Origin: Flavobacterium aquiphilum
Lineage (GTDB): Bacteria > Bacteroidota > Bacteroidia > Flavobacteriales > Flavobacteriaceae
DNA length: 64,000 bases
Assembly (NCBI RefSeq): GCF_027111335.1
Contig: NZ_CP114288.1
Location: 4,650,001-4,714,000, forward strand
Direction: 5' to 3'
Under the pieces are notes generated by a model. The model made no database searches. It saw nothing but the letters and a program-made list of their open reading frames with translations, and was not told the origin of the DNA. A program made the position numbers and the translations under genes. Positions within the stretch are counted from its first letter, which is position 1. Every line of letters begins with the position of its first letter. Below are positions 1-64,000 of the stretch, in pieces.

Positions 1-104
1 AAAACCGAGCGTATGCGGCGGCAGTAATTCTTACCATTATCGTTTTAATTATCAATATTGTGGCTAAAATAGCTAGCAAAAACCTTTCAAAAAATAAAAT
101 ATGA
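1..104 (+). CDS. pstA: PstA phosphate ABC transporter permease, C-terminal end (partial)
   Basis: Only the last 33 residues are in the window, read in frame from base 3 to the TGA at 102-104. They form a hydrophobic helix (AAAVILTIIVLIINIVAKIA) followed by a short basic, Asn/Lys-rich tail, as at the C-terminus of PstA-type permeases. The stop overlaps the start codon of pstB (ATGA at 101-104), so the two genes are translationally coupled in one operon. Assignment to pstA rather than another permease rests mainly on pstB following directly. Confidence 0.8.
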   Translation, partial: NRAYAAAVILTIIVLIINIVAKIASKNLSKNKI

Positions 105-862
105 TCATTCAACCTCACATAAGTATTCAAGATTTAAATGTCCATATTGGTGAAAACCACATTCTAAAAAATATCAATCTTGATATTCCGGACAAAAAAG
201 TAACTTCCTTAATCGGTCCGTCCGGTTGCGGAAAAACTACTTTGCTAAAAACCATGAACCGATTACTCGATCGGCAAAATGATGTTCGTGTAGAAGGTAA
301 AGTTTTAGTAGATGGCGAAAACATTTACGACCCAAAAGCTGAAGTTACCCACATCAGAAAAAAAATGGGATTGCTTTCGCAAAGGCCTTTTCCTCTGCCA
401 ATGAATATTTATGACAATATCGCTTACGGGCAACGTATTCACGGTAATCACAATAAAAAAGAGCTTGACGAAATCGTAGAAAAATACCTCCGTGGAGTAA
501 ATCTTTGGGACGAAGTAAAAGACCGATTGAAATCGCCTGCCACCCGACTTTCGATTGGACAACAACAAAGATTGTGCTTGGCTAGAGGATTGGCGATTGA
601 ACCGGAAATTATCTTGGGAGACGAGCCAACATCGGCTTTAGACCCTATTTCAACCCAAGCGATTGAAGAATTATTTATGCAGTTGAAAGACAAATACACG
701 ATTGTTTTGGTGACTCACATTTTGCGTCAGGCACGAAGAGTTTCAGATTATATTGGTTTTGTTTATATGGGGGAAATCATTGAATTTGGCCCAACTGAAG
801 AAGTGCTTTTGAATCCAAAAGAAAAACTGACCAAAGATTACGTAAAAGGCTTTTTGGTTTAA
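101..862 (+). CDS. pstB: PstB, phosphate ABC transporter ATP-binding protein
   Basis: Cytoplasmic ATPase that powers high-affinity phosphate import with PstA and PstC. Visible motifs: Walker A GPSGCGKTT at residues 39-47, an ABC signature LSIGQQQRL at about 150-158 (the usual LSGGQQQRL with Gly to Ile), Walker B IILGDEP at 170-176, a D-loop SALDP, and the switch His in VTHILRQARRVSD. The 253-residue length is normal for PstB, and the MNRL after Walker A is typical of this subfamily. The start overlaps the pstA stop by four bases. No phoU follows; the next gene encodes an outer-membrane protein, so the pst operon seems to end here. Confidence 0.95.
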   Translation: MIIQPHISIQDLNVHIGENHILKNINLDIPDKKVTSLIGPSGCGKTTLLKTMNRLLDRQNDVRVEGKVLVDGENIYDPKAEVTHIRKKMGLLSQRPFPLPMNIYDNIAYGQRIHGNHNKKELDEIVEKYLRGVNLWDEVKDRLKSPATRLSIGQQQRLCLARGLAIEPEIILGDEPTSALDPISTQAIEELFMQLKDKYTIVLVTHILRQARRVSDYIGFVYMGEIIEFGPTEEVLLNPKEKLTKDYVKGFLV

Positions 863-900
863 GCGAAAAAATAAATTCTATTTATATGATAGAGTTTATA

Positions 901-908
901 TATATTTG
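901..908 (+). promoter_or_regulatory. -7 promoter element TATATTTG
   Basis: Matches the Bacteroidota -7 consensus TAnnTTTG and lies 21 bases before the ATG at 930. A convincing -33 TTG is not obvious. It would give the DUF2490 gene its own transcript after pstB. Confidence 0.5.
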
Positions 909-929
909 CCAAAAATTTAAAAAACCTTC

Positions 930-1685
930 ATGAAGACCATTAGATTATTTTGCCTTTTGCTGATATGTTTCGCATCCAAAGCACAGACCGAAAAGAACAT
1001 AGACCATCAAAGTTTACTCTGGACACGTTATTACAACCAATTGACAATAAATAATAAATGGGCCATTCATACTGAATTTGATAATCGAATTTTTATAAAT
1101 CCTGTAGAAGAAAATCTATACGTTTTTCGCATACATGGACGATACAAAATCAACAATAATGTAGATTTCGGGGCAGGTTATGCCTATTTCTCGGTAGCTA
1201 CACAAGACCCCGAAGTCACTTATGATTTTAGAATACCGGAACACAGAGGACAGCAAGACGTCACTTTGAAGCAGGAATTTGGCAATTTCACATTGAATCA
1301 ACGCTTACAAGTAGAAGAACGATTCATTCACAATGCCAATAAAGTAGAATTGCTTCCAGGAACAACTTTTTCATGGAGATTCAGATACCGTCTTCAGGGA
1401 GAATATTCTTGTTGGAAAAAGGATAGTCAATACCTAAAAGGGATTGTTTATGACGAATTGATGATTAATGCAGGAGAAAGCATTGTAAAAAACACTTTTG
1501 ATCAAAACCGAATTTACGCCGCTTTGCAATACGGAATCAACAAAAATTTTGCAGTGGAATTAGGTTATTTGAATAGTTTCCAACAGCGTGCGAGCGGTGT
1601 TGATTATTTTGATCGTGATATTATCCGATTTACCCTTTTCCATAAAATAAAATTGAAAGAAAGACAAAAAACACAAACCAATTAA
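930..1685 (+). CDS. DUF2490 family outer-membrane beta-barrel protein
   Basis: 251 residues with an N-terminal signal peptide (MKTIRLFCLLLICFASKAQT, likely cleavage after SKA). The rest alternates hydrophobic and polar residues with many aromatic ends, e.g. LLWTRYYNQLTINNKWAIHTE and FRIHGRYKINNNVDFGAGYAYF, the pattern of the DUF2490 family. These are predicted outer-membrane barrels of unknown function and the name says nothing about substrate. It follows pstB by 67 bases but has its own promoter-like element, so a link to phosphate uptake is only a possibility. The final strand is followed by a basic tail KLKERQKTQTN. Confidence 0.75.
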   Translation: MKTIRLFCLLLICFASKAQTEKNIDHQSLLWTRYYNQLTINNKWAIHTEFDNRIFINPVEENLYVFRIHGRYKINNNVDFGAGYAYFSVATQDPEVTYDFRIPEHRGQQDVTLKQEFGNFTLNQRLQVEERFIHNANKVELLPGTTFSWRFRYRLQGEYSCWKKDSQYLKGIVYDELMINAGESIVKNTFDQNRIYAALQYGINKNFAVELGYLNSFQQRASGVDYFDRDIIRFTLFHKIKLKERQKTQTN

Positions 1686-1741
1686 GGTCTAAGCTTTTTG
1701 GTTTGTTTAATGACAAAAACTGCATCGAAAAACCAAACCAA

Positions 1742-2910
1742 ATGAGTACGGAAAAACCGAATTATACCTTAATTGATCTCATAAAATATTTTCTCAAGTT
1801 AGGCACGACAGGTTTTGGCGGTCCGGTAGCATTGGTTGGCTATATGCATCGTGACTTGGTTGAGAATAAAAAATGGATTAACGAATCCGATTTTAAGGAA
1901 GGATTGGCGTTGTCACAATTAGCCCCCGGTCCTTTGGCCGCCCAATTGGGAATTTATATGGGTTTTGTGCACTTTGGTATTTTGGGAGCAACCCTTTCCG
2001 GATTGGCTTTTGTCCTTCCTCTTTCTTAATGGTGGTTTTATTGGGAATTGCCTACCAAGTCTATGGTGGTTTGCCGTGGATGCAAGCAATTTTTTACGGC
2101 ATAAGCGCAGCAGTAATTGGCATCATTGTTTTGAGTTCCTACAAACTGACCATTAAATCCATCAGCAAATTTGAAATCCCTGCCATAAAAAGCAATTGGT
2201 TTCTTTGGTTATTTTATATTACAGCTATCATAATTACTGCTGTTACCCAAAATGAAGAACTGCTATTGTTTGTTGCTTTTGGTTTTATCTACATGATTGC
2301 AAAAGCGCCTCCGCAATGGATAAAACGACCAAAGGCAGCATCTTTCTTTTTACTCTCAACGGTTGGATTTTCAACTATTGATTTAGGAAAATTAGGAGAC
2401 CTTGCCTGGTTTTTTATCAAAGCCGGAGCCTTTGTCTTTGGGAGCGGACTTGCCATTGTTCCATTTCTGCACTCCGGTGTTGTGGTAGAACATCATTGGC
2501 TTACCGAAAATCAATTTCTTGATTCTGTAGCGGTAGCCATGATTACTCCGGGCCCTGTGGTAATTACGGTAGGATTCATAGGTTATTTGGTTTCTGGATT
2601 TACGGGGGCGAGTATTGCGGCACTTGGAGTCTTTCTACCCTGTTATTTGTTTACCGTTATTCCGGCTCCTTATTTCAAAAAGATATCCCAAAACAAAAGT
2701 ATAAAAGCTTTTGTTGACGGAATAACAGCCGGTGTAATTGGTGCTTTGGTCGGTGCCGTAATTGTGATTGCTACCCGTTCGATTGTGGATATTCCGACAG
2801 CGCTGATAGCGATAGGAACGGTTTTGGTTTTGATTTATGTGAAAAAGCTGCAGGAACCTCATATTATTGGGATTGCAGCGCTTTTGGGTATTCTATTGAA
2901 GATGTTATAA
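1742..2910 (+). pseudogene. chrA: chromate transporter ChrA, frameshifted into two ORFs
   Basis: Two adjacent ORFs together match one long-chain chromate/sulfate transporter of the CHR family (about 390 residues, about 10-12 membrane segments). The first ORF (best start ATG 1742; an upstream ATG at 1703 is possible) has the FGGP and LSQLAPGPLAAQLG motifs and stops at 2027-2029. The second begins at ATG 2029 (TAATG overlap) in another frame and carries the second-half motifs FGSGLAIVPF and MITPGPVVITVGFIG. Adding a single T near 2018-2024 restores the family motif VLPSFLMV across the junction, so one base is missing. This is either a real frameshift or an assembly error; translational re-initiation at TAATG could still give two parts. 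Function if intact: chromate efflux. Confidence 0.85.
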
Positions 2911-2942
2911 TAATATTTAAAACAAAATATTAAACCGTTAGG

Positions 2943-2997
2943 CTGCGTAAATCTGCGTGCTAATTTTTTCACGCAGACTTATGCAGATTCTTTTTTC
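2943..2997 (+). terminator. hairpin terminator after chrA
   Basis: A 17-base arm (2943-2959, CTGCGTAAATCTGCGTG) pairs with 2970-2986 with two wobble-compatible differences; a T-rich tail follows (2988-2997). It sits 33 bases after the chrA stop. The words resemble a dispersed Flavobacterium intergenic repeat, so it may be a repeat recruited as a terminator. Confidence 0.6.
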
Positions 2998-3010
2998 TGA
3001 TTGTAAAAAA

Positions 3011-3126
3011 GCAGAATGTTTCTCTTTAGCCCCGATAGAAATGAAAATCCTTGTATGCCGGGGTTCGGCATACAAGATTGAAATGGATAGCGGGAACAAT
3101 GTTGATTAAAACACCAAATGTTCTGC
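3011..3126 (+). ncRNA. Flavo-1-like structured RNA element
   Basis: The core runs from TAGCCCCGATAG (3027) to GGATAGCGGGAAC (3085-3096). Between them is a perfect 11-bp stem, CTTGTATGCCG (3050-3060) with CGGCATACAAG (3066-3076), loop GGGTT. CCCG near 3031 can pair with CGGG near 3091, and outer bases GCAGAA (3011) pair with TTCTGC (3121). From memory this resembles the Flavo-1 RNA motif or a related dispersed Flavobacterium repeat; I cannot run the covariance model. The region 2911-3262 holds only this, the terminator before it and the promoter region of the next gene. Confidence 0.5.
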
Positions 3127-3262
3127 TCCAAAAAAGAATGATCAAGTAAAAAAAGTAGTCCTAAATTAGGCTAGTTTTCCCCTCTTTTTTAAGAATTGAT
3201 TAGTTCTGAATTAACTAAAATTTGTTAAAACTAGTCGTAACTTTAATAGAAAAGTTGAGGCC

Positions 3263-3478
3263 ATGAAAAATTTCGCAATTAAACTGACATGGTTGACCAC
3301 CATTTATGTTGTAGTTTTTGCGGCACTGTGCCAAACAAAACTACTTTTTCCGGTTGTAATGGGTCTGTACCTTATTGGTGTGTGTCTATATTTGTATTTA
3401 GTTTATACTGTTTTGCACGATGAGGGATACAAAACAAATAAGAGATTTAAAGATTGGTATGGCGACCATCCTAGATAG
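3263..3478 (+). CDS. small membrane protein, unknown function
   Basis: 71 residues with two predicted membrane segments (about residues 8-24 and 28-50) and a basic, charged C-terminus (HDEGYKTNKRFKDWYGDHPR). No family recognised. The ATG at 3263 follows AAAAGTTGAGGCC with a weak purine-rich stretch, and an imperfect -7 element (TAACTTTA) lies about 20 bases upstream. A strong convergent terminator follows at 3501-3532, which supports a real transcription unit. Confidence 0.6.
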   Translation: MKNFAIKLTWLTTIYVVVFAALCQTKLLFPVVMGLYLIGVCLYLYLVYTVLHDEGYKTNKRFKDWYGDHPR

Positions 3479-3500
3479 AAATCTTTAGAAACACAAAAAA

Positions 3501-3532
3501 AGTCCCAAACACAAAATAGCGTGTTTGGGACT
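3501..3532. terminator. bidirectional terminator between convergent genes
   Basis: Perfect 12-bp stem AGTCCCAAACAC (3501-3512) and GTGTTTGGGACT (3521-3532), loop AAAATAGC. An A-run at 3494-3500 gives the - strand its T-tract. It separates the small + gene from the - strand outer-membrane gene. Confidence 0.85.
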
Positions 3533-3567
3533 CAAAACAAAAATCTAATATTTACTTTCTCTTAGAC

Positions 3568-6396
3568 CTAAAAAGGTCTCGGTGGCCCATCCCCCATCAT
3601 CATTCGTCCTCCTCCTTCTCTTGGGCGATCCATACTTCTTCCTCCAAAACTACCCAATTTGTATGACAGGGAAAACATCACGTATCTTTTCAAAACTGTA
3701 TTTTCTTCATCACGAATGGTCGTAGCTGATATAGTTCTTGTAGCACTTTGATTTTGATTCAAAATATCATAAACTTTTACTTTCAAAGCCATTGTTTTTT
3801 TCAAAAAGGCGTATGACAAACTCGTGTTCCATAAATAGAAATCTTTATTGAAATCTCCAGACAAATTAGAGTTGTAAGTATAACCGAAATCATTACCCCA
3901 AATCCAATTTGTAGGCCAATAACTGGTTGTCTGTAAATTGATTCGGTGTACAACAGCCGAAGTTGCACTCAATGAAGAATTCACATATCTGGATTCGTTA
4001 TAAGACAAATTGTATGAAGGCGCAATCGTAAGCAATTCTCCATAATCATAACTAAAGTAAACTCTTGGCGAAATCCCTAATGATTTTGCATCGTACAAAA
4101 TACCATTTGTGTATCCTTTATCCAAAGAATAAGAACCGTTCAAGCCTAGACCATATCTGAAAGTGCTTGCCTCACTTTTAATAGTTTGTCCCCAGTTTCC
4201 TCCCACAGAAGTAGTGTAGGTCCCTGAAACATTTTTGTAAGTTGTATTCTTTTTACCACTGGAATCAAAGTTTGAGAAACTAACAATATCATTGTCAAAG
4301 AAATCTGCCCTTGCAAACAAACCGTATCCAGAACGAGTACGCATGTCAAAATTTCTATAAAAAATATTCAGACTGTTTTTCTCCGTTGGATTCAAATCAG
4401 GATTTCCTATCACGGTATTCAACGGATTTGTCAAGTTCGCCACCGGCAATAATTGTCCGGATGAAGGAAGACTATTGGAATACTCATATCTTATCGTCAC
4501 CCCTTTTGTTCTATCAACTGAATATCTGATTTGGGCACTACCATACGGTAAAATATATTTCTGATCCAAATCGGTGTTTTTATTTAGATATAAGGAATGA
4601 TTATCAAAATCAACTATCGATGTGCTTGAGTTCAGGTTAAAAGTGAATTTGTTTTTCTCAAAAGTAAGTCCCGCTTTTGGAGCAATAGAGTTTTGCGTCG
4701 AAGTAGTATAATTAGTAAATGCATTGTTCAATGACGAATAAGTACCTGTCGCCACATCATAATCATACGTTTTAACATCATTCACATTGTTTGACCAACC
4801 AAAATCAGAACCTAAACGGATTCTCAACGAATCGGTTATTGGCTGTGTATATTCCAATTCAGCCGAATACGAATCTGAACTGCTCTCAGTTTTTCCGTTT
4901 TGATTTCTCAAATCATCAGGGCGATTACCTTGATGAAAAACAGTTTCGGACGTATTTATACCGTCTGAATCACTTTTTGAATTACTATTAGAGAAAACAA
5001 AACTCAGGTTTTGCGATTTCTTTTTGAATGCCTTATTAAAGTTTATCGTATTTCCAAAACTTGTAGAGGTACTCTCTTTATAGGATTTGGATTTACTTTC
5101 ATTTAAAGCTACCTGATTGTCATCTACAGTATTACTGAAAGATTCCGAATTACTGTTTGAACGGTTTTGCTCAATTTTTGGTTGAAATACAATTCGGGTA
5201 TCCGGGTTTACTTTGTATTCAAACTCAAAGTTGGCTTTGTTTCCTGTATTTTCATTTCTGGATTTTGCGTCAGATTCCGTATAATTATTACCATCCGATT
5301 TTAATTCGGCATAATTAGCTTTGGTTTCGTTTTTAGTTACCGTATTTGCAAAATTGTAACTTCCCATCGCTTGAAAGTTCTTAGCCCATTCATCATTATA
5401 ATTCAATCCTACCAAGTTTGATGTCGTTATCCCTTTTCCGTTAGTCACACCACTGCTTCCTCGATTATTCCCTCTGTTATTTCTTCCTCCTCCCATATTA
5501 TCAAATACATCGTCCATTGTAAAACCCGTTGAATTGATATTATTAGAAGAAGCCAACAAACTTATTTTTCGTTTGTTATTAAAATAATTCAATAAAAAGC
5601 TGGATTCATAACGGTCATCTGATCCATATCCTCCAAGGAATTTCCCAAAGTATCCTTTATTTTTCTTTTCATCAATAGTAAAATTGATACTTGAATCGTC
5701 AGAAGTTGATGCTTCTTTTGATAATTCCTGCTTTTTGGTTTTATAATCCGATACCTGAACTTTACTGATTACTTCGGCCGGTAAATTTTTAAGGATTATC
5801 GCTCCATTCTTGTCAAAAAATGTTTTTCCGTTTACCAAAAACTGGCTTACATTTCGCCCATTTACTGTAACATTTCCATCATTATCAACCTCTACTCCTG
5901 GTAATTGCTTCAACAAAGTTTCGACATTGGCATCCGGGCGCACTTTATAAGAAGCGGCATTATACTCCAGCGTATCTTTTTTTACACGGATTGGCGGAGC
6001 ATCGCTTTTTATCACAACAGTTTCTAATTCATTTGGATTTTGAGTCAGATATACTTTTCCAAAATCTTTACTTGCCAAAATTCCGGTTTGTTTAGCCACA
6101 AAGTTTTTGTACCCCATGAAATTGACTTTCAAATTAACAGGCTTATCGTATTTTTTAATGTTGAATTTAAAAAGACCATTTTTATCGGTAGTCGTGTACT
6201 CTATAACGGCCGAGTCTTTTACAGTTGAAAAATAAACCGTAGCACCAGACAATGGAGCTTTGGTCTCAGCATCATACACTCCTCCTTTTACAATAATGGC
6301 ATTTTGTGCATTAACAACAGAAAAAAACTGAAGTAGAAATAAAAAAGAAAAAAATCTGGTCATGAAAAACTTTGTTACGATCAGCCTGTAAGACAC
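3568..6396 (-). CDS. TonB-receptor-like outer-membrane beta-barrel protein
   Basis: 942 residues. An alternative start at Met12 (MTRFFSFLFLLQFFSVVNAQ) would give a cleaner signal peptide. A carboxypeptidase-regulatory-like beta-sandwich follows (about 30-120: VKGGVYDAETKAPLSGATVY), then a plug-like region (LETVVIKSDAPPIRVKKDTLEYNA; TLLKQLPGVEVDNDGNVTVN), then a long Asn/Ser-rich beta-barrel of the OMP_b-brl_3 type. The C-terminus is unusual: a Gly/Met/Pro/Arg-rich tail (GGGRMMMGDGPPRPF) after the last strand. No SusD partner is adjacent, so it is probably not a glycan importer; this family is often annotated simply as outer-membrane receptor. A 12-bp terminator lies just after it. Confidence 0.8.
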   Translation of the reverse strand: MSYRLIVTKFFMTRFFSFLFLLQFFSVVNAQNAIIVKGGVYDAETKAPLSGATVYFSTVKDSAVIEYTTTDKNGLFKFNIKKYDKPVNLKVNFMGYKNFVAKQTGILASKDFGKVYLTQNPNELETVVIKSDAPPIRVKKDTLEYNAASYKVRPDANVETLLKQLPGVEVDNDGNVTVNGRNVSQFLVNGKTFFDKNGAIILKNLPAEVISKVQVSDYKTKKQELSKEASTSDDSSINFTIDEKKNKGYFGKFLGGYGSDDRYESSFLLNYFNNKRKISLLASSNNINSTGFTMDDVFDNMGGGRNNRGNNRGSSGVTNGKGITTSNLVGLNYNDEWAKNFQAMGSYNFANTVTKNETKANYAELKSDGNNYTESDAKSRNENTGNKANFEFEYKVNPDTRIVFQPKIEQNRSNSNSESFSNTVDDNQVALNESKSKSYKESTSTSFGNTINFNKAFKKKSQNLSFVFSNSNSKSDSDGINTSETVFHQGNRPDDLRNQNGKTESSSDSYSAELEYTQPITDSLRIRLGSDFGWSNNVNDVKTYDYDVATGTYSSLNNAFTNYTTSTQNSIAPKAGLTFEKNKFTFNLNSSTSIVDFDNHSLYLNKNTDLDQKYILPYGSAQIRYSVDRTKGVTIRYEYSNSLPSSGQLLPVANLTNPLNTVIGNPDLNPTEKNSLNIFYRNFDMRTRSGYGLFARADFFDNDIVSFSNFDSSGKKNTTYKNVSGTYTTSVGGNWGQTIKSEASTFRYGLGLNGSYSLDKGYTNGILYDAKSLGISPRVYFSYDYGELLTIAPSYNLSYNESRYVNSSLSATSAVVHRINLQTTSYWPTNWIWGNDFGYTYNSNLSGDFNKDFYLWNTSLSYAFLKKTMALKVKVYDILNQNQSATRTISATTIRDEENTVLKRYVMFSLSYKLGSFGGRSMDRPREGGGRMMMGDGPPRPF

Positions 6397-6494
6397 ACAA
6401 ACAAAAGAATGGTTTAACAGCGCACCTGTTTTTTAACATTAAAAAATAAAAAAAATAAAAAAACACTTCAATAACAGCCATTTATACCATAAAA

Positions 6495-6518
6495 AAAATC
6501 CCGGTTACCCGGGATTTT
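6495..6518 (-). terminator. terminator after the sulfatase gene
   Basis: Perfect 10-bp stem AAAATCCCGG (6495-6504) and CCGGGATTTT (6509-6518), loop TTAC, with an A-run at 6491-6498 that becomes a T-tract on the - strand. The same hairpin occurs at 8381-8400. Confidence 0.8.
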
Positions 6519-6533
6519 CATCAGTATAAAAAA

Positions 6534-8246
6534 TTAATCGCGCTCTTTACCATTTCCTGGACCTAAATTGGTTTTGTAAAAATTATCATAAAAACCTTTA
6601 TGATCGTGCACTCCATTATTTTTGGCATACTCTTCCCAGGACTTTATCAAATTTGCTTTAATATCAGGATAGATTTTGGACAAATCGTTAGATTCTATAG
6701 GGTCTTTATCTAGATCATACAATTCCCATTCTCCGGTACCGAAAGGAACAGGAAGCCTCAAAATTTTGTATTTTCCTTTTCTATATGCTTTCATTTCAAA
6801 AAGTTCCCAACCCATGCCTTCTTCATGCAAAACGGTCGAAGTACCGTTCAAAAGAGGCAACATTGATTTACCAATGAATTTGTTGGCTATTTTCTTTCCT
6901 TTGTATTGTTTAGGAAGTTTTGCTCCCGTCAAATCCAAAATGGTTGGCAAAATATCGGTAACGTGTGCGAAAGCAGCATTCCATTTACCGTTGTTATTTA
7001 CTGATTGAGCAGGCATTTTGACAATCAAAGGCGCTTTAATTCCTCCTTCGGACGTAAATCCTTTGAAAAATCTAAAAGGAGAAGAAGATGCTTTAGCCCA
7101 AGCGGGTCCCATTTCAACAAAAGATCCTTTCAAGCCTTTGTTTTTCATCGAATTATCAAATGTGCTTAAATATTTGCCATCTGCATTACCTGGATATGTA
7201 GCTGCCACGGCACCATTGGCACCATTGTCCGACATAAAAACAATCATCGTATTGTCATATTTGCCTTCTTTTTTCAAATAGTCAAAAATTCGTCCGATAC
7301 TCATGTCCATATAATCAAGCATGGCGGCATACACCTCCATATCTCTGGCAAATTCTTCTTTCTTTTCTTTTGGTAATTTATCCCACTTGGGAATACTCGG
7401 ATTAACATAAGCCTCTTTTAAATCTTTAGGGATTATCCCTAATTTCTTTAAATTATTGAAGCGCATTAAGTTCAATACATCCCACCCGGAATCGAATTTA
7501 CCTTTGTATTTGTCGATATATTCTTTAGGAGCCTGCAAGGGATCGTGCACTGCGGTAAAAGATTGGTATGCAAAGAAAGGTTTCTGATCGTTCTTATTAC
7601 GGTCAATAAACTTTATAATCGAATCGGTATAATTTCGAGTTGAGTAAAAATCTTCAGGCAATTCAACCACTTTCCCATTTCGGGTGTATGTCATGGATTG
7701 TAATGGAGACAACGGTCTTTGATCGTTTGCGTGACTTCCTCCTCCGGTGCCAAGAATAAAGGTTTCTTCAAATCCTCGTTCAAACGGATTCTGACCAGCA
7801 TCTTCACCCAAATGCCATTTTCCAACCATATAAGTATGGTATCCATTTTCACGCAGAATTTCAGGCAATGTAATAATCGACTTATTCAAACTCCCGGCAT
7901 ATTCCGGAAGATTTAATTTATGTAATTCCGGATAATCCATTTCGTGCATAATACCGAGACCCGCGACATGATTATCACAACCCGTTAAAAGCGAAGATCG
8001 TGTAGGCGAACATGTAGGTTGCACATAAAAATTTGAAAAAAGCTGACTTCCCTTCGAAAGGTTATCTATAACTGGCGTATTAATATTGCCTCCATAACAA
8101 CCTATGTCACTAAATCCTAAATCATCTGCAACGATCAAAAGAACGTTGGGTTTTTCTAAAACCGAATCATTTTTCTCCTGATTTTTTTTACAGGAAACCA
8201 AAGCCAATACAGCAAAAAAGGCGACAAAACATTTTTCAAATTTCAT
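6534..8246 (-). CDS. sulfatase lipoprotein (type I, FGly-dependent)
   Basis: 570 residues. A lipoprotein signal ends at LVSC (Cys19), so the enzyme is probably membrane-anchored in the envelope. Metal-binding ADD at 40-42 and the maturation motif C79-SPTR-83 mark it as a cysteine-type sulfatase whose Cys is converted to formylglycine; HTYMVGKWHLG and the SDNGANG motif are typical of the arylsulfatase A/B group. It removes sulfate esters from an unknown substrate. It stands alone between two identical terminators and is not in a SusCD locus. A candidate promoter lies about 100 bases upstream. An AslB-type activating enzyme is not in the window. Confidence 0.9.
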   Translation of the reverse strand: MKFEKCFVAFFAVLALVSCKKNQEKNDSVLEKPNVLLIVADDLGFSDIGCYGGNINTPVIDNLSKGSQLFSNFYVQPTCSPTRSSLLTGCDNHVAGLGIMHEMDYPELHKLNLPEYAGSLNKSIITLPEILRENGYHTYMVGKWHLGEDAGQNPFERGFEETFILGTGGGSHANDQRPLSPLQSMTYTRNGKVVELPEDFYSTRNYTDSIIKFIDRNKNDQKPFFAYQSFTAVHDPLQAPKEYIDKYKGKFDSGWDVLNLMRFNNLKKLGIIPKDLKEAYVNPSIPKWDKLPKEKKEEFARDMEVYAAMLDYMDMSIGRIFDYLKKEGKYDNTMIVFMSDNGANGAVAATYPGNADGKYLSTFDNSMKNKGLKGSFVEMGPAWAKASSSPFRFFKGFTSEGGIKAPLIVKMPAQSVNNNGKWNAAFAHVTDILPTILDLTGAKLPKQYKGKKIANKFIGKSMLPLLNGTSTVLHEEGMGWELFEMKAYRKGKYKILRLPVPFGTGEWELYDLDKDPIESNDLSKIYPDIKANLIKSWEEYAKNNGVHDHKGFYDNFYKTNLGPGNGKERD

Positions 8247-8345
8247 AATCCTAATGTATTTAATATTAAATCTATTATTTTCTCATAAAGAACACATAAT
8301 AATACCATTTATACCAATAAAACAGTATAACATTTAACTTAAAAA

Positions 8346-8374
8346 CAAAAATAGCATAAAAACGATAAAAGCAA
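8346..8374 (-). promoter_or_regulatory. promoter of the sulfatase gene
   Basis: On the - strand, TATTTTTG (8346-8353) matches TAnnTTTG and TTG (8372-8374) lies 18 bases further upstream, close to the TTG-N19-TAnnTTTG pattern. It sits just after the der terminator. Confidence 0.5.
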
Positions 8375-8380
8375 TAAAAA

Positions 8381-8400
8381 AATCCCGGTTACCCGGGATT
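8381..8400 (-). terminator. terminator after der
   Basis: Stem AATCCCGG (8381-8388) and CCGGGATT (8393-8400) with loop TTAC and an A-run at 8376-8382. It is the same hairpin as at 6495-6518 and lies four bases after the der stop codon. Confidence 0.8.
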
Positions 8401-8404
8401 CAAT

Positions 8405-9715
8405 TTATTTTTCTCTGATATAGATATCTATCGGCACTCCTGCGAAGTCCCAATTTTCCCTAATCTTATTTTCAAGATAACGCTTGTAAGGCTCTTTTAC
8501 ATATTGAGGCAAATTGGCAAAAAACACAAACTGAGGTGTTGGCGTTGGCAACTGCATACAATATTTGATTTTTACATACTTCCCTTTCATTGCCGGTGGC
8601 GGATAAGATTCAATCACTTTCAACATGAATTCGTTGAACTTTGAAGTAGGAATACGTCTCTGTCTGTTTTCAAACACTTGAACACTTGTTTCCAAAGCTT
8701 TCAACAAACGTTGTTTGGTCAATGCCGAAACAAAAAGAATAGGCACATCGGTAAATGGCATTAGTTCCTTTTTGATTCTATCCGCATAATCACGGGTTGA
8801 CATAGTATCTTTTTCGACCAAATCCCATTTGTTCACCAAAATCACAAGACCTTTGCGGTTTTTTTCGGCCAACCAAAAAATACTTTGGTCCTGACCTTCA
8901 AATCCGCGGGTTGCATCAATCACCAAGATACAGATATCGGCATGTTCAATCGCACGCACCGAACGCATCACCGAGTAAAATTCCAAATCTTCTTTTACTT
9001 TGGCTTTACGTCGGATTCCCGCTGTATCGACCAAGTTGAATTCGAAACCAAAACGGTCAAATTTAGTATCGATCGCATCACGGGTTGTCCCAGCAATATC
9101 GGTAACCATAAAACGATCTTTACCGATAAGCGCGTTTATAAAACTCGATTTTCCGGCGTTTGGTCGTCCTACCACCGCAAAACGAGGCAAAACTACTTCT
9201 TCCTTTACAGGCTCTGGTTTAACAGGAAAAGCATCGATCAAAGCGTCCAACAAATCTCCCGTTCCACTTCCTGAAATACTCGCAAAAGTAAAATACTCGC
9301 CCAATCCCAGGTTATAAAACTCCACGGCATCTTTCTCACGCATCGCATTGTCCACCTTATTCACGGCTAGTAAAACCGGTTTGGTCACTTTGCGTAATAA
9401 TTTGGCAACCGTTTCGTCCATTGGGGTAATCCCCTCTTCAACATCTACAACAAAAATGATAACATCAGCCTCATCGATGGCCAATTCTACCTGTTTACGG
9501 ATCTCTCCTTCAAAAACATCATCCGATCCGCGCACATATCCACCCGTATCAATCACAGAAAACTCTTTTCCGTTCCACTCGCTTTTACCATAGTTTCTAT
9601 CGCGGGTCACCCCAGACACTGAATCTACAATAGCTTCTCTTCTTTGTATCAGCCTATTAAAAAGGGTTGATTTCCCTACATTAGGTCTTCCTACTATCGC
9701 AACAATATTGTTCAT
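8405..9715 (-). CDS. der: Der (EngA), ribosome assembly GTPase
   Basis: 436 residues with two tandem GTPase domains: first P-loop GRPNVGKST near residue 9 with DTGG and NKVD, second GRPNAGKSS near residue 180 with DTAG and NKWD. A C-terminal KH-like domain follows ([11 protein letters not shown] at the end). Length and order are as in bacterial EngA/Der, which acts in 50S subunit maturation. A promoter element TACCTTTG on the - strand (9768-9775) lies 53 bases upstream. The other ribosome GTPase, era, is encoded 1.1 kb away on the same strand. Confidence 0.97.
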
Positions 9716-9767
9716 AATCTAAATTAGATATTAATTTTTCCGAACACTGCTTTCCAGTTTCGGCCTG

Positions 9768-9775
9768 CAAAGGTA
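9768..9775 (-). promoter_or_regulatory. -7 element of the der promoter
   Basis: On the - strand TACCTTTG matches TAnnTTTG. The identical octamer precedes era (11759-11766), so the two GTPase genes may share promoter strength. Confidence 0.6.
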
Positions 9776-9853
9776 GTGTATAAAAGCATGAATATCAATT
9801 TTTTTGGTATATTCGCCAGATTAGACTCCCTTAACCACTTCATTTATAATTTT

Positions 9854-10354
9854 ATGGATGCCAATAACGAGATCCGTTTGCGCTTGCGATTCTACAAAGA
9901 AGTCAACCAGGACATTGATTCACTGCGTCAAAAATTCATTCATTTCACCACCACGAATTCTCCGGATTTTATTCTGAAAATAAAAGAATACCACATTTGG
10001 ATCAACATAAAAGGCATCAAAAAAGCCTATTGGTCACCGCACCTTCATATCGAAATGCAGTCCAAAGGCGAAAACCAAACCCACATTCGCGGTTTATTTG
10101 GCCCCGACCCCGGTTTATGGACTTTTTTCATGTTTCTGCATTTCATGATCGCGGGAACATTCATCATTTTTTGTGGTATCGCTTACTCCGATTATGTCCT
10201 CAAAAGATCCACGGCGGGTGATTTTGTGGTGATGTCCCTCATGGTTTTCGCTTGGTTTCTGCTCTACGTCATAGCTAAACAAATCAGACACAACGGTGAA
10301 AAACAAATGAACGATATCGAAAAAGTGTTTTTGGAAATTATTTCTTCAGAGTAA
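9854..10354 (+). CDS. membrane protein of unknown function
   Basis: 166 residues from ATG 9854 (MDANNEIRLRLRFYKEV). An upstream ATG at 9776 is in frame but lies beside the der promoter, and a near -7 element (TATATTCG, 9808) lies between the two, so 9854 is preferred. The first ~100 residues are soluble (DIDSLRQKF, HLHIEMQSKGENQTHIRGLFGP), followed by two membrane segments (about WTFFMFLHFMIAGTFIIFCGIAY and FVVMSLMVFAWFLLYVIAK) and a charged tail. No family recognised. It sits divergently from der and convergently to era in a compact housekeeping block. Confidence 0.65.
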   Translation: MDANNEIRLRLRFYKEVNQDIDSLRQKFIHFTTTNSPDFILKIKEYHIWINIKGIKKAYWSPHLHIEMQSKGENQTHIRGLFGPDPGLWTFFMFLHFMIAGTFIIFCGIAYSDYVLKRSTAGDFVVMSLMVFAWFLLYVIAKQIRHNGEKQMNDIEKVFLEIISSE

Positions 10355-10412
10355 TTAGTCATTAGTACTTAGTGAATAGACTTTTGACAAAAGCTAAATC
10401 AAACAATCCCAA

Positions 10413-10563
10413 TGATAAGGAGCCAATCCAGCTCTACATTGCAACTCCTCGTTCAAAAAAGAGTTGTTCCAATGCACTTGCAGGAGCTTCCTCCGGTCGC
10501 TCAGCAACCACAGGAACAACAACCTTTTTTCACTGCGGGGTTTCCATTTCGATCTGGGCTAAA
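10413..10563 (-). ncRNA. structured intergenic RNA-like element on the - strand
   Basis: Read on the - strand it begins TTTAGCCCAGATCGAAATGG and ends GAGCTGGATTGGCTCC, resembling the ends of the element at 3011-3126. Its interior has a closing stem GTTGTTCC/GGAACAAC that encloses two small hairpins (GGTTGC-TGA-GCGACC and GGAG-GAAG-CTCC), giving a multibranched fold. Two overlapping + strand ORFs across it look spurious. It may be a larger member of the same dispersed family. The rest of 10355-10626 shows nothing clear. Confidence 0.4.
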
Positions 10564-10626
10564 AAAAATCAGCATTAGAATAAATTCCAACACTGATTTT
10601 TAAATTATTATTTTCATCCTGTACCT

Positions 10627-10847
10627 GTACGGACAGGTCGCGAACCGTAACACGAATTAACATCAAAGTACGGACAGGTCGCAAACCATAACACGAATTA
10701 ACATCAAAGTACGGACAGGTCGCAAACCATAACACGAATTAACATCAAAGTACGGACAGGTCACAAACCATAACACGAATTAACATCAAAGTACGGACAG
10801 GTCGCAAACCATAACACGAATTAACATCAAAGTACGGACAGGTCGCG
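10627..10847. repeat. 41-bp tandem repeat, 5 full copies plus a partial
   Basis: Copies begin at 10627, 10668, 10709, 10750 and 10791, with a partial copy at 10832. Each starts GTACGGACAGGTCG and ends CGAATTAACATCAAA. Copies 2, 3 and 5 are identical in what I can read, copy 1 differs at two positions and copy 4 at one (GTCACA). The partial copy runs into a 20-bp palindrome. Near identity points to recent expansion. Confidence 0.95.
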
Positions 10848-10855
10848 ACCTGTCC
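10836..10855. terminator. 20-bp palindrome abutting the era stop codon
   Basis: GGACAGGTCGCGACCTGTCC is a perfect palindrome, with GTA/TAC just outside it separated by one mismatch. It touches the era stop codon (10856-10858) and may serve as the era terminator, although no T-tract follows. It looks like an intergenic REP-type repeat whose left half seeded the 41-bp tandem array. Confidence 0.5.
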
Positions 10856-11737
10856 CTACGAATTATACCCAAAACGTTTCAGCATATTCGCGTTGCTTCT
10901 CCAGTTTTTGTTCACTTTCACATACAATTCAATATGGATTTGTTTGCCAAAGAATTTCTCCAAATCCACGCGAGCATCCATTCCTACTTTTTTCAGGGCG
11001 GCACCTTTGTGACCTATGATGATTCCTTTTTGGGTATCACGCTCCACCATAATTATCGAACGGATTCGGATGATATTTTCATCTTCGAAGAATTCTTCGG
11101 TTACGATTTCTACTGCGTAAGGAATCTCTTTACTGTAGTTCAATAATATTTTTTCACGGATGGTTTCGTTCACAAAAAAACGTTCCGGTTTGTCCGTCAA
11201 TTGGTCTTTTGGATAATAGGCTGGTGATTCCGGCAATAACGAAATGATTCTTTGAAACACTTCCGGCACGTTAAAATTCTGCAACGCCGATATCGGATAA
11301 ATCTCTGCATTTGGCACTTTCTCCGTCCAAAAAGCCACTTGAGCTTCCAACTGCTCTTGATTGGAATTATCAATTTTATTCAGCAACAGCAAAACAGGGA
11401 TTTTCGAATGGATGATTTTATTGAAAAAAGCCTCGTCTTTCAAATCTTGTTCACCAATTTCGACCATGTAAATCAAAACATCGGCATCCTCAAAAGCGGA
11501 TTTCACAAAATCCATCATTGCCTCCTGCATTTCATAAGCCGGTTTGATAATTCCGGGAGTATCCGACAGTACCATTTGAAAATCCTCCCCATTCACGATT
11601 CCAAGAATCCTGTGACGTGTTGTTTGTGCTTTTGACGTGATAATCGACAATCTTTCACCAACAAAAGCGTTCATTAGTGTTGATTTCCCAACGTTTGGAT
11701 TCCCTATGATGTTTACAAAACCTGCTTTATGTGACAT
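10856..11737 (-). CDS. era: Era, ribosome assembly GTPase
   Basis: 293 residues from Met at 11737 (MSHKAGFVNIIGNPN). The upstream in-frame ATG at 11761 lies inside the promoter, so it is not used. P-loop GNPNVGKST, switch region TTRHRILG, DTPG, NKID and SALQ are the GTPase motifs; the C-terminal KH domain has the Era signature ERDTQKGIIIGHKGAALKKVG. Era binds 16S rRNA in 30S assembly. A TACCTTTG element on the - strand (11759-11766) lies 21 bases before this start. The stop codon abuts the palindrome that ends the 41-bp repeat array. Confidence 0.97.
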   Translation of the reverse strand: MSHKAGFVNIIGNPNVGKSTLMNAFVGERLSIITSKAQTTRHRILGIVNGEDFQMVLSDTPGIIKPAYEMQEAMMDFVKSAFEDADVLIYMVEIGEQDLKDEAFFNKIIHSKIPVLLLLNKIDNSNQEQLEAQVAFWTEKVPNAEIYPISALQNFNVPEVFQRIISLLPESPAYYPKDQLTDKPERFFVNETIREKILLNYSKEIPYAVEIVTEEFFEDENIIRIRSIIMVERDTQKGIIIGHKGAALKKVGMDARVDLEKFFGKQIHIELYVKVNKNWRSNANMLKRFGYNS

Positions 11738-11758
11738 TCTTTCTAAAAATTTATTGCG

Positions 11759-11766
11759 CAAAGGTA
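11759..11766 (-). promoter_or_regulatory. -7 element of the era promoter
   Basis: On the - strand TACCTTTG matches TAnnTTTG; it overlaps the upstream ATG codon and so decides the era start at 11737. Confidence 0.65.
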
Positions 11767-11835
11767 GTTATATCAAGCCAATAGATAAAACAAAACTTTT
11801 TTTTTAATTTTTGTCGAAAGTGTTGTTTTTCGTCG

Positions 11836-11843
11836 TATATTTG
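11836..11843 (+). promoter_or_regulatory. -7 element of the tRNA-fMet promoter
   Basis: TATATTTG matches TAnnTTTG and lies 12 bases before the mature tRNA 5' end. A TTG at 11811-11813 lies 22 bases further upstream, slightly more than usual. Confidence 0.6.
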
Positions 11844-11855
11844 CACCCGAAACAT

Positions 11856-11928
11856 CGCGGGATAGAGCAGTAGGCAGCTCGTCGGGCTCATAACCCGAAG
11901 GTCACAGGTTCGAGTCCTGTTCCCGCTA
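11856..11928 (+). tRNA. initiator tRNA-fMet (CAT), copy 1
   Basis: 73 bases with a full cloverleaf: acceptor CGCGGGA/TCCCGCT, D-stem GAGC/GCTC, anticodon loop CTCATAA, T-arm ACAGGTTCGAGTCCTGT. Position 1 (C) cannot pair with position 72 (T), and three G:C pairs (GGG/CCC) sit next to the anticodon loop; both mark initiator tRNA. CCA is not encoded. Identical to copy 2 at 12071. Confidence 0.95.
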
Positions 11929-11963
11929 CTAAGGTAGCCTTATTGAGATTACAAAACGCACAT

Positions 11964-12036
11964 CGCGGGATAGAGCAGTAGGCAGCTCGTCGGGCTCATA
12001 TCCGCCACGGCGGACACAGACTCAAGTCCTGTGCTA
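11964..12036 (+). pseudogene. broken tRNA-fMet copy
   Basis: The first 37 bases are identical to the intact tRNA as far as CTCATA. There the 3' anticodon stem and variable loop (ACCCGAAGGT) are replaced by TCCGCCACGGCGGA, the T-arm is mutated (ACTCAAGT) and four bases of the 3' acceptor (TCCC) are missing. It cannot fold as a tRNA. It lies between two intact copies, and its spacers share ACGCACAT with theirs. Confidence 0.85.
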
Positions 12037-12070
12037 CTAATAAGAATCTCAATATAACATAAACGCACAT

Positions 12071-12143
12071 CGCGGGATAGAGCAGTAGGCAGCTCGTCGG
12101 GCTCATAACCCGAAGGTCACAGGTTCGAGTCCTGTTCCCGCTA
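12071..12143 (+). tRNA. initiator tRNA-fMet (CAT), copy 2
   Basis: Identical over all 73 bases to copy 1, with the same C1/T72 mismatch and GGG/CCC pairs in the anticodon stem. A terminator follows seven bases later, so copies 1 and 2 and the broken copy probably form one transcript. Confidence 0.95.
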
Positions 12144-12150
12144 CTAAGAA

Positions 12151-12178
12151 AGAGAACTAATTTAAGTTCTCTTTTTTT
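12151..12178 (+). terminator. terminator of the tRNA unit
   Basis: Stem AGAGAACT (12151-12158) and AGTTCTCT (12165-12172), loop AATTTA, followed by a T-run to 12178. Confidence 0.85.
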
Positions 12179-12235
12179 ATGCCCTAAAATTAGGGGTTGT
12201 AGTACTACATCTCAAAAAAGTTAGGGATTTATCAC

Positions 12236-12341
12236 AAATCTTATTCATAATTTGTAACTCGTCAGACTCATATCCGCCGCGGCGGACACAGGTTCGAGTC
12301 CTGTTCCCGCTACTAGAAAAGCTTCACATTGTGGAGCTTTT
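12236..12341 (+). pseudogene. GIY-YIG gene tail fused to tRNA-like 3' half (remnant)
   Basis: Bases 12236-12256 are identical to the last codons of the GIY-YIG gene at 12595-12615. They run straight into CTCGTC and a tRNA-fMet-like 3' half (12257-12315) in which TCCGCCGCGGCGGA replaces the 3' anticodon stem; the T-arm and acceptor end TTCCCGCTACTA match the intact tRNA. A hairpin with T-tract follows (AAAGCTTCACA near 12318 with TGTGGAGCTTT). This looks like what is left of an earlier copy of the downstream unit after loss of the coding part. Confidence 0.7.
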
Positions 12342-12361
12342 TTCATTTACAAGACTTTTTT

Positions 12362-12616
12362 ATGAATGAATTTGTTGTTTACATATTATATTCTGAAAAA
12401 TTTGATAAGAATTACACTGGCTTCACCTCCAATTTAATTGAACGGTTCAAATCTCACAATCATCTTGGCACCAAAGGACACACCTTAAAATTTAGACCAT
12501 GGAAAGTTATTCATGTTGAATTTTTCAATTCTAAATCAGAAGCAATGCGAAGAGAAAAATATTTAAAAACAGGTACAGGAAGAGAATTTATTAAAAATCT
12601 TATTCATAATTTGTAG
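12362..12616 (+). CDS. small GIY-YIG endonuclease family protein
   Basis: 84 residues from ATG 12362 (MNEFVVYILYSEK); the in-frame ATG at 12329 overlaps the preceding terminator and is less likely. The GIY-YIG core is visible: VYIL at the start, then NYTGFTSNLIERFKSHN with the catalytic-type Arg, and Glu in SKSEAMRREKYLK. These stand-alone domains resemble the UvrC N-terminal nuclease and homing-type nucleases; the cellular role is not established. The stop codon lies in TAGCTCGTCGG, the D-arm sequence of the neighbouring tRNA-fMet, so the gene ends inside tRNA-like DNA. Another gene tail of the same kind lies 360 bases upstream. Confidence 0.85.
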   Translation: MNEFVVYILYSEKFDKNYTGFTSNLIERFKSHNHLGTKGHTLKFRPWKVIHVEFFNSKSEAMRREKYLKTGTGREFIKNLIHNL

Positions 12617-12712
12617 CTCGTCGGATTCATATCCGCCGCGGCGGACACAAGTTCGAGTCTTCGACGCGGCGAACTACTAAGAAAAGCTTCAGAAAAATCT
12701 AGAGCTTTTTTT
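12614..12712 (+). repeat. tRNA-fMet-like 3' half with palindrome, after the GIY-YIG gene
   Basis: Begins in the GIY-YIG stop codon (AGCTCGTCGG), continues TTCATA, then the 14-bp palindrome TCCGCCGCGGCGGA (12632-12645), a T-arm-like ACAAGTTCGAGTCTT and a degenerate acceptor with CTACTA. A hairpin and T-run (AAAAGCT near 12682, AGAGCTTTTTTTT to 12712) act as terminator. Parallel in layout to 12236-12341. Confidence 0.75.
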
Positions 12713-12724
12713 TGTTTATAGACT

Positions 12725-12767
12725 ATCTAATTTAGATAGCGGGTGCGAAGTCGGGAGACATTCGCAC
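12725..12767. repeat. two short hairpins in the GIY-YIG/lipoprotein intergenic region
   Basis: TATCTAATTTAGATA near 12724-12738 is a small inverted repeat. Next GTGCGAAGTC (12743-12752) pairs with GACATTCGCAC (12757-12767) apart from one bulged A, loop GGGA. It could end transcription of the gene at 12817 or be a dispersed repeat; no T-tract follows. Confidence 0.4.
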
Positions 12768-12816
12768 AGCTTTTCAAAAGAAGACTTTGTAGAGCGAATA
12801 AAAGATTATTCTATGA

Positions 12817-14478
12817 TTATTTACTTCTCAAATTTTCAAAGTTAAACACTTGTCCATTGCTTGATTTTACAGATATATAATAATTCCCTAGAGGTAAATC
12901 AAGAGCAATCTCGTCTCTTTTTGGAACGGCAAGAATCGATTCAATAGGGATTAATAAATCTGCTTTTCTAGTTTTATTATATTCTTCCAACGAAAAAACT
13001 TCAACCAATAATTCTTCATTTTTAAAAAATCTAAATTTTTTGTTTTTCAAAAATACTTTTTTAAAAACCTCATTCGGATAAATCGATTTTAGATTTGCTT
13101 CAAGATTATTTATTAAAAAATAATCAGCACTTGATTTCATTAAAGTATCCTTTGCAAATACAGACCTAGGAAGCAACACCAATTTTTCGTTCGTTTTGGT
13201 TATAAGTGACTCCTGATTAATTGTAATTGGATCAATCTTAGAATATTCTTTTAAATAACTAGCCATAGCACGCCTTTCCCCTTCTTCTTCCAAATGACCA
13301 TGCCCCACATAAATAAAGATTTTTGCGTTCGGATCTTTCTCTATTATTTTCATGATATTCTTTGCCTGACCTGCTTCTCTATCTATATTTCGATCAGTAT
13401 TTTCATGACCTAAAATAGTAAATCCCATTGTATATGCTTTTCTAACAAAATGGCCAAAATAGGGATCTTTGATATAAAATCCATTTTTAGCATTTGGGAA
13501 TACGCCGATATTATCACCCTCATTTCCATTGAATGTTTCGAGTGAAACATATTTAAAATCATTTTGTTTTAAAACATCCAATAGCTGCATGGCAAACAAT
13601 CGATGCTTAGGATAATAATGACCTTCATTAAGAATAATTATCTTATTATTCTTTGCAAGTCGAGAAATTTCAGCAAAAACATTTTCATCCTTTTTAACTA
13701 TATCTTCAGATAAAGCATTTGCAACAGTTTTATCAAATCGATCTTGTTTATTTTCATAATCTCTTATTAGCGAATCATTCTCTTTGTTGTTACTCATAAA
13801 AGAATTTAAAGTATAGTATAAGGATTCTTTGAATTGAAGCTCTTTCGGATCTTTTATTGGAACCGACTTTAATTTATTCCTCCCCTTCAAATAATTTTTA
13901 TTTGGTTCAAACGTATAATAATTAAAGATTTTTATGTAAGACAGTTTATTCAAGTTCCTATCATCCAAATAAACTCTTTTTATATTATCCGAAATCATTT
14001 TTAAATTAGTTACTCCTTCTTTCAATTTATGCGTAATGCAGACAATTTTATTGGAACCTTTTTGTTTTTCAGACACAACAATCCCATTGATGCTATCATT
14101 CCTCATTAATTTCTCATGCGTAATTGTATCTGTAGTATTCCTTAAATTTTTAAAAAAATAAAACACTTCAAAATTTTGATCTGTTTTATAACTTAAAATC
14201 AAATCGTTTATGGAAACATCTTTATTAGCATTTAGTACTTTTTTCAATTTATTTTTTTCAATTTCAGAAACATCATTATAATAAGTTACATTCCCTAAAA
14301 TATCAACAGAAACATTTGCTAAATCATTGTAACACAAATCACCATAATTTCTTTGCTTAACGAAATAATTATGTTTACTAATATCCTGCCCAATTGCTTT
14401 ACATCCAAAAAAGATTAAAAAACAAGTTATGGCAAAATGCGATTTTATAAAATTAATTTTATTGTTATTCAAGATCAT
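12817..14478 (-). CDS. lipoprotein, possible ChaN/EreA-like fold
   Basis: 553 residues with a hydrophobic signal ending in FFGC (Cys26 or near), so probably a lipoprotein. The central part has IIILNEGHYYPKHRLFAMQL, YVSLETFNG and IFIYVGHGHLEEEGERRA: Glu-x-His and Gly-His-Gly-His motifs spaced as in the erythromycin esterase/ChaN/TraB-like superfamily. The resemblance is from motif spacing only. The N-terminal 200 and C-terminal 100 residues are not recognised. It is rich in Lys and Asn and more AT-rich than its neighbours, and it stands next to the tRNA/GIY-YIG region, which fits accessory DNA. No other gene shares its transcript. The 300 bases upstream hold only the next hairpin. Confidence 0.55.
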   Translation of the reverse strand: MILNNNKINFIKSHFAITCFLIFFGCKAIGQDISKHNYFVKQRNYGDLCYNDLANVSVDILGNVTYYNDVSEIEKNKLKKVLNANKDVSINDLILSYKTDQNFEVFYFFKNLRNTTDTITHEKLMRNDSINGIVVSEKQKGSNKIVCITHKLKEGVTNLKMISDNIKRVYLDDRNLNKLSYIKIFNYYTFEPNKNYLKGRNKLKSVPIKDPKELQFKESLYYTLNSFMSNNKENDSLIRDYENKQDRFDKTVANALSEDIVKKDENVFAEISRLAKNNKIIILNEGHYYPKHRLFAMQLLDVLKQNDFKYVSLETFNGNEGDNIGVFPNAKNGFYIKDPYFGHFVRKAYTMGFTILGHENTDRNIDREAGQAKNIMKIIEKDPNAKIFIYVGHGHLEEEGERRAMASYLKEYSKIDPITINQESLITKTNEKLVLLPRSVFAKDTLMKSSADYFLINNLEANLKSIYPNEVFKKVFLKNKKFRFFKNEELLVEVFSLEEYNKTRKADLLIPIESILAVPKRDEIALDLPLGNYYISVKSSNGQVFNFENLRSK

Positions 14479-14690
14479 TATGAGTCAATTTTAAATATAT
14501 TCTGAATTACTTTAAGTTGCATTTTTTTACACAGACTAATATATAACTATTTTCTTATAAAAATAATTAATTTAAGTGATTAAATTTTTACAAAATAGAT
14601 TTAAATTTAAATTAATTCAAAATCATTTGTAAATCATTATTTCCCTTTAAAAGATCAATAAAATAGCTTCAAAATATTCTATTAAGACAA

Positions 14691-14739
14691 ATAAGAAACA
14701 GCGCAATCCGAATGTCTTCCAGATTGCGCTGTTTCTTAT
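14691..14739. terminator. strong bidirectional hairpin after the GH51 gene
   Basis: An 18-bp perfect stem, 14691-14708 with 14722-14739 (core AACAGCGCAATC/GATTGCGCTGTT), loop of 13 bases. It lies 40 bases beyond the GH51 stop and closes the polysaccharide locus. Otherwise 14479-14778 is AT-rich without visible genes. Confidence 0.75.
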
Positions 14740-14778
14740 AAAAGTATTTTCCTTTACTCTTCTTGATTCAGACTTCTA

Positions 14779-16767
14779 TTACTCCATTTTCAATTTCAAA
14801 ATATTTACTGAATATGCAGGCAAACTCAATTGTGCTTTCTCCCCTTTCAATTTATACTCGCTTTCTATCGGGCTTATTTTTGTGGGTTCGGTAAAAGTAT
14901 TTTCATCTTGTAAATCCGGGCTGGTTAGTGTAATTAAAGTTCCCTTTGAGGCCAATTTACTTCCTTTTAAATCAATCGTAACTTCTTGAGCTGTTGTTGC
15001 TGTATTGACTAATTTTACAATCACTTCTTTGGTATTCATATCTTTCACGGCAGAAGCATAGAGATTGTTTTGCCCTGTTAACGCTTTTCCGTCTTTGGTG
15101 ATCGTTAATAAATCGGTTCCCTTATTGGCTGAAAACAACTTTTGCACATAATAATTGGCTGTCCCTATTACCTGCAAATTATTGAACCAAAGCATGTCCG
15201 GTGCCCATTGCCAAGCTTCTTCATGAGCCATCAGTGGCGCATAGGAACACAAATTAACCACTTCGGCATTGCGCTCCAATCCGGTCATGAAAGCCGCTTC
15301 AGAGAACGCGCATTCCCAATTATTTTTGTTTCTTGGATTTGGTCCGGAGGAACCGCTTTGGGCAGCATATTCCCCTGCAAATATTTTCGGTCCTTTGCGG
15401 TCGTAGTTATCATAACGGGTCGCATTTTCCCTGAACCATTGCGGACTTTTATAATAATGTTCATCTACGAGTTCGGCATTCAGTTTTTTGAGTTCCTGCA
15501 TACCATAGTCAAAAAACTCCCCATCTGGCGAGGGACCACTACCCGACACGATAGTTATGTTTGGATATTTTGATTTAATCGCTTTTTCAAAAACTTTATA
15601 TCTTTCAATATAATCCGGCCCCCATTGCTCGTTACCAACACCTATTAGTTTTAAATTAAACGGTTTTGGGTGCCCCATATCCGAACGCACTTTGCCCCAA
15701 GGTGTATCAACTCCGCCGTTGGCAAATTCGATTAAGTCCAACGCATCTTGAACATAAGGATCCAGTTCTGCAATTGGCGCCAATTCCCCTGTATTATACT
15801 GGCAAGCCATTCCGCAACTTAAAATAGGCAATGGCGTTGCGCCAATATCTTCTGAAAGCTGAAAATATTCGTAAAATCCAAGTCCGAAACTTTGAAAATA
15901 ATCTGGAGTCTGTTTACTGGGGAACTCCACGTTCCAACGGTTCATCATCGTTTTTCTGTCCTCAACATTTCCAACCGAATTTTTCCATTGATAGCGGTCT
16001 GCCAACGTTCTTCCCTCAACAATGCAACCGCCAGGGAAACGCAAAAATCCAGGTTTCATATCGTACAAAAGCTGTACGATGTCTTTTCTCAATCCGTTTT
16101 TTCGGTTCTTCCAAGTGTCTTCCGGAAATACCGAAATCATGTCCAAATCAATAGTCCCAGTTCCTTCAAAAGTGATTTTCAATTTTGCCTTGGCTTCAGT
16201 TTGTGTTGCTACAAATTGTGCAGAATAGTTTTTCCATTCGTCTGATGTTGGTACAATATTGGTCTCTCCAATTACATTTTTGTCTTTATCAATAAACTGA
16301 ATAATTATTTTTTTGATTGCTCCATCATGATTGGCTGCTTTCAAAGAAAGATTGTACTTCGCATCTTTTTTAACGCCCATTCCTCTAAATCCTTCATTAA
16401 TGATCGCATACCCTTGAGGATCATTTATAAGAATTCTGCAAAAATTAGTATTGGTTTTATTTTTCAATTCTTTGATCGGCGTCGCAACACCCGACTGCTT
16501 ATTCAAAGAACTTCTTTTGGTATTAGGCTGATCCCATCCCATCAACGGTTTATCAAACTCGAAAGATCGGTTTTTAACCATCTCGGCATACAATCCTCCA
16601 TCGGCGGCAAAATTGATATCCTCAAAAAACAAACCGAACATTGTCGGTTTAATTTTTGTAACGGTTTTATCAATGTTTACTTCTAAAGTTGTCTTTTGCG
16701 CAAAGCCATGAATTCCACTGACTAATAAACCTCCCAGGACTATTTTTGCGATTATATTGTTTTTCAT
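14779..16767 (-). CDS. GH51 alpha-L-arabinofuranosidase
   Basis: 662 residues from ATG 16767 (MKNNIIAKIVLGG, signal peptide to HGFAQ). The upstream in-frame start at 16851 lies in a repeat and would bury the signal. After KPTMFGLFFEDINFAADGGLYAE comes an inserted carbohydrate-binding-like beta-sandwich (about 100-215), then the catalytic barrel with the acid/base Glu in GVGNEQWGPDY and the nucleophile in IFAGEYAAQSG. The enzyme releases terminal arabinofuranose from arabinan, arabinoxylan or arabinogalactan side chains, in the periplasm or at the surface. Last gene of the locus; a strong terminator follows. Confidence 0.93.
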   Translation of the reverse strand: MKNNIIAKIVLGGLLVSGIHGFAQKTTLEVNIDKTVTKIKPTMFGLFFEDINFAADGGLYAEMVKNRSFEFDKPLMGWDQPNTKRSSLNKQSGVATPIKELKNKTNTNFCRILINDPQGYAIINEGFRGMGVKKDAKYNLSLKAANHDGAIKKIIIQFIDKDKNVIGETNIVPTSDEWKNYSAQFVATQTEAKAKLKITFEGTGTIDLDMISVFPEDTWKNRKNGLRKDIVQLLYDMKPGFLRFPGGCIVEGRTLADRYQWKNSVGNVEDRKTMMNRWNVEFPSKQTPDYFQSFGLGFYEYFQLSEDIGATPLPILSCGMACQYNTGELAPIAELDPYVQDALDLIEFANGGVDTPWGKVRSDMGHPKPFNLKLIGVGNEQWGPDYIERYKVFEKAIKSKYPNITIVSGSGPSPDGEFFDYGMQELKKLNAELVDEHYYKSPQWFRENATRYDNYDRKGPKIFAGEYAAQSGSSGPNPRNKNNWECAFSEAAFMTGLERNAEVVNLCSYAPLMAHEEAWQWAPDMLWFNNLQVIGTANYYVQKLFSANKGTDLLTITKDGKALTGQNNLYASAVKDMNTKEVIVKLVNTATTAQEVTIDLKGSKLASKGTLITLTSPDLQDENTFTEPTKISPIESEYKLKGEKAQLSLPAYSVNILKLKME

Positions 16768-16812
16768 TGTTTGTTTTTTACTTTGAAATACTATATTACT
16801 TTTAAACACGTC

Positions 16813-16855
16813 ACGTAGAAAGATGCACTGCAGTGCATCTCTACAGTGCATCTTT
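16813..16855. repeat. REP-like palindrome with partial direct copy
   Basis: AGATGCACTGCAGTGCATCT (16821-16840) is a perfect 20-bp palindrome. It is flanked by ACGTAGAA on one side and CTAC on the other, and CAGTGCATCT is repeated once more at 16844-16853. Its GTA...TAC ends recall the palindrome at 10836. It lies between the GH28 and GH51 genes. Confidence 0.75.
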
Positions 16856-16915
16856 ACATTTTATATCTGCTAATTTAAAAACTTCAGTTATTCAGACTAT
16901 CCTTTCCTTCCCTGT

Positions 16916-18358
16916 TTATTGCTTTTTCACAGTTTCCAGTTTCTCAGGAAAAGCTGATTGTCCTTCTAAATTATTAATTACCAAAGAATCTACATTTTTA
17001 CTTTCAACTGCGTATTTAAAATAGTCGGGTTTGTTTTTCCCCCATTGCACAGAGCAGTTTTGCAATTTTACACTTTCGGCTGCATCAAAATAAAAACCGG
17101 AAGTACTGCCTTTTATAAAACCATCAGCTTCACAAGGGCGACGATCGTAAAGCCCACCTGGGTTAGTGGTTGTTTTATCAATAAAAACACTCACATTGTC
17201 AAAAACAATATTTTTAATTTTGTCTTTGGATTCGGCACTTACATAAGCTCCGTTTTCACCCGTACATTGAATATTGGTGAAATAAATGTTTCGAATTTCT
17301 CCCACTTTCCCTTCTGTAGCACCTTTTGGAAAACGCCAGTTGGCATCTTTATGATTGCCTTTTGCACGACGATAAGCCGTGATATAAATAGGTTCTGCTT
17401 TTCCCCACCAGGTATCTGTAGTCAAGCGGCCTTCGATAATCATATTTGAAAAAATAACGTCGCTCACCGTTCCTTCATCTCTGTTTTGAATTCCTACCCC
17501 GCGATTACTCTTTTTAATAATGCAATTATTGAACACCACCTGTCTGATGGCATCCATATTTTCAGAGCCGATTTTGATAGCGCAACTGCTGCTGGTCATC
17601 GTACAATTGGTAACCGTAATATTTTCACAAGCTCCAAATTCTTCAAATTCCCTTCTGTTTTTTAAGCAAATGCAATCGTCCCCGCTTTCTATATAACAAT
17701 CACTAATACGAACATTTTTTGAATGATCAACGTCAATTCCGTCACTGTTGCGGACTTTCAAACTGTTTAACAACGTAATTCCGCTAACAACCACATCGTT
17801 GCAACCGATAAGATGTACCGTCCAATAAGCCGAATTCCCAATATGAACATCTTTTATCCTGATATTTTTTCCGCCAATAATCGTCAGAACATGAGGTCTC
17901 GGATCCAATACGTTGAAAGGCTTTAACACATAAGCATCGTCTTCTTCAGCTCCCATAAACGAGATTCCATTTCCGTCAATTTTACCGCTTCCGCTAATGC
18001 TAAAGTTTTCGATATTTTTTCCGCCAATCCAAATAGTACCTTCGCCTTTATTATCACGAAAAGCACTTTCTGTATATAATTTTTCGTCAGGACTTGCCAA
18101 AATCTTTGCGCCTCCCTCAATATATAAATCCACATTCGATTTCACATTGAAAGGCCCTGTCAAAAACGTAAACGGAGCAGGAATTAATACTCGTCCTCCC
18201 GTTATACTACAAGCGTCTATTGCCTTTTGAATCGCAACAGCATCATTGGTTTTACCATCTCCTTTGGCACCGTATTTCTTGACATCATAGATCTTTTGGC
18301 TTATAGCAGTCAATGAAATACAAAAGACGATTACAGTTAATACAAGTTTCTTTGTCAT
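16916..18358 (-). CDS. GH28-type polygalacturonase-like protein (A)
   Basis: 480 residues, signal peptide MTKKLVLTVIVFCISLTAIS. The pectate-lyase-like start YDVKKYGAKGDGKTNDAVAIQKAIDA leads into a right-handed beta-helix. GH28 catalytic Asp motifs are present (NSDGIDVD and SGDDCICLK), but the usual GHG motif is replaced by SSCAIKIGSE and RIK by RGVGIQNRD. So this is a divergent GH28, perhaps an exo-acting enzyme on galacturonides or another uronide glycan. It and the GH28 at 18599 flank a 240-bp spacer with a mirrored motif. Product sugar acids would join the same catabolic path as the inositol oxygenase product. Confidence 0.85.
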   Translation of the reverse strand: MTKKLVLTVIVFCISLTAISQKIYDVKKYGAKGDGKTNDAVAIQKAIDACSITGGRVLIPAPFTFLTGPFNVKSNVDLYIEGGAKILASPDEKLYTESAFRDNKGEGTIWIGGKNIENFSISGSGKIDGNGISFMGAEEDDAYVLKPFNVLDPRPHVLTIIGGKNIRIKDVHIGNSAYWTVHLIGCNDVVVSGITLLNSLKVRNSDGIDVDHSKNVRISDCYIESGDDCICLKNRREFEEFGACENITVTNCTMTSSSCAIKIGSENMDAIRQVVFNNCIIKKSNRGVGIQNRDEGTVSDVIFSNMIIEGRLTTDTWWGKAEPIYITAYRRAKGNHKDANWRFPKGATEGKVGEIRNIYFTNIQCTGENGAYVSAESKDKIKNIVFDNVSVFIDKTTTNPGGLYDRRPCEADGFIKGSTSGFYFDAAESVKLQNCSVQWGKNKPDYFKYAVESKNVDSLVINNLEGQSAFPEKLETVKKQ

Positions 18359-18380
18359 TTGTTTATATATTAAAAGATTA

Positions 18381-18556
18381 TATGACTGTCCGCTAAGATG
18401 ACCAAAAAAAAAATATTTTTAACCATTAAGATATTAAGAAAATTAAGTTTTTAGGCTTAATGAAGCTTAATTACTTAATGGTTTTAAGAGAAAAAAACTT
18501 TTGTTTTTTAATAAGCCAACAAAATTTTGGGTTGGTATTATTAACGGATAGTCATA
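18381..18556. promoter_or_regulatory. inverted pair TATGACTGTCCG / CGGATAGTCATA
   Basis: TATGACTGTCCG (18381-18392) and CGGATAGTCATA (18545-18556) are inverted copies with one difference, one at each end of the spacer between the two GH28 genes. The first lies 23 bases before the downstream GH28 start. They could be operator sites of an unknown regulator or ends of a small repeat. Confidence 0.35.
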
Positions 18557-18598
18557 AAAGATTATTTTCAAATCTTATTTAAAATTGTTGAATCTAAA

Positions 18599-20155
18599 TT
18601 ATTTGGTCGGCAAAACAAAAGTGTTTTGTACCGGTTCTCTCTTTCTTTTTAAAGCTTCTGCATCAAGGTTACTTGAAGGAACATCTTTAAAAATAATTTG
18701 GTTTACCTTATCTGAAGGAACGTCGATTTTTTCCATCTGAAGTCCTTTTACATCATCAAAAACAAAGGCAGGACGGAAATCTTCTTTTTTCAAGACCAAT
18801 TTTATATTCTTCATTTCTATTCCATCGACATGACGAACATAAAATCCCCAAGAAGGCAACTCGCCAAACATCGTAAATTCAGGATAGCCTTTTTCATTTT
18901 CAAGAACATCTTTTAATCGGCTCAAAGGCAAATACGCCATTCCTTTGGAAGCTCTTCCCGGATAAATGATTTCAATATTTTCTAAAGTAACATTTTCTAT
19001 AGCATGCCCCGGAATTCCCGCAATCGAAGCCGGGAAAGGGTTATGAAAATAATCTACCTCCGGTCCACGCAAATCATAATCTATATCAGGGCGTCCAAAA
19101 GGAACCTGTACTTTTACATTTTTGATAGAAACATTTTTGATATAACCGGGCTTCACCCCATTTCTATGACCTAACCGAATCAAAATGGCATTTCCTGTAT
19201 TGACTGCCACTATGTTCGAAACCTTAATATTTTCTATTTCGGCACCATCAACCGATTCAATCGCAATAGCTGATCTGAAAGTATCATACACCTTAATGTT
19301 TTCTATAGTTACATTTTTGAAACTCCCATACGAACCGGTACCAAACTTAACCGCGCTTGCGCTTGATCTGATGGAACAATTTGCTATATAAATATTGTTA
19401 TTCTGCAATCCCGCAGAATCCGATTTTAAACAAATACCATCGTCAGCCGAGTTTACGTTGCAATTGGTTACCCTCACATTTTCGCATCCATTGATGTCGA
19501 TTCCGTCATTGTTCCAATAGGCTCTGCTTTCAACCGTCACATAATCAACAACAATATTGGAACTTTGCTCAAAACACGTCACCCAACCAGAGCTGTTTTT
19601 CACTGTAATGCCAGTCACTTTTATAGAATCACATTTGACAAAAGAAACCAATTTTCCTCTTCCATCACCTGGGCGCAATCTTCGATAATTATATTCGGGG
19701 TCAATTCGTACTCCGGTATGATGCAAGCTATCTATAGCTAGTGCCAATTCTCTTCCTTGTCCGTCAATAATTCCTTTTCCGCTTATCGAAATATTTTTTG
19801 AAGCCGTTGCAACAACCAAAGCTCTTCTTCCTTCATATTTCGGGTAATCATTAACATCAGTACTTCCCAAGAGAACTGCTCCTCCCTCAAAAAACAATTC
19901 TACCCCGCTTTTCAAAACAATACTTCCCGAAAGAAATTTCCCTTTTGAAAAAACAACTCTTCCTCCCTTGTTTTTATTAGCGGCATCAATTGCTTTTTGT
20001 ATTGCTTTGGTGTTTACAGTTTTGCCATCAGCCACAGCTCCAAAAGCCGTAACCAAATAATCTTTTCCTTTATTCGCATAAATTTCTGCACCGAAACTTA
20101 TTTGAAAAAGAAAAAACAAAATGACAAAACAGTTTAAAATTCTTTTATAACTCAT
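18599..20155 (-). CDS. GH28-type polygalacturonase-like protein (B)
   Basis: 518 residues, signal peptide to QISFGAEIYA. N-terminal TAFGAVADGKTVNTKAIQKAIDAAN, then a beta-helix with NNDGIDINGC and SADDGICLKSD, the two Asp motifs of GH28. In the GHG position it has SASAVKFGTGS, and no RIK is seen (RSAIAIE instead), as in GH28 A, though the two proteins are not close copies. About 50 C-terminal residues (FRPAFVFDDVKGLQMEKID) form a coil-rich end typical of Bacteroidota members. Lies 24 bases after the symporter gene, so probably co-transcribed with it. Confidence 0.85.
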   Translation of the reverse strand: MSYKRILNCFVILFFLFQISFGAEIYANKGKDYLVTAFGAVADGKTVNTKAIQKAIDAANKNKGGRVVFSKGKFLSGSIVLKSGVELFFEGGAVLLGSTDVNDYPKYEGRRALVVATASKNISISGKGIIDGQGRELALAIDSLHHTGVRIDPEYNYRRLRPGDGRGKLVSFVKCDSIKVTGITVKNSSGWVTCFEQSSNIVVDYVTVESRAYWNNDGIDINGCENVRVTNCNVNSADDGICLKSDSAGLQNNNIYIANCSIRSSASAVKFGTGSYGSFKNVTIENIKVYDTFRSAIAIESVDGAEIENIKVSNIVAVNTGNAILIRLGHRNGVKPGYIKNVSIKNVKVQVPFGRPDIDYDLRGPEVDYFHNPFPASIAGIPGHAIENVTLENIEIIYPGRASKGMAYLPLSRLKDVLENEKGYPEFTMFGELPSWGFYVRHVDGIEMKNIKLVLKKEDFRPAFVFDDVKGLQMEKIDVPSDKVNQIIFKDVPSSNLDAEALKRKREPVQNTFVLPTK

Positions 20156-20179
20156 TACATTTTTAATTTAAAAAATATG

Positions 20180-21820
20180 CTACCAAAAAACAGTATATAA
20201 TGCTATCAGGATTCCGCTAATAATGAATGATCCGATGATAAATTCTGAAGATACTTTAAACATTGACTTATCAACTTCAATCTTGTGAGCCGCGTGAAGT
20301 TGTTTTGGTTCTGGATTTAAAAGACTAATTGCTACCATGATAAGCACTATCGCAACAAAAGTAATTTCCATTCTGTCCAAAAATGGATAATCTGGGAAAG
20401 CTCCATTCGTCCACATAGGCAGGAACTTCAATACTGTAGCGATTGGCACTGTAAGCAAAGCCCCGGCAAGACCAGCTTTGGCAGTTGTTTTTTTCCAAAA
20501 CATTCCCAATAAGAAAATGGCAAGAACTCCCGGTGAAAAGAAACCTACATATTCTTGTATGAACTGATAAGCTTGGTCGAGTGATTTTAATGATGGAGCA
20601 ACAATAGCAGCGATAATCATAGCAACCACGACACACCATCTTCCTATAAGTACCAATTTTCTTTCGCTTGCATTTTTATTGAAATGCTTTTTATAAATAT
20701 CCAATGAAAAAATCGTAGAAATACTATTCGCTTTTCCAGCCAAAGAAGCGACAATTGCAGCAGTTAAAGCAGCCAAAGCGATTCCTTTTAATCCGGCAGG
20801 CAATAAATTCATCAAAGTCGGATAAGCGCGATCTGGTTTCAAAACTCCTGTGGCATCAAGCATTTCGTGCTGAAACATTCCGTTTTGGTGCATCACATAC
20901 ATCGCAATACCTGGTAGAACTGCAATTACAGGAACTAATAATTTCAAAAAGGCTGCAAACAAAATCCCTTTTCGGGCAGTTTTCAAATCGGCACCCAAAG
21001 CTCTTTGAACAATGTACTGGTTACAACCCCAATACGCCAGATTATTGATAAGCATACCACCTATCAGCACAGACATTCCCGGCAATTCAGCATAATGCGG
21101 GTTTGATTTATCGAATATCATATGCAAATGATCCGGTGCTTTTTCTGCCAAAACCGAAAGTCCTTTAAGAATATCTTTTCCAAATCCAAAATGCTCCGAA
21201 AGTAAAGTCAGAGACAAATAAGTCGTAACCAATCCTCCCAAAATCAATACAACTACCTGAAAAATATCAGTATAACCGATTACTTTCATTCCGCCCAAAG
21301 TAACTATAACTGAGAACAAACTCAATCCAATAATACAAAATTCAAAGCTCACCGGTGCTATAGACGAAATTGCCAAAGCCCCCAAATAGATAATTGAAGT
21401 AAGGTTTACGAATACATAAATCAATAACCAAATGATCGCCATAATGGCACTAACCGTTTCGTTATATCTTTTTGCCAAAAATTGTGGCATTGTAAATATT
21501 TTGTTCTTTAGATATACCGGCAAAATAAATATGGCTACAACAATCAATGTAGCAGCCGCCATCCATTCGTAGGAAGCAATGGCCAATCCAAGCGCAAAAC
21601 CCGAACCGCTCATCCCTATAAAATGCTCCGCTGAAATATTGGAAGCTATTAATGACGCCCCAATTGCCCACCAGGTAAGTGATCCTTCTGCTAAGAAATA
21701 TTCGTTGGAACTAGTCGATACATTTTTTTTACTTCTATAAATGTACAGTCCATAGGACGTGACTAGAATAAAATAAATGAGGAAGACTATATAATCTGCA
21801 ATTTGTAATGAATTATTCAT
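20180..21820 (-). CDS. Na+/sugar symporter of the SSS family (vSGLT-like)
   Basis: 546 residues with about 14 membrane helices. Stretches such as GASLIASNISAEHFIGMSG, IASYEWMAA and FVNLTSIIYLGALA closely resemble the Vibrio galactose transporter vSGLT; in the helix-8 sodium-site region the vSGLT IVSSLAS reads IVASLAG here (from memory). It would import a monosaccharide, plausibly galactose, from the inner-membrane side of the locus. An 8-bp repeat tract (21860-21891) lies 40 bases upstream of the start. Downstream GH28 B follows after 24 bases. Confidence 0.93.
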   Translation of the reverse strand: MNNSLQIADYIVFLIYFILVTSYGLYIYRSKKNVSTSSNEYFLAEGSLTWWAIGASLIASNISAEHFIGMSGSGFALGLAIASYEWMAAATLIVVAIFILPVYLKNKIFTMPQFLAKRYNETVSAIMAIIWLLIYVFVNLTSIIYLGALAISSIAPVSFEFCIIGLSLFSVIVTLGGMKVIGYTDIFQVVVLILGGLVTTYLSLTLLSEHFGFGKDILKGLSVLAEKAPDHLHMIFDKSNPHYAELPGMSVLIGGMLINNLAYWGCNQYIVQRALGADLKTARKGILFAAFLKLLVPVIAVLPGIAMYVMHQNGMFQHEMLDATGVLKPDRAYPTLMNLLPAGLKGIALAALTAAIVASLAGKANSISTIFSLDIYKKHFNKNASERKLVLIGRWCVVVAMIIAAIVAPSLKSLDQAYQFIQEYVGFFSPGVLAIFLLGMFWKKTTAKAGLAGALLTVPIATVLKFLPMWTNGAFPDYPFLDRMEITFVAIVLIMVAISLLNPEPKQLHAAHKIEVDKSMFKVSSEFIIGSFIISGILIALYTVFW

Positions 21821-21859
21821 AATTGGTAGTTGTCTGTGGTTAAAATGTTAATAGTGTAT

Positions 21860-21891
21860 TTTTTGTCTTTTTGTCTTTTTGTCTTTTTGTC
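21860..21891. repeat. (TTTTTGTC)x4 microsatellite before the symporter gene
   Basis: Four exact tandem copies of the 8-mer, at 21860, 21868, 21876 and 21884, in the leader or promoter of the symporter. A unit of 8 changes promoter spacing if copies are gained or lost by slippage. Confidence 0.9.
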
Positions 21892-21975
21892 TATATTTTT
21901 TGAAGCCGAATAAAACTTAAAATTGGTTACTTTTTTCGTAATTATTCAGCTCCGTTGAATTCTATAATATTCTCT

Positions 21976-23121
21976 TTAAATTCTTAGGAACCATTTTCTT
22001 TTGTACAGAAAATAAAGTAACGCGAGTTGCACAAGCGTTACCGATAAGGTAGTAAACACGGGCTGCCAAATAAGCGGAGCCATCTTAATTGCTCCTCCAA
22101 ACACATAATTGGCAGTATGACCAAAATTGACCATCCCTTCAGACGCCATGTAAATCAGAATAGAATTGGAACCTATTAGTATCAAAGGGAAAGCCCATTT
22201 ATGAAAGCCCCATACATCAATCGTCAGGTAAAAAAAAGTGAAAAATAAAACACTAAATCCGCCCACAAAAAACACAAAAGAGCTTGTCCACAAATGCTTA
22301 TTAATAGGGAAATCATAATCCCAAATGAGCCCTATCAACATCAAAGTAAGTGCTGAAATGAACATTATTAATAGTTTTTTATTTGCTGAAAAACTACTTT
22401 TCACTTTTAAAAATGTCCCTAAAAACATTCCCAACAAAGCTGTTGCAATGGCAGGTATTGTTGACAATAATCCTTCGGGGTCATATACTTTGCTGTGTAG
22501 TCTTCCTGGCAAAAGCATTCGGTCAATATATCCTTCCAGAGAGCCTTCTTTGGTTAAAATACCAGCTCCAAAATCAGGAACCGGTATCCACTTCATAACT
22601 ACATAATAACCAACCAAAATGCCCACAAACCAAAGCACTTGTCCTTTTATATCAAAATTCAAATAGATAATCCCCGCAAAAAACCAAGCAAGACCGATAC
22701 GTCCCAATACGCTGGCAAAACGCGTCTGCTCATAGCCATCAAATTTCAACAATCCGTTTACCACAAATCCCAACACCAATAGAATGCAGGTTCTTTTTAA
22801 CATCGATAAATATATTTTTCGCTTTTCCTTAGATGGTAATTCGCTAGGAGTATTCACGCCTGCTATTTTCATCTTTTTATCAAAAGAAAAAGGCATGGAA
22901 ACTCCTGCAACAAAAAGAAATACAGGGAAAATCATGTCATAAAACGTAATCCCATCCCACTCTGTATGGTGTAATTGTGACGACATCCATATAAAAACCG
23001 GAATCGGAGCAGCCTTTGCCAAAGCATGAATGATGTGTTCTCCGCTCATAATCCAAAACATCACAAACCCTCGCAAAGCATCCAGAGAAATTAATCTCCC
23101 ATTTGTAGTAGTATCGCTCAT
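21976..23121 (-). CDS. DUF5009 / HGSNAT-like membrane acyltransferase
   Basis: 381 residues with about 10 membrane helices. RLISLDALRGFVMFWIMSGEHIIHALAK is the N-terminal signature of this family (NagX, related to heparan-alpha-glucosaminide N-acetyltransferase); a catalytic-type His is in the second helix region. Later motifs include FYDMIFPVFLFVAGVSMPFS. Human HGSNAT acetylates the terminal glucosamine that is then removed by NAGLU (GH89); a GH89 gene is in this same locus, so a transmembrane acetylation step on alpha-glucosamine is a reasonable inference. Confidence 0.85.
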   Translation of the reverse strand: MSDTTTNGRLISLDALRGFVMFWIMSGEHIIHALAKAAPIPVFIWMSSQLHHTEWDGITFYDMIFPVFLFVAGVSMPFSFDKKMKIAGVNTPSELPSKEKRKIYLSMLKRTCILLVLGFVVNGLLKFDGYEQTRFASVLGRIGLAWFFAGIIYLNFDIKGQVLWFVGILVGYYVVMKWIPVPDFGAGILTKEGSLEGYIDRMLLPGRLHSKVYDPEGLLSTIPAIATALLGMFLGTFLKVKSSFSANKKLLIMFISALTLMLIGLIWDYDFPINKHLWTSSFVFFVGGFSVLFFTFFYLTIDVWGFHKWAFPLILIGSNSILIYMASEGMVNFGHTANYVFGGAIKMAPLIWQPVFTTLSVTLVQLALLYFLYKRKWFLRI

Positions 23122-23258
23122 ATAGTACTGTTTTATAAGTAGGTTAAAGTATTGATTGCTTTAAAAGCATCAATACATTTTTAATATTTTTTTTGACTCG
23201 GGTTTTAATTATTGCTTTTGGAGCTTAAGACTTCAGCAAGCATAGTATCCGTAAAGAT

Positions 23259-23332
23259 TTGTCATTTCGACCAGCGGGAGAAATCACATAACGTAATCAA
23301 CTAGTGTGATTCCTCCTTCGTCGGAATGACAA
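23259..23332. repeat. MITE-like inverted repeat TTGTCATTTCGAC...
   Basis: Left arm TTGTCATTTCGAC (23259-23271) pairs with GTCGGAATGACAA (23320-23332), one wobble; inner GAGAAATCACA and TGTGATTCCTC extend the arms to about 28 bp, loop near 23290-23303. From memory such elements recur in Bacteroidota genomes. Nothing else is visible in 23122-23423. Confidence 0.75.
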
Positions 23333-23423
23333 TATTGTGTAAAATCGGACGCCCCTTACTTTCTCTACTCTTCCAAATGCTTATATTTTAAAAACCTGTT
23401 AGGTCTTTCCTCACTCACCCTTT

Positions 23424-26567
<3,144 letters not shown>

Positions 26568-26602
26568 TTAATATTCTTTTTCATAATCCATAAAGAGTTA
26601 GA

Positions 26603-26629
26603 CCTACAAGGTTTTAAAAACCTTGCAGG
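26603..26629. repeat. palindromic repeat between inositol oxygenase and GH2 genes
   Basis: CCTACAAGGTTTT and AAAACCTTGCAGG are mirrored around one base (one mismatch). Half of it recurs near 23390 (AAACCTGTTAGGTC). It may attenuate transcription into the GH2 gene or be a simple dispersed repeat. Confidence 0.65.
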
Positions 26630-26663
26630 AAGAACTTCTTAATCGAAATAATGTGATTTGTTC

Positions 26664-27536
26664 CTAAAAATTAAGCTTCTCAGGCAAATACTTAGCTACT
26701 AATTCTTTGTAGTAAGGAAGCAAGGCTTTTACATCTGGTTTAACAGGCGCCTTTGTGTATAAATCGTAAGGATTGAACTTTTTAACCCATTCGAACATCT
26801 CTACATCTCTTTCATTCATTAAATGTGCATAGGCATTTTCCCTGTGTTGCGAATAAAATGAATGATATCTGATCATGTAAAGTGCAGGATCTGGCAAGTA
26901 GTCTTTCATGATTTGGTACAAATACTCATCATGTCCCCAACTCATTTTTACTTTATCAAGACCACAGTTTTCAGAATAAACACCAAATTTGGTATTAAAT
27001 CTCTCATCTGTATAATCCGGATTTTCCTTAAAAAATTCAGGGTAAACAATTTTATCCGAATACGCACAACCTACAGGAAAAGTATCTCCAACTACAGCCC
27101 ATTGCGGCTCTCCAAACAAACATAGAACTTTTCCCAGGTCATGTAAAAATCCAGTAAGAACAAACCAGTCTTCGTGTCCATCAGCCCTAATTGCTTCAGA
27201 AGTTTGTAAAAGGTGTTGGGTTTGATCTAAATCGATATCCGGGTCGCTATCGTCAACAAGGGTATTCAAGAACTCTACTGCTTCCCAAATCGACATACTT
27301 TTTTTATTGAATTGTAAAAACTCCTCTTCTTTGCTACATACAAAATCATACGTTTGATAGGTATGATTCATTCTGTAAAACTCTTTAACTGTTTCTACCC
27401 TTTCTGAGTCAACATAATTTCTAAACTCTTCTTTCTCTTTTTTGGTCTCTGCCGGGTCTGGATAACGTGTCAACAAATCATCTTCCCACTCGTCTAAATT
27501 CTTTAAAGGCTTATCCGTATCTATTATCTTTTTCAT
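26664..27536 (-). CDS. myo-inositol oxygenase (MIOX)
   Basis: 290 residues, the normal length. It converts myo-inositol and O2 into D-glucuronate with a di-iron centre. All six iron ligands expected from mammalian MIOX can be placed: H108, H132-D133 ([20 protein letters not shown]), H202 (MSWGHDEY), H225 (RYHSFY) and D258 (NPYDLYTK). Identity in these blocks is striking for a bacterial protein. No signal peptide, so cytoplasmic. Its promoter region carries the same 21-bp-period box pair as susC and GH89, which places inositol breakdown in the regulon of this locus. Most inositol-using bacteria use the IolG route instead. Confidence 0.95.
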
Positions 27537-27561
27537 GTTAAATAATTAAAAAGTTACAAGA

Positions 27562-27617
27562 CAAAAATAGCCCTTGAATTAAAAAACGGAATGGACTAAT
27601 TCATCAAAAACATGGAT
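27562..27617 (-). promoter_or_regulatory. promoter and HTCS-type direct-repeat operator before inositol oxygenase
   Basis: On the - strand the -7 element TATTTTTG (27562-27569) is followed upstream by two boxes, seen on the + strand as ATGGAC (27591-27596) and ATGGAT (27612-27617), 21 bases apart. The gap from -7 element to first box is 21. The same arrangement precedes susC and GH89. Confidence 0.65.
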
Positions 27618-27713
27618 AGATTTTAATTTAGATAAATGATTTTCAAAGTTTTAAAAATTTAGATGTTTTATCCATAAAAAGTATCATAAATATCTATTGT
27701 TCCGACTAAAATG

Positions 27714-27748
27714 AAAATGCGTAAAGTCAAAAGACATTTACGCATTTT
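27714..27748 (-). terminator. hairpin after the hybrid regulator gene
   Basis: AAAATGCGTAAAGTC (27714-27728) pairs with GACATTTACGCATTTT (27733-27748), apart from one bulged A, loop AAAA. T-rich sequence follows on both strands. It separates the regulator from the inositol oxygenase promoter; the rest of 27537-27900 includes a dispersed ACCACAAATTGCACAAATT-type repeat near 27817. Confidence 0.65.
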
Positions 27749-27900
27749 TTAAAATTCCTTCGAAACATTATGTAATTCTATCGAATCAAATGAAATTAAA
27801 GCTTCTATTTTTTACCACAAATTGCACAAATTTTCACAAATTAATTTGCGCTATGATTTCAATTTGTAACTTATAAATAATAACTAATCTTTATAAAAAA

Positions 27901-30900
27901 TCACCCTCCAATTAACTTACTTGGTGGAAAACCAAACTGCTTTTTAAAACATCTGCTAAAATATAATGGATCATTAAAACCGACTAATTCGGTTACTTCA
28001 GAAACATTATATCTTTTGGATTTGAGAAGTTCGGCCGCTTTTTTCAAACGGATGGTCCTGATAAATTCGTTAGGAGCCAAATCGGTAAGCTCCTTAATTT
28101 TTCGATATAATTTTGAAGAGCTTACTCCTAATTTGTCACACAAAAATTCTGTGGACAACTCCAATTCACTTATATTGTCATTTATCAAACCGGTAACTTT
28201 TGTCATAAACTCTTCATCAATTGGAGAATGTGTAAGCAAACCAACTTTACTTTCAACTTCGCCTGAGAATTTTGCTTTTAGCTCTAATCTTGATTTAATA
28301 ATATTTTCAATAACGGTTTTTAGCAACGAAGGCTCAAATGGTTTTACGATATAACTATCAGCACCAATACCGTAACCTCTTACCTTATCATCATTTTCAG
28401 AAAGTGCGGTCAATAAAATGACCGGAATATGACTAATAAACTCATCCTTTTTTAGTTGTTCACAAAATTCGAGCCCGTCCATGACTGGCATCATAACATC
28501 GGCAACACAAAGGATTGGCTTAATTTGTCTGCAAATCTTTAGTCCCTCCTCTCCATTTTCGGCATCATAAACTTTGTAATAATCGGATAGATAATCAACT
28601 AAATATTTTCTGAGTTCAACATTATCTTCAACAACTAATATCTTCTGTTTTACCTCGGTATTTTGAATTATTTTCTTCACCGTTTTTTCAGGAACGGGCA
28701 TACTTTGATTGTCATTTTTCAAAACATACTCAAATACTTCTTTCTCGTTATAAAATTCGCGGGCTATCGGTAATTCAACTGTAAATACACTTCCTTCACC
28801 CACGGTACTTTGTAATTTAATTGTTCCTTTATGGAGACTTACCAATGATTTTACCAATGACAAGCCAATCCCGGATCCCGTATTTTGATGTGTTTTATTG
28901 GTGCTTACCTGATAAAAACGTTTGAAAATTTTCTCCTGGCTTTTTACAGGAATCCCAACCCCATTGTCACTTACTTCAAAAACTAACAATCCCTCATCGC
29001 CATCTTTCAGCCTAATAAACAAATCTACATTCCCGTGATTATTTGTAAATTTTAAGGCATTGGACAACAGATTGTATAGGATCTTATCGTATTTATCGTT
29101 ATCTATCCAGCCAACTATATTTTCGTTTTCGGTAATAAAATTTAAAGTGATGTTTTTATTGAAAGCCAATTCTTTAAACGATTCAAAAATATTTTTAGAA
29201 TAGGCAATAATATCAGTTTTTGAAACTTTAAGTTTTAATTCTCCAGCCTGTGCTTTTCTAAAATCCAAAACCTGATTTACCAGATTCAGCATTCTGCTCG
29301 CGTTTTGATGAATCAAATTATACCTGCTTTTTTGGTATTCGCTTGCATTTCCTTCCTCCATTAATTGTTTGGCAGGACCAAGAATCAGGGTCAACGGAGT
29401 TCTTAACTCATGTGAGATATTGGTAAAAAAACGAAGCTTTTCATTATTCAGTTTAATGTCTTGCTCGCGTTTAATTTTTTCAGTTAATAATTCCTGTTTT
29501 AATAGAATGCGGTTTTTAATCTCTTTTCGAACAAAATAAAAAATAACACCAAGCAAAATAAGGAATAAAAACAATGCAAAAGGAGTAAGCCAAAAAGGCG
29601 GCAAAATTTCTATTTCATAAGAAACCACCTTGCTCCAACGTCCATCACTATTACTGGATCTTATTTTAAAAACATATTTCCCCGGATAAAGGTTGGTATA
29701 TTGAACCGTTCTTGAATTACTATTGGTCGTAATCCATTCTTTATCAAAACCTTCGAGCATGTATTCAAATTTGTTCAGCTTTTCGTTTGTAAAAGACGGA
29801 GTCGAAAACTGAAGCGAAAAATCCCTGTTTTTATAACTAAGCTCAACCTTTTTACTGTAATTCAAATCAGACAGAAAAGGCACTTGTCCGTTAATTTCAG
29901 TCCCTGGAACAACCTCTTCATTTTGAATTTTAAATTCCGTTATAACAGGCATTGGAGACCATTTGTTATTTATGATTTTATCCAAAGAAAAATAAATAAT
30001 ACCATTTTTACTCCCCAAATAAATGTTTGAACTATTCAGGTTAAAAAAACTACTGGAGCTAAAAACGTCCAGTCTATTTCCACTTTTTACATGATAGACA
30101 TTTACATCTTTCAGATTAGCATTAAGTCTTGCTACCGTGTTGTTATTAATGTTTAGCCACAAATTCCCCTTCTTGTCCGAAAGCATATCTGTAATCCAGT
30201 TTCCGGAAAGTTCCTTTGGATTTGTAACTGGTTTAAAATTATCTTTTGAGTGATCATATAGACATAAACCTAAACGTGTCGAAGCCCAAATCCTTTCTTT
30301 GGAATCAACCAAAATATCACTAATATTATCATCGTGTGGTATCCCTTTCTCCTGTGCATAAAGTGATTTATATATTTTGACTTGGCCAGATTTAGTATTG
30401 TATTTTGCCACACCGGTTTCTGTTGCAAACCAAACATTATTGGCGTTATCCTTTTCTATTGCATTGATTTGATAGCCGGGAAGCAATTTACCCGTCGTTG
30501 ATTGTACTTGCAACGTATTGGTATTTAAAATAATCGCCCCTTCACCAAAAGAACCTATCATAAGAGCCTGATCGCTAATTTTGCTGAACGCGAATACAGG
30601 AGTTATACCAAATCCTAAAGTAACTTCTTTTGAACTATTGGTCGCATAATTATAAATCAGCACATTTCCATTCCAAAGACCACAGTAAAATATTTTTCCG
30701 TCCTCAGAATAAATACTTGCCATGTCTTTCTTCGGATTATATAAGGGAGCAAAACCTTTAGCATTGGAAATAAAAAGCCCATTGTGTCTTGTCTCGACGA
30801 TTAATTTATTGTCATACGTTTTAGAAAAACCACGAATGCGGGGCGCTTGGTTTCCAATAAAATGTGATATGTCTTTATTGAGAACAAACTGGTTTTCGTA

Positions 30901-31941
30901 AGGATCGTATTTGTCTAATCCGTCCTCGGTTCCAATCCACAATACGCCCGAAGCATCAAAATACAATGCCGAAACTAAATTGTCAACTATAGAAGTATCG
31001 TCAGATAATACCGAATAATACCATTTGTAATTGCCTTTTTGTATGTCTTCCAATTGATTGCAAACCAATAAGCCTCCAAGTGTACCCACCCAGTATTTCC
31101 CGTCTGGTGCCTGTGCAACGGACAAGAAATAAGGCCCCAAATTGTTTCTGATTTCCTTGTCTTCGATATAGAGATTTACAAATTTATTGGCTGTTTTATC
31201 TAATTTGTAAAGTCCTTCACGGGTTCCAATAAAAATATCCAGTTTCGCGTCTTCGTAAATAAAATTAATGTAAGGGTTTTTACTGTTTGAATTAGGAACA
31301 GTCAAGCCATAATTATTGATACGAACAATCTCGCCTTTATTGTCCAAAGTGATTTTTGCAACCGATCCTTTTTCATAACTACCAACCCAAATTCCGCCAT
31401 TTTTATCTTCAAAAATTTCATTTACATATTCAAAACCGGGAATAGAAACCTTTTCAAATCGGTTTTCATTTTGAAAAAACATAAAAACCCCTTTGGTTTT
31501 GGTTCCTACCCAAATCCTTTTGAATTTATCTACATGTACTGCTCTAATTTCTTCGTCCGGTAAACTTTTTGGATCGTTTGCCTGAGGTAAAAAAGTAGTG
31601 AATTCGTTGGTATCTAATTTATATAGCGTCAAGCCCTTTCTTGTACCAATCCATAAATCATTGGATGTTTTATCAAGTTCTAGAGCCGTTATATCATCAT
31701 TATGCAATCGGTTCTCACTTGGAGAAGAACTCATGTATTTTTTGAATTGATAGCCATCAAAACGATTCAGTCCGGAGAATGTACCAAACCACAAAAAACC
31801 TTTTTTATCCTGAACAATATGGCGCACCGAATTATGAGACAAACCATTATTGTCGTTATAATGATCAAATTTTATATTCTGCGAATGAGAATAATAAAAG
31901 CTGATTAAACAAAGGAATAATATGAAGTATTTATTTCGCAT
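27901..31941 (-). CDS. hybrid two-component system sensor/regulator (HTCS)
   Basis: 1346 residues in one chain. Signal peptide (to YYSHSQ), about 14 periplasmic propeller repeats (GFLWFGTFSGLNRFDG, DLWIGTRKGLTLY, ending near residue 680), a Y_Y_Y domain (about 690-780), a membrane helix (FWLTPFALFLFLILLGVIFYFV), a histidine kinase with phospho-His in NISHELRTPLTL and an ATPase domain (NDKYDKILYNLLSNALKFT), a receiver with DVMMPVMDG, and a C-terminal AraC-type DNA-binding domain. The periplasmic part binds an oligosaccharide and the C-terminus activates the local genes. The likely targets are the box pairs at 27591, 47244 and 49906. Confidence 0.96.
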   Translation of the reverse strand: MRNKYFILFLCLISFYYSHSQNIKFDHYNDNNGLSHNSVRHIVQDKKGFLWFGTFSGLNRFDGYQFKKYMSSSPSENRLHNDDITALELDKTSNDLWIGTRKGLTLYKLDTNEFTTFLPQANDPKSLPDEEIRAVHVDKFKRIWVGTKTKGVFMFFQNENRFEKVSIPGFEYVNEIFEDKNGGIWVGSYEKGSVAKITLDNKGEIVRINNYGLTVPNSNSKNPYINFIYEDAKLDIFIGTREGLYKLDKTANKFVNLYIEDKEIRNNLGPYFLSVAQAPDGKYWVGTLGGLLVCNQLEDIQKGNYKWYYSVLSDDTSIVDNLVSALYFDASGVLWIGTEDGLDKYDPYENQFVLNKDISHFIGNQAPRIRGFSKTYDNKLIVETRHNGLFISNAKGFAPLYNPKKDMASIYSEDGKIFYCGLWNGNVLIYNYATNSSKEVTLGFGITPVFAFSKISDQALMIGSFGEGAIILNTNTLQVQSTTGKLLPGYQINAIEKDNANNVWFATETGVAKYNTKSGQVKIYKSLYAQEKGIPHDDNISDILVDSKERIWASTRLGLCLYDHSKDNFKPVTNPKELSGNWITDMLSDKKGNLWLNINNNTVARLNANLKDVNVYHVKSGNRLDVFSSSSFFNLNSSNIYLGSKNGIIYFSLDKIINNKWSPMPVITEFKIQNEEVVPGTEINGQVPFLSDLNYSKKVELSYKNRDFSLQFSTPSFTNEKLNKFEYMLEGFDKEWITTNSNSRTVQYTNLYPGKYVFKIRSSNSDGRWSKVVSYEIEILPPFWLTPFALFLFLILLGVIFYFVRKEIKNRILLKQELLTEKIKREQDIKLNNEKLRFFTNISHELRTPLTLILGPAKQLMEEGNASEYQKSRYNLIHQNASRMLNLVNQVLDFRKAQAGELKLKVSKTDIIAYSKNIFESFKELAFNKNITLNFITENENIVGWIDNDKYDKILYNLLSNALKFTNNHGNVDLFIRLKDGDEGLLVFEVSDNGVGIPVKSQEKIFKRFYQVSTNKTHQNTGSGIGLSLVKSLVSLHKGTIKLQSTVGEGSVFTVELPIAREFYNEKEVFEYVLKNDNQSMPVPEKTVKKIIQNTEVKQKILVVEDNVELRKYLVDYLSDYYKVYDAENGEEGLKICRQIKPILCVADVMMPVMDGLEFCEQLKKDEFISHIPVILLTALSENDDKVRGYGIGADSYIVKPFEPSLLKTVIENIIKSRLELKAKFSGEVESKVGLLTHSPIDEEFMTKVTGLINDNISELELSTEFLCDKLGVSSSKLYRKIKELTDLAPNEFIRTIRLKKAAELLKSKRYNVSEVTELVGFNDPLYFSRCFKKQFGFPPSKLIGG

Positions 31942-31947
31942 AAAAAG

Positions 31948-32025
31948 TTTCTGAGTTACTAAGTTACTGAGAATTTTAGATTTTTAAAAGCTTAGCGACT
32001 TAGTGGCTTAGAATCTTAGAAATTT
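31948..32025. repeat. CTTAG-rich repeat upstream of the HTCS gene
   Basis: Repeated words of the type TTACTAAGTTACTGAG and CTTAGTGGCTTAGAATCTTAG fill the gap and encode the last residues (KISKILSH) of the phosphoesterase. Similar sequence flanks the other end of that gene at 33848-33962. Confidence 0.6.
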
Positions 32026-33832
32026 TATTCGTATTCAAATTGATTTTAAAATGATTGGACGGATTTCCGTTCATGGTTTTCGATACTATTTTTGACCATA
32101 AAACCATCTTCTCATCGCTTGATTTTGCTAGCTGTTCGCAGACCAATTGATACTGTTTTAATCGGTTATTACCTATTTCAGGAATGGCCAATTCATCAGC
32201 ATTTTTTAGCCTGTAAAAATCGAAAATCATATCCGAACCTGTCCATGATTCGAAATCGTTAAGTGTAAGGTTGTTTATTTTCAATTGTTTTTCAATTCCC
32301 GCGGTGTTTTTATTGATTTCTAATAAATCCTTGCCTGAAAGTTTTACTATTGATGCTAAAAAATCTGCCGGGAAATCTTCGGGCAAAAAACGAAGTCGGA
32401 CTAATTCTTTCAAATGCCATCGCGTAAAATCTTCATAATCTTTGGCTTTCAGAATGTCTTTATTCCAAATCGTCGGACTTTTTATTTCCTGCAAATGAGC
32501 ATATTCTTCATTGTAAAAAGGGAATAAACTATTGAACTTTGGAACCGAACGAACCACTACCGTTTCAACCTCAAGATCAGAATTAGATTTTATAGTCAGT
32601 ATTTTATACCCTGGCATATATCCAGCTATAGAAGGTGCCTGGATATTAAACAAAGTGTTGCCTTTGGGGCTTATGTACACGCCTGTGTCGTTAATGTGCA
32701 TGTGTCCGCCAAAATGAACCTGAATTCCCGCATCCGCAAATAATTGAGCTACTTCTTCACTGGGAACTCTTGGCATTTGCATTTTATCAGAGCCAAAAAG
32801 TTGCTTTATTTCTGGCGTTGCATTATCATTAAAATCGACCATTGGATAATGACTGAAAGCAATCAGGATTTTTCCATTTTTTTTGGCTTCCGCCGAAACC
32901 TTTTTTACCCAATCTATTAAATGTCTTTTATAAATAATTACATTGTTGTAGCCAGTCGTGGCATTCGAAAAATCATTCGGATTATTAGGCAAACCGGACA
33001 ACTTTTGATTCGGGACATAAGCATTGCCGTCTATTGCCAAAAGCCAAACTCCTTTGATTGGTTCGACCAAATAACTTGCATCGGGAAGGAATAAATTAGT
33101 GTCTTTAACTGCGTAAATTCTTTTTTCTAAAGCGGATTCTTTTAATGCTTTGTCAAAATTATAGTCTTGATATTTATAAGTCGAAAAAGGAGTTTCCCAA
33201 TACAAATATTCTTTTTTTGGATAAAAGCCAAAAGCAGCCATTTCGTCCAAAGTCTCTTTGTAACCTCCGTCTTTAATATCGGAAGTGATAATGGGTTCTA
33301 ATTGATTTTCCTGTTTTTTTAAGATGTCTTTAGAACTACTTATGATTTGTTCTTTACCATCTTTGCTTAAAAAATCGGTTTTTGCGGCATCTTGAGCGAA
33401 AGGTTTTACCGCGTCATGATTTCCTGTAGTTACGAAAAATGACATTCCGTATTTTTTGGAATACTCGTCCAGTATTTTTCTCAAACCCCTCACATGAATA
33501 GGTTGCCCGTCATCGCTAAAATCACCTGGAAGTGCAACTTGTTTGATACCTCTTTTCGCAATATCATTTAATGCTGCTAAAAAGGCAAAATAATTTTCAT
33601 TAAAAATTCTGGTAGAACGCAATTGCGACCCCATGGTTCGAATATTGGCATATTCACCCGTTATCGGATTCTTGATTCCGTGGTAATCATTGTCTTGAAA
33701 TTTTCCAAAAATGTCATTCAAATGGACATCAGCAATAAAAGCAATTTTTACAGGTGTCTTTTTTTCAATCTGCTGTGATTTGCAAACATTGAAAGAAAAC
33801 AATAACAGTAATAAACCTGATATTCTTAACAT
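32000..33832 (-). CDS. secreted metallophosphoesterase
   Basis: 610 residues from ATG 33832 (MLRISGLLLLLFSFNVCKSQ, signal peptide with possible lipobox Cys); an earlier in-frame ATG at 33871 is within repeat DNA. Five calcineurin-like motifs are seen: IADVHLND, LPGDFSDDG, TTGNHDAV, AFSHYPM and FGGHMHIND. The C-terminal ~150 residues are helical and specific to this subgroup. It hydrolyses a phosphomono- or diester outside the cytoplasm. In a locus with inositol oxygenase it could free inositol from inositol phosphate or phosphoinositol glycan; that is inference. Its C-terminal residues are encoded by CTTAG-type repeat DNA. Confidence 0.88.
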   Translation of the reverse strand: MLRISGLLLLLFSFNVCKSQQIEKKTPVKIAFIADVHLNDIFGKFQDNDYHGIKNPITGEYANIRTMGSQLRSTRIFNENYFAFLAALNDIAKRGIKQVALPGDFSDDGQPIHVRGLRKILDEYSKKYGMSFFVTTGNHDAVKPFAQDAAKTDFLSKDGKEQIISSSKDILKKQENQLEPIITSDIKDGGYKETLDEMAAFGFYPKKEYLYWETPFSTYKYQDYNFDKALKESALEKRIYAVKDTNLFLPDASYLVEPIKGVWLLAIDGNAYVPNQKLSGLPNNPNDFSNATTGYNNVIIYKRHLIDWVKKVSAEAKKNGKILIAFSHYPMVDFNDNATPEIKQLFGSDKMQMPRVPSEEVAQLFADAGIQVHFGGHMHINDTGVYISPKGNTLFNIQAPSIAGYMPGYKILTIKSNSDLEVETVVVRSVPKFNSLFPFYNEEYAHLQEIKSPTIWNKDILKAKDYEDFTRWHLKELVRLRFLPEDFPADFLASIVKLSGKDLLEINKNTAGIEKQLKINNLTLNDFESWTGSDMIFDFYRLKNADELAIPEIGNNRLKQYQLVCEQLAKSSDEKMVLWSKIVSKTMNGNPSNHFKINLNTNKISKILSH

Positions 33833-33847
33833 ATAACTTTCTTTTTT

Positions 33848-33962
33848 TAAAGATTCTAAGACTCTAAGCAACTAAGTTTCTAAAAATCTAATTACTTCAA
33901 TATGGATAAAACATTCGATTTTAAAGATAACAAATCTCAGAAACTTAGAATCTCAGAACCTT
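33848..33962. repeat. CTAAG-rich repeat upstream of the phosphoesterase gene
   Basis: GATTCTAAGACTCTAAGCAACTAAG near 33851 and CTCAGAAACTTAGAATCTCAG near 33935 are of the same type as at 31948-32025. They separate this gene from the DUF4861-like gene. Confidence 0.5.
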
Positions 33963-34026
33963 TTTAACCCTTTAGGTATAATTATTTGTAACACAAAATA
34001 GCTACACCCATTGGGCGAAAGCTACA

Positions 34027-34878
34027 TTATTTTTTTATAAAAGCTTCTAATTTATCCAAAGTATTTAATTCTTGTTCTTTGGCACTAGAAGAAATAATTC
34101 TTGTTGTTAAATAAGTACTTGGTTTTGAAATCAACAAATATTGAGTTCCGTCATCTGTGTTTTTCACATAATCTTTCGGATCATACATAATCGCCGCACC
34201 AACTGGTATAATTTCAGCAGCTACGTCTTCAGGATGTTTTCCCCAAACAGCGATATAATTTGCTCCTTTTTTAGTTTCGAAATCTTTGAAATAATTGATT
34301 CCGGTAACAAATTGTACTTTTTCTCCTGTCAAGCTAAAAGCTTCAACTTTGGCATCTCTCCTATCTGAATAAACAGTAACACGAACTTTAATATCTACTT
34401 TTTTCCCTTTATAAGGAACTCCTTTCGAAATCATTTCCATAAAAGAAGTCGTATCTGTTTTCCCTACATGAGCCAAACGATTAGTCACTGGGTTCAACGG
34501 AACTACTTTTTCTCCGTCCCAAAGGCGAATTCCTCCTAAACCTACTGTATTTCCAACTTTATAATAATCAGCACCCCAACCTTGTTTTTGTTGTTCCGGA
34601 GTTGGATACCAATGCGCCTCTTTCAATTCCAAACCAGCCTTTGCTTTATTATAAACATCGATAGCTGCTTTTTCGCTAAAATAAATTCTCAATGCCATCC
34701 ATTGATTTTCGACTGCAGGCCCATGATGTCCAATTGTCGAGTACAAATCACCTGATTCTGAGCCTATGTCAGTCAGATAACTTATTTTTTCGGCTTTCAT
34801 ATACAAACTTGCGTCTGTTTTATTTTGTCCAAAACAAGTACAACCAAACAGCAAAGCAGCTAAAAATGATAATTTCAT
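34027..34878 (-). CDS. DUF4861-like secreted protein
   Basis: 283 residues with a short signal (MKLSFLAALLFGCTCFGQ). Motifs such as ESGDLYSTIGHHGPAVENQWMALRIYF, GWGADYYKVGNTVGLGGIRLWDG and SDRRDAKVEAFSL recall DUF4861 proteins found in Bacteroidota carbohydrate loci, but this one is shorter than those I remember (nearer 380), so it may be a short member. Beta-rich, with no catalytic residues I can name. It lies between the candidate lyase and the phosphoesterase gene. Confidence 0.6.
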   Translation of the reverse strand: MKLSFLAALLFGCTCFGQNKTDASLYMKAEKISYLTDIGSESGDLYSTIGHHGPAVENQWMALRIYFSEKAAIDVYNKAKAGLELKEAHWYPTPEQQKQGWGADYYKVGNTVGLGGIRLWDGEKVVPLNPVTNRLAHVGKTDTTSFMEMISKGVPYKGKKVDIKVRVTVYSDRRDAKVEAFSLTGEKVQFVTGINYFKDFETKKGANYIAVWGKHPEDVAAEIIPVGAAIMYDPKDYVKNTDDGTQYLLISKPSTYLTTRIISSSAKEQELNTLDKLEAFIKK

Positions 34879-34960
34879 GATTTCAATTATTTATAAATTA
34901 AACTTAATTCCGTAAAATTAAAATAACTGTACATAATACACGAATAATTACGCGATATAA

Positions 34961-36757
34961 TTACGAAATTGTCATTTTATGTCTAAATGGTGTAAATCCA
35001 GTGATATAAACATGCTCACCACTGGTACGCAAAGTCCCTTGATGGTAAGTATATTCCTCGCTATCCAAATTATCAACGTTTAAATGCTCGCACTTTCCAG
35101 GACCAAATTGTATGCTTTCAGCTCCTGCAGAAACCTGTCCTATTCCTGATTTCAGGAAATAGTTCTTTTTATCATCCGCTGTCGCTCCTGTAATATTGCT
35201 TCCTTCTTTGAAACACATTTCGATTGTTACCTCTACATTTGGGGGGCCATCTACTTTAAAATCGATATCCAAAGCTCCATTATTCTCCACAACTTCAATC
35301 ACCGTAATTTGTTTTTTGACATTGCTTATTGTGCGGGATTCAAAGTCCATTTTATTCCAAAATCTTCCATCTGGTGAAGGTGACAATTTATAATCTCCAT
35401 CAGCTTTGCGAAACTCAGCTGCAAGAGGTTGGTAATAATCCCCTTCTTTTGTTTCTTTCAAAATGTACTTATTCCCTTCTTTCACGATTCCGTCACTACT
35501 GAAATATCCCATTCTAAAAAACGAAGTAGAAAGGCGCATATATTTTAATACTGAATCTCCTTTTCGATACATCAAAAAATTAGGATTGGAAGATCGTCCC
35601 GAAACAATTTGCAGGGGTTTATCATTGCCTCCAAATAAAGTTATAGAAGCTTTTCCCCGTCTGATTCTCGCCAAATTTGAAAATGCAAAGAACTTTTCAA
35701 AATCGTTAGCAACCTTTCCTTCAACAGGAATCTCTTTTCGAAGCTCTTCATTTTCCATAAAAAAGCATAATGAATCCGGTAAAATGTCAGTCGTAAATTC
35801 CGGCAGGCCTTCAATAAGACTAACCATATAAGCATACATTGGATTCTTGGTACGAATCGCCATATAACGGTACTGCAAATAGAATTTATTCACTTTTATG
35901 TTCATGAATTGATCCTGTCTTTTCGAATCAACAGTAACCAAATCGCCATTTGGTTCGGTATAATAAAAATAGGTCGTCAAATTTTTATTTACAATATCCA
36001 ACAATTGAGGTCTGTTCAAAAGTTGGGACATTGTAATTAATGCCTTGTCAATAACCGCAGAATATATCCCGCTTCGTTCCGAATAATGCCCGTCATCGTT
36101 CATATAAATTCCTTCGGCAAGCCACTGGTCAATTCTTTGAACATATCTTGGATCTGGAAACAGCGAATTTATATTTGCCAAAGCGGCACTAATAACCCAT
36201 CTGTGATTTGGAGTATGAACGCCTCCGGTTATCATTGCTTCGCCCGCATTCAAAATAAACTTTTTCAATTTATCTCTTAACTCGGCTAAATCTTTTTGTT
36301 TATCCAAATTTAAAACAACCAAGGCCGGGCAAATATATTCCAAAACAAAAGCAGTATCGGGCGGTGATTGTCGGTTTCCGCCAGCGTCCAAAGTTCCGTC
36401 ACTATACTGTTCTCTCAACATAACATCTATAGCTTCATTCAGTTTATCCGCTACAGGTTTTGACTTATAAAATTCCGATTTTGAATTGGAGATCGAGGCT
36501 GACATCACAGTTATCGCATTCGCTAAAGGGCGAAAATTACTGATTCTGATTCCCGGTTCGGTCAACGGTTTACTCAATATCGTTTTTACTTTTCCATCAT
36601 TACTCAAAATGAGCTTCTTCATTAGCTGAATATCTTCTTTTCCAGCATTATTGTTTGAAATAAAATCATTTGCAAAAGCTAAATCACTTACTAAAGCTCC
36701 TGCCAATGTTAGACCGCTAAGTCTAAGAAATTCCCCTCGGCTCATTTGATTCATCAT
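34961..36757 (-). CDS. (alpha/alpha)-toroid protein, candidate polysaccharide lyase
   Basis: 598 residues. The start MMNQMSRGEFLRLSGLTLAGALV is a Tat-like or Sec signal with one Arg. The N-terminal ~330 residues are helical with NHRWVISAALANINSLF and DGHYSERSGIYSAVIDKAL, which recall the Asn/His and Tyr/Arg blocks of heparinase or chondroitin-lyase toroids. The C-terminal half (from about 350) is beta-sandwich. This architecture fits PL8/PL12-like lyases, but the subfamily is not recognised and catalytic roles are inferred. Lyase activity on a uronic acid-containing glycan would fit GlcA-inositol or pectin. Confidence 0.6.
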   Translation of the reverse strand: MMNQMSRGEFLRLSGLTLAGALVSDLAFANDFISNNNAGKEDIQLMKKLILSNDGKVKTILSKPLTEPGIRISNFRPLANAITVMSASISNSKSEFYKSKPVADKLNEAIDVMLREQYSDGTLDAGGNRQSPPDTAFVLEYICPALVVLNLDKQKDLAELRDKLKKFILNAGEAMITGGVHTPNHRWVISAALANINSLFPDPRYVQRIDQWLAEGIYMNDDGHYSERSGIYSAVIDKALITMSQLLNRPQLLDIVNKNLTTYFYYTEPNGDLVTVDSKRQDQFMNIKVNKFYLQYRYMAIRTKNPMYAYMVSLIEGLPEFTTDILPDSLCFFMENEELRKEIPVEGKVANDFEKFFAFSNLARIRRGKASITLFGGNDKPLQIVSGRSSNPNFLMYRKGDSVLKYMRLSTSFFRMGYFSSDGIVKEGNKYILKETKEGDYYQPLAAEFRKADGDYKLSPSPDGRFWNKMDFESRTISNVKKQITVIEVVENNGALDIDFKVDGPPNVEVTIEMCFKEGSNITGATADDKKNYFLKSGIGQVSAGAESIQFGPGKCEHLNVDNLDSEEYTYHQGTLRTSGEHVYITGFTPFRHKMTIS

Positions 36758-36828
36758 ACTTTTTGGTTTTGGTTAAATAAATTGGTTTAAAAAACTAGTG
36801 GTCAATTAGTTATTTTTAAGCTGATAAA

Positions 36829-37395
36829 TTACTTATCTACAATTTTTACAAGCGTAAAATTTATCCCCAAAGGGTTTTCGGTTACTTTACAGATTAAAGG
36901 GAAATCGGAGTTCTTAATAATCCACATTTCGGTTTTATCTATTTGTGCCTTCACATGAAATGCATCAACTGATTTTCCATCTACAACTACACTATTTTTC
37001 TCTTCTTTTTCGTCCAAAACATAAGTTGTATTGTTATAAACGAACTTCTTGTTTTTTACCAAATCCTGATAAGCCGATTGTGAAATCATGAAATAGGTTT
37101 CGGTAGGTTTCAAAACCAAAACATTCGAATACTCACCTTGATTGAAACTTAATGCATTTCCGTTTTTTAATGCTTTTTGGGTAATTACGATACTACTTTT
37201 TACACCTCTTGTCTCCAAATTTAACACAAGCGTATCCTTGTCCATTTTGGTCGTAAGTGTTAAAGGTCTTGTTTGTCCATGCAACTTACACACATAACTT
37301 AATTCTGTATTGTTTTTGATTGACGGAACGTAGTTTTGTGAAAATGCTATTTGACCTAAAGTGCAAAAAATGATCGCTAAAATTGTATTTTTCAT
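36829..37395 (-). CDS. secreted protein of unknown function
   Basis: 188 residues from ATG 37395 (MKNTILAIIFCTLGQIAFSQ, clear signal peptide); the ATG at 37452 would precede the signal. The mature part is predicted beta-rich (LSYVCKLHGQTRPLTLTTKMDK, VLNLETRG, VDAFHVKAQID) with alternating Lys/Asp, faintly like DUF3108-type lipocalin sheets; no catalytic motif. It lies 71 bases from the candidate lyase gene and 250 from GH92 A, so probably a locus accessory. Confidence 0.6.
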   Translation of the reverse strand: MKNTILAIIFCTLGQIAFSQNYVPSIKNNTELSYVCKLHGQTRPLTLTTKMDKDTLVLNLETRGVKSSIVITQKALKNGNALSFNQGEYSNVLVLKPTETYFMISQSAYQDLVKNKKFVYNNTTYVLDEKEEKNSVVVDGKSVDAFHVKAQIDKTEMWIIKNSDFPLICKVTENPLGINFTLVKIVDK

Positions 37396-37440
37396 CTTCT
37401 GAATATTTTTATTTTTTTTTGTAACAAAGCATCCTAACAT

Positions 37441-37620
37441 TTTTTTTACCACAAATTACACTGATTTCCACAAATTTTTAAGTCTTAACCCGCTACGCGA
37501 AATTACTTTTAACCACACAGAAACATAGATTTTTCTATGTGGTTCATCTTTTATTTTAAACGAATGAACATAACAAAATAAATCTGTAAAAATTTGTCCA
37601 ATCTGTGTTTACTTTTATTG
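37441..37620. repeat. dispersed repeat block between the small secreted protein and GH92 A
   Basis: ACCACAAATTACACTGATTT (37447) recalls 27817. ACATAGATTTTTCTATGT (37524-37541) is a hairpin inside AACCACACAG...GTGGTT and may end the GH92 transcript. Further words ATCTGTAAAAATTTGTCCAA complete a repeat-dense block with no gene. Confidence 0.55.
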
Positions 37621-37646
37621 ATTAAGCATTCGCTATAGTTAAATTT

Positions 37647-39917
37647 TTATTTTTTTGGAGGTAAAATAGTAGTTCCCCAAGCTGAAGGTTTTGAATCCAT
37701 TTCGAAAATCAATTCGCCTCCATTCATAATATCATCGTGCAAAATCCATGCTTTGTTGTATGGCTTTCCGTTTAAAAAAGCGGCTTTTATATACTTATTT
37801 TTATCGCTGCTGTTTTTGGCAGTAATTTTAAAGCTCTTTCCATTTTCTAGCTGGATAGTCGTTTCTTTAATTAAAGGTGCATTCAATAAATAATAAGGTT
37901 GTCCGGCATTTGGGTACAATCCCATCATGTGAAAAGCAAGCCATGAAGACATTGCCCCCGAATCATCATTCCCAGGTATTCCTGTGTGAGACGCATTGAA
38001 ATTATCTTTGATAATGTCATGAACTCTATCACTGCTCAAATACGGTTTCCCAATCCAATGGTACAAACACGGTGTCAAAAATGATGGTTCGTTAGCCACA
38101 TTATACAATTTTGAATCGAAGAAAATATCCAATCTCTTTTTGAAAGCATCATCTCCTCCGGATTTACGAATAAGTTCAGGAACATCATGAGGAATACTGA
38201 ACGAATACTCCCAAGAAGTTGCTTCATAGAAAAACACGCACCAATGGCAAACATACCAAGGAGATTCAATTATGACCGGAGTATATTTGAATGTTGGTTT
38301 TTGAATTTTGGATTCACCAAAAACAATATCATCCAGCCAATTTCCTGCTGCGTCTTTTGGCATAATAAATCCTTTTGCTCCATTATTTTCATAATCAGAA
38401 CGCCAAAGATTTTGCCAGCTATCCGCCTGTTTCATGTATTGATTGTACAAATCGGTGTAGCCTAATCCTTTAGCTACTGTAGCGATATTATAATCATTGT
38501 ATGAAAAATCGATTGTCATATTTCCGGCACGGGGAACATTATAAGGCACATAACCTAAACGCAAATATTCCATCAAACCACCTCTTCCTTCTTTTTCTTC
38601 ATTTCCTCCGGGAGGAACTGTAGCATCTTTTAGCATTGCTTTCAAAGCCACTTCGTAATCGATTCCTTTTAGATTTTTAACAAATGCATCGGCTACAACC
38701 GTTTCAGCATTTGAACCGCCTTGTGTGCGGCCGTTGTCATTTCCGCTTCGGCCTTCGGGCATATAACCATCTCTTTTGTAAATGTTCAGCATTGCATTTA
38801 CAATTTCTACTTCGCGCTTTGGATCTAACAAAGTAATAAGCGGACTCGAACTTCTGAAAGTATCCCAAATACAATAAAAATCATCGTAATACGGTTCGTC
38901 ATTCGTCCATAACGGATTTTCTCCCGTTCTGTCCACAGGCATTATCATGGTGTGATACAAACCGGTGTAAAACATTTTTTTATACTCATCGGAAGTATCC
39001 GGCGAAAGTTTAACGCGGCTTAATAACTGTTCCCATTTATTTTCTAAATTCGACAAAACCGTACTAAAATCCCAATTCGGGATTTCGACCTCAATATTAT
39101 TTTTTGCTTTTAATTCACTCAAAAAGGAGATTCCGATTTTCACATTCAGCTCCTGTTTCCCTTCTTTTCCAAAAGAAAGCAATGCGGCAGTTTTTTTCCC
39201 TGAATCAAATTGAGAGGATTGATTGGCATAAAATTTACCGTCTTTCCAAGTAACATATTTTGCAATTGGCTGATCAAAAGTCGCCCAGAAATAAACCGTG
39301 TAAGCGCGACCGTTGTTCCAACCACCTCTAATTCTGCTATAACCTCTTACTTCATGATCTGAAACAATTTCTATTTGAGAACCCACAAATTGCTGTGCTT
39401 CCCTACCTTCCGGCTCAGGAGATTCGCCAAGGAAAAATCCGGGATCAATCTTTAAATCTTTGGACGCATTTTTAGGATAGGTAATTCGATAAAAAGAAGC
39501 TCGATCAGAAGTTGTTATTTCTGTTTTAATCTGATTTTCTTTGAAAACAGTCTCGTAATAACCAAGTTTTACGTTTTCTTCTGCCCTGAAAGAAGTTTGA
39601 TCCAACTTATCCAAAGCTCCCGAAAAAGGCATAATCTGGATGTTTCCGTATTTTGGACCGCCACCGGTTCCGCTAACATGAATTTGACTAAATCCAGTTA
39701 CTTCTTTTGGTAAAGGCAACCACCCACTATTTGAATTTACCGTACAATCAGGACTTGGTTTTACCATTCCGTAGGGACATGACGGCCCTATAAAAACGCG
39801 GCCCACACCTTCTGACCCAATCATTGGATCCACATAATTGTGAACCTGATTTTGGGCGCTAATTGTAAAGAATGACGATATTCCTAAAAAAAGTATGACC
39901 TTAGTGTATATTCTCAT
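37647..39917 (-). CDS. GH92 alpha-mannosidase (A)
   Basis: 756 residues with signal peptide (to TISAQN). The family start NYVDPMIGSEGVGRVFIGPSCPYGMV, the mid motif MPEGRSGNDNGRTQGGSNAE and the C-terminal GNDDSGAMSSWLAFHMMGLYPNAG are GH92 hallmarks. These Ca2+-dependent exo-enzymes cleave alpha-1,2-, -1,3- or -1,6-mannose or mannose-1-phosphate links; linkage cannot be read from sequence. 41 bases separate it from GH92 B upstream, so they are co-transcribed. Confidence 0.92.
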   Translation of the reverse strand: MRIYTKVILFLGISSFFTISAQNQVHNYVDPMIGSEGVGRVFIGPSCPYGMVKPSPDCTVNSNSGWLPLPKEVTGFSQIHVSGTGGGPKYGNIQIMPFSGALDKLDQTSFRAEENVKLGYYETVFKENQIKTEITTSDRASFYRITYPKNASKDLKIDPGFFLGESPEPEGREAQQFVGSQIEIVSDHEVRGYSRIRGGWNNGRAYTVYFWATFDQPIAKYVTWKDGKFYANQSSQFDSGKKTAALLSFGKEGKQELNVKIGISFLSELKAKNNIEVEIPNWDFSTVLSNLENKWEQLLSRVKLSPDTSDEYKKMFYTGLYHTMIMPVDRTGENPLWTNDEPYYDDFYCIWDTFRSSSPLITLLDPKREVEIVNAMLNIYKRDGYMPEGRSGNDNGRTQGGSNAETVVADAFVKNLKGIDYEVALKAMLKDATVPPGGNEEKEGRGGLMEYLRLGYVPYNVPRAGNMTIDFSYNDYNIATVAKGLGYTDLYNQYMKQADSWQNLWRSDYENNGAKGFIMPKDAAGNWLDDIVFGESKIQKPTFKYTPVIIESPWYVCHWCVFFYEATSWEYSFSIPHDVPELIRKSGGDDAFKKRLDIFFDSKLYNVANEPSFLTPCLYHWIGKPYLSSDRVHDIIKDNFNASHTGIPGNDDSGAMSSWLAFHMMGLYPNAGQPYYLLNAPLIKETTIQLENGKSFKITAKNSSDKNKYIKAAFLNGKPYNKAWILHDDIMNGGELIFEMDSKPSAWGTTILPPKK

Positions 39918-39958
39918 TTGCTTAATATGTTTTTTTTCCGAGTTGGATATTTTAAAGT

Positions 39959-42271
39959 TTAATGCTTTGACTTATCCGACATTTCTAAATTCAATTCCCC
40001 TCCTTTTGTAATATCGCTGTGGGAAATCATAAACTTTTCTACAGCTTTATTATTGAGTTTAACATTGTTTATATAAATATTTTTAGGGCTGTTATTAGCG
40101 GCTTCAATTACAAATTCTTTGCCAGAATAATAATTTGGATTCAATTGAATCGAAACTTTGTTAAAGATAGGGCTTCCTATTTGGTATTCCGGGTTTTCAT
40201 CAGTCCCCCCATTCATTTGGAACAAACCAATTTTAAACAACACATTCAAACTTCCCATTAAACCTTGATCTTCATCGCCATTGTAACCGGTATCCGGGGC
40301 TAAACCGCTGAAAGTTTCTTTTATCACTTCGCGTCCCCAATACTGAGTTAAATCAGGTCTTCCTAAAAAATTAAACACATAAGGTGTCTGAATCGAAGGC
40401 TGATTACCAAAATTTATTGGAATACGACTGTACTCTGGATGCAATTCTGCTTCATGTGATGTTCCTGATGTGAACTTTAATTTTTTTGCCGATTCAAATT
40501 GCTTGTTCAATTTTTCTGCAGCCTTATCATTCCCTCCCATCAGCTTTGCCAAACCTTCAATGTCTTGCGGCACAAACCAAGTTGCCTGTGCTCCATTGGA
40601 TTCTATAAAACCATTTTCATATTTATAAGGGTCAAAATTTTCGAGCCATTTCCCATTAACATTTTTAGGACGCATCCAACCTGTTGTTGCATCAAAAACG
40701 TTTTGGTAATTTTTGGCCCTTGCCATAAAATAGTTATAATCCTCGGTATGATTCAGCTTTTTTGCCAATTGTGCCAAAGTCCAATCTTCATAAGCATATT
40801 CCAATGTTAGGCTGGCACCGTCTTGATGGCTTCCAAATTCACCTTCTGGATTAGGGTAAGGAACAAAGCCTTTCTCCATATAATATTTCAAACCTCCACC
40901 GCTATTGGTATTGTGTTCGTAACCCGCTTTTCCCATAATTCCATTTAGCATATGGTTTTTCTTCAAAGCGATATAAATATCTTCCAGATCTTCTTTTACG
41001 ATTCCATTTTGAATAGCGGTAACAATAAATGGTGTTGTAGAAGCTCCTGTCATCACATAGGTATCATTTCCGCCTGCAGGCCCACGCGGAATCATTCCGC
41101 CATCATTGTAATATTGCATTAGCGAATGCACAAAGTCTTCCATAATTTCAGGATAAGCAAGTCCCCAAAGTGTACTTATCGTCCATTGGGCACCCCAAAA
41201 CGAATCTGAATTATATTGGTTGAACTTTGGTTTTCCTTTATCGTTAAGCGGAATTTGTCCAATTCTGTATTTATCTCCTGTATTATCAGGATAAGCACCA
41301 TTAGCATCGCTAATCATTTTTCGTCCCTGCAATGCGTGCCAAAGATCTGTATAAAATCTTCTTTGGTCTTTTTCAGTTCCACCTTCAACTTTAATTCTTC
41401 CCAATAAATTATTCCATTCGTCTCTTGATTCTGCAACTATTTTATCAAAATCCCAATGAGGTAATTCTTCTTGAATATTAATGTTGGCATTTTCAACAGA
41501 GGTGTAAGAAACACCCACTTTCATTAATATTTTTTTATCAAAATCACCAAAATGAATCAGATAATTACCTGTTTTAGCATCTTTCTCAACAGAAGAAATT
41601 GGAGCATTAGTATTAATTTTAAAATATACCGTCAATGGTTTTGGGCGTCTGAAATTAGTACTCAATACCAATGAACCCGAAAGTTCATAATCGTTATTTT
41701 TTTCTAAAATTCCATTTGTGTTATCACACGGCCCTAAAACAGTATTTAGATTGAAAAGAACCGCTTTTTGTGCATTCGTCGGAAACGTATATCTATGAAA
41801 ACCTACCCTTTTGGCGCTAGTTAATTCGGCTGTTATTTTGTATCTGTCAAGTAATACAGAATGATAGCCTGGAGTAATTTTCTCTGTTGCATGACTGAAT
41901 TTAGAATAAAAATCAGTGAAAATAGTTGTCTTATTTTCTTTGGAAATTACCACCGGCATTACCGAAACCCCGGATAGTTGCCATTCATGAACATGGCTGA
42001 AACCTTTTATTGTATCAATATTATACTTGTATCCGCAACCCCAATCTCCTTTAATTGATGTGTCCGGACTTAAATTTACCATTCCAAACGGACGACTGGC
42101 GGAAGAAAAGTAAAACCAGCGCGAATTTTCAGTATCTAGCAAAGGGTACACCTTATCCACCAATTGGTTATTTGGAAGAGAAGCTGTTTTTCCTGCTTTA
42201 CATGACACTAGAAAAATAAGGCCTAAACTTATTCCTATGCGTCCTATTTTATAAATTTTATCTAATTTCAT
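39959..42271 (-). CDS. GH92 alpha-mannosidase lipoprotein (B)
   Basis: 770 residues from ATG 42271 (MKLDKIYKIGRIGISLGLIFLVSC, lipobox LVSC); the ATG at 42334 would put 21 residues before the signal. VYPLLDTENSRWFYFSSASRPFG replaces the usual VDPMIGT start, so it is more divergent than A; the C-terminal DEDQGLMGSLNVLFKIGLFQMNG also departs from the GNDD motif. That suggests a different linkage. Probably surface-exposed. A hairpin at 42356-42393 lies between it and susD. Confidence 0.85.
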   Translation of the reverse strand: MKLDKIYKIGRIGISLGLIFLVSCKAGKTASLPNNQLVDKVYPLLDTENSRWFYFSSASRPFGMVNLSPDTSIKGDWGCGYKYNIDTIKGFSHVHEWQLSGVSVMPVVISKENKTTIFTDFYSKFSHATEKITPGYHSVLLDRYKITAELTSAKRVGFHRYTFPTNAQKAVLFNLNTVLGPCDNTNGILEKNNDYELSGSLVLSTNFRRPKPLTVYFKINTNAPISSVEKDAKTGNYLIHFGDFDKKILMKVGVSYTSVENANINIQEELPHWDFDKIVAESRDEWNNLLGRIKVEGGTEKDQRRFYTDLWHALQGRKMISDANGAYPDNTGDKYRIGQIPLNDKGKPKFNQYNSDSFWGAQWTISTLWGLAYPEIMEDFVHSLMQYYNDGGMIPRGPAGGNDTYVMTGASTTPFIVTAIQNGIVKEDLEDIYIALKKNHMLNGIMGKAGYEHNTNSGGGLKYYMEKGFVPYPNPEGEFGSHQDGASLTLEYAYEDWTLAQLAKKLNHTEDYNYFMARAKNYQNVFDATTGWMRPKNVNGKWLENFDPYKYENGFIESNGAQATWFVPQDIEGLAKLMGGNDKAAEKLNKQFESAKKLKFTSGTSHEAELHPEYSRIPINFGNQPSIQTPYVFNFLGRPDLTQYWGREVIKETFSGLAPDTGYNGDEDQGLMGSLNVLFKIGLFQMNGGTDENPEYQIGSPIFNKVSIQLNPNYYSGKEFVIEAANNSPKNIYINNVKLNNKAVEKFMISHSDITKGGELNLEMSDKSKH

Positions 42272-42355
42272 TCGTTTAAATTGTATTGACAAGCTAACAT
42301 ACTTGTTTTTTGATGAATTGGACTTTCTAAACAAGCCAAATCAAAATTTTTAATA

Positions 42356-42393
42356 AAAAAGGAGAAGAATTTTTTAATCTTCCTCTCCTTTTT
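42356..42393 (-). terminator. hairpin between susD and GH92 B
   Basis: AAAAAGGAGAAGAA and TTCCTCTCCTTTTT pair over about 14 bp with one wobble. It could lower expression of the GH92 genes relative to susCD, a common arrangement in these loci. Confidence 0.6.
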
Positions 42394-42443
42394 ATCAAAT
42401 TAAAATATCTATACGCAATTTGCTTTTTAGATTAATTTTTATC

Positions 42444-44057
42444 CTAATATCCAGGATTTTGAGTCAGAGCGGTATTTAAAACCAAAGCATTGGTTGGAAT
42501 TGGGAAAATACGACGATAGGTATCAGTATTTGTTTTGAATCCCCATTTACCTTCATATTTACCAAAACGAATCATATCATTTCTATGCCATGCCTCCTGT
42601 GCAAATTCGCGGCTTCTTTCTTTATAAAGATCATCTAAAGTTACTGCTGACCATGCTGCAGAAGTTGAACGGTTTGAACGAACCATATTTACCAATGAAA
42701 TGGCTGTTTGCCCTAAAGTTGGATTACCACCACGTAAGATTGCTTCGGCTTTCATCAAGATAACATCTGAGTAACGTAAAAAGGGTACATCATTATTTTG
42801 ATTACGGCTTGTTGAGGTTGCATCTGGATAAAATTTAATATTTCTGTAACCCATATTCCAAGCAATTTCATCATTTCCACAATCAAACAAAGCAACACTC
42901 TGACGAAGAACTATGTCTGGAGTCAAGTTTACTTGGTAAGTATATGACGCTCCACCATCTGCCCCGGTATAAAACTGATCGTATCCTTTTTTAGTTGTTG
43001 TAACCATTACAGGAGTAACACCATCATTCATGTATTGTAATCCAGTTAACCATTGTTTGTTACGAATATCATTAGCATCATTGAAATAAGCATAAAATTC
43101 AGGCAGAGTACTTCTAGGCGCACTAGGTGTAAAAGGAATACCAAATTTTGCTCTTTCAGAACGTGGTACATCGTAACGTGCATGGTACATTTGACCATTG
43201 AAACCTACACTAACGGCAGTTGGATCATAAGGAACTGCAAAAATGAATTCTTTCATTTGCGGACCATTATTAGGATAAAACATTTGAAGGTATGAAGCTC
43301 TTGGCTCGATAGCATACAATCCGGAATTAATTACAGCATCACAAGCTGCAATACAATCATTGTAACGTTGTGTCCCAGTATAAACCTCAGCATTCAAATA
43401 CAATTTAGCAAGTAACGCATTTGCTGTTTGTTTATTTGGTCTTCCATAAGTTGTCACTCCAGATGCAGCACTTAAGTTAGGAAGCGCTTTTTTCAATTCT
43501 CTTTCAATAAAGTTGAAAACCACTTTTCTATCAGACTTAGGATGCGAAGTAAAATCTCCATAAACGGTATCCAACGGAACGTTTCCGTAGCTATCCATCA
43601 TCATATAATAAGAAATCGCACGCATTGTTTTCAACTCAGAGATCATAGTCGCTTTCTCCGAACCTTCAGGCATTGCTTTGTCCAAAATTGAAATTGCCTG
43701 ATTACTTGTCCCTATAACTTTTGAAGTCCAATCCCAAAGACTTCCTATGATACCATTATCTGCTGTCCAATCATGATAATGCATTGCAATATAATTTCTA
43801 TTATCAAACCAGTTACCACCTCTTGCCGGCATAATTGACTCATCTGTACTCAATGATTGCGCCCACCACCAAGCAAATGAAAATTCTCCACGGAAAGCCG
43901 CATAAACAGGACCTGCGGTCTGAATATACTGTGATGAATTCTGAGGGAATACATCTGGGGTAAGTTGTGTCGTAATTGGCACATCAAGATTTTCGCAAGA
44001 CCATAATAAACCGGCTGCAAGTACTGGAAGTCCTATATATTTGAATATTTTTTTCAT
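42444..44057 (-). CDS. SusD/RagB family glycan-binding lipoprotein
   Basis: 537 residues from ATG 44057 (MKKIFKYIGLPVLAAGLLWSC, lipobox); the longer in-frame start at 44102 is less likely. Helical TPR-like scaffold with SKVIGTSNQAISILDKAM, AKLYLNAEVYTGTQRYNDCIAACDAV and a C-terminal LDDLYKERSREFAQEAWHRNDMIRFGKY plus RRIFPIPTNALVLNTALTQNPGY, all SusD hallmarks. Surface lipoprotein that caps the SusC channel. It lies 64 bases after susC. Confidence 0.95.
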   Translation of the reverse strand: MKKIFKYIGLPVLAAGLLWSCENLDVPITTQLTPDVFPQNSSQYIQTAGPVYAAFRGEFSFAWWWAQSLSTDESIMPARGGNWFDNRNYIAMHYHDWTADNGIIGSLWDWTSKVIGTSNQAISILDKAMPEGSEKATMISELKTMRAISYYMMMDSYGNVPLDTVYGDFTSHPKSDRKVVFNFIERELKKALPNLSAASGVTTYGRPNKQTANALLAKLYLNAEVYTGTQRYNDCIAACDAVINSGLYAIEPRASYLQMFYPNNGPQMKEFIFAVPYDPTAVSVGFNGQMYHARYDVPRSERAKFGIPFTPSAPRSTLPEFYAYFNDANDIRNKQWLTGLQYMNDGVTPVMVTTTKKGYDQFYTGADGGASYTYQVNLTPDIVLRQSVALFDCGNDEIAWNMGYRNIKFYPDATSTSRNQNNDVPFLRYSDVILMKAEAILRGGNPTLGQTAISLVNMVRSNRSTSAAWSAVTLDDLYKERSREFAQEAWHRNDMIRFGKYEGKWGFKTNTDTYRRIFPIPTNALVLNTALTQNPGY

Positions 44058-44166
44058 ATGTTCATGTTTTATTGTTTTTTTTCGGTCATATGTAATTCGC
44101 ACACAATTGTTGGTTTTTATACCAAATTTGTATTAGTGCTCATTTCATAATTTTTCGATTTAATTT

Positions 44167-47100
44167 TTAGAATATCACGTTCAAACCAAACAAGAAAGTT
44201 CTTGTTTTTGGATAAAAGTTACCCGAATCTACACCAGGTGCAGTTCCACCTTGTTCTACTTCAGGGTCAATTCCGGTATATTTGGTAATCACAAACAAAT
44301 TATTTACAGTCTCATAAAGACGAATCTTTTTGATGTATTTACCAACTGCTCCAAAATTATAACCAAAAGTCATATTATCTAAACGGATATAGCTACCGTC
44401 CTCTATAAAACGCGTTGAATATTTATAGGCGTTAAGGTCATTTGGAGATTCATTTGCTGCATCTACGAGAATATTCGAAGACATTGCTGTACCAGGTCTG
44501 AATAAATCTGCTCGTGTTGCATTGAAAATTTTATTTCCAAATACTCCACGGAAGAAGATATTCAAATCAAATTTTTTGTATGTGAAATTATTATCCCATC
44601 CCATTAAGAATTTAGGTTGTGCACTACCTGCATAGTGATAATCAACACCAATTGCTGGGGTTGTTGTCAAGCTACCATCTTTTGCAACATATTGAGAAAC
44701 ACCCGCTGCATTTTTACCAGCATACTGAAGTGTAAAGAATTGTCCAAGAGGTTTTCCTTCTTTAAAAATTTGTAACGTACTTCCTGTTTGTCCGCCTCCT
44801 TCTGGTTGAACTCTACGTATTGAATCCCCTCCAATAAAATATGGGTTTTTCAATTTAGTAATCTCATTTTCGTTATGCGAATAATTCAAAGTAGTTGACC
44901 AGCTAAAGTTTTTAGTTTTAATCGGCGTACTGTTCAAAGTAACCTCGATACCTTTATTTGTCATATCACCACCATTGGCAACAATTGTTCCTACTGGTAC
45001 AAGAACAGGGTTTACAGCATAATTGTAAATCATGTCTGTTGTTTTCTTGTTATACACATCAACAGATCCAGATACTGCTCCTTTTAAGATTGTAAAATCA
45101 ACACCAATATTTGCAGTAGCTGTTTTTTCCCAGTTCAAATCAGGATTTGCAGCCTGAACAGGTCCGTATGCACCCACTTGTTGTCCGTTATAGTAGAATG
45201 TTCCAAGACTTCCTGAGATAAATTGCGCTGTATAAGCGTTGAATCCCGATGAGTTTCCTGTTTCTCCCCAGCTTCCACGAAGTTTTAAATCTGTGAAAAT
45301 CTTTTGGTTTTGCATAAAACCTTCTTTGTCAATTCTCCAGGCACCACCTACTGAAGGGAAGTATCCCCATTGATTGTTTGATCCAAATACTGATCCACCG
45401 TCTCTTCTGATAGATCCTTGCAAAAGGTATTTGTCTTTGTAATTATAGTTCAAACGGGCAAATTCTGAAATCAAACGCTTTTTCTGATACGCTCTACTAT
45501 CTCCAAAATCTACTTTGTAACCAGAAACTGCACCATAATTTCCTAAAGCAAGGTTATTATAACTAACGTTGTCTACAGGGAAGTTAGTGTTTGTTGCTTG
45601 GAATCCATCTCCCAAAACATCTTCTTGCCAAGAATAACCGACAACAGCCTTAATTTTGTGCTCACCAAAAGATCTATCCCAGTTTAAGAAACTTTCAGCA
45701 ATCGTGTTATTTGTTTGATACGAATTTCTTAAAGCCGATCCGTTCACACCAAAATTCATTAAAGAGTGTACTTGTGGTGGATCTGGGTTATTGTAGAAGT
45801 TAGCACTGTTGTATTTTTGATAGTAGCTATCATAAAACTCACCGTGCATTGAATTCAATTGTTGGTAAGAAAGATTTAAGTTGTAAGTAAATCCCCAAGG
45901 AAGTTTTAGTTCTGTAGTCAAACTTGCAACTAAGTTATTTGTTTTTGTATCATCATCTGCATGATTCATCAAAGCAACTGGGTTGAAATATCCGGTTTGA
46001 ATAAAGTTTTCAAAGTACGATCCATCAGGGTTTGTAACAGGAGAAACCGGAAGGTGGTTAATAGCTTGTTGAAGCACCACGTTACGTTGAGGCACATTGT
46101 TATAAACACTATTTGAGTTTGTAACGTTCAACCCAATTTTAAGGTTATCATCAAAAGCCATTTGCTCAACTGCTAAGTGTGCAATTACACGTGAAAAGTT
46201 ATTTCCTTGCAAAACCCCTTCTTTATCGATATAGGTAATACTTCCAAAATAATTTCCATGGTCACCACCTCCACTCATCGAAAGGTTATGGCTCATTGAA
46301 TTGGCATATTTAGGTCTTAGAATTTCATCTTGCCAATCTGTATTAGCACCTTTGTCATTTTCAGGAGTAAAATTCAAATTATTTTTAGCCAAGAATGATC
46401 TTAACTGATTTGAATCCATCATGTCAAGTGAGTTGGAAACTTTTTCAAAACCAAAGTAATTGCTATAATTAATTGTAGTTTTGTCTTTGGCTCCTCTTTT
46501 TGTAGTAACCATGATAACCCCATTTGCAGCACGGTTACCGTAGATAGCTGTTGCTGCAGCATCCTTCAATACGTCAACAGTAACAATGTCTTCTGGAGCA
46601 ATGATCGAAATATCTACACCAGGAATTCCATCAACCACATAAAAAGGTCCTTGAGAACTATTCAATGTTGAAGCTCCACGCAAAACTACCGAAGACTGTT
46701 TTGTAGGGTCCCCACTAGCCGAAACGTTCAAACCTGCAACCTTACCTTGTAACAATTGACCAACATCTGCAATTACCCCATTATTCAATTGATCTGCTTT
46801 TACAGAAGAAACAGCTGTTGTCAAGTTTTTACGAGATCCTTTACCGTACCCAACTACAACCACTTGTTCTAAGCTTGTAGCAGTAGAAACCAATTTAATT
46901 GTATAATTAGATCTTGAACCATCTAATTTAATTCGTTGGTCAACAAACCCCACAAACGAAATTAATAACGCTGCATTTTTATTTGAAACATTAATTTTAA
47001 ACTTTCCATCAAAGTCTGTAGTAGCGCTATTATTTGTTCCCGTTTCGACTACATTGGCACCAGGCAACGGCATCCCCTTCTCGTCCAAAATCACGCCGGA

Positions 47101-47178
47101 CACTTCTGCTTTTTGCGCCCAACAATTAAATGAGAAGCCGGCAAAAAGGACTAATAATAAAATTTTAAGTTTTTCCAT
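44167..47178 (-). CDS. SusC/RagA family TonB-dependent transporter
   Basis: 1003 residues with signal peptide (to CWAQK). Carboxypeptidase-regulatory-like domain (about 25-105: VSGVILDEKGMPLPGANVVET), TonB box/plug region with VVVVGYGKGSRKNLTTAVSS and IAPEDIVTVDVLKDAAATAIYG, and a 22-stranded barrel ending in Phe (FGLNVIF). Imports oligosaccharides through the outer membrane. Its promoter carries one of the three shared box pairs. Confidence 0.96.
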   Translation of the reverse strand: MEKLKILLLVLFAGFSFNCWAQKAEVSGVILDEKGMPLPGANVVETGTNNSATTDFDGKFKINVSNKNAALLISFVGFVDQRIKLDGSRSNYTIKLVSTATSLEQVVVVGYGKGSRKNLTTAVSSVKADQLNNGVIADVGQLLQGKVAGLNVSASGDPTKQSSVVLRGASTLNSSQGPFYVVDGIPGVDISIIAPEDIVTVDVLKDAAATAIYGNRAANGVIMVTTKRGAKDKTTINYSNYFGFEKVSNSLDMMDSNQLRSFLAKNNLNFTPENDKGANTDWQDEILRPKYANSMSHNLSMSGGGDHGNYFGSITYIDKEGVLQGNNFSRVIAHLAVEQMAFDDNLKIGLNVTNSNSVYNNVPQRNVVLQQAINHLPVSPVTNPDGSYFENFIQTGYFNPVALMNHADDDTKTNNLVASLTTELKLPWGFTYNLNLSYQQLNSMHGEFYDSYYQKYNSANFYNNPDPPQVHSLMNFGVNGSALRNSYQTNNTIAESFLNWDRSFGEHKIKAVVGYSWQEDVLGDGFQATNTNFPVDNVSYNNLALGNYGAVSGYKVDFGDSRAYQKKRLISEFARLNYNYKDKYLLQGSIRRDGGSVFGSNNQWGYFPSVGGAWRIDKEGFMQNQKIFTDLKLRGSWGETGNSSGFNAYTAQFISGSLGTFYYNGQQVGAYGPVQAANPDLNWEKTATANIGVDFTILKGAVSGSVDVYNKKTTDMIYNYAVNPVLVPVGTIVANGGDMTNKGIEVTLNSTPIKTKNFSWSTTLNYSHNENEITKLKNPYFIGGDSIRRVQPEGGGQTGSTLQIFKEGKPLGQFFTLQYAGKNAAGVSQYVAKDGSLTTTPAIGVDYHYAGSAQPKFLMGWDNNFTYKKFDLNIFFRGVFGNKIFNATRADLFRPGTAMSSNILVDAANESPNDLNAYKYSTRFIEDGSYIRLDNMTFGYNFGAVGKYIKKIRLYETVNNLFVITKYTGIDPEVEQGGTAPGVDSGNFYPKTRTFLFGLNVIF

Positions 47179-47213
47179 ATTATATTAAATTAGTTATTGG
47201 TTAATTCTTTAAG

Positions 47214-47270
47214 CGAAATTAATATTAATGATTTGTTAAAGGAATGGACAGATTATTCATAAACATGGAC
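47214..47270 (-). promoter_or_regulatory. promoter and HTCS-type direct-repeat operator before susC
   Basis: -7-like TAATTTCG on the - strand (47214-47221, one mismatch) with upstream boxes ATGGAC (47244-47249) and ATGGAC (47265-47270), exactly 21 bases apart; the gap to the first box is 22. It lies about 36 bases before the susC start. The remaining spacer to 47481 contains a short inverted repeat (ATTCAATATT near 47324 and AATATTGAAT near 47369) and nothing gene-like. Confidence 0.7.
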
Positions 47271-47481
47271 TTTTTAACTACCCCAGTAATGGCGGGACTT
47301 ACAAGCCTTTTTTATTCAATATTTTTCAATAAAAAAGATGAATTATCCATCTACAAAAGCTCCAATATTGAATAATTAAGACCATTTTCCTTAAAATCAT
47401 TATCACTTTTACATAAAAACAAACTAAAAATTTTGATATTGATTTTTATTTTATTCTAAAATTACATACTGAATAATTCCT

Positions 47482-49674
47482 CTAAAACATTTCGGTGCTT
47501 TCACACCATTTGAGCTCCCATTTTTTGATTGATTCTTTAACTTTCAATTCATCAAATGGCTTATTGTTGATTGCCGAATCTCGTTGCGCCTCTAAAAACA
47601 TCTTCCATCTTGGCCAATAAAATTCTTTATACATACCTTTCCATGATTTAGAAGCATAATCATTCAGATGACCTTCTCCTCCCCACACCGTTATTAATGC
47701 TTTTGCATTTTTTAAATACAATTTTGATTCGGTTTCTGAGCTTCCGTAATTCCAAGCCGATTTCAACCAATAATTCAACGTATTATAAGGCTGTCCCGAA
47801 ATCATAGTGTCAGTATCCAAAGCCAACTTTTCTATTTTTTTAAACAGTTCATCTCCTTTTTCTATATTCTTCGATTTATAAGCAGAAACACATTCTATCA
47901 AAAGGTCATCAAGACAAAGCGAGTTATAATGTCTTGAAAAATCTATTAAGTCATAATTATACAGACTGTTTTTATCGAAGTTTTTGGCTTCCTTTTTCAA
48001 AATATCCAAAGCGTGTTTTAGTTTTTCTTTGTCACCTGGATTTCCTTTAAAGTCAGTTATTGTTGCAGTTGGCCCTTTAAAAAACAAATAAGCTCCTGCT
48101 TTTTCTTTCCACCAGCGCGTTTCCCAATACTTAACATTATATACTGATTCTACTAATAATTGCCAGGCTTGAAAAACTGAAGCTGGAGTTTTTTTACCAT
48201 ATCGGGCCGTCAAATATTGATGCAACCAATCATTTACAGATTCCTTTCCTTGGTTCCAAGGAAGATTATAAATGAATTCATAAACAACTGAGTTGTTATT
48301 TAGCCCTTCAGGCATTGCACCATAACCAACAATATTTCCTTTGTTAGAATTTTTCAATAAGCTTGTAAGCTCATTTTTGTAAAAATTCAAATCTCCATAA
48401 ACAGGATTGGATCCTCCATAATTATGTACATAACCATAAGTCCATTGTTTTCCGTAAAAAGCTTCTTGGTTTTCCCAAACTTTATATCGGTCATTGGCAT
48501 AATCCTGAATCATCGTTTTGTCGTTTGGCACTTTACTAAGAAAAGCTTTCGTGGCTTCTTTGGTCCAAAATTCTTTATTGTCTCCAAAAAGCCAACCTTG
48601 CATCACCCAAGTAGAACCGGGAGAAGCTTCGTTAATAGCCTCATATATTGCTTTCCCATAATCCGATAGTTCGTCATATTTGTGTTCTTCTGAAACTGGC
48701 GGTGTTATTTCGTTAAAAGAATCGGCTAAATAAAAGTCTGACTGACCATATAATTTGACATAAATGGCGATAAAACGTTTTCCGATTTCTTTAAACAAAG
48801 GGTCTTTAGGATCTAACAAATAAGTGCTTTCAAAACCTCCACCAGACCATGATTTCAATTCCTTGATTTTTGATTCGGGATGTTTCTCAGCAAATGCTTT
48901 TGGCACATAACCACTAAAAGCGGGGACAACAGGATGCATTCCTAAATCTCTCATCCGTTGTAATATTTTCTTTTGAATGTCTTCTTTTTTATTTATCCAC
49001 TCTTGCGGTAACGGTCCTTCCAGACTATTTATATTCCCCATTCTTTGCCAAGGCAAAAATGCCGGTCCCGCAAAATGTGCTTGCAATTGAGTATCCGTCA
49101 ACCCATATTCTTTCCATAATAATTGCCAAGCAGCTTCTTGCCCTTCAAGTGCTGTTGGCAAATTAATTCCGTGAAATGCCATCCAATCTATTTCTTGTTC
49201 CCAGCGTTTCCAGTCCCACCAAGGAGTAGTGTACCCAAAAGTACAGGCATTCAAATACTCTCTATATTTAAAAGGTGTCGATTGCTTTTTAGAATACTTT
49301 GGCCATGATTTAGGCAAAACAACTCTGTTTCCTTCCCAACTAACTAAAACAGCTCCTATATCTTTAAGAAAATTATAAGCTGCATAACATATTGCGGTAT
49401 TTGACGTCGCCTTAATTTTTACTTTATTGGTTGTTGTTTCCACTTCAAACCAATCCGAATTGGTTGCTCCTTTGTTTTCAACAATTTCCAATTCAAATTC
49501 ATTGGCCCGTTTACCGATAAGCCTTTCAATTACAGCTAATGAGCTTTTTGTTTTTTCATCATTTTTACAATATGCATTAGGTGCTAAAAAAATTAGCATC
49601 ATAAAAAAAGACATAATACCCAACAAAGAATTGCATCTTTTAATTTCCAAACACTTTCTTCCCATATCGTTCAT
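47482..49674 (-). CDS. GH89 alpha-N-acetylglucosaminidase
   Basis: 730 residues. The signal region has several Met (MSFFMMLIFLAPNAYC); the listed first Met gives a long n-region, so a start further in is possible. Hallmarks of NAGLU: N-terminal domain, then YLNACTFGYTTPWWDWKRWEQEIDWMAFHGINLPTALEG with EAAWQLLWKEYGL, then DPLFKEIGKRFIAIYVKLYG and a C-terminal helical domain. The enzyme removes terminal alpha-linked GlcNAc, a rare linkage that occurs in heparan sulfate and as glucosamine in GPI and GIPC cores. Own promoter with box pair, upstream of susC. Confidence 0.93.
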   Translation of the reverse strand: MNDMGRKCLEIKRCNSLLGIMSFFMMLIFLAPNAYCKNDEKTKSSLAVIERLIGKRANEFELEIVENKGATNSDWFEVETTTNKVKIKATSNTAICYAAYNFLKDIGAVLVSWEGNRVVLPKSWPKYSKKQSTPFKYREYLNACTFGYTTPWWDWKRWEQEIDWMAFHGINLPTALEGQEAAWQLLWKEYGLTDTQLQAHFAGPAFLPWQRMGNINSLEGPLPQEWINKKEDIQKKILQRMRDLGMHPVVPAFSGYVPKAFAEKHPESKIKELKSWSGGGFESTYLLDPKDPLFKEIGKRFIAIYVKLYGQSDFYLADSFNEITPPVSEEHKYDELSDYGKAIYEAINEASPGSTWVMQGWLFGDNKEFWTKEATKAFLSKVPNDKTMIQDYANDRYKVWENQEAFYGKQWTYGYVHNYGGSNPVYGDLNFYKNELTSLLKNSNKGNIVGYGAMPEGLNNNSVVYEFIYNLPWNQGKESVNDWLHQYLTARYGKKTPASVFQAWQLLVESVYNVKYWETRWWKEKAGAYLFFKGPTATITDFKGNPGDKEKLKHALDILKKEAKNFDKNSLYNYDLIDFSRHYNSLCLDDLLIECVSAYKSKNIEKGDELFKKIEKLALDTDTMISGQPYNTLNYWLKSAWNYGSSETESKLYLKNAKALITVWGGEGHLNDYASKSWKGMYKEFYWPRWKMFLEAQRDSAINNKPFDELKVKESIKKWELKWCESTEMF

Positions 49675-49724
49675 ATATTAATTAAATTATTTACACATAT
49701 TTAGTCAAAACTCCAATAAAAAAA

Positions 49725-49748
49725 GGGGAGACTATTTTTAATCTCCCC
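49725..49748 (-). terminator. hairpin in the GH89 upstream region
   Basis: GGGGAGA (49725-49731) pairs with TCTCCCC (49742-49748); an A-run at 49717-49724 gives a T-tract on the - strand. It lies between the GH89 start and its box pair, so it would be in the leader, where it could act as an attenuator. Confidence 0.5.
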
Positions 49749-49876
49749 GAAAACCAAACAAAATCAAACAAAATCAATTGATAAACCAAAATCAATATTT
49801 TATAATAAAACACTCTTATATTTTCTTTTACTATTTCGTTACCAGCATTCATAAACATATCTAATACTGAATAAGG

Positions 49877-49932
49877 TAAAATTATAAATAATGGATTCTC
49901 AAATAATGGACACATTATTCAAAACTATAGAC
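49877..49932 (-). promoter_or_regulatory. promoter and HTCS-type direct-repeat operator before GH89
   Basis: -7-like TAATTTTA on the - strand (49877-49884) with boxes ATGGAC (49906-49911) and ATAGAC (49927-49932), 21 bases apart; gap to the first box 21. A further half-box ATGGAT lies at 49891. It implies a leader of about 200 bases that contains the hairpin at 49725. Confidence 0.6.
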
Positions 49933-50050
49933 AGATTACCCAAATAAAATAGGTAATTAAAAAAATTAAAGGTGAGATTGTACTATTCTCTTGAAAGAAC
50001 CTAAAAAAAGAAAAAAAATAAAATCAATCTTACCAGATTAATAACAAAAA

Positions 50051-50075
50051 AGCCTGCTCAAATTCTGAACAGGCT
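50051..50075 (-). terminator. terminator after the gene at 50103
   Basis: AGCCTG (50051-50056) and CAGGCT (50070-50075), with TCA/TGA extending inward; A-run 50046-50051 gives the - strand T-tract. The ~170 bases between this and 49877 show nothing gene-like. Confidence 0.6.
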
Positions 50076-50102
50076 CCTTATAATAGATTGAAAAAATTGT
50101 TT

Positions 50103-50408
50103 TTAAGATCTAAACAATCCTTGTTTATGAGTATTGAATAAAACTAAATCGTAAGGAACTAATTTAGGCGCTACTTTCTCTGAAGAAGCATCAAACGTGA
50201 TACCGTTGTATTTTCTGAACAAATAAATCTCTTTTAGACAATTTGATAAACTCTGGTGAATTAATGTCGTAAAAGTCGGTAGTTGTTTGTCACCAACCAA
50301 TAAATCAATTTGATAATTCGAACTACTTTTCGATAAATTATTGCCGATGATTCTTAAAGTGAATGTTGTTGGGATTCCAAATTGTTTCCCTTGATACTGT
50401 ACGATCAT
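50103..50408 (-). CDS. small protein of unknown function
   Basis: 101 residues without a signal peptide or membrane segment: MIVQYQGKQFGIPTTFTLRI, NYQIDLLVGDKQLPTFTTLI, LFRKYNGITFDA. Predicted mixed alpha/beta. No family recognised. A -7 element TAGCTTTG on the - strand (50529-50536) lies 120 bases upstream and a terminator follows, so it appears to be its own unit. It sits next to the encapsulin operon but across a terminator. Nothing else is visible in 50409-50700. Confidence 0.6.
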   Translation of the reverse strand: MIVQYQGKQFGIPTTFTLRIIGNNLSKSSSNYQIDLLVGDKQLPTFTTLIHQSLSNCLKEIYLFRKYNGITFDASSEKVAPKLVPYDLVLFNTHKQGLFRS

Positions 50409-50528
50409 ATTATTTGAGGTTTAAATGTGAATTAAAAAATTATAGACTGACTTTCGTTCATTCTTAGTAGATGCCTTTAAAAATAGTAATTTGATATAAT
50501 TACGACCTTTAAATTATCAGCTCTACAA

Positions 50529-50536
50529 CAAAGCTA
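50529..50536 (-). promoter_or_regulatory. -7 element for the gene at 50103
   Basis: On the - strand TAGCTTTG fits TAnnTTTG; TTTG (50553-50556) lies 16 bases further upstream. The leader would be about 115 bases. Confidence 0.45.
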
Positions 50537-50707
50537 CTTAATAAAATTGTTTCAAACGACTTTTAAGAATCTAAAATTTTCATAAATTCTAAGGAAGAAA
50601 AATGGTTTCCCATGCAAACAAACTGGATATTTTGGACAATAATTATGACGGATTGAGAGTAATTTTATTTAAACGGTACTAATAGCATAGAATTATTAAT
50701 CTAAGCA

Positions 50708-50734
50708 AAAACCTCAGGACAAGTCTGAGGTTTT
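50708..50734 (-). terminator. terminator after the encapsulin operon
   Basis: AAAACCTCAG (50708-50717) pairs with CTGAGGTTTT (50725-50734), loop GACAAGT, nine bases beyond the cysteine desulfurase stop codon. Confidence 0.75.
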
Positions 50735-50742
50735 TATTTTTA

Positions 50743-52749
50743 CTATTTATCCTTTTTCAACCGCCAAAGCGTTTCTATAAACACATCTACATCCTGGCAA
50801 GTATTATAAAAAGCCAATGAAGGACGAACTGTGGTTTCTACACCCATTCTCCTTAAAATAGGCTGCGCACAATGGTGTCCGGTACGCACAGCAATTCCTT
50901 CCTTGTTCAACGCTTTTCCTACCTCATCATTTGTAAAACCGTCCAGTGTAAACGAAAGTACGCTCGCTTTATTGGCCGCTGTACCTATCAATCGGACTCC
51001 AGGTATCTGTTTGAGTTGATGGGTAGCATATTCCAACAAATAATGCTCATACTGCCCGATTGCTTCTATCCCAATTTTCAAAATATAATCAATGGCTGCA
51101 CCAAGACCAATTGCATCGGCAATGTTTCCTGTTCCCGCTTCGAAACGGCTAGGTGCTTTGTGGTATTTGATTTCCTCAAAAGTCACATCCTGAATCATAT
51201 TCCCACCAGATTGATAAGGTTCCATTTCATTTAATAAATCTTCTTTTCCATATACAACTCCAATACCTGTTGGCCCGAACAATTTATGTCCCGAAAAAAC
51301 AAGCCAATCGGCATTAAGATAGCGCACATCGACTTTCATGTGCGAAACAGACTGCGCTCCATCCAACAATACTTTGGCACCAACTGCGTGTGCCATATCT
51401 ACCATTTGTTTAGCAGGTGTAATGGTTCCCAACGCATTTGAAACTTGGGTAACTGCAACCAATTTTGTCTTTGGATTCAATAATTTAGCATATTCATCAA
51501 GTAAAATCTGTCCATTGTCATCTACTGGAATCACTCGCAAAACAAGTCCTTTTTTATCGGCTAAACGTTTCCAGGGAACAATATTTGCGTGATGCTCCAA
51601 ATGACTGACAATTATTTCATCCCCTGCATTCAATTTATGGTTTCCCCAACTTTCAGCCACCAAATTGACTCCCTCGGTTGCTCCGCGCACAAATACAATT
51701 TCGTTTACAGAACCGGCATTCAAAAAGGCTCTTACTTTTTCACGGGCGGCCTCGTAAGCATCTGAAGCTCTCGCAGCCAATTCATGCGCTGCGCGGTGAA
51801 TATTTGAATTTTCATGTTCGTAAAAATAGGCAACACGGTCAATCACTGTCTTTGGTTTTTGGGTAGTCGCAGCATTATCAAACCAAATTAAAGGTTTTCC
51901 ATTTACAGTTTCACTCAAAATCGGAAAGTCTTTCTTAATTAAATTGGCATCAAAATTTGATCCAACCCATCCTTTTTCTGTTTGATTAGGAATCGAATTA
52001 ACAGATGAAATTACAGGTTTTTTGGAATCAAAAGCAAACGGATTTTCATCAAGAAAATAATAACTGTTCTTATTATCCAATCCAACAGTATTTGTTTTCA
52101 ATGGAATCCCAAAATCTTTATTTATCAAATTTAAAGCGGCTTTTAATTCGGCTTCAAAAGAAGCTCCTTCGTGTTCAAATGGTAAGTAAGAGGGCTCTTC
52201 TTTATGCTGTAAATTCAAATCTTCAAAACTTGTTTGCGGATTACCCATATCAACATTATTGCCGGTTCCTACTGCAAAAGGCACTTCACCACTTCCCAAG
52301 GTATATTGCGAAGTATCGATTCCGTAAAGGTTTTGTTCCAAAAAATTAGAATTTGAACTATTCGAAAATGAATGAGGCGTTTTACCGAAATCTCCCAAAT
52401 TACCATAAGACCCAACCGATGGAGAAACCCCAAAACCTCCCATAGATTGCGGCGATTTAGGAAAACCCAACGGACTCTCAGGCAAATTTGGAATTCCTGA
52501 CATTCCATGATCTGCTTGATTCACCAAAGTATCATGGTTACTTACCGGAAAAACAGTTTCAACCTGACCCAAATTACCGGCAGAAAGGAGTGTTTCAGCA
52601 ATTTTAGTAGCGCGAGGATGTTCATTAGGGTCTGGGCTCAAGGAAATTTCTTTTGGAAATTCATTGGGCAAAGCACTGAACAACTCATTGGCTATGCGCT
52701 GTAAATCCTCAATATTCGGTAAACCGGGATTACTATTATTTGTATTCAT
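50743..52749 (-). CDS. family 2A encapsulin cargo cysteine desulfurase
   Basis: 668 residues, about 260 longer than SufS. The N-terminal ~255 residues are low-complexity (Asn, Ser, Gly, Pro) with a conserved helical start LQRIANELFSALP (16-28), then a Gly/Ser/Pro stretch (GVSPSVGSYGNLGDFG), and EAELKAALNLINKDFG. The rest is a SufS-like type II cysteine desulfurase: WFDNAATTQKPK, Lys489 for PLP in SGHKLFGPTG, and active-site Cys627 in RTGHHCAQP. It takes sulfur from cysteine as persulfide. In characterised family 2A systems the disordered N-terminus directs the enzyme into the shell. The start codon lies 14 bases inside the shell gene end. Confidence 0.94.
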   Translation of the reverse strand: MNTNNSNPGLPNIEDLQRIANELFSALPNEFPKEISLSPDPNEHPRATKIAETLLSAGNLGQVETVFPVSNHDTLVNQADHGMSGIPNLPESPLGFPKSPQSMGGFGVSPSVGSYGNLGDFGKTPHSFSNSSNSNFLEQNLYGIDTSQYTLGSGEVPFAVGTGNNVDMGNPQTSFEDLNLQHKEEPSYLPFEHEGASFEAELKAALNLINKDFGIPLKTNTVGLDNKNSYYFLDENPFAFDSKKPVISSVNSIPNQTEKGWVGSNFDANLIKKDFPILSETVNGKPLIWFDNAATTQKPKTVIDRVAYFYEHENSNIHRAAHELAARASDAYEAAREKVRAFLNAGSVNEIVFVRGATEGVNLVAESWGNHKLNAGDEIIVSHLEHHANIVPWKRLADKKGLVLRVIPVDDNGQILLDEYAKLLNPKTKLVAVTQVSNALGTITPAKQMVDMAHAVGAKVLLDGAQSVSHMKVDVRYLNADWLVFSGHKLFGPTGIGVVYGKEDLLNEMEPYQSGGNMIQDVTFEEIKYHKAPSRFEAGTGNIADAIGLGAAIDYILKIGIEAIGQYEHYLLEYATHQLKQIPGVRLIGTAANKASVLSFTLDGFTNDEVGKALNKEGIAVRTGHHCAQPILRRMGVETTVRPSLAFYNTCQDVDVFIETLWRLKKDK

Positions 52750-53653
52750 GATACTTGTCTATTTGTACATCCTCTAGTACCGCAATTGCATCATCAACAG
52801 TAATTACCAATGAACAATACAACGATACTAAATAAGAAGCAATGGCTTTCTCATTTATCCCCATAAAACGGACAGATAAACCAGGAGACTGTTCCCCTTG
52901 CAATCCGGGCAAAATAAGCCCAATTACACCCTGACGGCTTTCGCCGGTACGCATCAAAATGATTTTGGTTTTCCCATTTTCTATTGGCAATTTATCCGAA
53001 GGTATAAGCGGAATACCTCTCCAGGTAAGGAACTGCGAACCAAACAAAGAAGTGGTGGGAGGCGGCACTCCTCGGCGGGTACATTCACGCCCAAAAGCAG
53101 CAATGGCCAAAGGATGTAACAAGAAAAAACCTGGTTCTTTCCATACTTTGGTCAACAATTCGTCCATATCATCTGGAGTAGGCGCACCAGTTCTCGTCTT
53201 GATAACTTGCGAAGGAGCTACATTGCTCAACAAACCGTAATCTTTATTAATAATCAATTCCCGTTCTTGTCTTTCTTTTATAGTCTCAATTGCAAGGCGC
53301 AATTGTTCTGTAATTTGATTATACGGTTTACTATACAAGTCCGATACACGGGTGTGCACATCGACTATCGTTTGCACGGCAGCCAAATTATATTCTCGGG
53401 GATTATCTATATAATCGACAAAAGTATTTGGGAGTTCATGTTCATCTCTTCTGGAACAATCAACTTCTATTTGTTTTGCATCCTTTACTTTATTCAAACG
53501 ATACACTCCTCCTTCAACCGGAACCCAATGCAAAAGATGTGTGAGCCATCTTGGGGTAATGGCAACCATTTGTGGAACTGAACGGGTTGCAATTGCTAAC
53601 TGTCTTGCGGCTACGTCTCCTAACGCAGTTTGCTGTTTTTTTAATTCTGCCAT
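52736..53653 (-). CDS. family 2A encapsulin shell protein
   Basis: 305 residues from ATG 53653 (MAELKKQQTALGDVAARQLA); an upstream in-frame ATG at 53740 would add 29 unrelated residues. The segment VPQMVAITPRWLTHLLHWVPVE followed by GGVYRLNK is characteristic of SrpI-type encapsulin (family 2A), an HK97-fold protein that self-assembles into a T=1 shell. Later FLTWRGIPLIPSDKLP and VDDAIAVLEDVQID are also typical. No cyclic-nucleotide-binding insertion (family 2B) is present. It is the first gene of a two-gene operon; the cargo gene overlaps its end by 14 bases. Known relatives enclose cysteine desulfurase and store elemental sulfur. No clear promoter was found in 53654-53970. Confidence 0.95.
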   Translation of the reverse strand: MAELKKQQTALGDVAARQLAIATRSVPQMVAITPRWLTHLLHWVPVEGGVYRLNKVKDAKQIEVDCSRRDEHELPNTFVDYIDNPREYNLAAVQTIVDVHTRVSDLYSKPYNQITEQLRLAIETIKERQERELIINKDYGLLSNVAPSQVIKTRTGAPTPDDMDELLTKVWKEPGFFLLHPLAIAAFGRECTRRGVPPPTTSLFGSQFLTWRGIPLIPSDKLPIENGKTKIILMRTGESRQGVIGLILPGLQGEQSPGLSVRFMGINEKAIASYLVSLYCSLVITVDDAIAVLEDVQIDKYHEYK

Positions 53654-53973
53654 TGTTTTATCTATTAAGTTATATCTAATACTATTAATCACAAACAAGG
53701 TTGATTTAAAGAAACAACGCACATGAATTCGAAAGACCAAATTCCTTTAAACCAAATCAAAAAAGAAAAGAACAAATTCTAAAAAGGAGTAACATTAGCC
53801 ATTAATCAGAAATAAATTCATGGACAGCACCCCTCAAAAAAGCAACTATTTACGATAAAGATTGTTTAAAAAACACATTATATTTTTCTACTAATTTAGC
53901 ACAATTATATAACTACCACAATATTAATTATTTAAATAAAAAACGGAAGACTAAAAAAGATTTTAAGAAAACG

Positions 53974-54007
53974 AAAAACCCTGTAAGCATGACTTTACAG
54001 GGTTTTT
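53974..54007 (-). terminator. terminator after the LRR gene
   Basis: Perfect 13-bp stem AAAAACCCTGTAA (53974-53986) and TTACAGGGTTTTT (53995-54007), loop GCATGACT. It works in either direction; it separates the LRR gene from the encapsulin operon. Confidence 0.85.
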
Positions 54008-54064
54008 CTAACTAAATGTATTAAAACAAACAATTTTCAATATTTTGACATTGAAAAGAAATTA

Positions 54065-54901
54065 TCATCCTTTTATAACGGGCAATGAAACAACATTTCC
54101 AACTTCATTTCGCATAGTCATATTCAGTTTATCCAATAATGATAATTTGTTGGAAACTTGTCCAGTAAACAAATTATAGGATATATTCATTTTTTTTAAA
54201 CGGGTCAATTTCTCCAATTCTATTGGAACTTGTCCCTTGAAATCATTGTCAAAAAGATTTAAATTCTCCAGCATAATCAAATTACCTATTGCAGAATTTA
54301 ACTTACCGGTAAATCTATTTGTATACAAAGATACTGATTTTAAAGATTTTAACTCATAAAAAGATGCAGGCAACTGCCCTTGAAATGAATTTTCATACAA
54401 TGACAAATTCTCCAACATCGAAAGTTTCCCTATTTGCTGAGGTAACTCACCCGATAAAATATTTCGGTCCAATACTAATGCTTTTAAATTTGGCAACGAA
54501 CAAACAGAAACCGGAATAAATCCTGTCAATTTATTGAACGAAAGATCCAAAACCTGCAACGATTTCAAATTTCCAATATTTAAAGGAATTTCGCCGTTCA
54601 GTAAATTAGTCCCTAAATTCAGTTCTTGCAAATTAAGCAAAGTAGTAATCTCAACAGGAATGCGCCCTGTCAAATTATTGTTTCTCAAGTTTATGGAAAC
54701 AACTTTGTCGTCTACGATTTTGACTCCATACCATTTCTCCATTGGCTGGGAAATATCCCATTTATTGATCCATTTTTGGCCATTGGTAACCTGGTTTAAT
54801 TTTATCAAAACATCTTTTTCGGCCTGAGATATTGCGGCAAAAGCAGAAATCGAAAAGAAGACAGTAACAATAAAAAAAAGTAGCGTAATTTTTTTCCTCA
54901 T
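54065..54901 (-). CDS. secreted leucine-rich-repeat protein
   Basis: 278 residues, signal peptide (to ISAFAA). An N-terminal cap with KWINKWDIS and MEKWYGVKI is followed by about seven 24-residue repeats with the plant-type consensus LxxLxLxxNxLxGxIPxxIGxL (NNNLTGRIPVEITTLL, FNKLTGFIPVSVCSLP). The last repeat is degenerate. No anchor or enzyme domain. It probably mediates protein or glycan binding; the plant-like consensus does not by itself mean transfer from plants. Terminators on both sides make it a separate unit within the sulfur-related block. Confidence 0.85.
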   Translation of the reverse strand: MRKKITLLFFIVTVFFSISAFAAISQAEKDVLIKLNQVTNGQKWINKWDISQPMEKWYGVKIVDDKVVSINLRNNNLTGRIPVEITTLLNLQELNLGTNLLNGEIPLNIGNLKSLQVLDLSFNKLTGFIPVSVCSLPNLKALVLDRNILSGELPQQIGKLSMLENLSLYENSFQGQLPASFYELKSLKSVSLYTNRFTGKLNSAIGNLIMLENLNLFDNDFKGQVPIELEKLTRLKKMNISYNLFTGQVSNKLSLLDKLNMTMRNEVGNVVSLPVIKG

Positions 54902-55019
54902 TTACTTTGTTTAAAATTTATCATTCCAAAAATAATTAAAAACTCCGTTAATAAACAACAAAAAATCGACAAATTAACTAAAAACACAACTTAATGAATA
55001 TATATCTTACAAAAAAAAA

Positions 55020-55050
55020 GCGCAATAGTTTAGAGACTAAACTATTGCGC
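55020..55050 (-). terminator. terminator after the rhodanese-thioredoxin gene
   Basis: Perfect 14-bp stem GCGCAATAGTTTAG (55020-55033) and CTAAACTATTGCGC (55037-55050), loop AGA, with an A-run (55011-55019) giving T9 on the - strand. It lies 144 bases beyond the stop codon. Confidence 0.85.
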
Positions 55051-55193
55051 GAACAAAAAAAAAAACCAAGTAATGGACTAACTAAAAAACCAAACTATCT
55101 TTTATATTTCAAACAAAAATTAATTTCCTGTAAACTCAGTGAGTTTTATTTTCCCAGAGTCATTTTTGCAATTATCAAAGTTATTTTCAAATG

Positions 55194-55910
55194 CTAATTT
55201 GAAGCCAAAACCAAATCAACATCTTTTTTCAAATCGCTTAAACCGTCTTTTTTAAAAACGATTTTACCGTTTCTATATAAAATCAATGTTGGAAAAACCT
55301 TAACTGTTTTCAAATCGGCAATAACTTGAGGATTTTCTTCCAAATCGATCTCAACAATTTTTATTGTTTCACCATATTGTGTCTTGATGGCTTCCAAAAT
55401 AGGCTTTACTTTCTTACAGGCTGCACAATATCTGGATCCAATATCAACCAAAACATTATTGTTGTCAGCAATCACTTTTTTGTATTCTCCTAACGATAAT
55501 TTACTTTTTGAATTCGAATAAAACGGCTTTCCCACTCCTATCCAAGCTGCTATTCCTCCTTCTAAATCATGGACTTCAGTAAAACCATTTTTCAATAATT
55601 CTTTTGCTAACAGCCCGCTTCTGTAAGCTCCTATCGAATAAATAAATACAGGTTGTGATTTATCTAATTTTGCGACATATTGAGCATAATTCTTTGTTTC
55701 CAAATTAAAATTAACCGCATCATTGATATGATTATTTGCAAACTCTTCAGAACTTCTGGCATCAATTATCTGTGGCTTTTTCTGCTCTTTAATTTTTGCA
55801 TAAAAGGAATCTATTTGCAATGTAAATAAGTTCTGATTTTGAGCAAAACCAACCATTCCAAAAAATATGACTATTGCCGTGATACTGTTTTTGAATATTT
55901 TTCTTCTCAT
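55194..55910 (-). CDS. secreted rhodanese-thioredoxin fusion, rhodanese site lost
   Basis: 238 residues, signal peptide (to GFAQN). Residues ~30-125 are a rhodanese fold (IDARSSEEFANNHINDAVNF, VHDLEGGIAAWIGVGKP), but the catalytic Cys of the CxxxxR loop is Ser: IYSIGAYRS (Ser codon 55635-55637). Residues ~130-238 are a thioredoxin with CAAC in GSRYCAACKKVKP and the cis-Pro in VFPTLI. So it may bind sulfur anions without transferring sulfur, while the thioredoxin part does redox work in the periplasm. Six bases after the desaturase-family gene, so co-transcribed with it. Confidence 0.88.
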   Translation of the reverse strand: MRRKIFKNSITAIVIFFGMVGFAQNQNLFTLQIDSFYAKIKEQKKPQIIDARSSEEFANNHINDAVNFNLETKNYAQYVAKLDKSQPVFIYSIGAYRSGLLAKELLKNGFTEVHDLEGGIAAWIGVGKPFYSNSKSKLSLGEYKKVIADNNNVLVDIGSRYCAACKKVKPILEAIKTQYGETIKIVEIDLEENPQVIADLKTVKVFPTLILYRNGKIVFKKDGLSDLKKDVDLVLASN

Positions 55911-55916
55911 AAGTCT

Positions 55917-56984
55917 TTAAGATTGAACTGGCTCGTATATATTTTGATTTACTGAAGTAGTTTCTTTCTTCGGAGAAATTGGCAATGCTAAAACTCCATC
56001 TGCTAAAGGGCTTCCCTCTTTTTTAGATTTGAATATCGGCCAAAGAAATTGTGCGTACCATTCTTCACTTTTATATGATTTTGTTCCGTATGACTTAGGG
56101 AATTTGCGTGTAATCAAGCCAGTGCCAAAAATCACATCCCATATAAAAAACATATTCCCGAAGTTTCCTTTAAAGTATCCAACACCATCACCACTTGTAT
56201 CCGCATGGTGTGCATGATGCGTGGCCGGAGTCGAAATCAAACGTTCCAAAACCCATGCAATTGGATGTAATACTTTGTATTTATAAAAAGGTTTGTCCCA
56301 AGCGATACTGGAATGTGCGCCCAAAGTGATAAAACTCTTTATAACAGTAACAAACAAAGCAGGCAATCCTAAGCCTAAATAAGTCAATGTAGCGGTCAAA
56401 TAAATTTGGGAGAAAAACACGGTATAAATAAAGTTTTGTCTCGAAGCCATAGCCATTCCCATATATGGAGCTGAGTGATGCGTTCTATGAAAACGCCACA
56501 GAAAAGGTACTTGATGATGCAAGCGATGGTACCAATACTGCGTTAAATCATCGGCAATGGCAATCAGGAAAAAGCCTCCCCAAAACGGAACCCACGAAAG
56601 CGTATTTTCCAAACTTGGAATTAAATAAGGTAATGCAGTCAAGCTAAAAAAAGCAATTACGGGAGGCAAAAGCAATTTTGGAGCCAAAAAACAAATGATA
56701 TCAATTTTGCGTTCTGTTCCTGTCCATTGGTCATCATATAAACCAGCAGCAAATTCGATTGCTCCTAAAACAAGCATAAAAACGATTAATCCCCAAGTTC
56801 GGATATTTTGGAATGCAGGTTTCACAAATTCCAAAAACGATGGCAAAACCAAATGTGATTCTGTCACATCCCCATTGCTTATCTTAAAATAAAGGTAGAT
56901 TGCCAGTACCGGCAAACTGTATATCAAAAGACTAATGCTCAAGTCTTTTGTTAGTTTTCTTTTTAAATTTTGATCTAATGCCAT
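55917..56984 (-). CDS. sterol desaturase / fatty-acid hydroxylase family membrane enzyme
   Basis: 355 residues with several membrane helices (LLIYSLPVLAIYLYF, GLIVFMLVLGAIEFAAGLY, FWGGFFLIAIADDLTQYW). Di-iron histidine boxes HRLHH, HRTHH and THHAHH are all present. The substrate is not readable: relatives act on sterols, carotenoids, fatty acids or alkylglycerols. With an arylsulfatase and SusCD next to it, a lipid-like sulfate ester is one possibility. Follows the 39-residue protein gene. Confidence 0.88.
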   Translation of the reverse strand: MALDQNLKRKLTKDLSISLLIYSLPVLAIYLYFKISNGDVTESHLVLPSFLEFVKPAFQNIRTWGLIVFMLVLGAIEFAAGLYDDQWTGTERKIDIICFLAPKLLLPPVIAFFSLTALPYLIPSLENTLSWVPFWGGFFLIAIADDLTQYWYHRLHHQVPFLWRFHRTHHSAPYMGMAMASRQNFIYTVFFSQIYLTATLTYLGLGLPALFVTVIKSFITLGAHSSIAWDKPFYKYKVLHPIAWVLERLISTPATHHAHHADTSGDGVGYFKGNFGNMFFIWDVIFGTGLITRKFPKSYGTKSYKSEEWYAQFLWPIFKSKKEGSPLADGVLALPISPKKETTSVNQNIYEPVQS

Positions 56985-56990
56985 GATTTT

Positions 56991-57110
56991 TTATTTTAAA
57001 ATATAACTTACCAATGTTAACCCTCCGCCCAAAATAGCCAGCGGAACTAAAAAAACTATTGCCCCAACGACAATCTTTTTCCCTATTGTTTGAAAATCTA
57101 TCAACTTCAT
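56991..57110 (-). CDS. 39-residue single-span membrane protein
   Basis: From ATG at 57108-57110 to stop at 56991-56993. The product starts MKLIDFQTIGKKIVVGAIVF and continues with one membrane segment (LVPLAILGGGLTLVSYILK). Six bases separate its stop from the start of the desaturase-family gene, and its context is a coherent operon, which supports reality. A GAGTTA stretch lies upstream of the start. No known family. Confidence 0.6.
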   Translation of the reverse strand: MKLIDFQTIGKKIVVGAIVFLVPLAILGGGLTLVSYILK

Positions 57111-57141
57111 AACTCTATCATTTTTAAAATTTAGTAAAGAA

Positions 57142-57175
57142 TCAGGTCTTTTAAACTTTTACAAAAAAGACCTGA
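57142..57175 (-). terminator. hairpin after the arylsulfatase gene
   Basis: TCAGGTCTTTT (57142-57152) pairs with AAAAGACCTGA (57165-57175). The tail on the - strand is only moderately T-rich, so it may be a partial terminator before the small protein gene. Confidence 0.5.
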
Positions 57176-57191
57176 ATTCCAGATTCTTTGA

Positions 57192-59111
57192 TTAATTGCT
57201 ACTTCCGGATTGTGCTCCTTTATGAATCAACTCCTGAAGATTTTGGTTTTTATCCCCACTAGCATTATGTATTTTTCTACCCAACACATCTTGCCAATCA
57301 ATTAGTGGATACAAATTGTTCTCTTTGGCTTGCTCATCAAATAACTTTTTAAGCTCAGCCAATTTTTCAGGATACTTTTGAGCCAAATTAACACGCTCGT
57401 TAAAATCTTCGTTTAAGTTGTACAATTCCCAAACATCGGTATCAAAATTGGTTTGTTTTGGAGCTTCACCTTTACCTATCGAACTTTTCAAAGCAAATGA
57501 ATCCGGAAGATGAGCTGCACCCGCTTTCCAGCCATCTTTGTAAATCGCTCTGTTTCCAAAAATATAATAGTACTGTACTTTGTGTAACGATTCGGCTTTA
57601 GGATCATTCAACGAAGCATACAAAGAAGACCCTTGAATTTTATCCTGCTTAATTTCTTTGATAGTTTCAGGCGCTTTGATCCCCACAATATCCAAAGTAG
57701 TAGGAAGAATGTCTGTTACATGGCTGTATTGGTTTCTGATTCCTCCTTTTTCTTTAATTCCTTTTGGATAATGAATAATCAACGGATTACGGGTTCCTCC
57801 TTCGGACTGAGCATCTTGTTTCCAATTTTTAAAGGGTGCATTGGTCGCTTGTGCCCAACCTAATGGATAATTTGTATTTAATCCTTTTGGTGTACCAATT
57901 TCTCCAATGTTCGCTAAATTAGCCTGAAGATTTTCTTCGTCTGATGTCCCTTTGGCAAAAAGATTTTGACTAATTGTACCCTGAGTAGTCCCTTCTTTAC
58001 TTGCGCCATTATCCCCGATGGCTAAAAAAATCAAGGTATTATCCAGTTGATTGCTTTCTTTTAGATAATTAACAACTCTTCCTATTTCGTGGTCGGTGTA
58101 AGTAAGATATCCGGCATAGACTTCCATGAATCGGGCATACACTTTCTTTTGATCTGGAGTCAATTTTTTCCAATCGGCAATGAGCGGATTACGTTCAGGC
58201 AATACCGCATTGGCAGGAATCACACCCAATTTCTTTTGGTTTGCCAAAACTTTTTCACGATAAACATCCCAACCTTCGTCAAATTTCCCTCTGTATTGAT
58301 CACTCCATTCTTGTGCCACTTGATGCGGAGCATGAACGGCTCCCGGTGCATAGTATAAAAAGAAAGGTTTTCCAGGAGCTGCTTTTTGTTGTTTTTGGAT
58401 ATAACTAATGGCTTTGTCTGTAATTTGATCCGTTAAATGTCGTCCGTCTGGTTTTACGTGTGCTTGATCTTCCACCAAATCAGGATTGTATTGATCGGTT
58501 TGAGAACCTAAGAAACCAAAGAAATGATCAAAACCTTTACCGGTTGGCCAACGGTCAAATGGACCAGCATCTGTAGCGTCCTCATCAGGAGCTACACCGT
58601 ATTTACCAACAGCAAAAGTGTTATACCCATTCTCTCTCAAAATCTCTGCAACTGTTCCTTTATCTGACGGAATTTTTCCATCCCAACCCGGAAAACCAGC
58701 CGAAAGAACCGTGTGAGAGAAACCGCTAACATGAACTTTCCCTGAATTTCTTCCTGTTAAAAGTGCCGCACGGGTTGGCGCGCAAATTGCTGTGGTGTGA
58801 AAATTAGTATATCGAAGCCCATTATTTGCCAAAGCATCAAAAGTTGGTGTTTGTATCAAACCTCCAAAAGCACTTGAAGCTCCAAATCCTACATCGTCCA
58901 ATAAAATCCAAACGATATTAGGAGCACCAGCTGGCGCTTTTACAGGTTCCGGCCAATATTCTTTTGAATCAGCCAATGTTTTACCGATAACGCCTTTGTA
59001 ATTTGCGTCCGGTTTGTTTTGGGCAAAGCCAAATTGTGCTACAAGCAAGGCAATAGCCAACAGCCCTTTTTGTGGGGTTTTCAACTTTAAATTGATTTTT
59101 AAATTTTTCAT
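57192..59111 (-). CDS. secreted arylsulfatase (type I, FGly-dependent)
   Basis: 639 residues, signal peptide ending VAQFGFAQ (residue 31). Metal site LDD (71-73) and maturation motif C110-APTR-114 (CAPTRAALLTG). YNTFAVGKYGVAP and IGDNGASKEG complete the sulfatase core. It releases sulfate from an organic sulfate ester, which is then available for uptake. Third gene after SusC and SusD with 19 bases between SusD and it: a three-gene transcript. Not close to the sulfatase at 6534. Confidence 0.93.
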   Translation of the reverse strand: MKNLKINLKLKTPQKGLLAIALLVAQFGFAQNKPDANYKGVIGKTLADSKEYWPEPVKAPAGAPNIVWILLDDVGFGASSAFGGLIQTPTFDALANNGLRYTNFHTTAICAPTRAALLTGRNSGKVHVSGFSHTVLSAGFPGWDGKIPSDKGTVAEILRENGYNTFAVGKYGVAPDEDATDAGPFDRWPTGKGFDHFFGFLGSQTDQYNPDLVEDQAHVKPDGRHLTDQITDKAISYIQKQQKAAPGKPFFLYYAPGAVHAPHQVAQEWSDQYRGKFDEGWDVYREKVLANQKKLGVIPANAVLPERNPLIADWKKLTPDQKKVYARFMEVYAGYLTYTDHEIGRVVNYLKESNQLDNTLIFLAIGDNGASKEGTTQGTISQNLFAKGTSDEENLQANLANIGEIGTPKGLNTNYPLGWAQATNAPFKNWKQDAQSEGGTRNPLIIHYPKGIKEKGGIRNQYSHVTDILPTTLDIVGIKAPETIKEIKQDKIQGSSLYASLNDPKAESLHKVQYYYIFGNRAIYKDGWKAGAAHLPDSFALKSSIGKGEAPKQTNFDTDVWELYNLNEDFNERVNLAQKYPEKLAELKKLFDEQAKENNLYPLIDWQDVLGRKIHNASGDKNQNLQELIHKGAQSGSSN

Positions 59112-59130
59112 TTTTTTATAATTTTATCGA

Positions 59131-60600
59131 TTAATAACCTGGATTTTGTGGTAACCCAACAGGGTCTATGTTTCGTTCACTTTGCGGAATTGGATACAAA
59201 TTGTTTCGCTCTGAAACTGAGTTTTTGGCAGTTACTTTTTTCACTTCGGTTACCAAAGTTCCCCAACGAACCAAATCAAACCATCTTTGCCCTTCCTGAA
59301 CAAATTCTTTTTTTCGTTCTTCGCGTATGGCATCTCTTAACTGTGCAGTTGTAAGTCCTACTAAATCTACAGTCACATCAGGAGTCGTAATTGGTTTTCC
59401 AAAAGCCCTTCTTCTTACTTGATTTACGTATTCAAAAGCTTCTGCAGTTGGTCCGCTTTGTTCATTGGTCGCTTCCGCAAATGACAAAAGGATATCCGCA
59501 TAACGAATCAATGGGAAATTAATAGCTACATTAGAAGGATTTGCTAAATTGGTTTCATCAAGATATTTACTGAAAATTGGCTTTGGAAAAGTATAAAGCG
59601 TTCCGGTTGCCGGATTCAATAATTGTTTTTTGTAACTCACATCCCTTCTCGTATCTCCAGCAGCATAAATATCATAGAACAAAGCCACATCCGATATAAT
59701 GTCTGCAGGTTCTGTTGCAGTAAATCCGGTAAAAGAAGTCGCTTGAAAAGTACTTCCGCTGGAACCATTACCTGCTTGATTTGGTTCAAACTGAACAGAA
59801 AAAATATGTTCTTTTCCGTTCTTTTTGGCTTTATTAAATATGTCGGCAAAATTTTCGAAAAGTGCATATCCATAACCTCCGTTAATTACTTCTTTGGCTT
59901 TAAGGATCGTATTTGGCCAATCTTTTCTGGTCAAATATACTTTTGCCAAAATCGCTTTTGCAGCGCCCGAAGTAGCACGTCCGGCATCTGACGAAGCATA
60001 AGTAGAAGGCAAACTTTCTGCTGCTGTTAAATCCGAAATAATCTGCGCGTAAACCTCTTCAACAGTTGCTCTTCTTGATTTTAAACTCTCCAATTGAATA
60101 GAAGTTGGTTCATGCAAAACGATTGGAACTCCTCCCCAAAGGCGAACCGCCTGAAAGTATAGCAAACCTCTGATGAATTTGGCTTCATTAATCAATCTCG
60201 TTTTTATAACTTCTGAACCACTTGCTCTTGGAATATTATCAATAGCCACGTTGGCTCTGTTAATACCGTTGTATATTTGGCGCCAAGCCACTTGCACACG
60301 ATCAGATGTGGCATCATGAGTCAAACTACTCAAAGCCCTTACCTGAGGATTCGTAGCCGATACTCCAGCCGCTGCATAATCGGAAGCCATGTCAGTGAGA
60401 AAATATAGGTTTCTTCCAAAAAGGCTTTGCTCTCCCGGATCGATGCTCAATGAGGCGTAAACTGCGGTTACACTTGCAACAGCATCATCTTGTGTCTGAA
60501 AGAAATTTTCTTCGGTTATAAAGGAGGTAGGTGTTACCTCCAGATCAGTGCACGACACCAATATCGTAGCACTTAATAATATTGTTATTATCTTCTTCAT
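59131..60600 (-). CDS. SusD/RagB family lipoprotein (second system)
   Basis: 489 residues, lipobox ILVSC (Cys17). SusD hallmarks: NEAKFIRGLLYFQAVRLWGG and VPIVLHEPTS, KAILAKVYLTRKDW, and the C-terminal AIREERKKEFVQEGQRWFDLVRWG with LYPIPQSERNIDPVGLPQNPGY. Partner of the SusC gene 18 bases upstream. Its association with a sulfatase rather than with glycoside hydrolases suggests a sulfated small compound rather than a glycan. Confidence 0.94.
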   Translation of the reverse strand: MKKIITILLSATILVSCTDLEVTPTSFITEENFFQTQDDAVASVTAVYASLSIDPGEQSLFGRNLYFLTDMASDYAAAGVSATNPQVRALSSLTHDATSDRVQVAWRQIYNGINRANVAIDNIPRASGSEVIKTRLINEAKFIRGLLYFQAVRLWGGVPIVLHEPTSIQLESLKSRRATVEEVYAQIISDLTAAESLPSTYASSDAGRATSGAAKAILAKVYLTRKDWPNTILKAKEVINGGYGYALFENFADIFNKAKKNGKEHIFSVQFEPNQAGNGSSGSTFQATSFTGFTATEPADIISDVALFYDIYAAGDTRRDVSYKKQLLNPATGTLYTFPKPIFSKYLDETNLANPSNVAINFPLIRYADILLSFAEATNEQSGPTAEAFEYVNQVRRRAFGKPITTPDVTVDLVGLTTAQLRDAIREERKKEFVQEGQRWFDLVRWGTLVTEVKKVTAKNSVSERNNLYPIPQSERNIDPVGLPQNPGY

Positions 60601-60618
60601 CGCTTAATATATTTTTAC

Positions 60619-63600
60619 TTAAAAAGTTACGTTCACGCCCGAGATGAATGTTTTGGAATTTGGATAAGACCCAAAATCAATTCCGGGGTATAAATTATTT
60701 TGTTCATAAGAACTTACCTCTGGATCATAACCTGTGTATTTTGTCCAGGTCACCAGATTTTCGGCAGATACATAAAATTTAACGCTTTGGGTTCCCAGTT
60801 TTTTGGAAACACTCTTAGGTAATGTGTATCCAAAAGTGATTAGTTTCAGTCTCAGGAAAGAAGCATCTTCCACATAACGTTCTGAAACAATTCCCAACGG
60901 AGAACTTGATGCTCTAGGGATTTCATTACTTGGGTTTGTAGGTGTCCAACGATCCAATAATGTTGTAGCGGCATTTGTTCCAAGAGTAGAGATTTCCAAC
61001 TGCTGATTCAAAGCATTGAATATTTTTCCTCCATAAGACCCTTGGAAAGAAAATTGCAAATCGAAGTTTTTATAAATAAGGGTGTTGCTAAAACTTCCAA
61101 CAAATTTTGGTTGAGAGCTTCCAAGATTACCTTTGTCAAGAGATGTAATAACTCCATCTCCATTAGTATCCACATATTTTCTGTCACCTACTTTTGTATT
61201 GGTAAGACTGTTTATTTTAGGTTGCGTATTCACTTCTTCCTGAGTTTGGAAAATACCATTGGTTTGGTATCCCCAGAAAGTTCCCAAAGGCAATCCTACT
61301 TTTACCGTTACAGGTTGTTGCTGTAGCAAAGAACCATTTGGAACTACTGGAAAGAATTGGTCAACCCCATTTCCAATTTCGACTACTTTGTTTCTATTTA
61401 ACGAAAACACAAAATTTGAATTCCATGAAAAGTTTTCAGTTTTTAGGTTTTCGGTATTTAAACCAATTTCGATACCCTTATTTTCAACTCCTCCAATATT
61501 CTGAAGAACTGTGGAATATCCCGAAGTCAACAGAATAGGCACATTTATAAGCAAATCATTTGTTCTTTTGTAATAAGCGTCAAAAACAAAATTGATTTTT
61601 CTGTCCAAAAGCGATAAGTCCAAACCAACATTGTATTGCGTTGTTTTTTCCCATTTCAAATCTGGATTTGCCAAACGTGTTGGTGCCAATCCCGTTTGTA
61701 TAGCACCACCAAAAGAATAATTTACCGAACCGATAGAAGCCAAAGAAAGGTAATTTCCAATTTCCTGATTTCCGGTTGTTCCAACACTCAATCTAAGTTT
61801 TGCTTCATCAACTCCTTTAAGATCTTTGGCAAAATCTTCTTCGGTAATATTCCAGGAAAAACCTGCTGAAGGGAAATAACCCCAAAGCGACTCCGAGCCA
61901 AATCTTGAAGAACCGTCTGCACGTGCCGATACAGTAAGATTGTATTTTCCATCATAAGAATAATTCACTCTGGCCAACCACGATTTCAATACACTTTCGA
62001 ATGCATCACTATACGGTTTTACAGCTGTTCCGTCCTGCAAAGCATTGTAAGTAACAGCATCATTTACAAAATAATTAGCTCCTGCATTAACCACTTCGCC
62101 TTGTGTATATTGAAGCGTGTATCCCGCCAAAGCCGAAAACTTGTGGTTTTCTCCAAAGTGGGTATTGTAATTTATGGTATTTTCATTCAAAACTGAACTT
62201 ACTAATCGATCACCAACTGAAGCTAAACCTTTGGTTCCTGCCCCAGTTCCTGTAGTAGATGGAGCGTAGTAATTTTGTTTGGTATTAATCACATCCCCGC
62301 TCACGGAAACCTTAGCAGTGATTTCTTTGTTTATTTTGTATTCACCAAACAAACTGGTCAGAATTCTATTGATTTTAGTTTCATTTGTGGTGTTTTCCAA
62401 ATCATTAATTGGATTAGCAATTATTCCGTTAACCGCTGTTGCATAAGGATTATTGCTTAGGTTATAAGAACCGTCAGTATTATAAATAGGAACCACCAGA
62501 GGTTGATACACAACAGCAACTAATGGATTAGGGTTTCTTCCTCCGCTATTATTCCCAATACCGTTTGAAATAGAATTACTGTAATTGGCATTTACACCAA
62601 ATTTGAATTTTTGGGAATAGTTTCTCTCGTAATTGGCACGAAGCGAAATTCTTTTGAAATCTGTTGCAATTACAACTCCGTCCTGATCAAAATAACCAGC
62701 AGAAACTGCATATCTGGAACGATCATCACCACCGGAAAATGTTAGTTGATGATTTTGAACCGGAGCAGTTCTAAAAGCAGCTGACTGCCAATCGTAATCT
62801 CCCGAAGTTTTTAAAGCTTCTATTTGTGCGGCTGAAAAAGAAGGAGCCTGACCTATACTCGCCTGAACGTCATTACGCAAACTTGCCCATTGTGAAGCAT
62901 TAAGCAAATCAAGTTTTTTAGAAACAGACTGTACTCCAAAATATCCTTGATATGAAATGGTATCCAAGCCTTTGGTCCCTTTTTTGGTCGTAATTAACAC
63001 TACTCCATTAGCTCCACGAGATCCATAAATTGCTGTTGCCGATGCGTCTTTCAACACTTCTATCGACTCAATATCTCCCGGACTGATCGTTGACAGTACG
63101 TTAACTCCTGCCCCAGCGTTGGTAACACCTGCAGTGCCATTATTATTGTCATTGTAAATTAATACTCCATCTACAACATAAAGTGGTTCATTACCCGCAG
63201 TAATTGAATTCCCTCCTCTAATTCGAACACTGGAAGTTGCTCCCGGTCGTCCTGAACTTTGAGTAACCACAACACCAGGCACAGCCCCTCTCAATAAGTT
63301 ATCTGCTGATGAAGTTACTTGATTTAAATTTCCTTTGGGAACAGAAGCTATTGCTCCGGTAATATCTTTTCTTTTTTGAGAACCATATCCTACAACAACT
63401 AACCCATTAAGTTCTTGAAGGTCTTCTTCTAAATTGATAATAACCGGACTTCCGTCAGCAATATATTCGATTTTTTTATAGCCAACATAGGTTACGACTA
63501 AGGTATAAGGAAATTTTTGACCTGTTTGAAAATAAAATTTACCTTCTGAATCAGTCACCACTGCGTGGGTAGTTCCTTTAATAGTTACTGTAGCGCCGGC

Positions 63601-63738
63601 AACAGGCAAATTCGTTATTTTATTAACCACTGTTCCGTCAAGTTTCGATTGAATGAGCGGTTTTGTATTTTGGGCGTAAATTCCAATTGAAATTAGAAAA
63701 ATGCCGAGCCATAAAAGATTATATAATATTTTTTTCAT
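60619..63738 (-). CDS. SusC/RagA family TonB-dependent transporter (second system)
   Basis: 1039 residues from ATG 63738 (MKKILYNLLWLGIFLISIGIYAQ); the ATG at 63816 would add 26 residues before the signal. Carboxypeptidase-regulatory-like domain (VVNKITNLPVAGATVTIKGT), LNGLVVVGYGSQKRKDITGA, plug ISPGDIESIEVLKDASATAIYG and a long barrel ending in FISGVNVTF. First gene of the SusC-SusD-sulfatase unit. Outer-membrane import through TonB. Confidence 0.95.
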   Translation of the reverse strand: MKKILYNLLWLGIFLISIGIYAQNTKPLIQSKLDGTVVNKITNLPVAGATVTIKGTTHAVVTDSEGKFYFQTGQKFPYTLVVTYVGYKKIEYIADGSPVIINLEEDLQELNGLVVVGYGSQKRKDITGAIASVPKGNLNQVTSSADNLLRGAVPGVVVTQSSGRPGATSSVRIRGGNSITAGNEPLYVVDGVLIYNDNNNGTAGVTNAGAGVNVLSTISPGDIESIEVLKDASATAIYGSRGANGVVLITTKKGTKGLDTISYQGYFGVQSVSKKLDLLNASQWASLRNDVQASIGQAPSFSAAQIEALKTSGDYDWQSAAFRTAPVQNHQLTFSGGDDRSRYAVSAGYFDQDGVVIATDFKRISLRANYERNYSQKFKFGVNANYSNSISNGIGNNSGGRNPNPLVAVVYQPLVVPIYNTDGSYNLSNNPYATAVNGIIANPINDLENTTNETKINRILTSLFGEYKINKEITAKVSVSGDVINTKQNYYAPSTTGTGAGTKGLASVGDRLVSSVLNENTINYNTHFGENHKFSALAGYTLQYTQGEVVNAGANYFVNDAVTYNALQDGTAVKPYSDAFESVLKSWLARVNYSYDGKYNLTVSARADGSSRFGSESLWGYFPSAGFSWNITEEDFAKDLKGVDEAKLRLSVGTTGNQEIGNYLSLASIGSVNYSFGGAIQTGLAPTRLANPDLKWEKTTQYNVGLDLSLLDRKINFVFDAYYKRTNDLLINVPILLTSGYSTVLQNIGGVENKGIEIGLNTENLKTENFSWNSNFVFSLNRNKVVEIGNGVDQFFPVVPNGSLLQQQPVTVKVGLPLGTFWGYQTNGIFQTQEEVNTQPKINSLTNTKVGDRKYVDTNGDGVITSLDKGNLGSSQPKFVGSFSNTLIYKNFDLQFSFQGSYGGKIFNALNQQLEISTLGTNAATTLLDRWTPTNPSNEIPRASSSPLGIVSERYVEDASFLRLKLITFGYTLPKSVSKKLGTQSVKFYVSAENLVTWTKYTGYDPEVSSYEQNNLYPGIDFGSYPNSKTFISGVNVTF

Positions 63739-63828
63739 TACTTTGTTTTGGTTTAATAAATAAGGAGCTTGAAAACTGATGAAAATCAATTTTCTCTTTC
63801 CGTTTAACGATAACATTTTTTTAAGCCT

Positions 63829-63863
63829 GCCATTTCTGTTGCCGCAGAAATGGCTTTTTTTTT
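63829..63863 (+). terminator. + oriented hairpin upstream of the second SusC gene
   Basis: GCCATTTCTG (63829-63838) pairs with CAGAAATGGC (63845-63854), followed by nine T (63855-63863). The T-tract is on the + strand, although no + strand gene precedes it; on the - strand it would be part of the SusC leader. The rest of 63864-64000 shows nothing clear. Confidence 0.5.
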
Positions 63864-64000
63864 ATTTACAACAACGCATTCGCTTTTTCATTTCTATTAC
63901 TTTTTAATTAGTATTAATATTTAAAATTGATATTATTTTGAAAAAATCACATACCAGACTGGCTAAATAATTTATTCGAAGTGAATGAATTATTTTAAAA

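Follow-up and report, generated by a model that had tools for sequence, protein, structure and literature searches.

Do the two overlapping genes at positions 50743-53653 of this Flavobacterium aquiphilum window (the whole analysed stretch of 64,000 nucleotides) encode a sulfur-handling nanocompartment, and does their place beside a sulfatase and SusC/D island carry a functional meaning? The benefit that a cell draws from sulfur-handling encapsulins is unsettled. Flavobacterium includes both carriers and non-carriers of the compartment, twice with the site itself in common, and lends itself to a natural comparison; the possible sulfur-supplying genes beside the pair make a tractable setting for testing the compartment's value to the cell. 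The pair and its targeting motifs are located as follows.

52736..53653, minus strand: family 2A encapsulin shell protein, 305 aa (NF041162 523 bits; PF19307 346 bits; 216/299 identities in the alignment with SrpI, 6x8m)
50743..52749, minus strand: cysteine desulfurase cargo, 668 aa, with a disordered targeting region (~1-265) and a SufS-like domain (NF041166 892 bits; Aminotran_5 480 bits; 8kg1 603 bits)
52675..52704, minus strand: LQRIANELFS, the first N-terminal motif, at residues 16-25 of the cargo and corresponding to the published LARLANEFFS; L16, A20 and F24 do not vary across an alignment of 18 cargo sequences
52048..52062, minus strand: YYFLD, the second N-terminal motif, at residues 230-234 of the cargo; Y231 and F232 are constant throughout the 18-sequence cargo alignment

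The sequence-only reading had described a family 2A shell of 305 aa and a cysteine desulfurase cargo of 668 aa, overlapping by 14 bases, in a Flavobacterium-type genome. The ORF coordinates bear out the lengths and the overlap (52736-52749), with the shell read from its ATG; the ORF list also has a longer frame, opened mechanically at a TTG (53740). The family assignment is well supported. Both proteins exceed the cut-offs of the curated NCBIfam models for the family 2A shell (380 bits) and the family 2A cysteine desulfurase cargo (800 bits), the shell is 72% identical to SrpI and 70% identical (211 of 300 residues) to the A. baumannii family 2A shell 8t6r, the cargo carries both N-terminal motifs, and Flavobacterium relatives with 89-93% shell identity appear among the best 80 of 538 relatives. 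The pair is another member of an already known group.

The SrpI-like domain was the sole Pfam domain found in the 305 aa of the shell, which has no cNMP-binding domain, as is characteristic of family 2A. Through the common shell domain the protein also scored 423 bits against the family 2B model NF041163 (cut-off 400); since the cNMP-binding domain is absent, the 2B assignment was ruled out. The motif TPRWLTHLLHWVPVE, previously attributed to the shell, was located in its translation. Six SrpI residues are named by Nichols et al. (2021, PMC8049743; cited throughout from part of the paper), and five of them are kept (SrpI/here: G194/G195, P196/P197, F262/F263, Y273/Y274, R192/R193), the sixth, R304, being replaced by K305. 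The predicted shell model, for which the alignment had 16 rows, reached a mean pLDDT of just 48, a poor value. Its top seven Foldseek matches were all family 2 encapsulins (rmsd 13-19 A), with weak phage-capsid matches ranked below them. Because of the low quality of the model, we used the match ranking alone, and it is the sequence identity that carries the shell claim.

The cargo scored 549 bits against the SufS model TIGR01979 (cut-off 475), and its best solved relative was 8kg1. The PLP lysine Lys489 and the catalytic Cys627 are where they had been placed, within SGHK (486-489) and RTGHHC (622-627), respectively; both are invariant among the 18 aligned cargo sequences and fall in the SufS-family domain, as in a SufS-type enzyme. 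Of the N-terminal extension described earlier as disordered and about 255 residues long, the disorder is upheld by prediction for most of the length (pLDDT below 50 over residues 1-10, 26-39, 44-47, 52-124, 126-203 and 205-264), and the length needs correction to about 265 aa, with the catalytic domain starting near residue 266. LQRIANELFS sits at the position given for it, inside a short predicted helix (residues 13-25). A second motif, SYYFLDENPF around residue 230, had been missed. It is the counterpart of AASPYYFLDG, which was published together with LARLANEFFS (Nichols et al., PMC8049743). The cargo has, then, the predicted disordered targeting region with two conserved motifs that is typical of family 2A. 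Patterns for the first and second motifs matched 96 and 110 of 120 cargo sequences from the fetched loci, a set in which many sequences come from the same genomes twice. Median identity to 39 relatives in the genus was 42% for the N-terminal region vs 86% for the domain, a difference expected for a disordered targeting region.

A search of the window's own genome returned one shell match and two genes above the SufS cut-off, namely the cargo and a gene at ~542 kb; the cargo is therefore an additional desulfurase and not the sole SufS of the cell.

Among the nearest known relatives, the A. baumannii family 2A encapsulin (8t6r) of Benisch et al. 2024 reportedly holds a desulfurase cargo and stores elemental sulfur; the Flavobacterium pair resembles it in the shell. 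For SrpI of Synechococcus elongatus, assembly, loading and rate enhancement were demonstrated (Nichols et al. 2021, PMC8049743). With the S. elongatus SrpI/CyD system the pair shares the shell-desulfurase arrangement, the disordered targeting region with both motifs, and most of the named pore and cargo-site residues. It differs in the host phylum, in the overlap of the two genes, in the adjoining sulfatase/SusCD island and in the R304 to K305 replacement. By analogy with these relatives, the Flavobacterium pair would be expected to form particles, to retain its cargo and to store sulfur.

The shell was found in 40 of 299 Flavobacterium genomes, with the cargo directly after it in all 40 and overlaps of 14 to 29 bp, values that depend on mechanically chosen start codons. 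One carrier is F. johnsoniae CI04 (L115). A sample of the family (299 genomes, 236 genera) gave two matches, both Flavobacterium, and the other 235 sampled genera gave no encapsulin shell. In a quick tree of shell and cargo domain (89 loci, with Flavobacterium as the sole genus of its family), all 42 Flavobacterium rows grouped together (100% SH-aLRT), nearest to Emticicia and some Chitinophagaceae. The grouping, along with the absence from the rest of the family sample, points to a gain of the pair from outside Flavobacteriaceae, though the pattern may also stem from loss elsewhere in the family.

Across the phylum, 62 of 395 genomes matched. The search included 55 matching genomes of one family (f18). 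In one locus (L239, genome G752, positions 963-13508) the shell was of family 2B (NF041163, 584 bits), accompanied by a 749-aa desulfurase that scored 784 bits against the 2A cargo model, just below the cut-off of 800. The same strand carried cysteine synthase, cystathionine gamma-synthase-like and O-acetylhomoserine sulfhydrylase-like genes; further genes there, identified by eye only, resemble an acetyltransferase, ThiG, ThiH and ThiF. The other f18 genomes were taken as 2B from split matches. The FMO antenna protein was matched at 740 bits or more in three of four f18 genomes tested, with a fragment in the fourth, so these genomes look like green sulfur bacteria.

The surroundings of the pair in the window contain the following features.

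50103..50408, minus strand: 101-aa protein, right neighbour of the pair (no NCBIfam or Pfam family match; flanks the site in L214 and L223)
54065..54901, minus strand: leucine-rich-repeat (LRR) protein, left neighbour of the pair (Pfam; at 4 of the 40 loci a member of this family is close to the shell)
55194..55910, minus strand: apparently exported rhodanese-like and thioredoxin protein, Ser aligned with the rhodanese Cys (Pfam; signal peptide read by eye)
55917..56984, minus strand: fatty-acid hydroxylase family membrane protein of the island (PF04116)
57192..59111, minus strand: sulfatase of the island (PF00884, 216 bits)
59131..60600, minus strand: SusD-like outer-membrane lipoprotein of the island (PF07980, PF14322)
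60619..63816, minus strand: SusC-like transporter of the island (SusC cluster and profile)

We compared this neighbourhood with up to 20 kb around the shell in 39 other genomes (L045, L065 and L070 being shortened by contig ends), clustered the genes, and built island profiles from the clusters with score thresholds set by hand. The window was scanned over its whole 64 kb; the island genes in it are no more than ~10 kb from the shell. Within ~10 kb, the profiles found the sulfatase in 32 of 40 encapsulin loci, a YeiH-like transporter in 28, the rhodanese/thioredoxin protein in 26, the fatty-acid hydroxylase in 24, a serine acetyltransferase (SAT) in 23, a cysteine synthase (CysK) in 22, SusD in 20, SusC in 18 and an alkanesulfonate-monooxygenase-like protein in five. 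A sulfatase or a monooxygenase-like gene was present in 37 of 40 loci; of the three having neither (L065, L069, L070), two are limited by contigs. The 20 control stretches gave no sulfatase, 2 SusC and 1 SusD, as read from a small set (one stretch from each of 20 of the same genomes, at 1/3 or 2/3 of the contig) with profiles trained on encapsulin loci.

Several of these names are approximate. Scores short of the curated cut-offs were obtained for the YeiH-like protein (98 vs 233 bits) and for the monooxygenase (240 vs 518); the acetyltransferase is below the cysE cut-off (168 vs 211 bits) and at that of EpsC (151 vs 150). The C-x-P-S/T-R active-site pattern of sulfatases was matched by 143 of 184 sulfatase ORFs over all fetched loci, leaving 41 without a match. 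The rhodanese-like/thioredoxin fusion, found in the window and at other loci, is a recurrent island protein. A serine stands at the catalytic-cysteine position in 65 of its 68 copies (the printed sequence falls short of the position in three, and some loci were fetched twice), and the thioredoxin CxxC pattern is matched in 51, the other 17 being without a pattern match. Since the protein looks exported and has Ser for Cys, it would make a poor cytosolic sulfur acceptor, and as a candidate for that role it was set aside. The LRR protein matched plant-pathogen-effector LRR models far below their cut-offs, most likely through generic repeats.

Among published loci, 111 family 2A cysteine desulfurase operons were counted in Bacteroidetes, where the accessory genes described as enriched include serine acetyltransferase and rhodanese (Andreas and Giessen 2021, PMC8346489; cited from part of the paper). 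Unlike the setting in Flavobacterium, the operons in that part of the paper come with no mention of sulfatases, of SusC/D or of a YeiH-like transporter, nor of sites that either carry or lack the pair. Our full-text literature search returned no paper that treats encapsulin together with both sulfatase and Bacteroidetes, and none that does so with both cysteine desulfurase and Flavobacterium; in the literature as covered by it we did not find a description of the genus-level sulfatase-island setting. Outside the genus, a sulfatase lay beside the pair in five of 32 other Bacteroidota loci (all Dyadobacter) and in 0 of 15 Pseudomonadota loci, some loci being ended by the contig, compared to 14 of 32 and 11 of 15 for the serine acetyltransferase. 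SAT is a wider companion of the pair than the sulfatase. In the window genome neither SAT nor CysK lies beside the pair; the sole SAT match, at 50% identity, is ~590 kb away, and so is the strongest of the five CysK matches, at 67%.

To what extent do island and pair depend on each other? The rhodanese/thioredoxin gene, taken as a marker of the island (E-value 1e-40 or better), was detected in 64 of 299 genomes of the genus: in 38 of 40 genomes with the shell vs 26 of 259 without it (Fisher p ~2e-28, uncorrected for ancestry), where, among the 38, G060 matches partially and has an internal stop, and, among the 26, G098 and G295 are only 35-36% identical. Marker and shell shared a contig in 35 of the 38 genomes; 26 genomes had the two no more than 10 kb apart and 32 no more than 20 kb apart, and in one the distance was 134 kb. 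Twenty of the 26 shell-free marker loci were fetched (G098, G184, G210, G213, G282 and G295 were left out). All 20 carried the sulfatase, the hydroxylase and SusC/D, and 15 the YeiH-like gene, so the island does not need the encapsulin. On the other hand, the acetyltransferase was found in none of the 20 and the cysteine synthase in one (vs 23/40 and 22/40 with the encapsulin), which indicates that the cysteine-making genes tend to accompany the encapsulin.

Sites with and without the pair could be compared directly. The gene order in the window is LRR gene, shell, cargo, 101-aa gene, NAGLU; it is LRR gene, 101-aa gene, NAGLU in L223 and LRR gene, 101-aa gene in L214, with gaps of 335 and 396 bp, respectively. 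DNA similarity to L214 and L223 stops just past the LRR hairpin, at ~53967 (81% over 126 bases, 88% over 72 bases). It picks up again ahead of the 101-aa gene, at ~50588 for L214 (75% over 205 bases) and 50547 for L223 (74% over 72 bases).

50589..53967, no strand: approximate extra DNA relative to two encapsulin-free genomes with the same flanks (ends of flank similarity, window vs L214 and L223)

This difference of ~3.4 kb comprises the pair, its upstream region and the downstream hairpin. With two genomes compared, it would represent either an insertion in the window genome or a loss in L214 and L223. The site is variable: other genes lie between the same flanks in L224 (gap 2806 bp), and extra genes lie beside the pair in L064-L066.

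The terminator scan placed hairpins on both sides of the pair.

50707..50735, minus strand: terminator-like hairpin just 3' of the cargo gene (the scan listed it for the plus strand alone; its stem can be read in either direction, with a minus-strand end TTTTTG)
53973..54008, minus strand: terminator-like hairpin after the upstream LRR gene

The scanned region held eight terminator-like sites vs 3.4 expected. With hairpins on both of its sides, the pair is probably not co-transcribed with the island in the window. Promoter-like sites in 50000-55300 were at chance level (18 vs 19.2 expected) for the promoter types covered by the scan. The upstream regions of 39 encapsulin units, 20 SusC genes and 28 YeiH genes were searched for dyads and for k-mers of 6-8 bases, with 220 control upstream regions, which gave no motif shared by the encapsulin units and the SusC/YeiH genes beyond A/T runs, so co-regulation of pair and island is unsupported. 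Rfam models matched nothing near the pair; over the window they gave two tRNAs and a Flavo-1 RNA at 3024-3101 (76.7 bits, gathering score 42).

In our judgement the pair probably is an optional, self-contained sulfur-storage module, a family 2A encapsulin with its desulfurase, situated beside a sulfur-acquisition locus. Sixty SrpI-like subunits would assemble into a shell of roughly 24 nm. The disordered N-terminal region, with the LQRIANELFS helix and YYFLD, would draw the desulfurase inside by binding near the threefold axis, and the fivefold pore would admit cysteine. The enzyme would convert cysteine to alanine and leave sulfane sulfur behind, which may build up as a store within the lumen. 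Often joined by a serine acetyltransferase and a cysteine synthase of its own, the pair would act as an optional module beside the sulfatase and SusC/D island, which looks fit for sulfur scavenging, so that sulfur acquired in good times could be banked. Gene identity, pairing, motifs, active-site residues, island linkage and the site with and without the pair were all observed directly. Assembly, loading, catalysis and storage would be as in the relatives, and the island may serve sulfur supply and share one purpose with the compartment.

Three other explanations have to be weighed against the storage module. That the shell gene is a prophage capsid remnant beside a housekeeping SufS might be suggested by the HK97-like capsid fold common to phages and by the weak phage-capsid matches of the shell model, which rank below encapsulins. 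Curated shell and cargo models well above cut-off, no phage family among the 27 window ORFs scanned with Pfam, a separate SufS over the cut-off elsewhere in the genome and the shell-cargo pairing in 40/40 genomes refute this in practice. A family 2A encapsulin might also work without storage, by shielding or accelerating desulfuration for a particular acceptor, or by limiting toxic sulfide or excess cysteine. We consider this unlikely: a relative reportedly stores sulfur (Benisch et al. 2024), and the rhodanese-like protein of the island, being exported-looking with Ser at the Cys position, would be a poor cytosolic acceptor, which favours storage of scavenged sulfur with the island as a source and not a sink. 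Still, the desulfurase of S. elongatus became about sevenfold more active on encapsulation (PMC8049743), and a co-regulated rhodanese acceptor was proposed by Andreas and Giessen (PMC8346489), both of which speak for a non-storage role.

A different question is whether the linkage of pair and island has any functional meaning. Inherited gene order or a common insertion hot spot could produce it; we see this as possible, if somewhat doubtful. In 33 of 40 loci the pair occupies one chromosomal site beside ornithine aminotransferase (OAT), the OAT-site rows form one clade (34 rows), and the island is found without the pair; a hot spot would agree with the variable site in the window, occupied by other genes in L224 and joined by extra genes in L064-L066. 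Yet the sulfatase linkage is also seen at places other than the OAT site (the window, L064, L066 and L068), and SAT and CysK are nearly confined to islands with the encapsulin (0/20 and 1/20 without it vs 23/40 and 22/40 with it). A tight link between pair and island is opposed by the missing common promoter motif, the flanking hairpins, the lack of adjacent SAT and CysK in the window and the few sulfatases outside the genus. Returning to the storage module, we extend it tentatively, with confidence a little short of evenly balanced, to a portable sulfur bank: a shell and a desulfurase, often with cysteine-making enzymes, which would have been acquired in this genus from beyond the family and placed, in more than one chromosomal location, beside a ready-made island for scavenging sulfate esters and sulfonates. 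If true, scavenging and storage would be combined at one locus.

Elsewhere in the window, a second sulfatase-like ORF at 6534-8246 scored 466 bits against the island sulfatase profile, ~42 kb from the cargo gene. The region 14779-49674 carries genes for polysaccharide utilisation: an arabinofuranosidase, two GH28 enzymes, a beta-galactosidase, an inositol oxygenase, a hybrid two-component regulator, two GH92 enzymes, NAGLU and a SusC/D pair.
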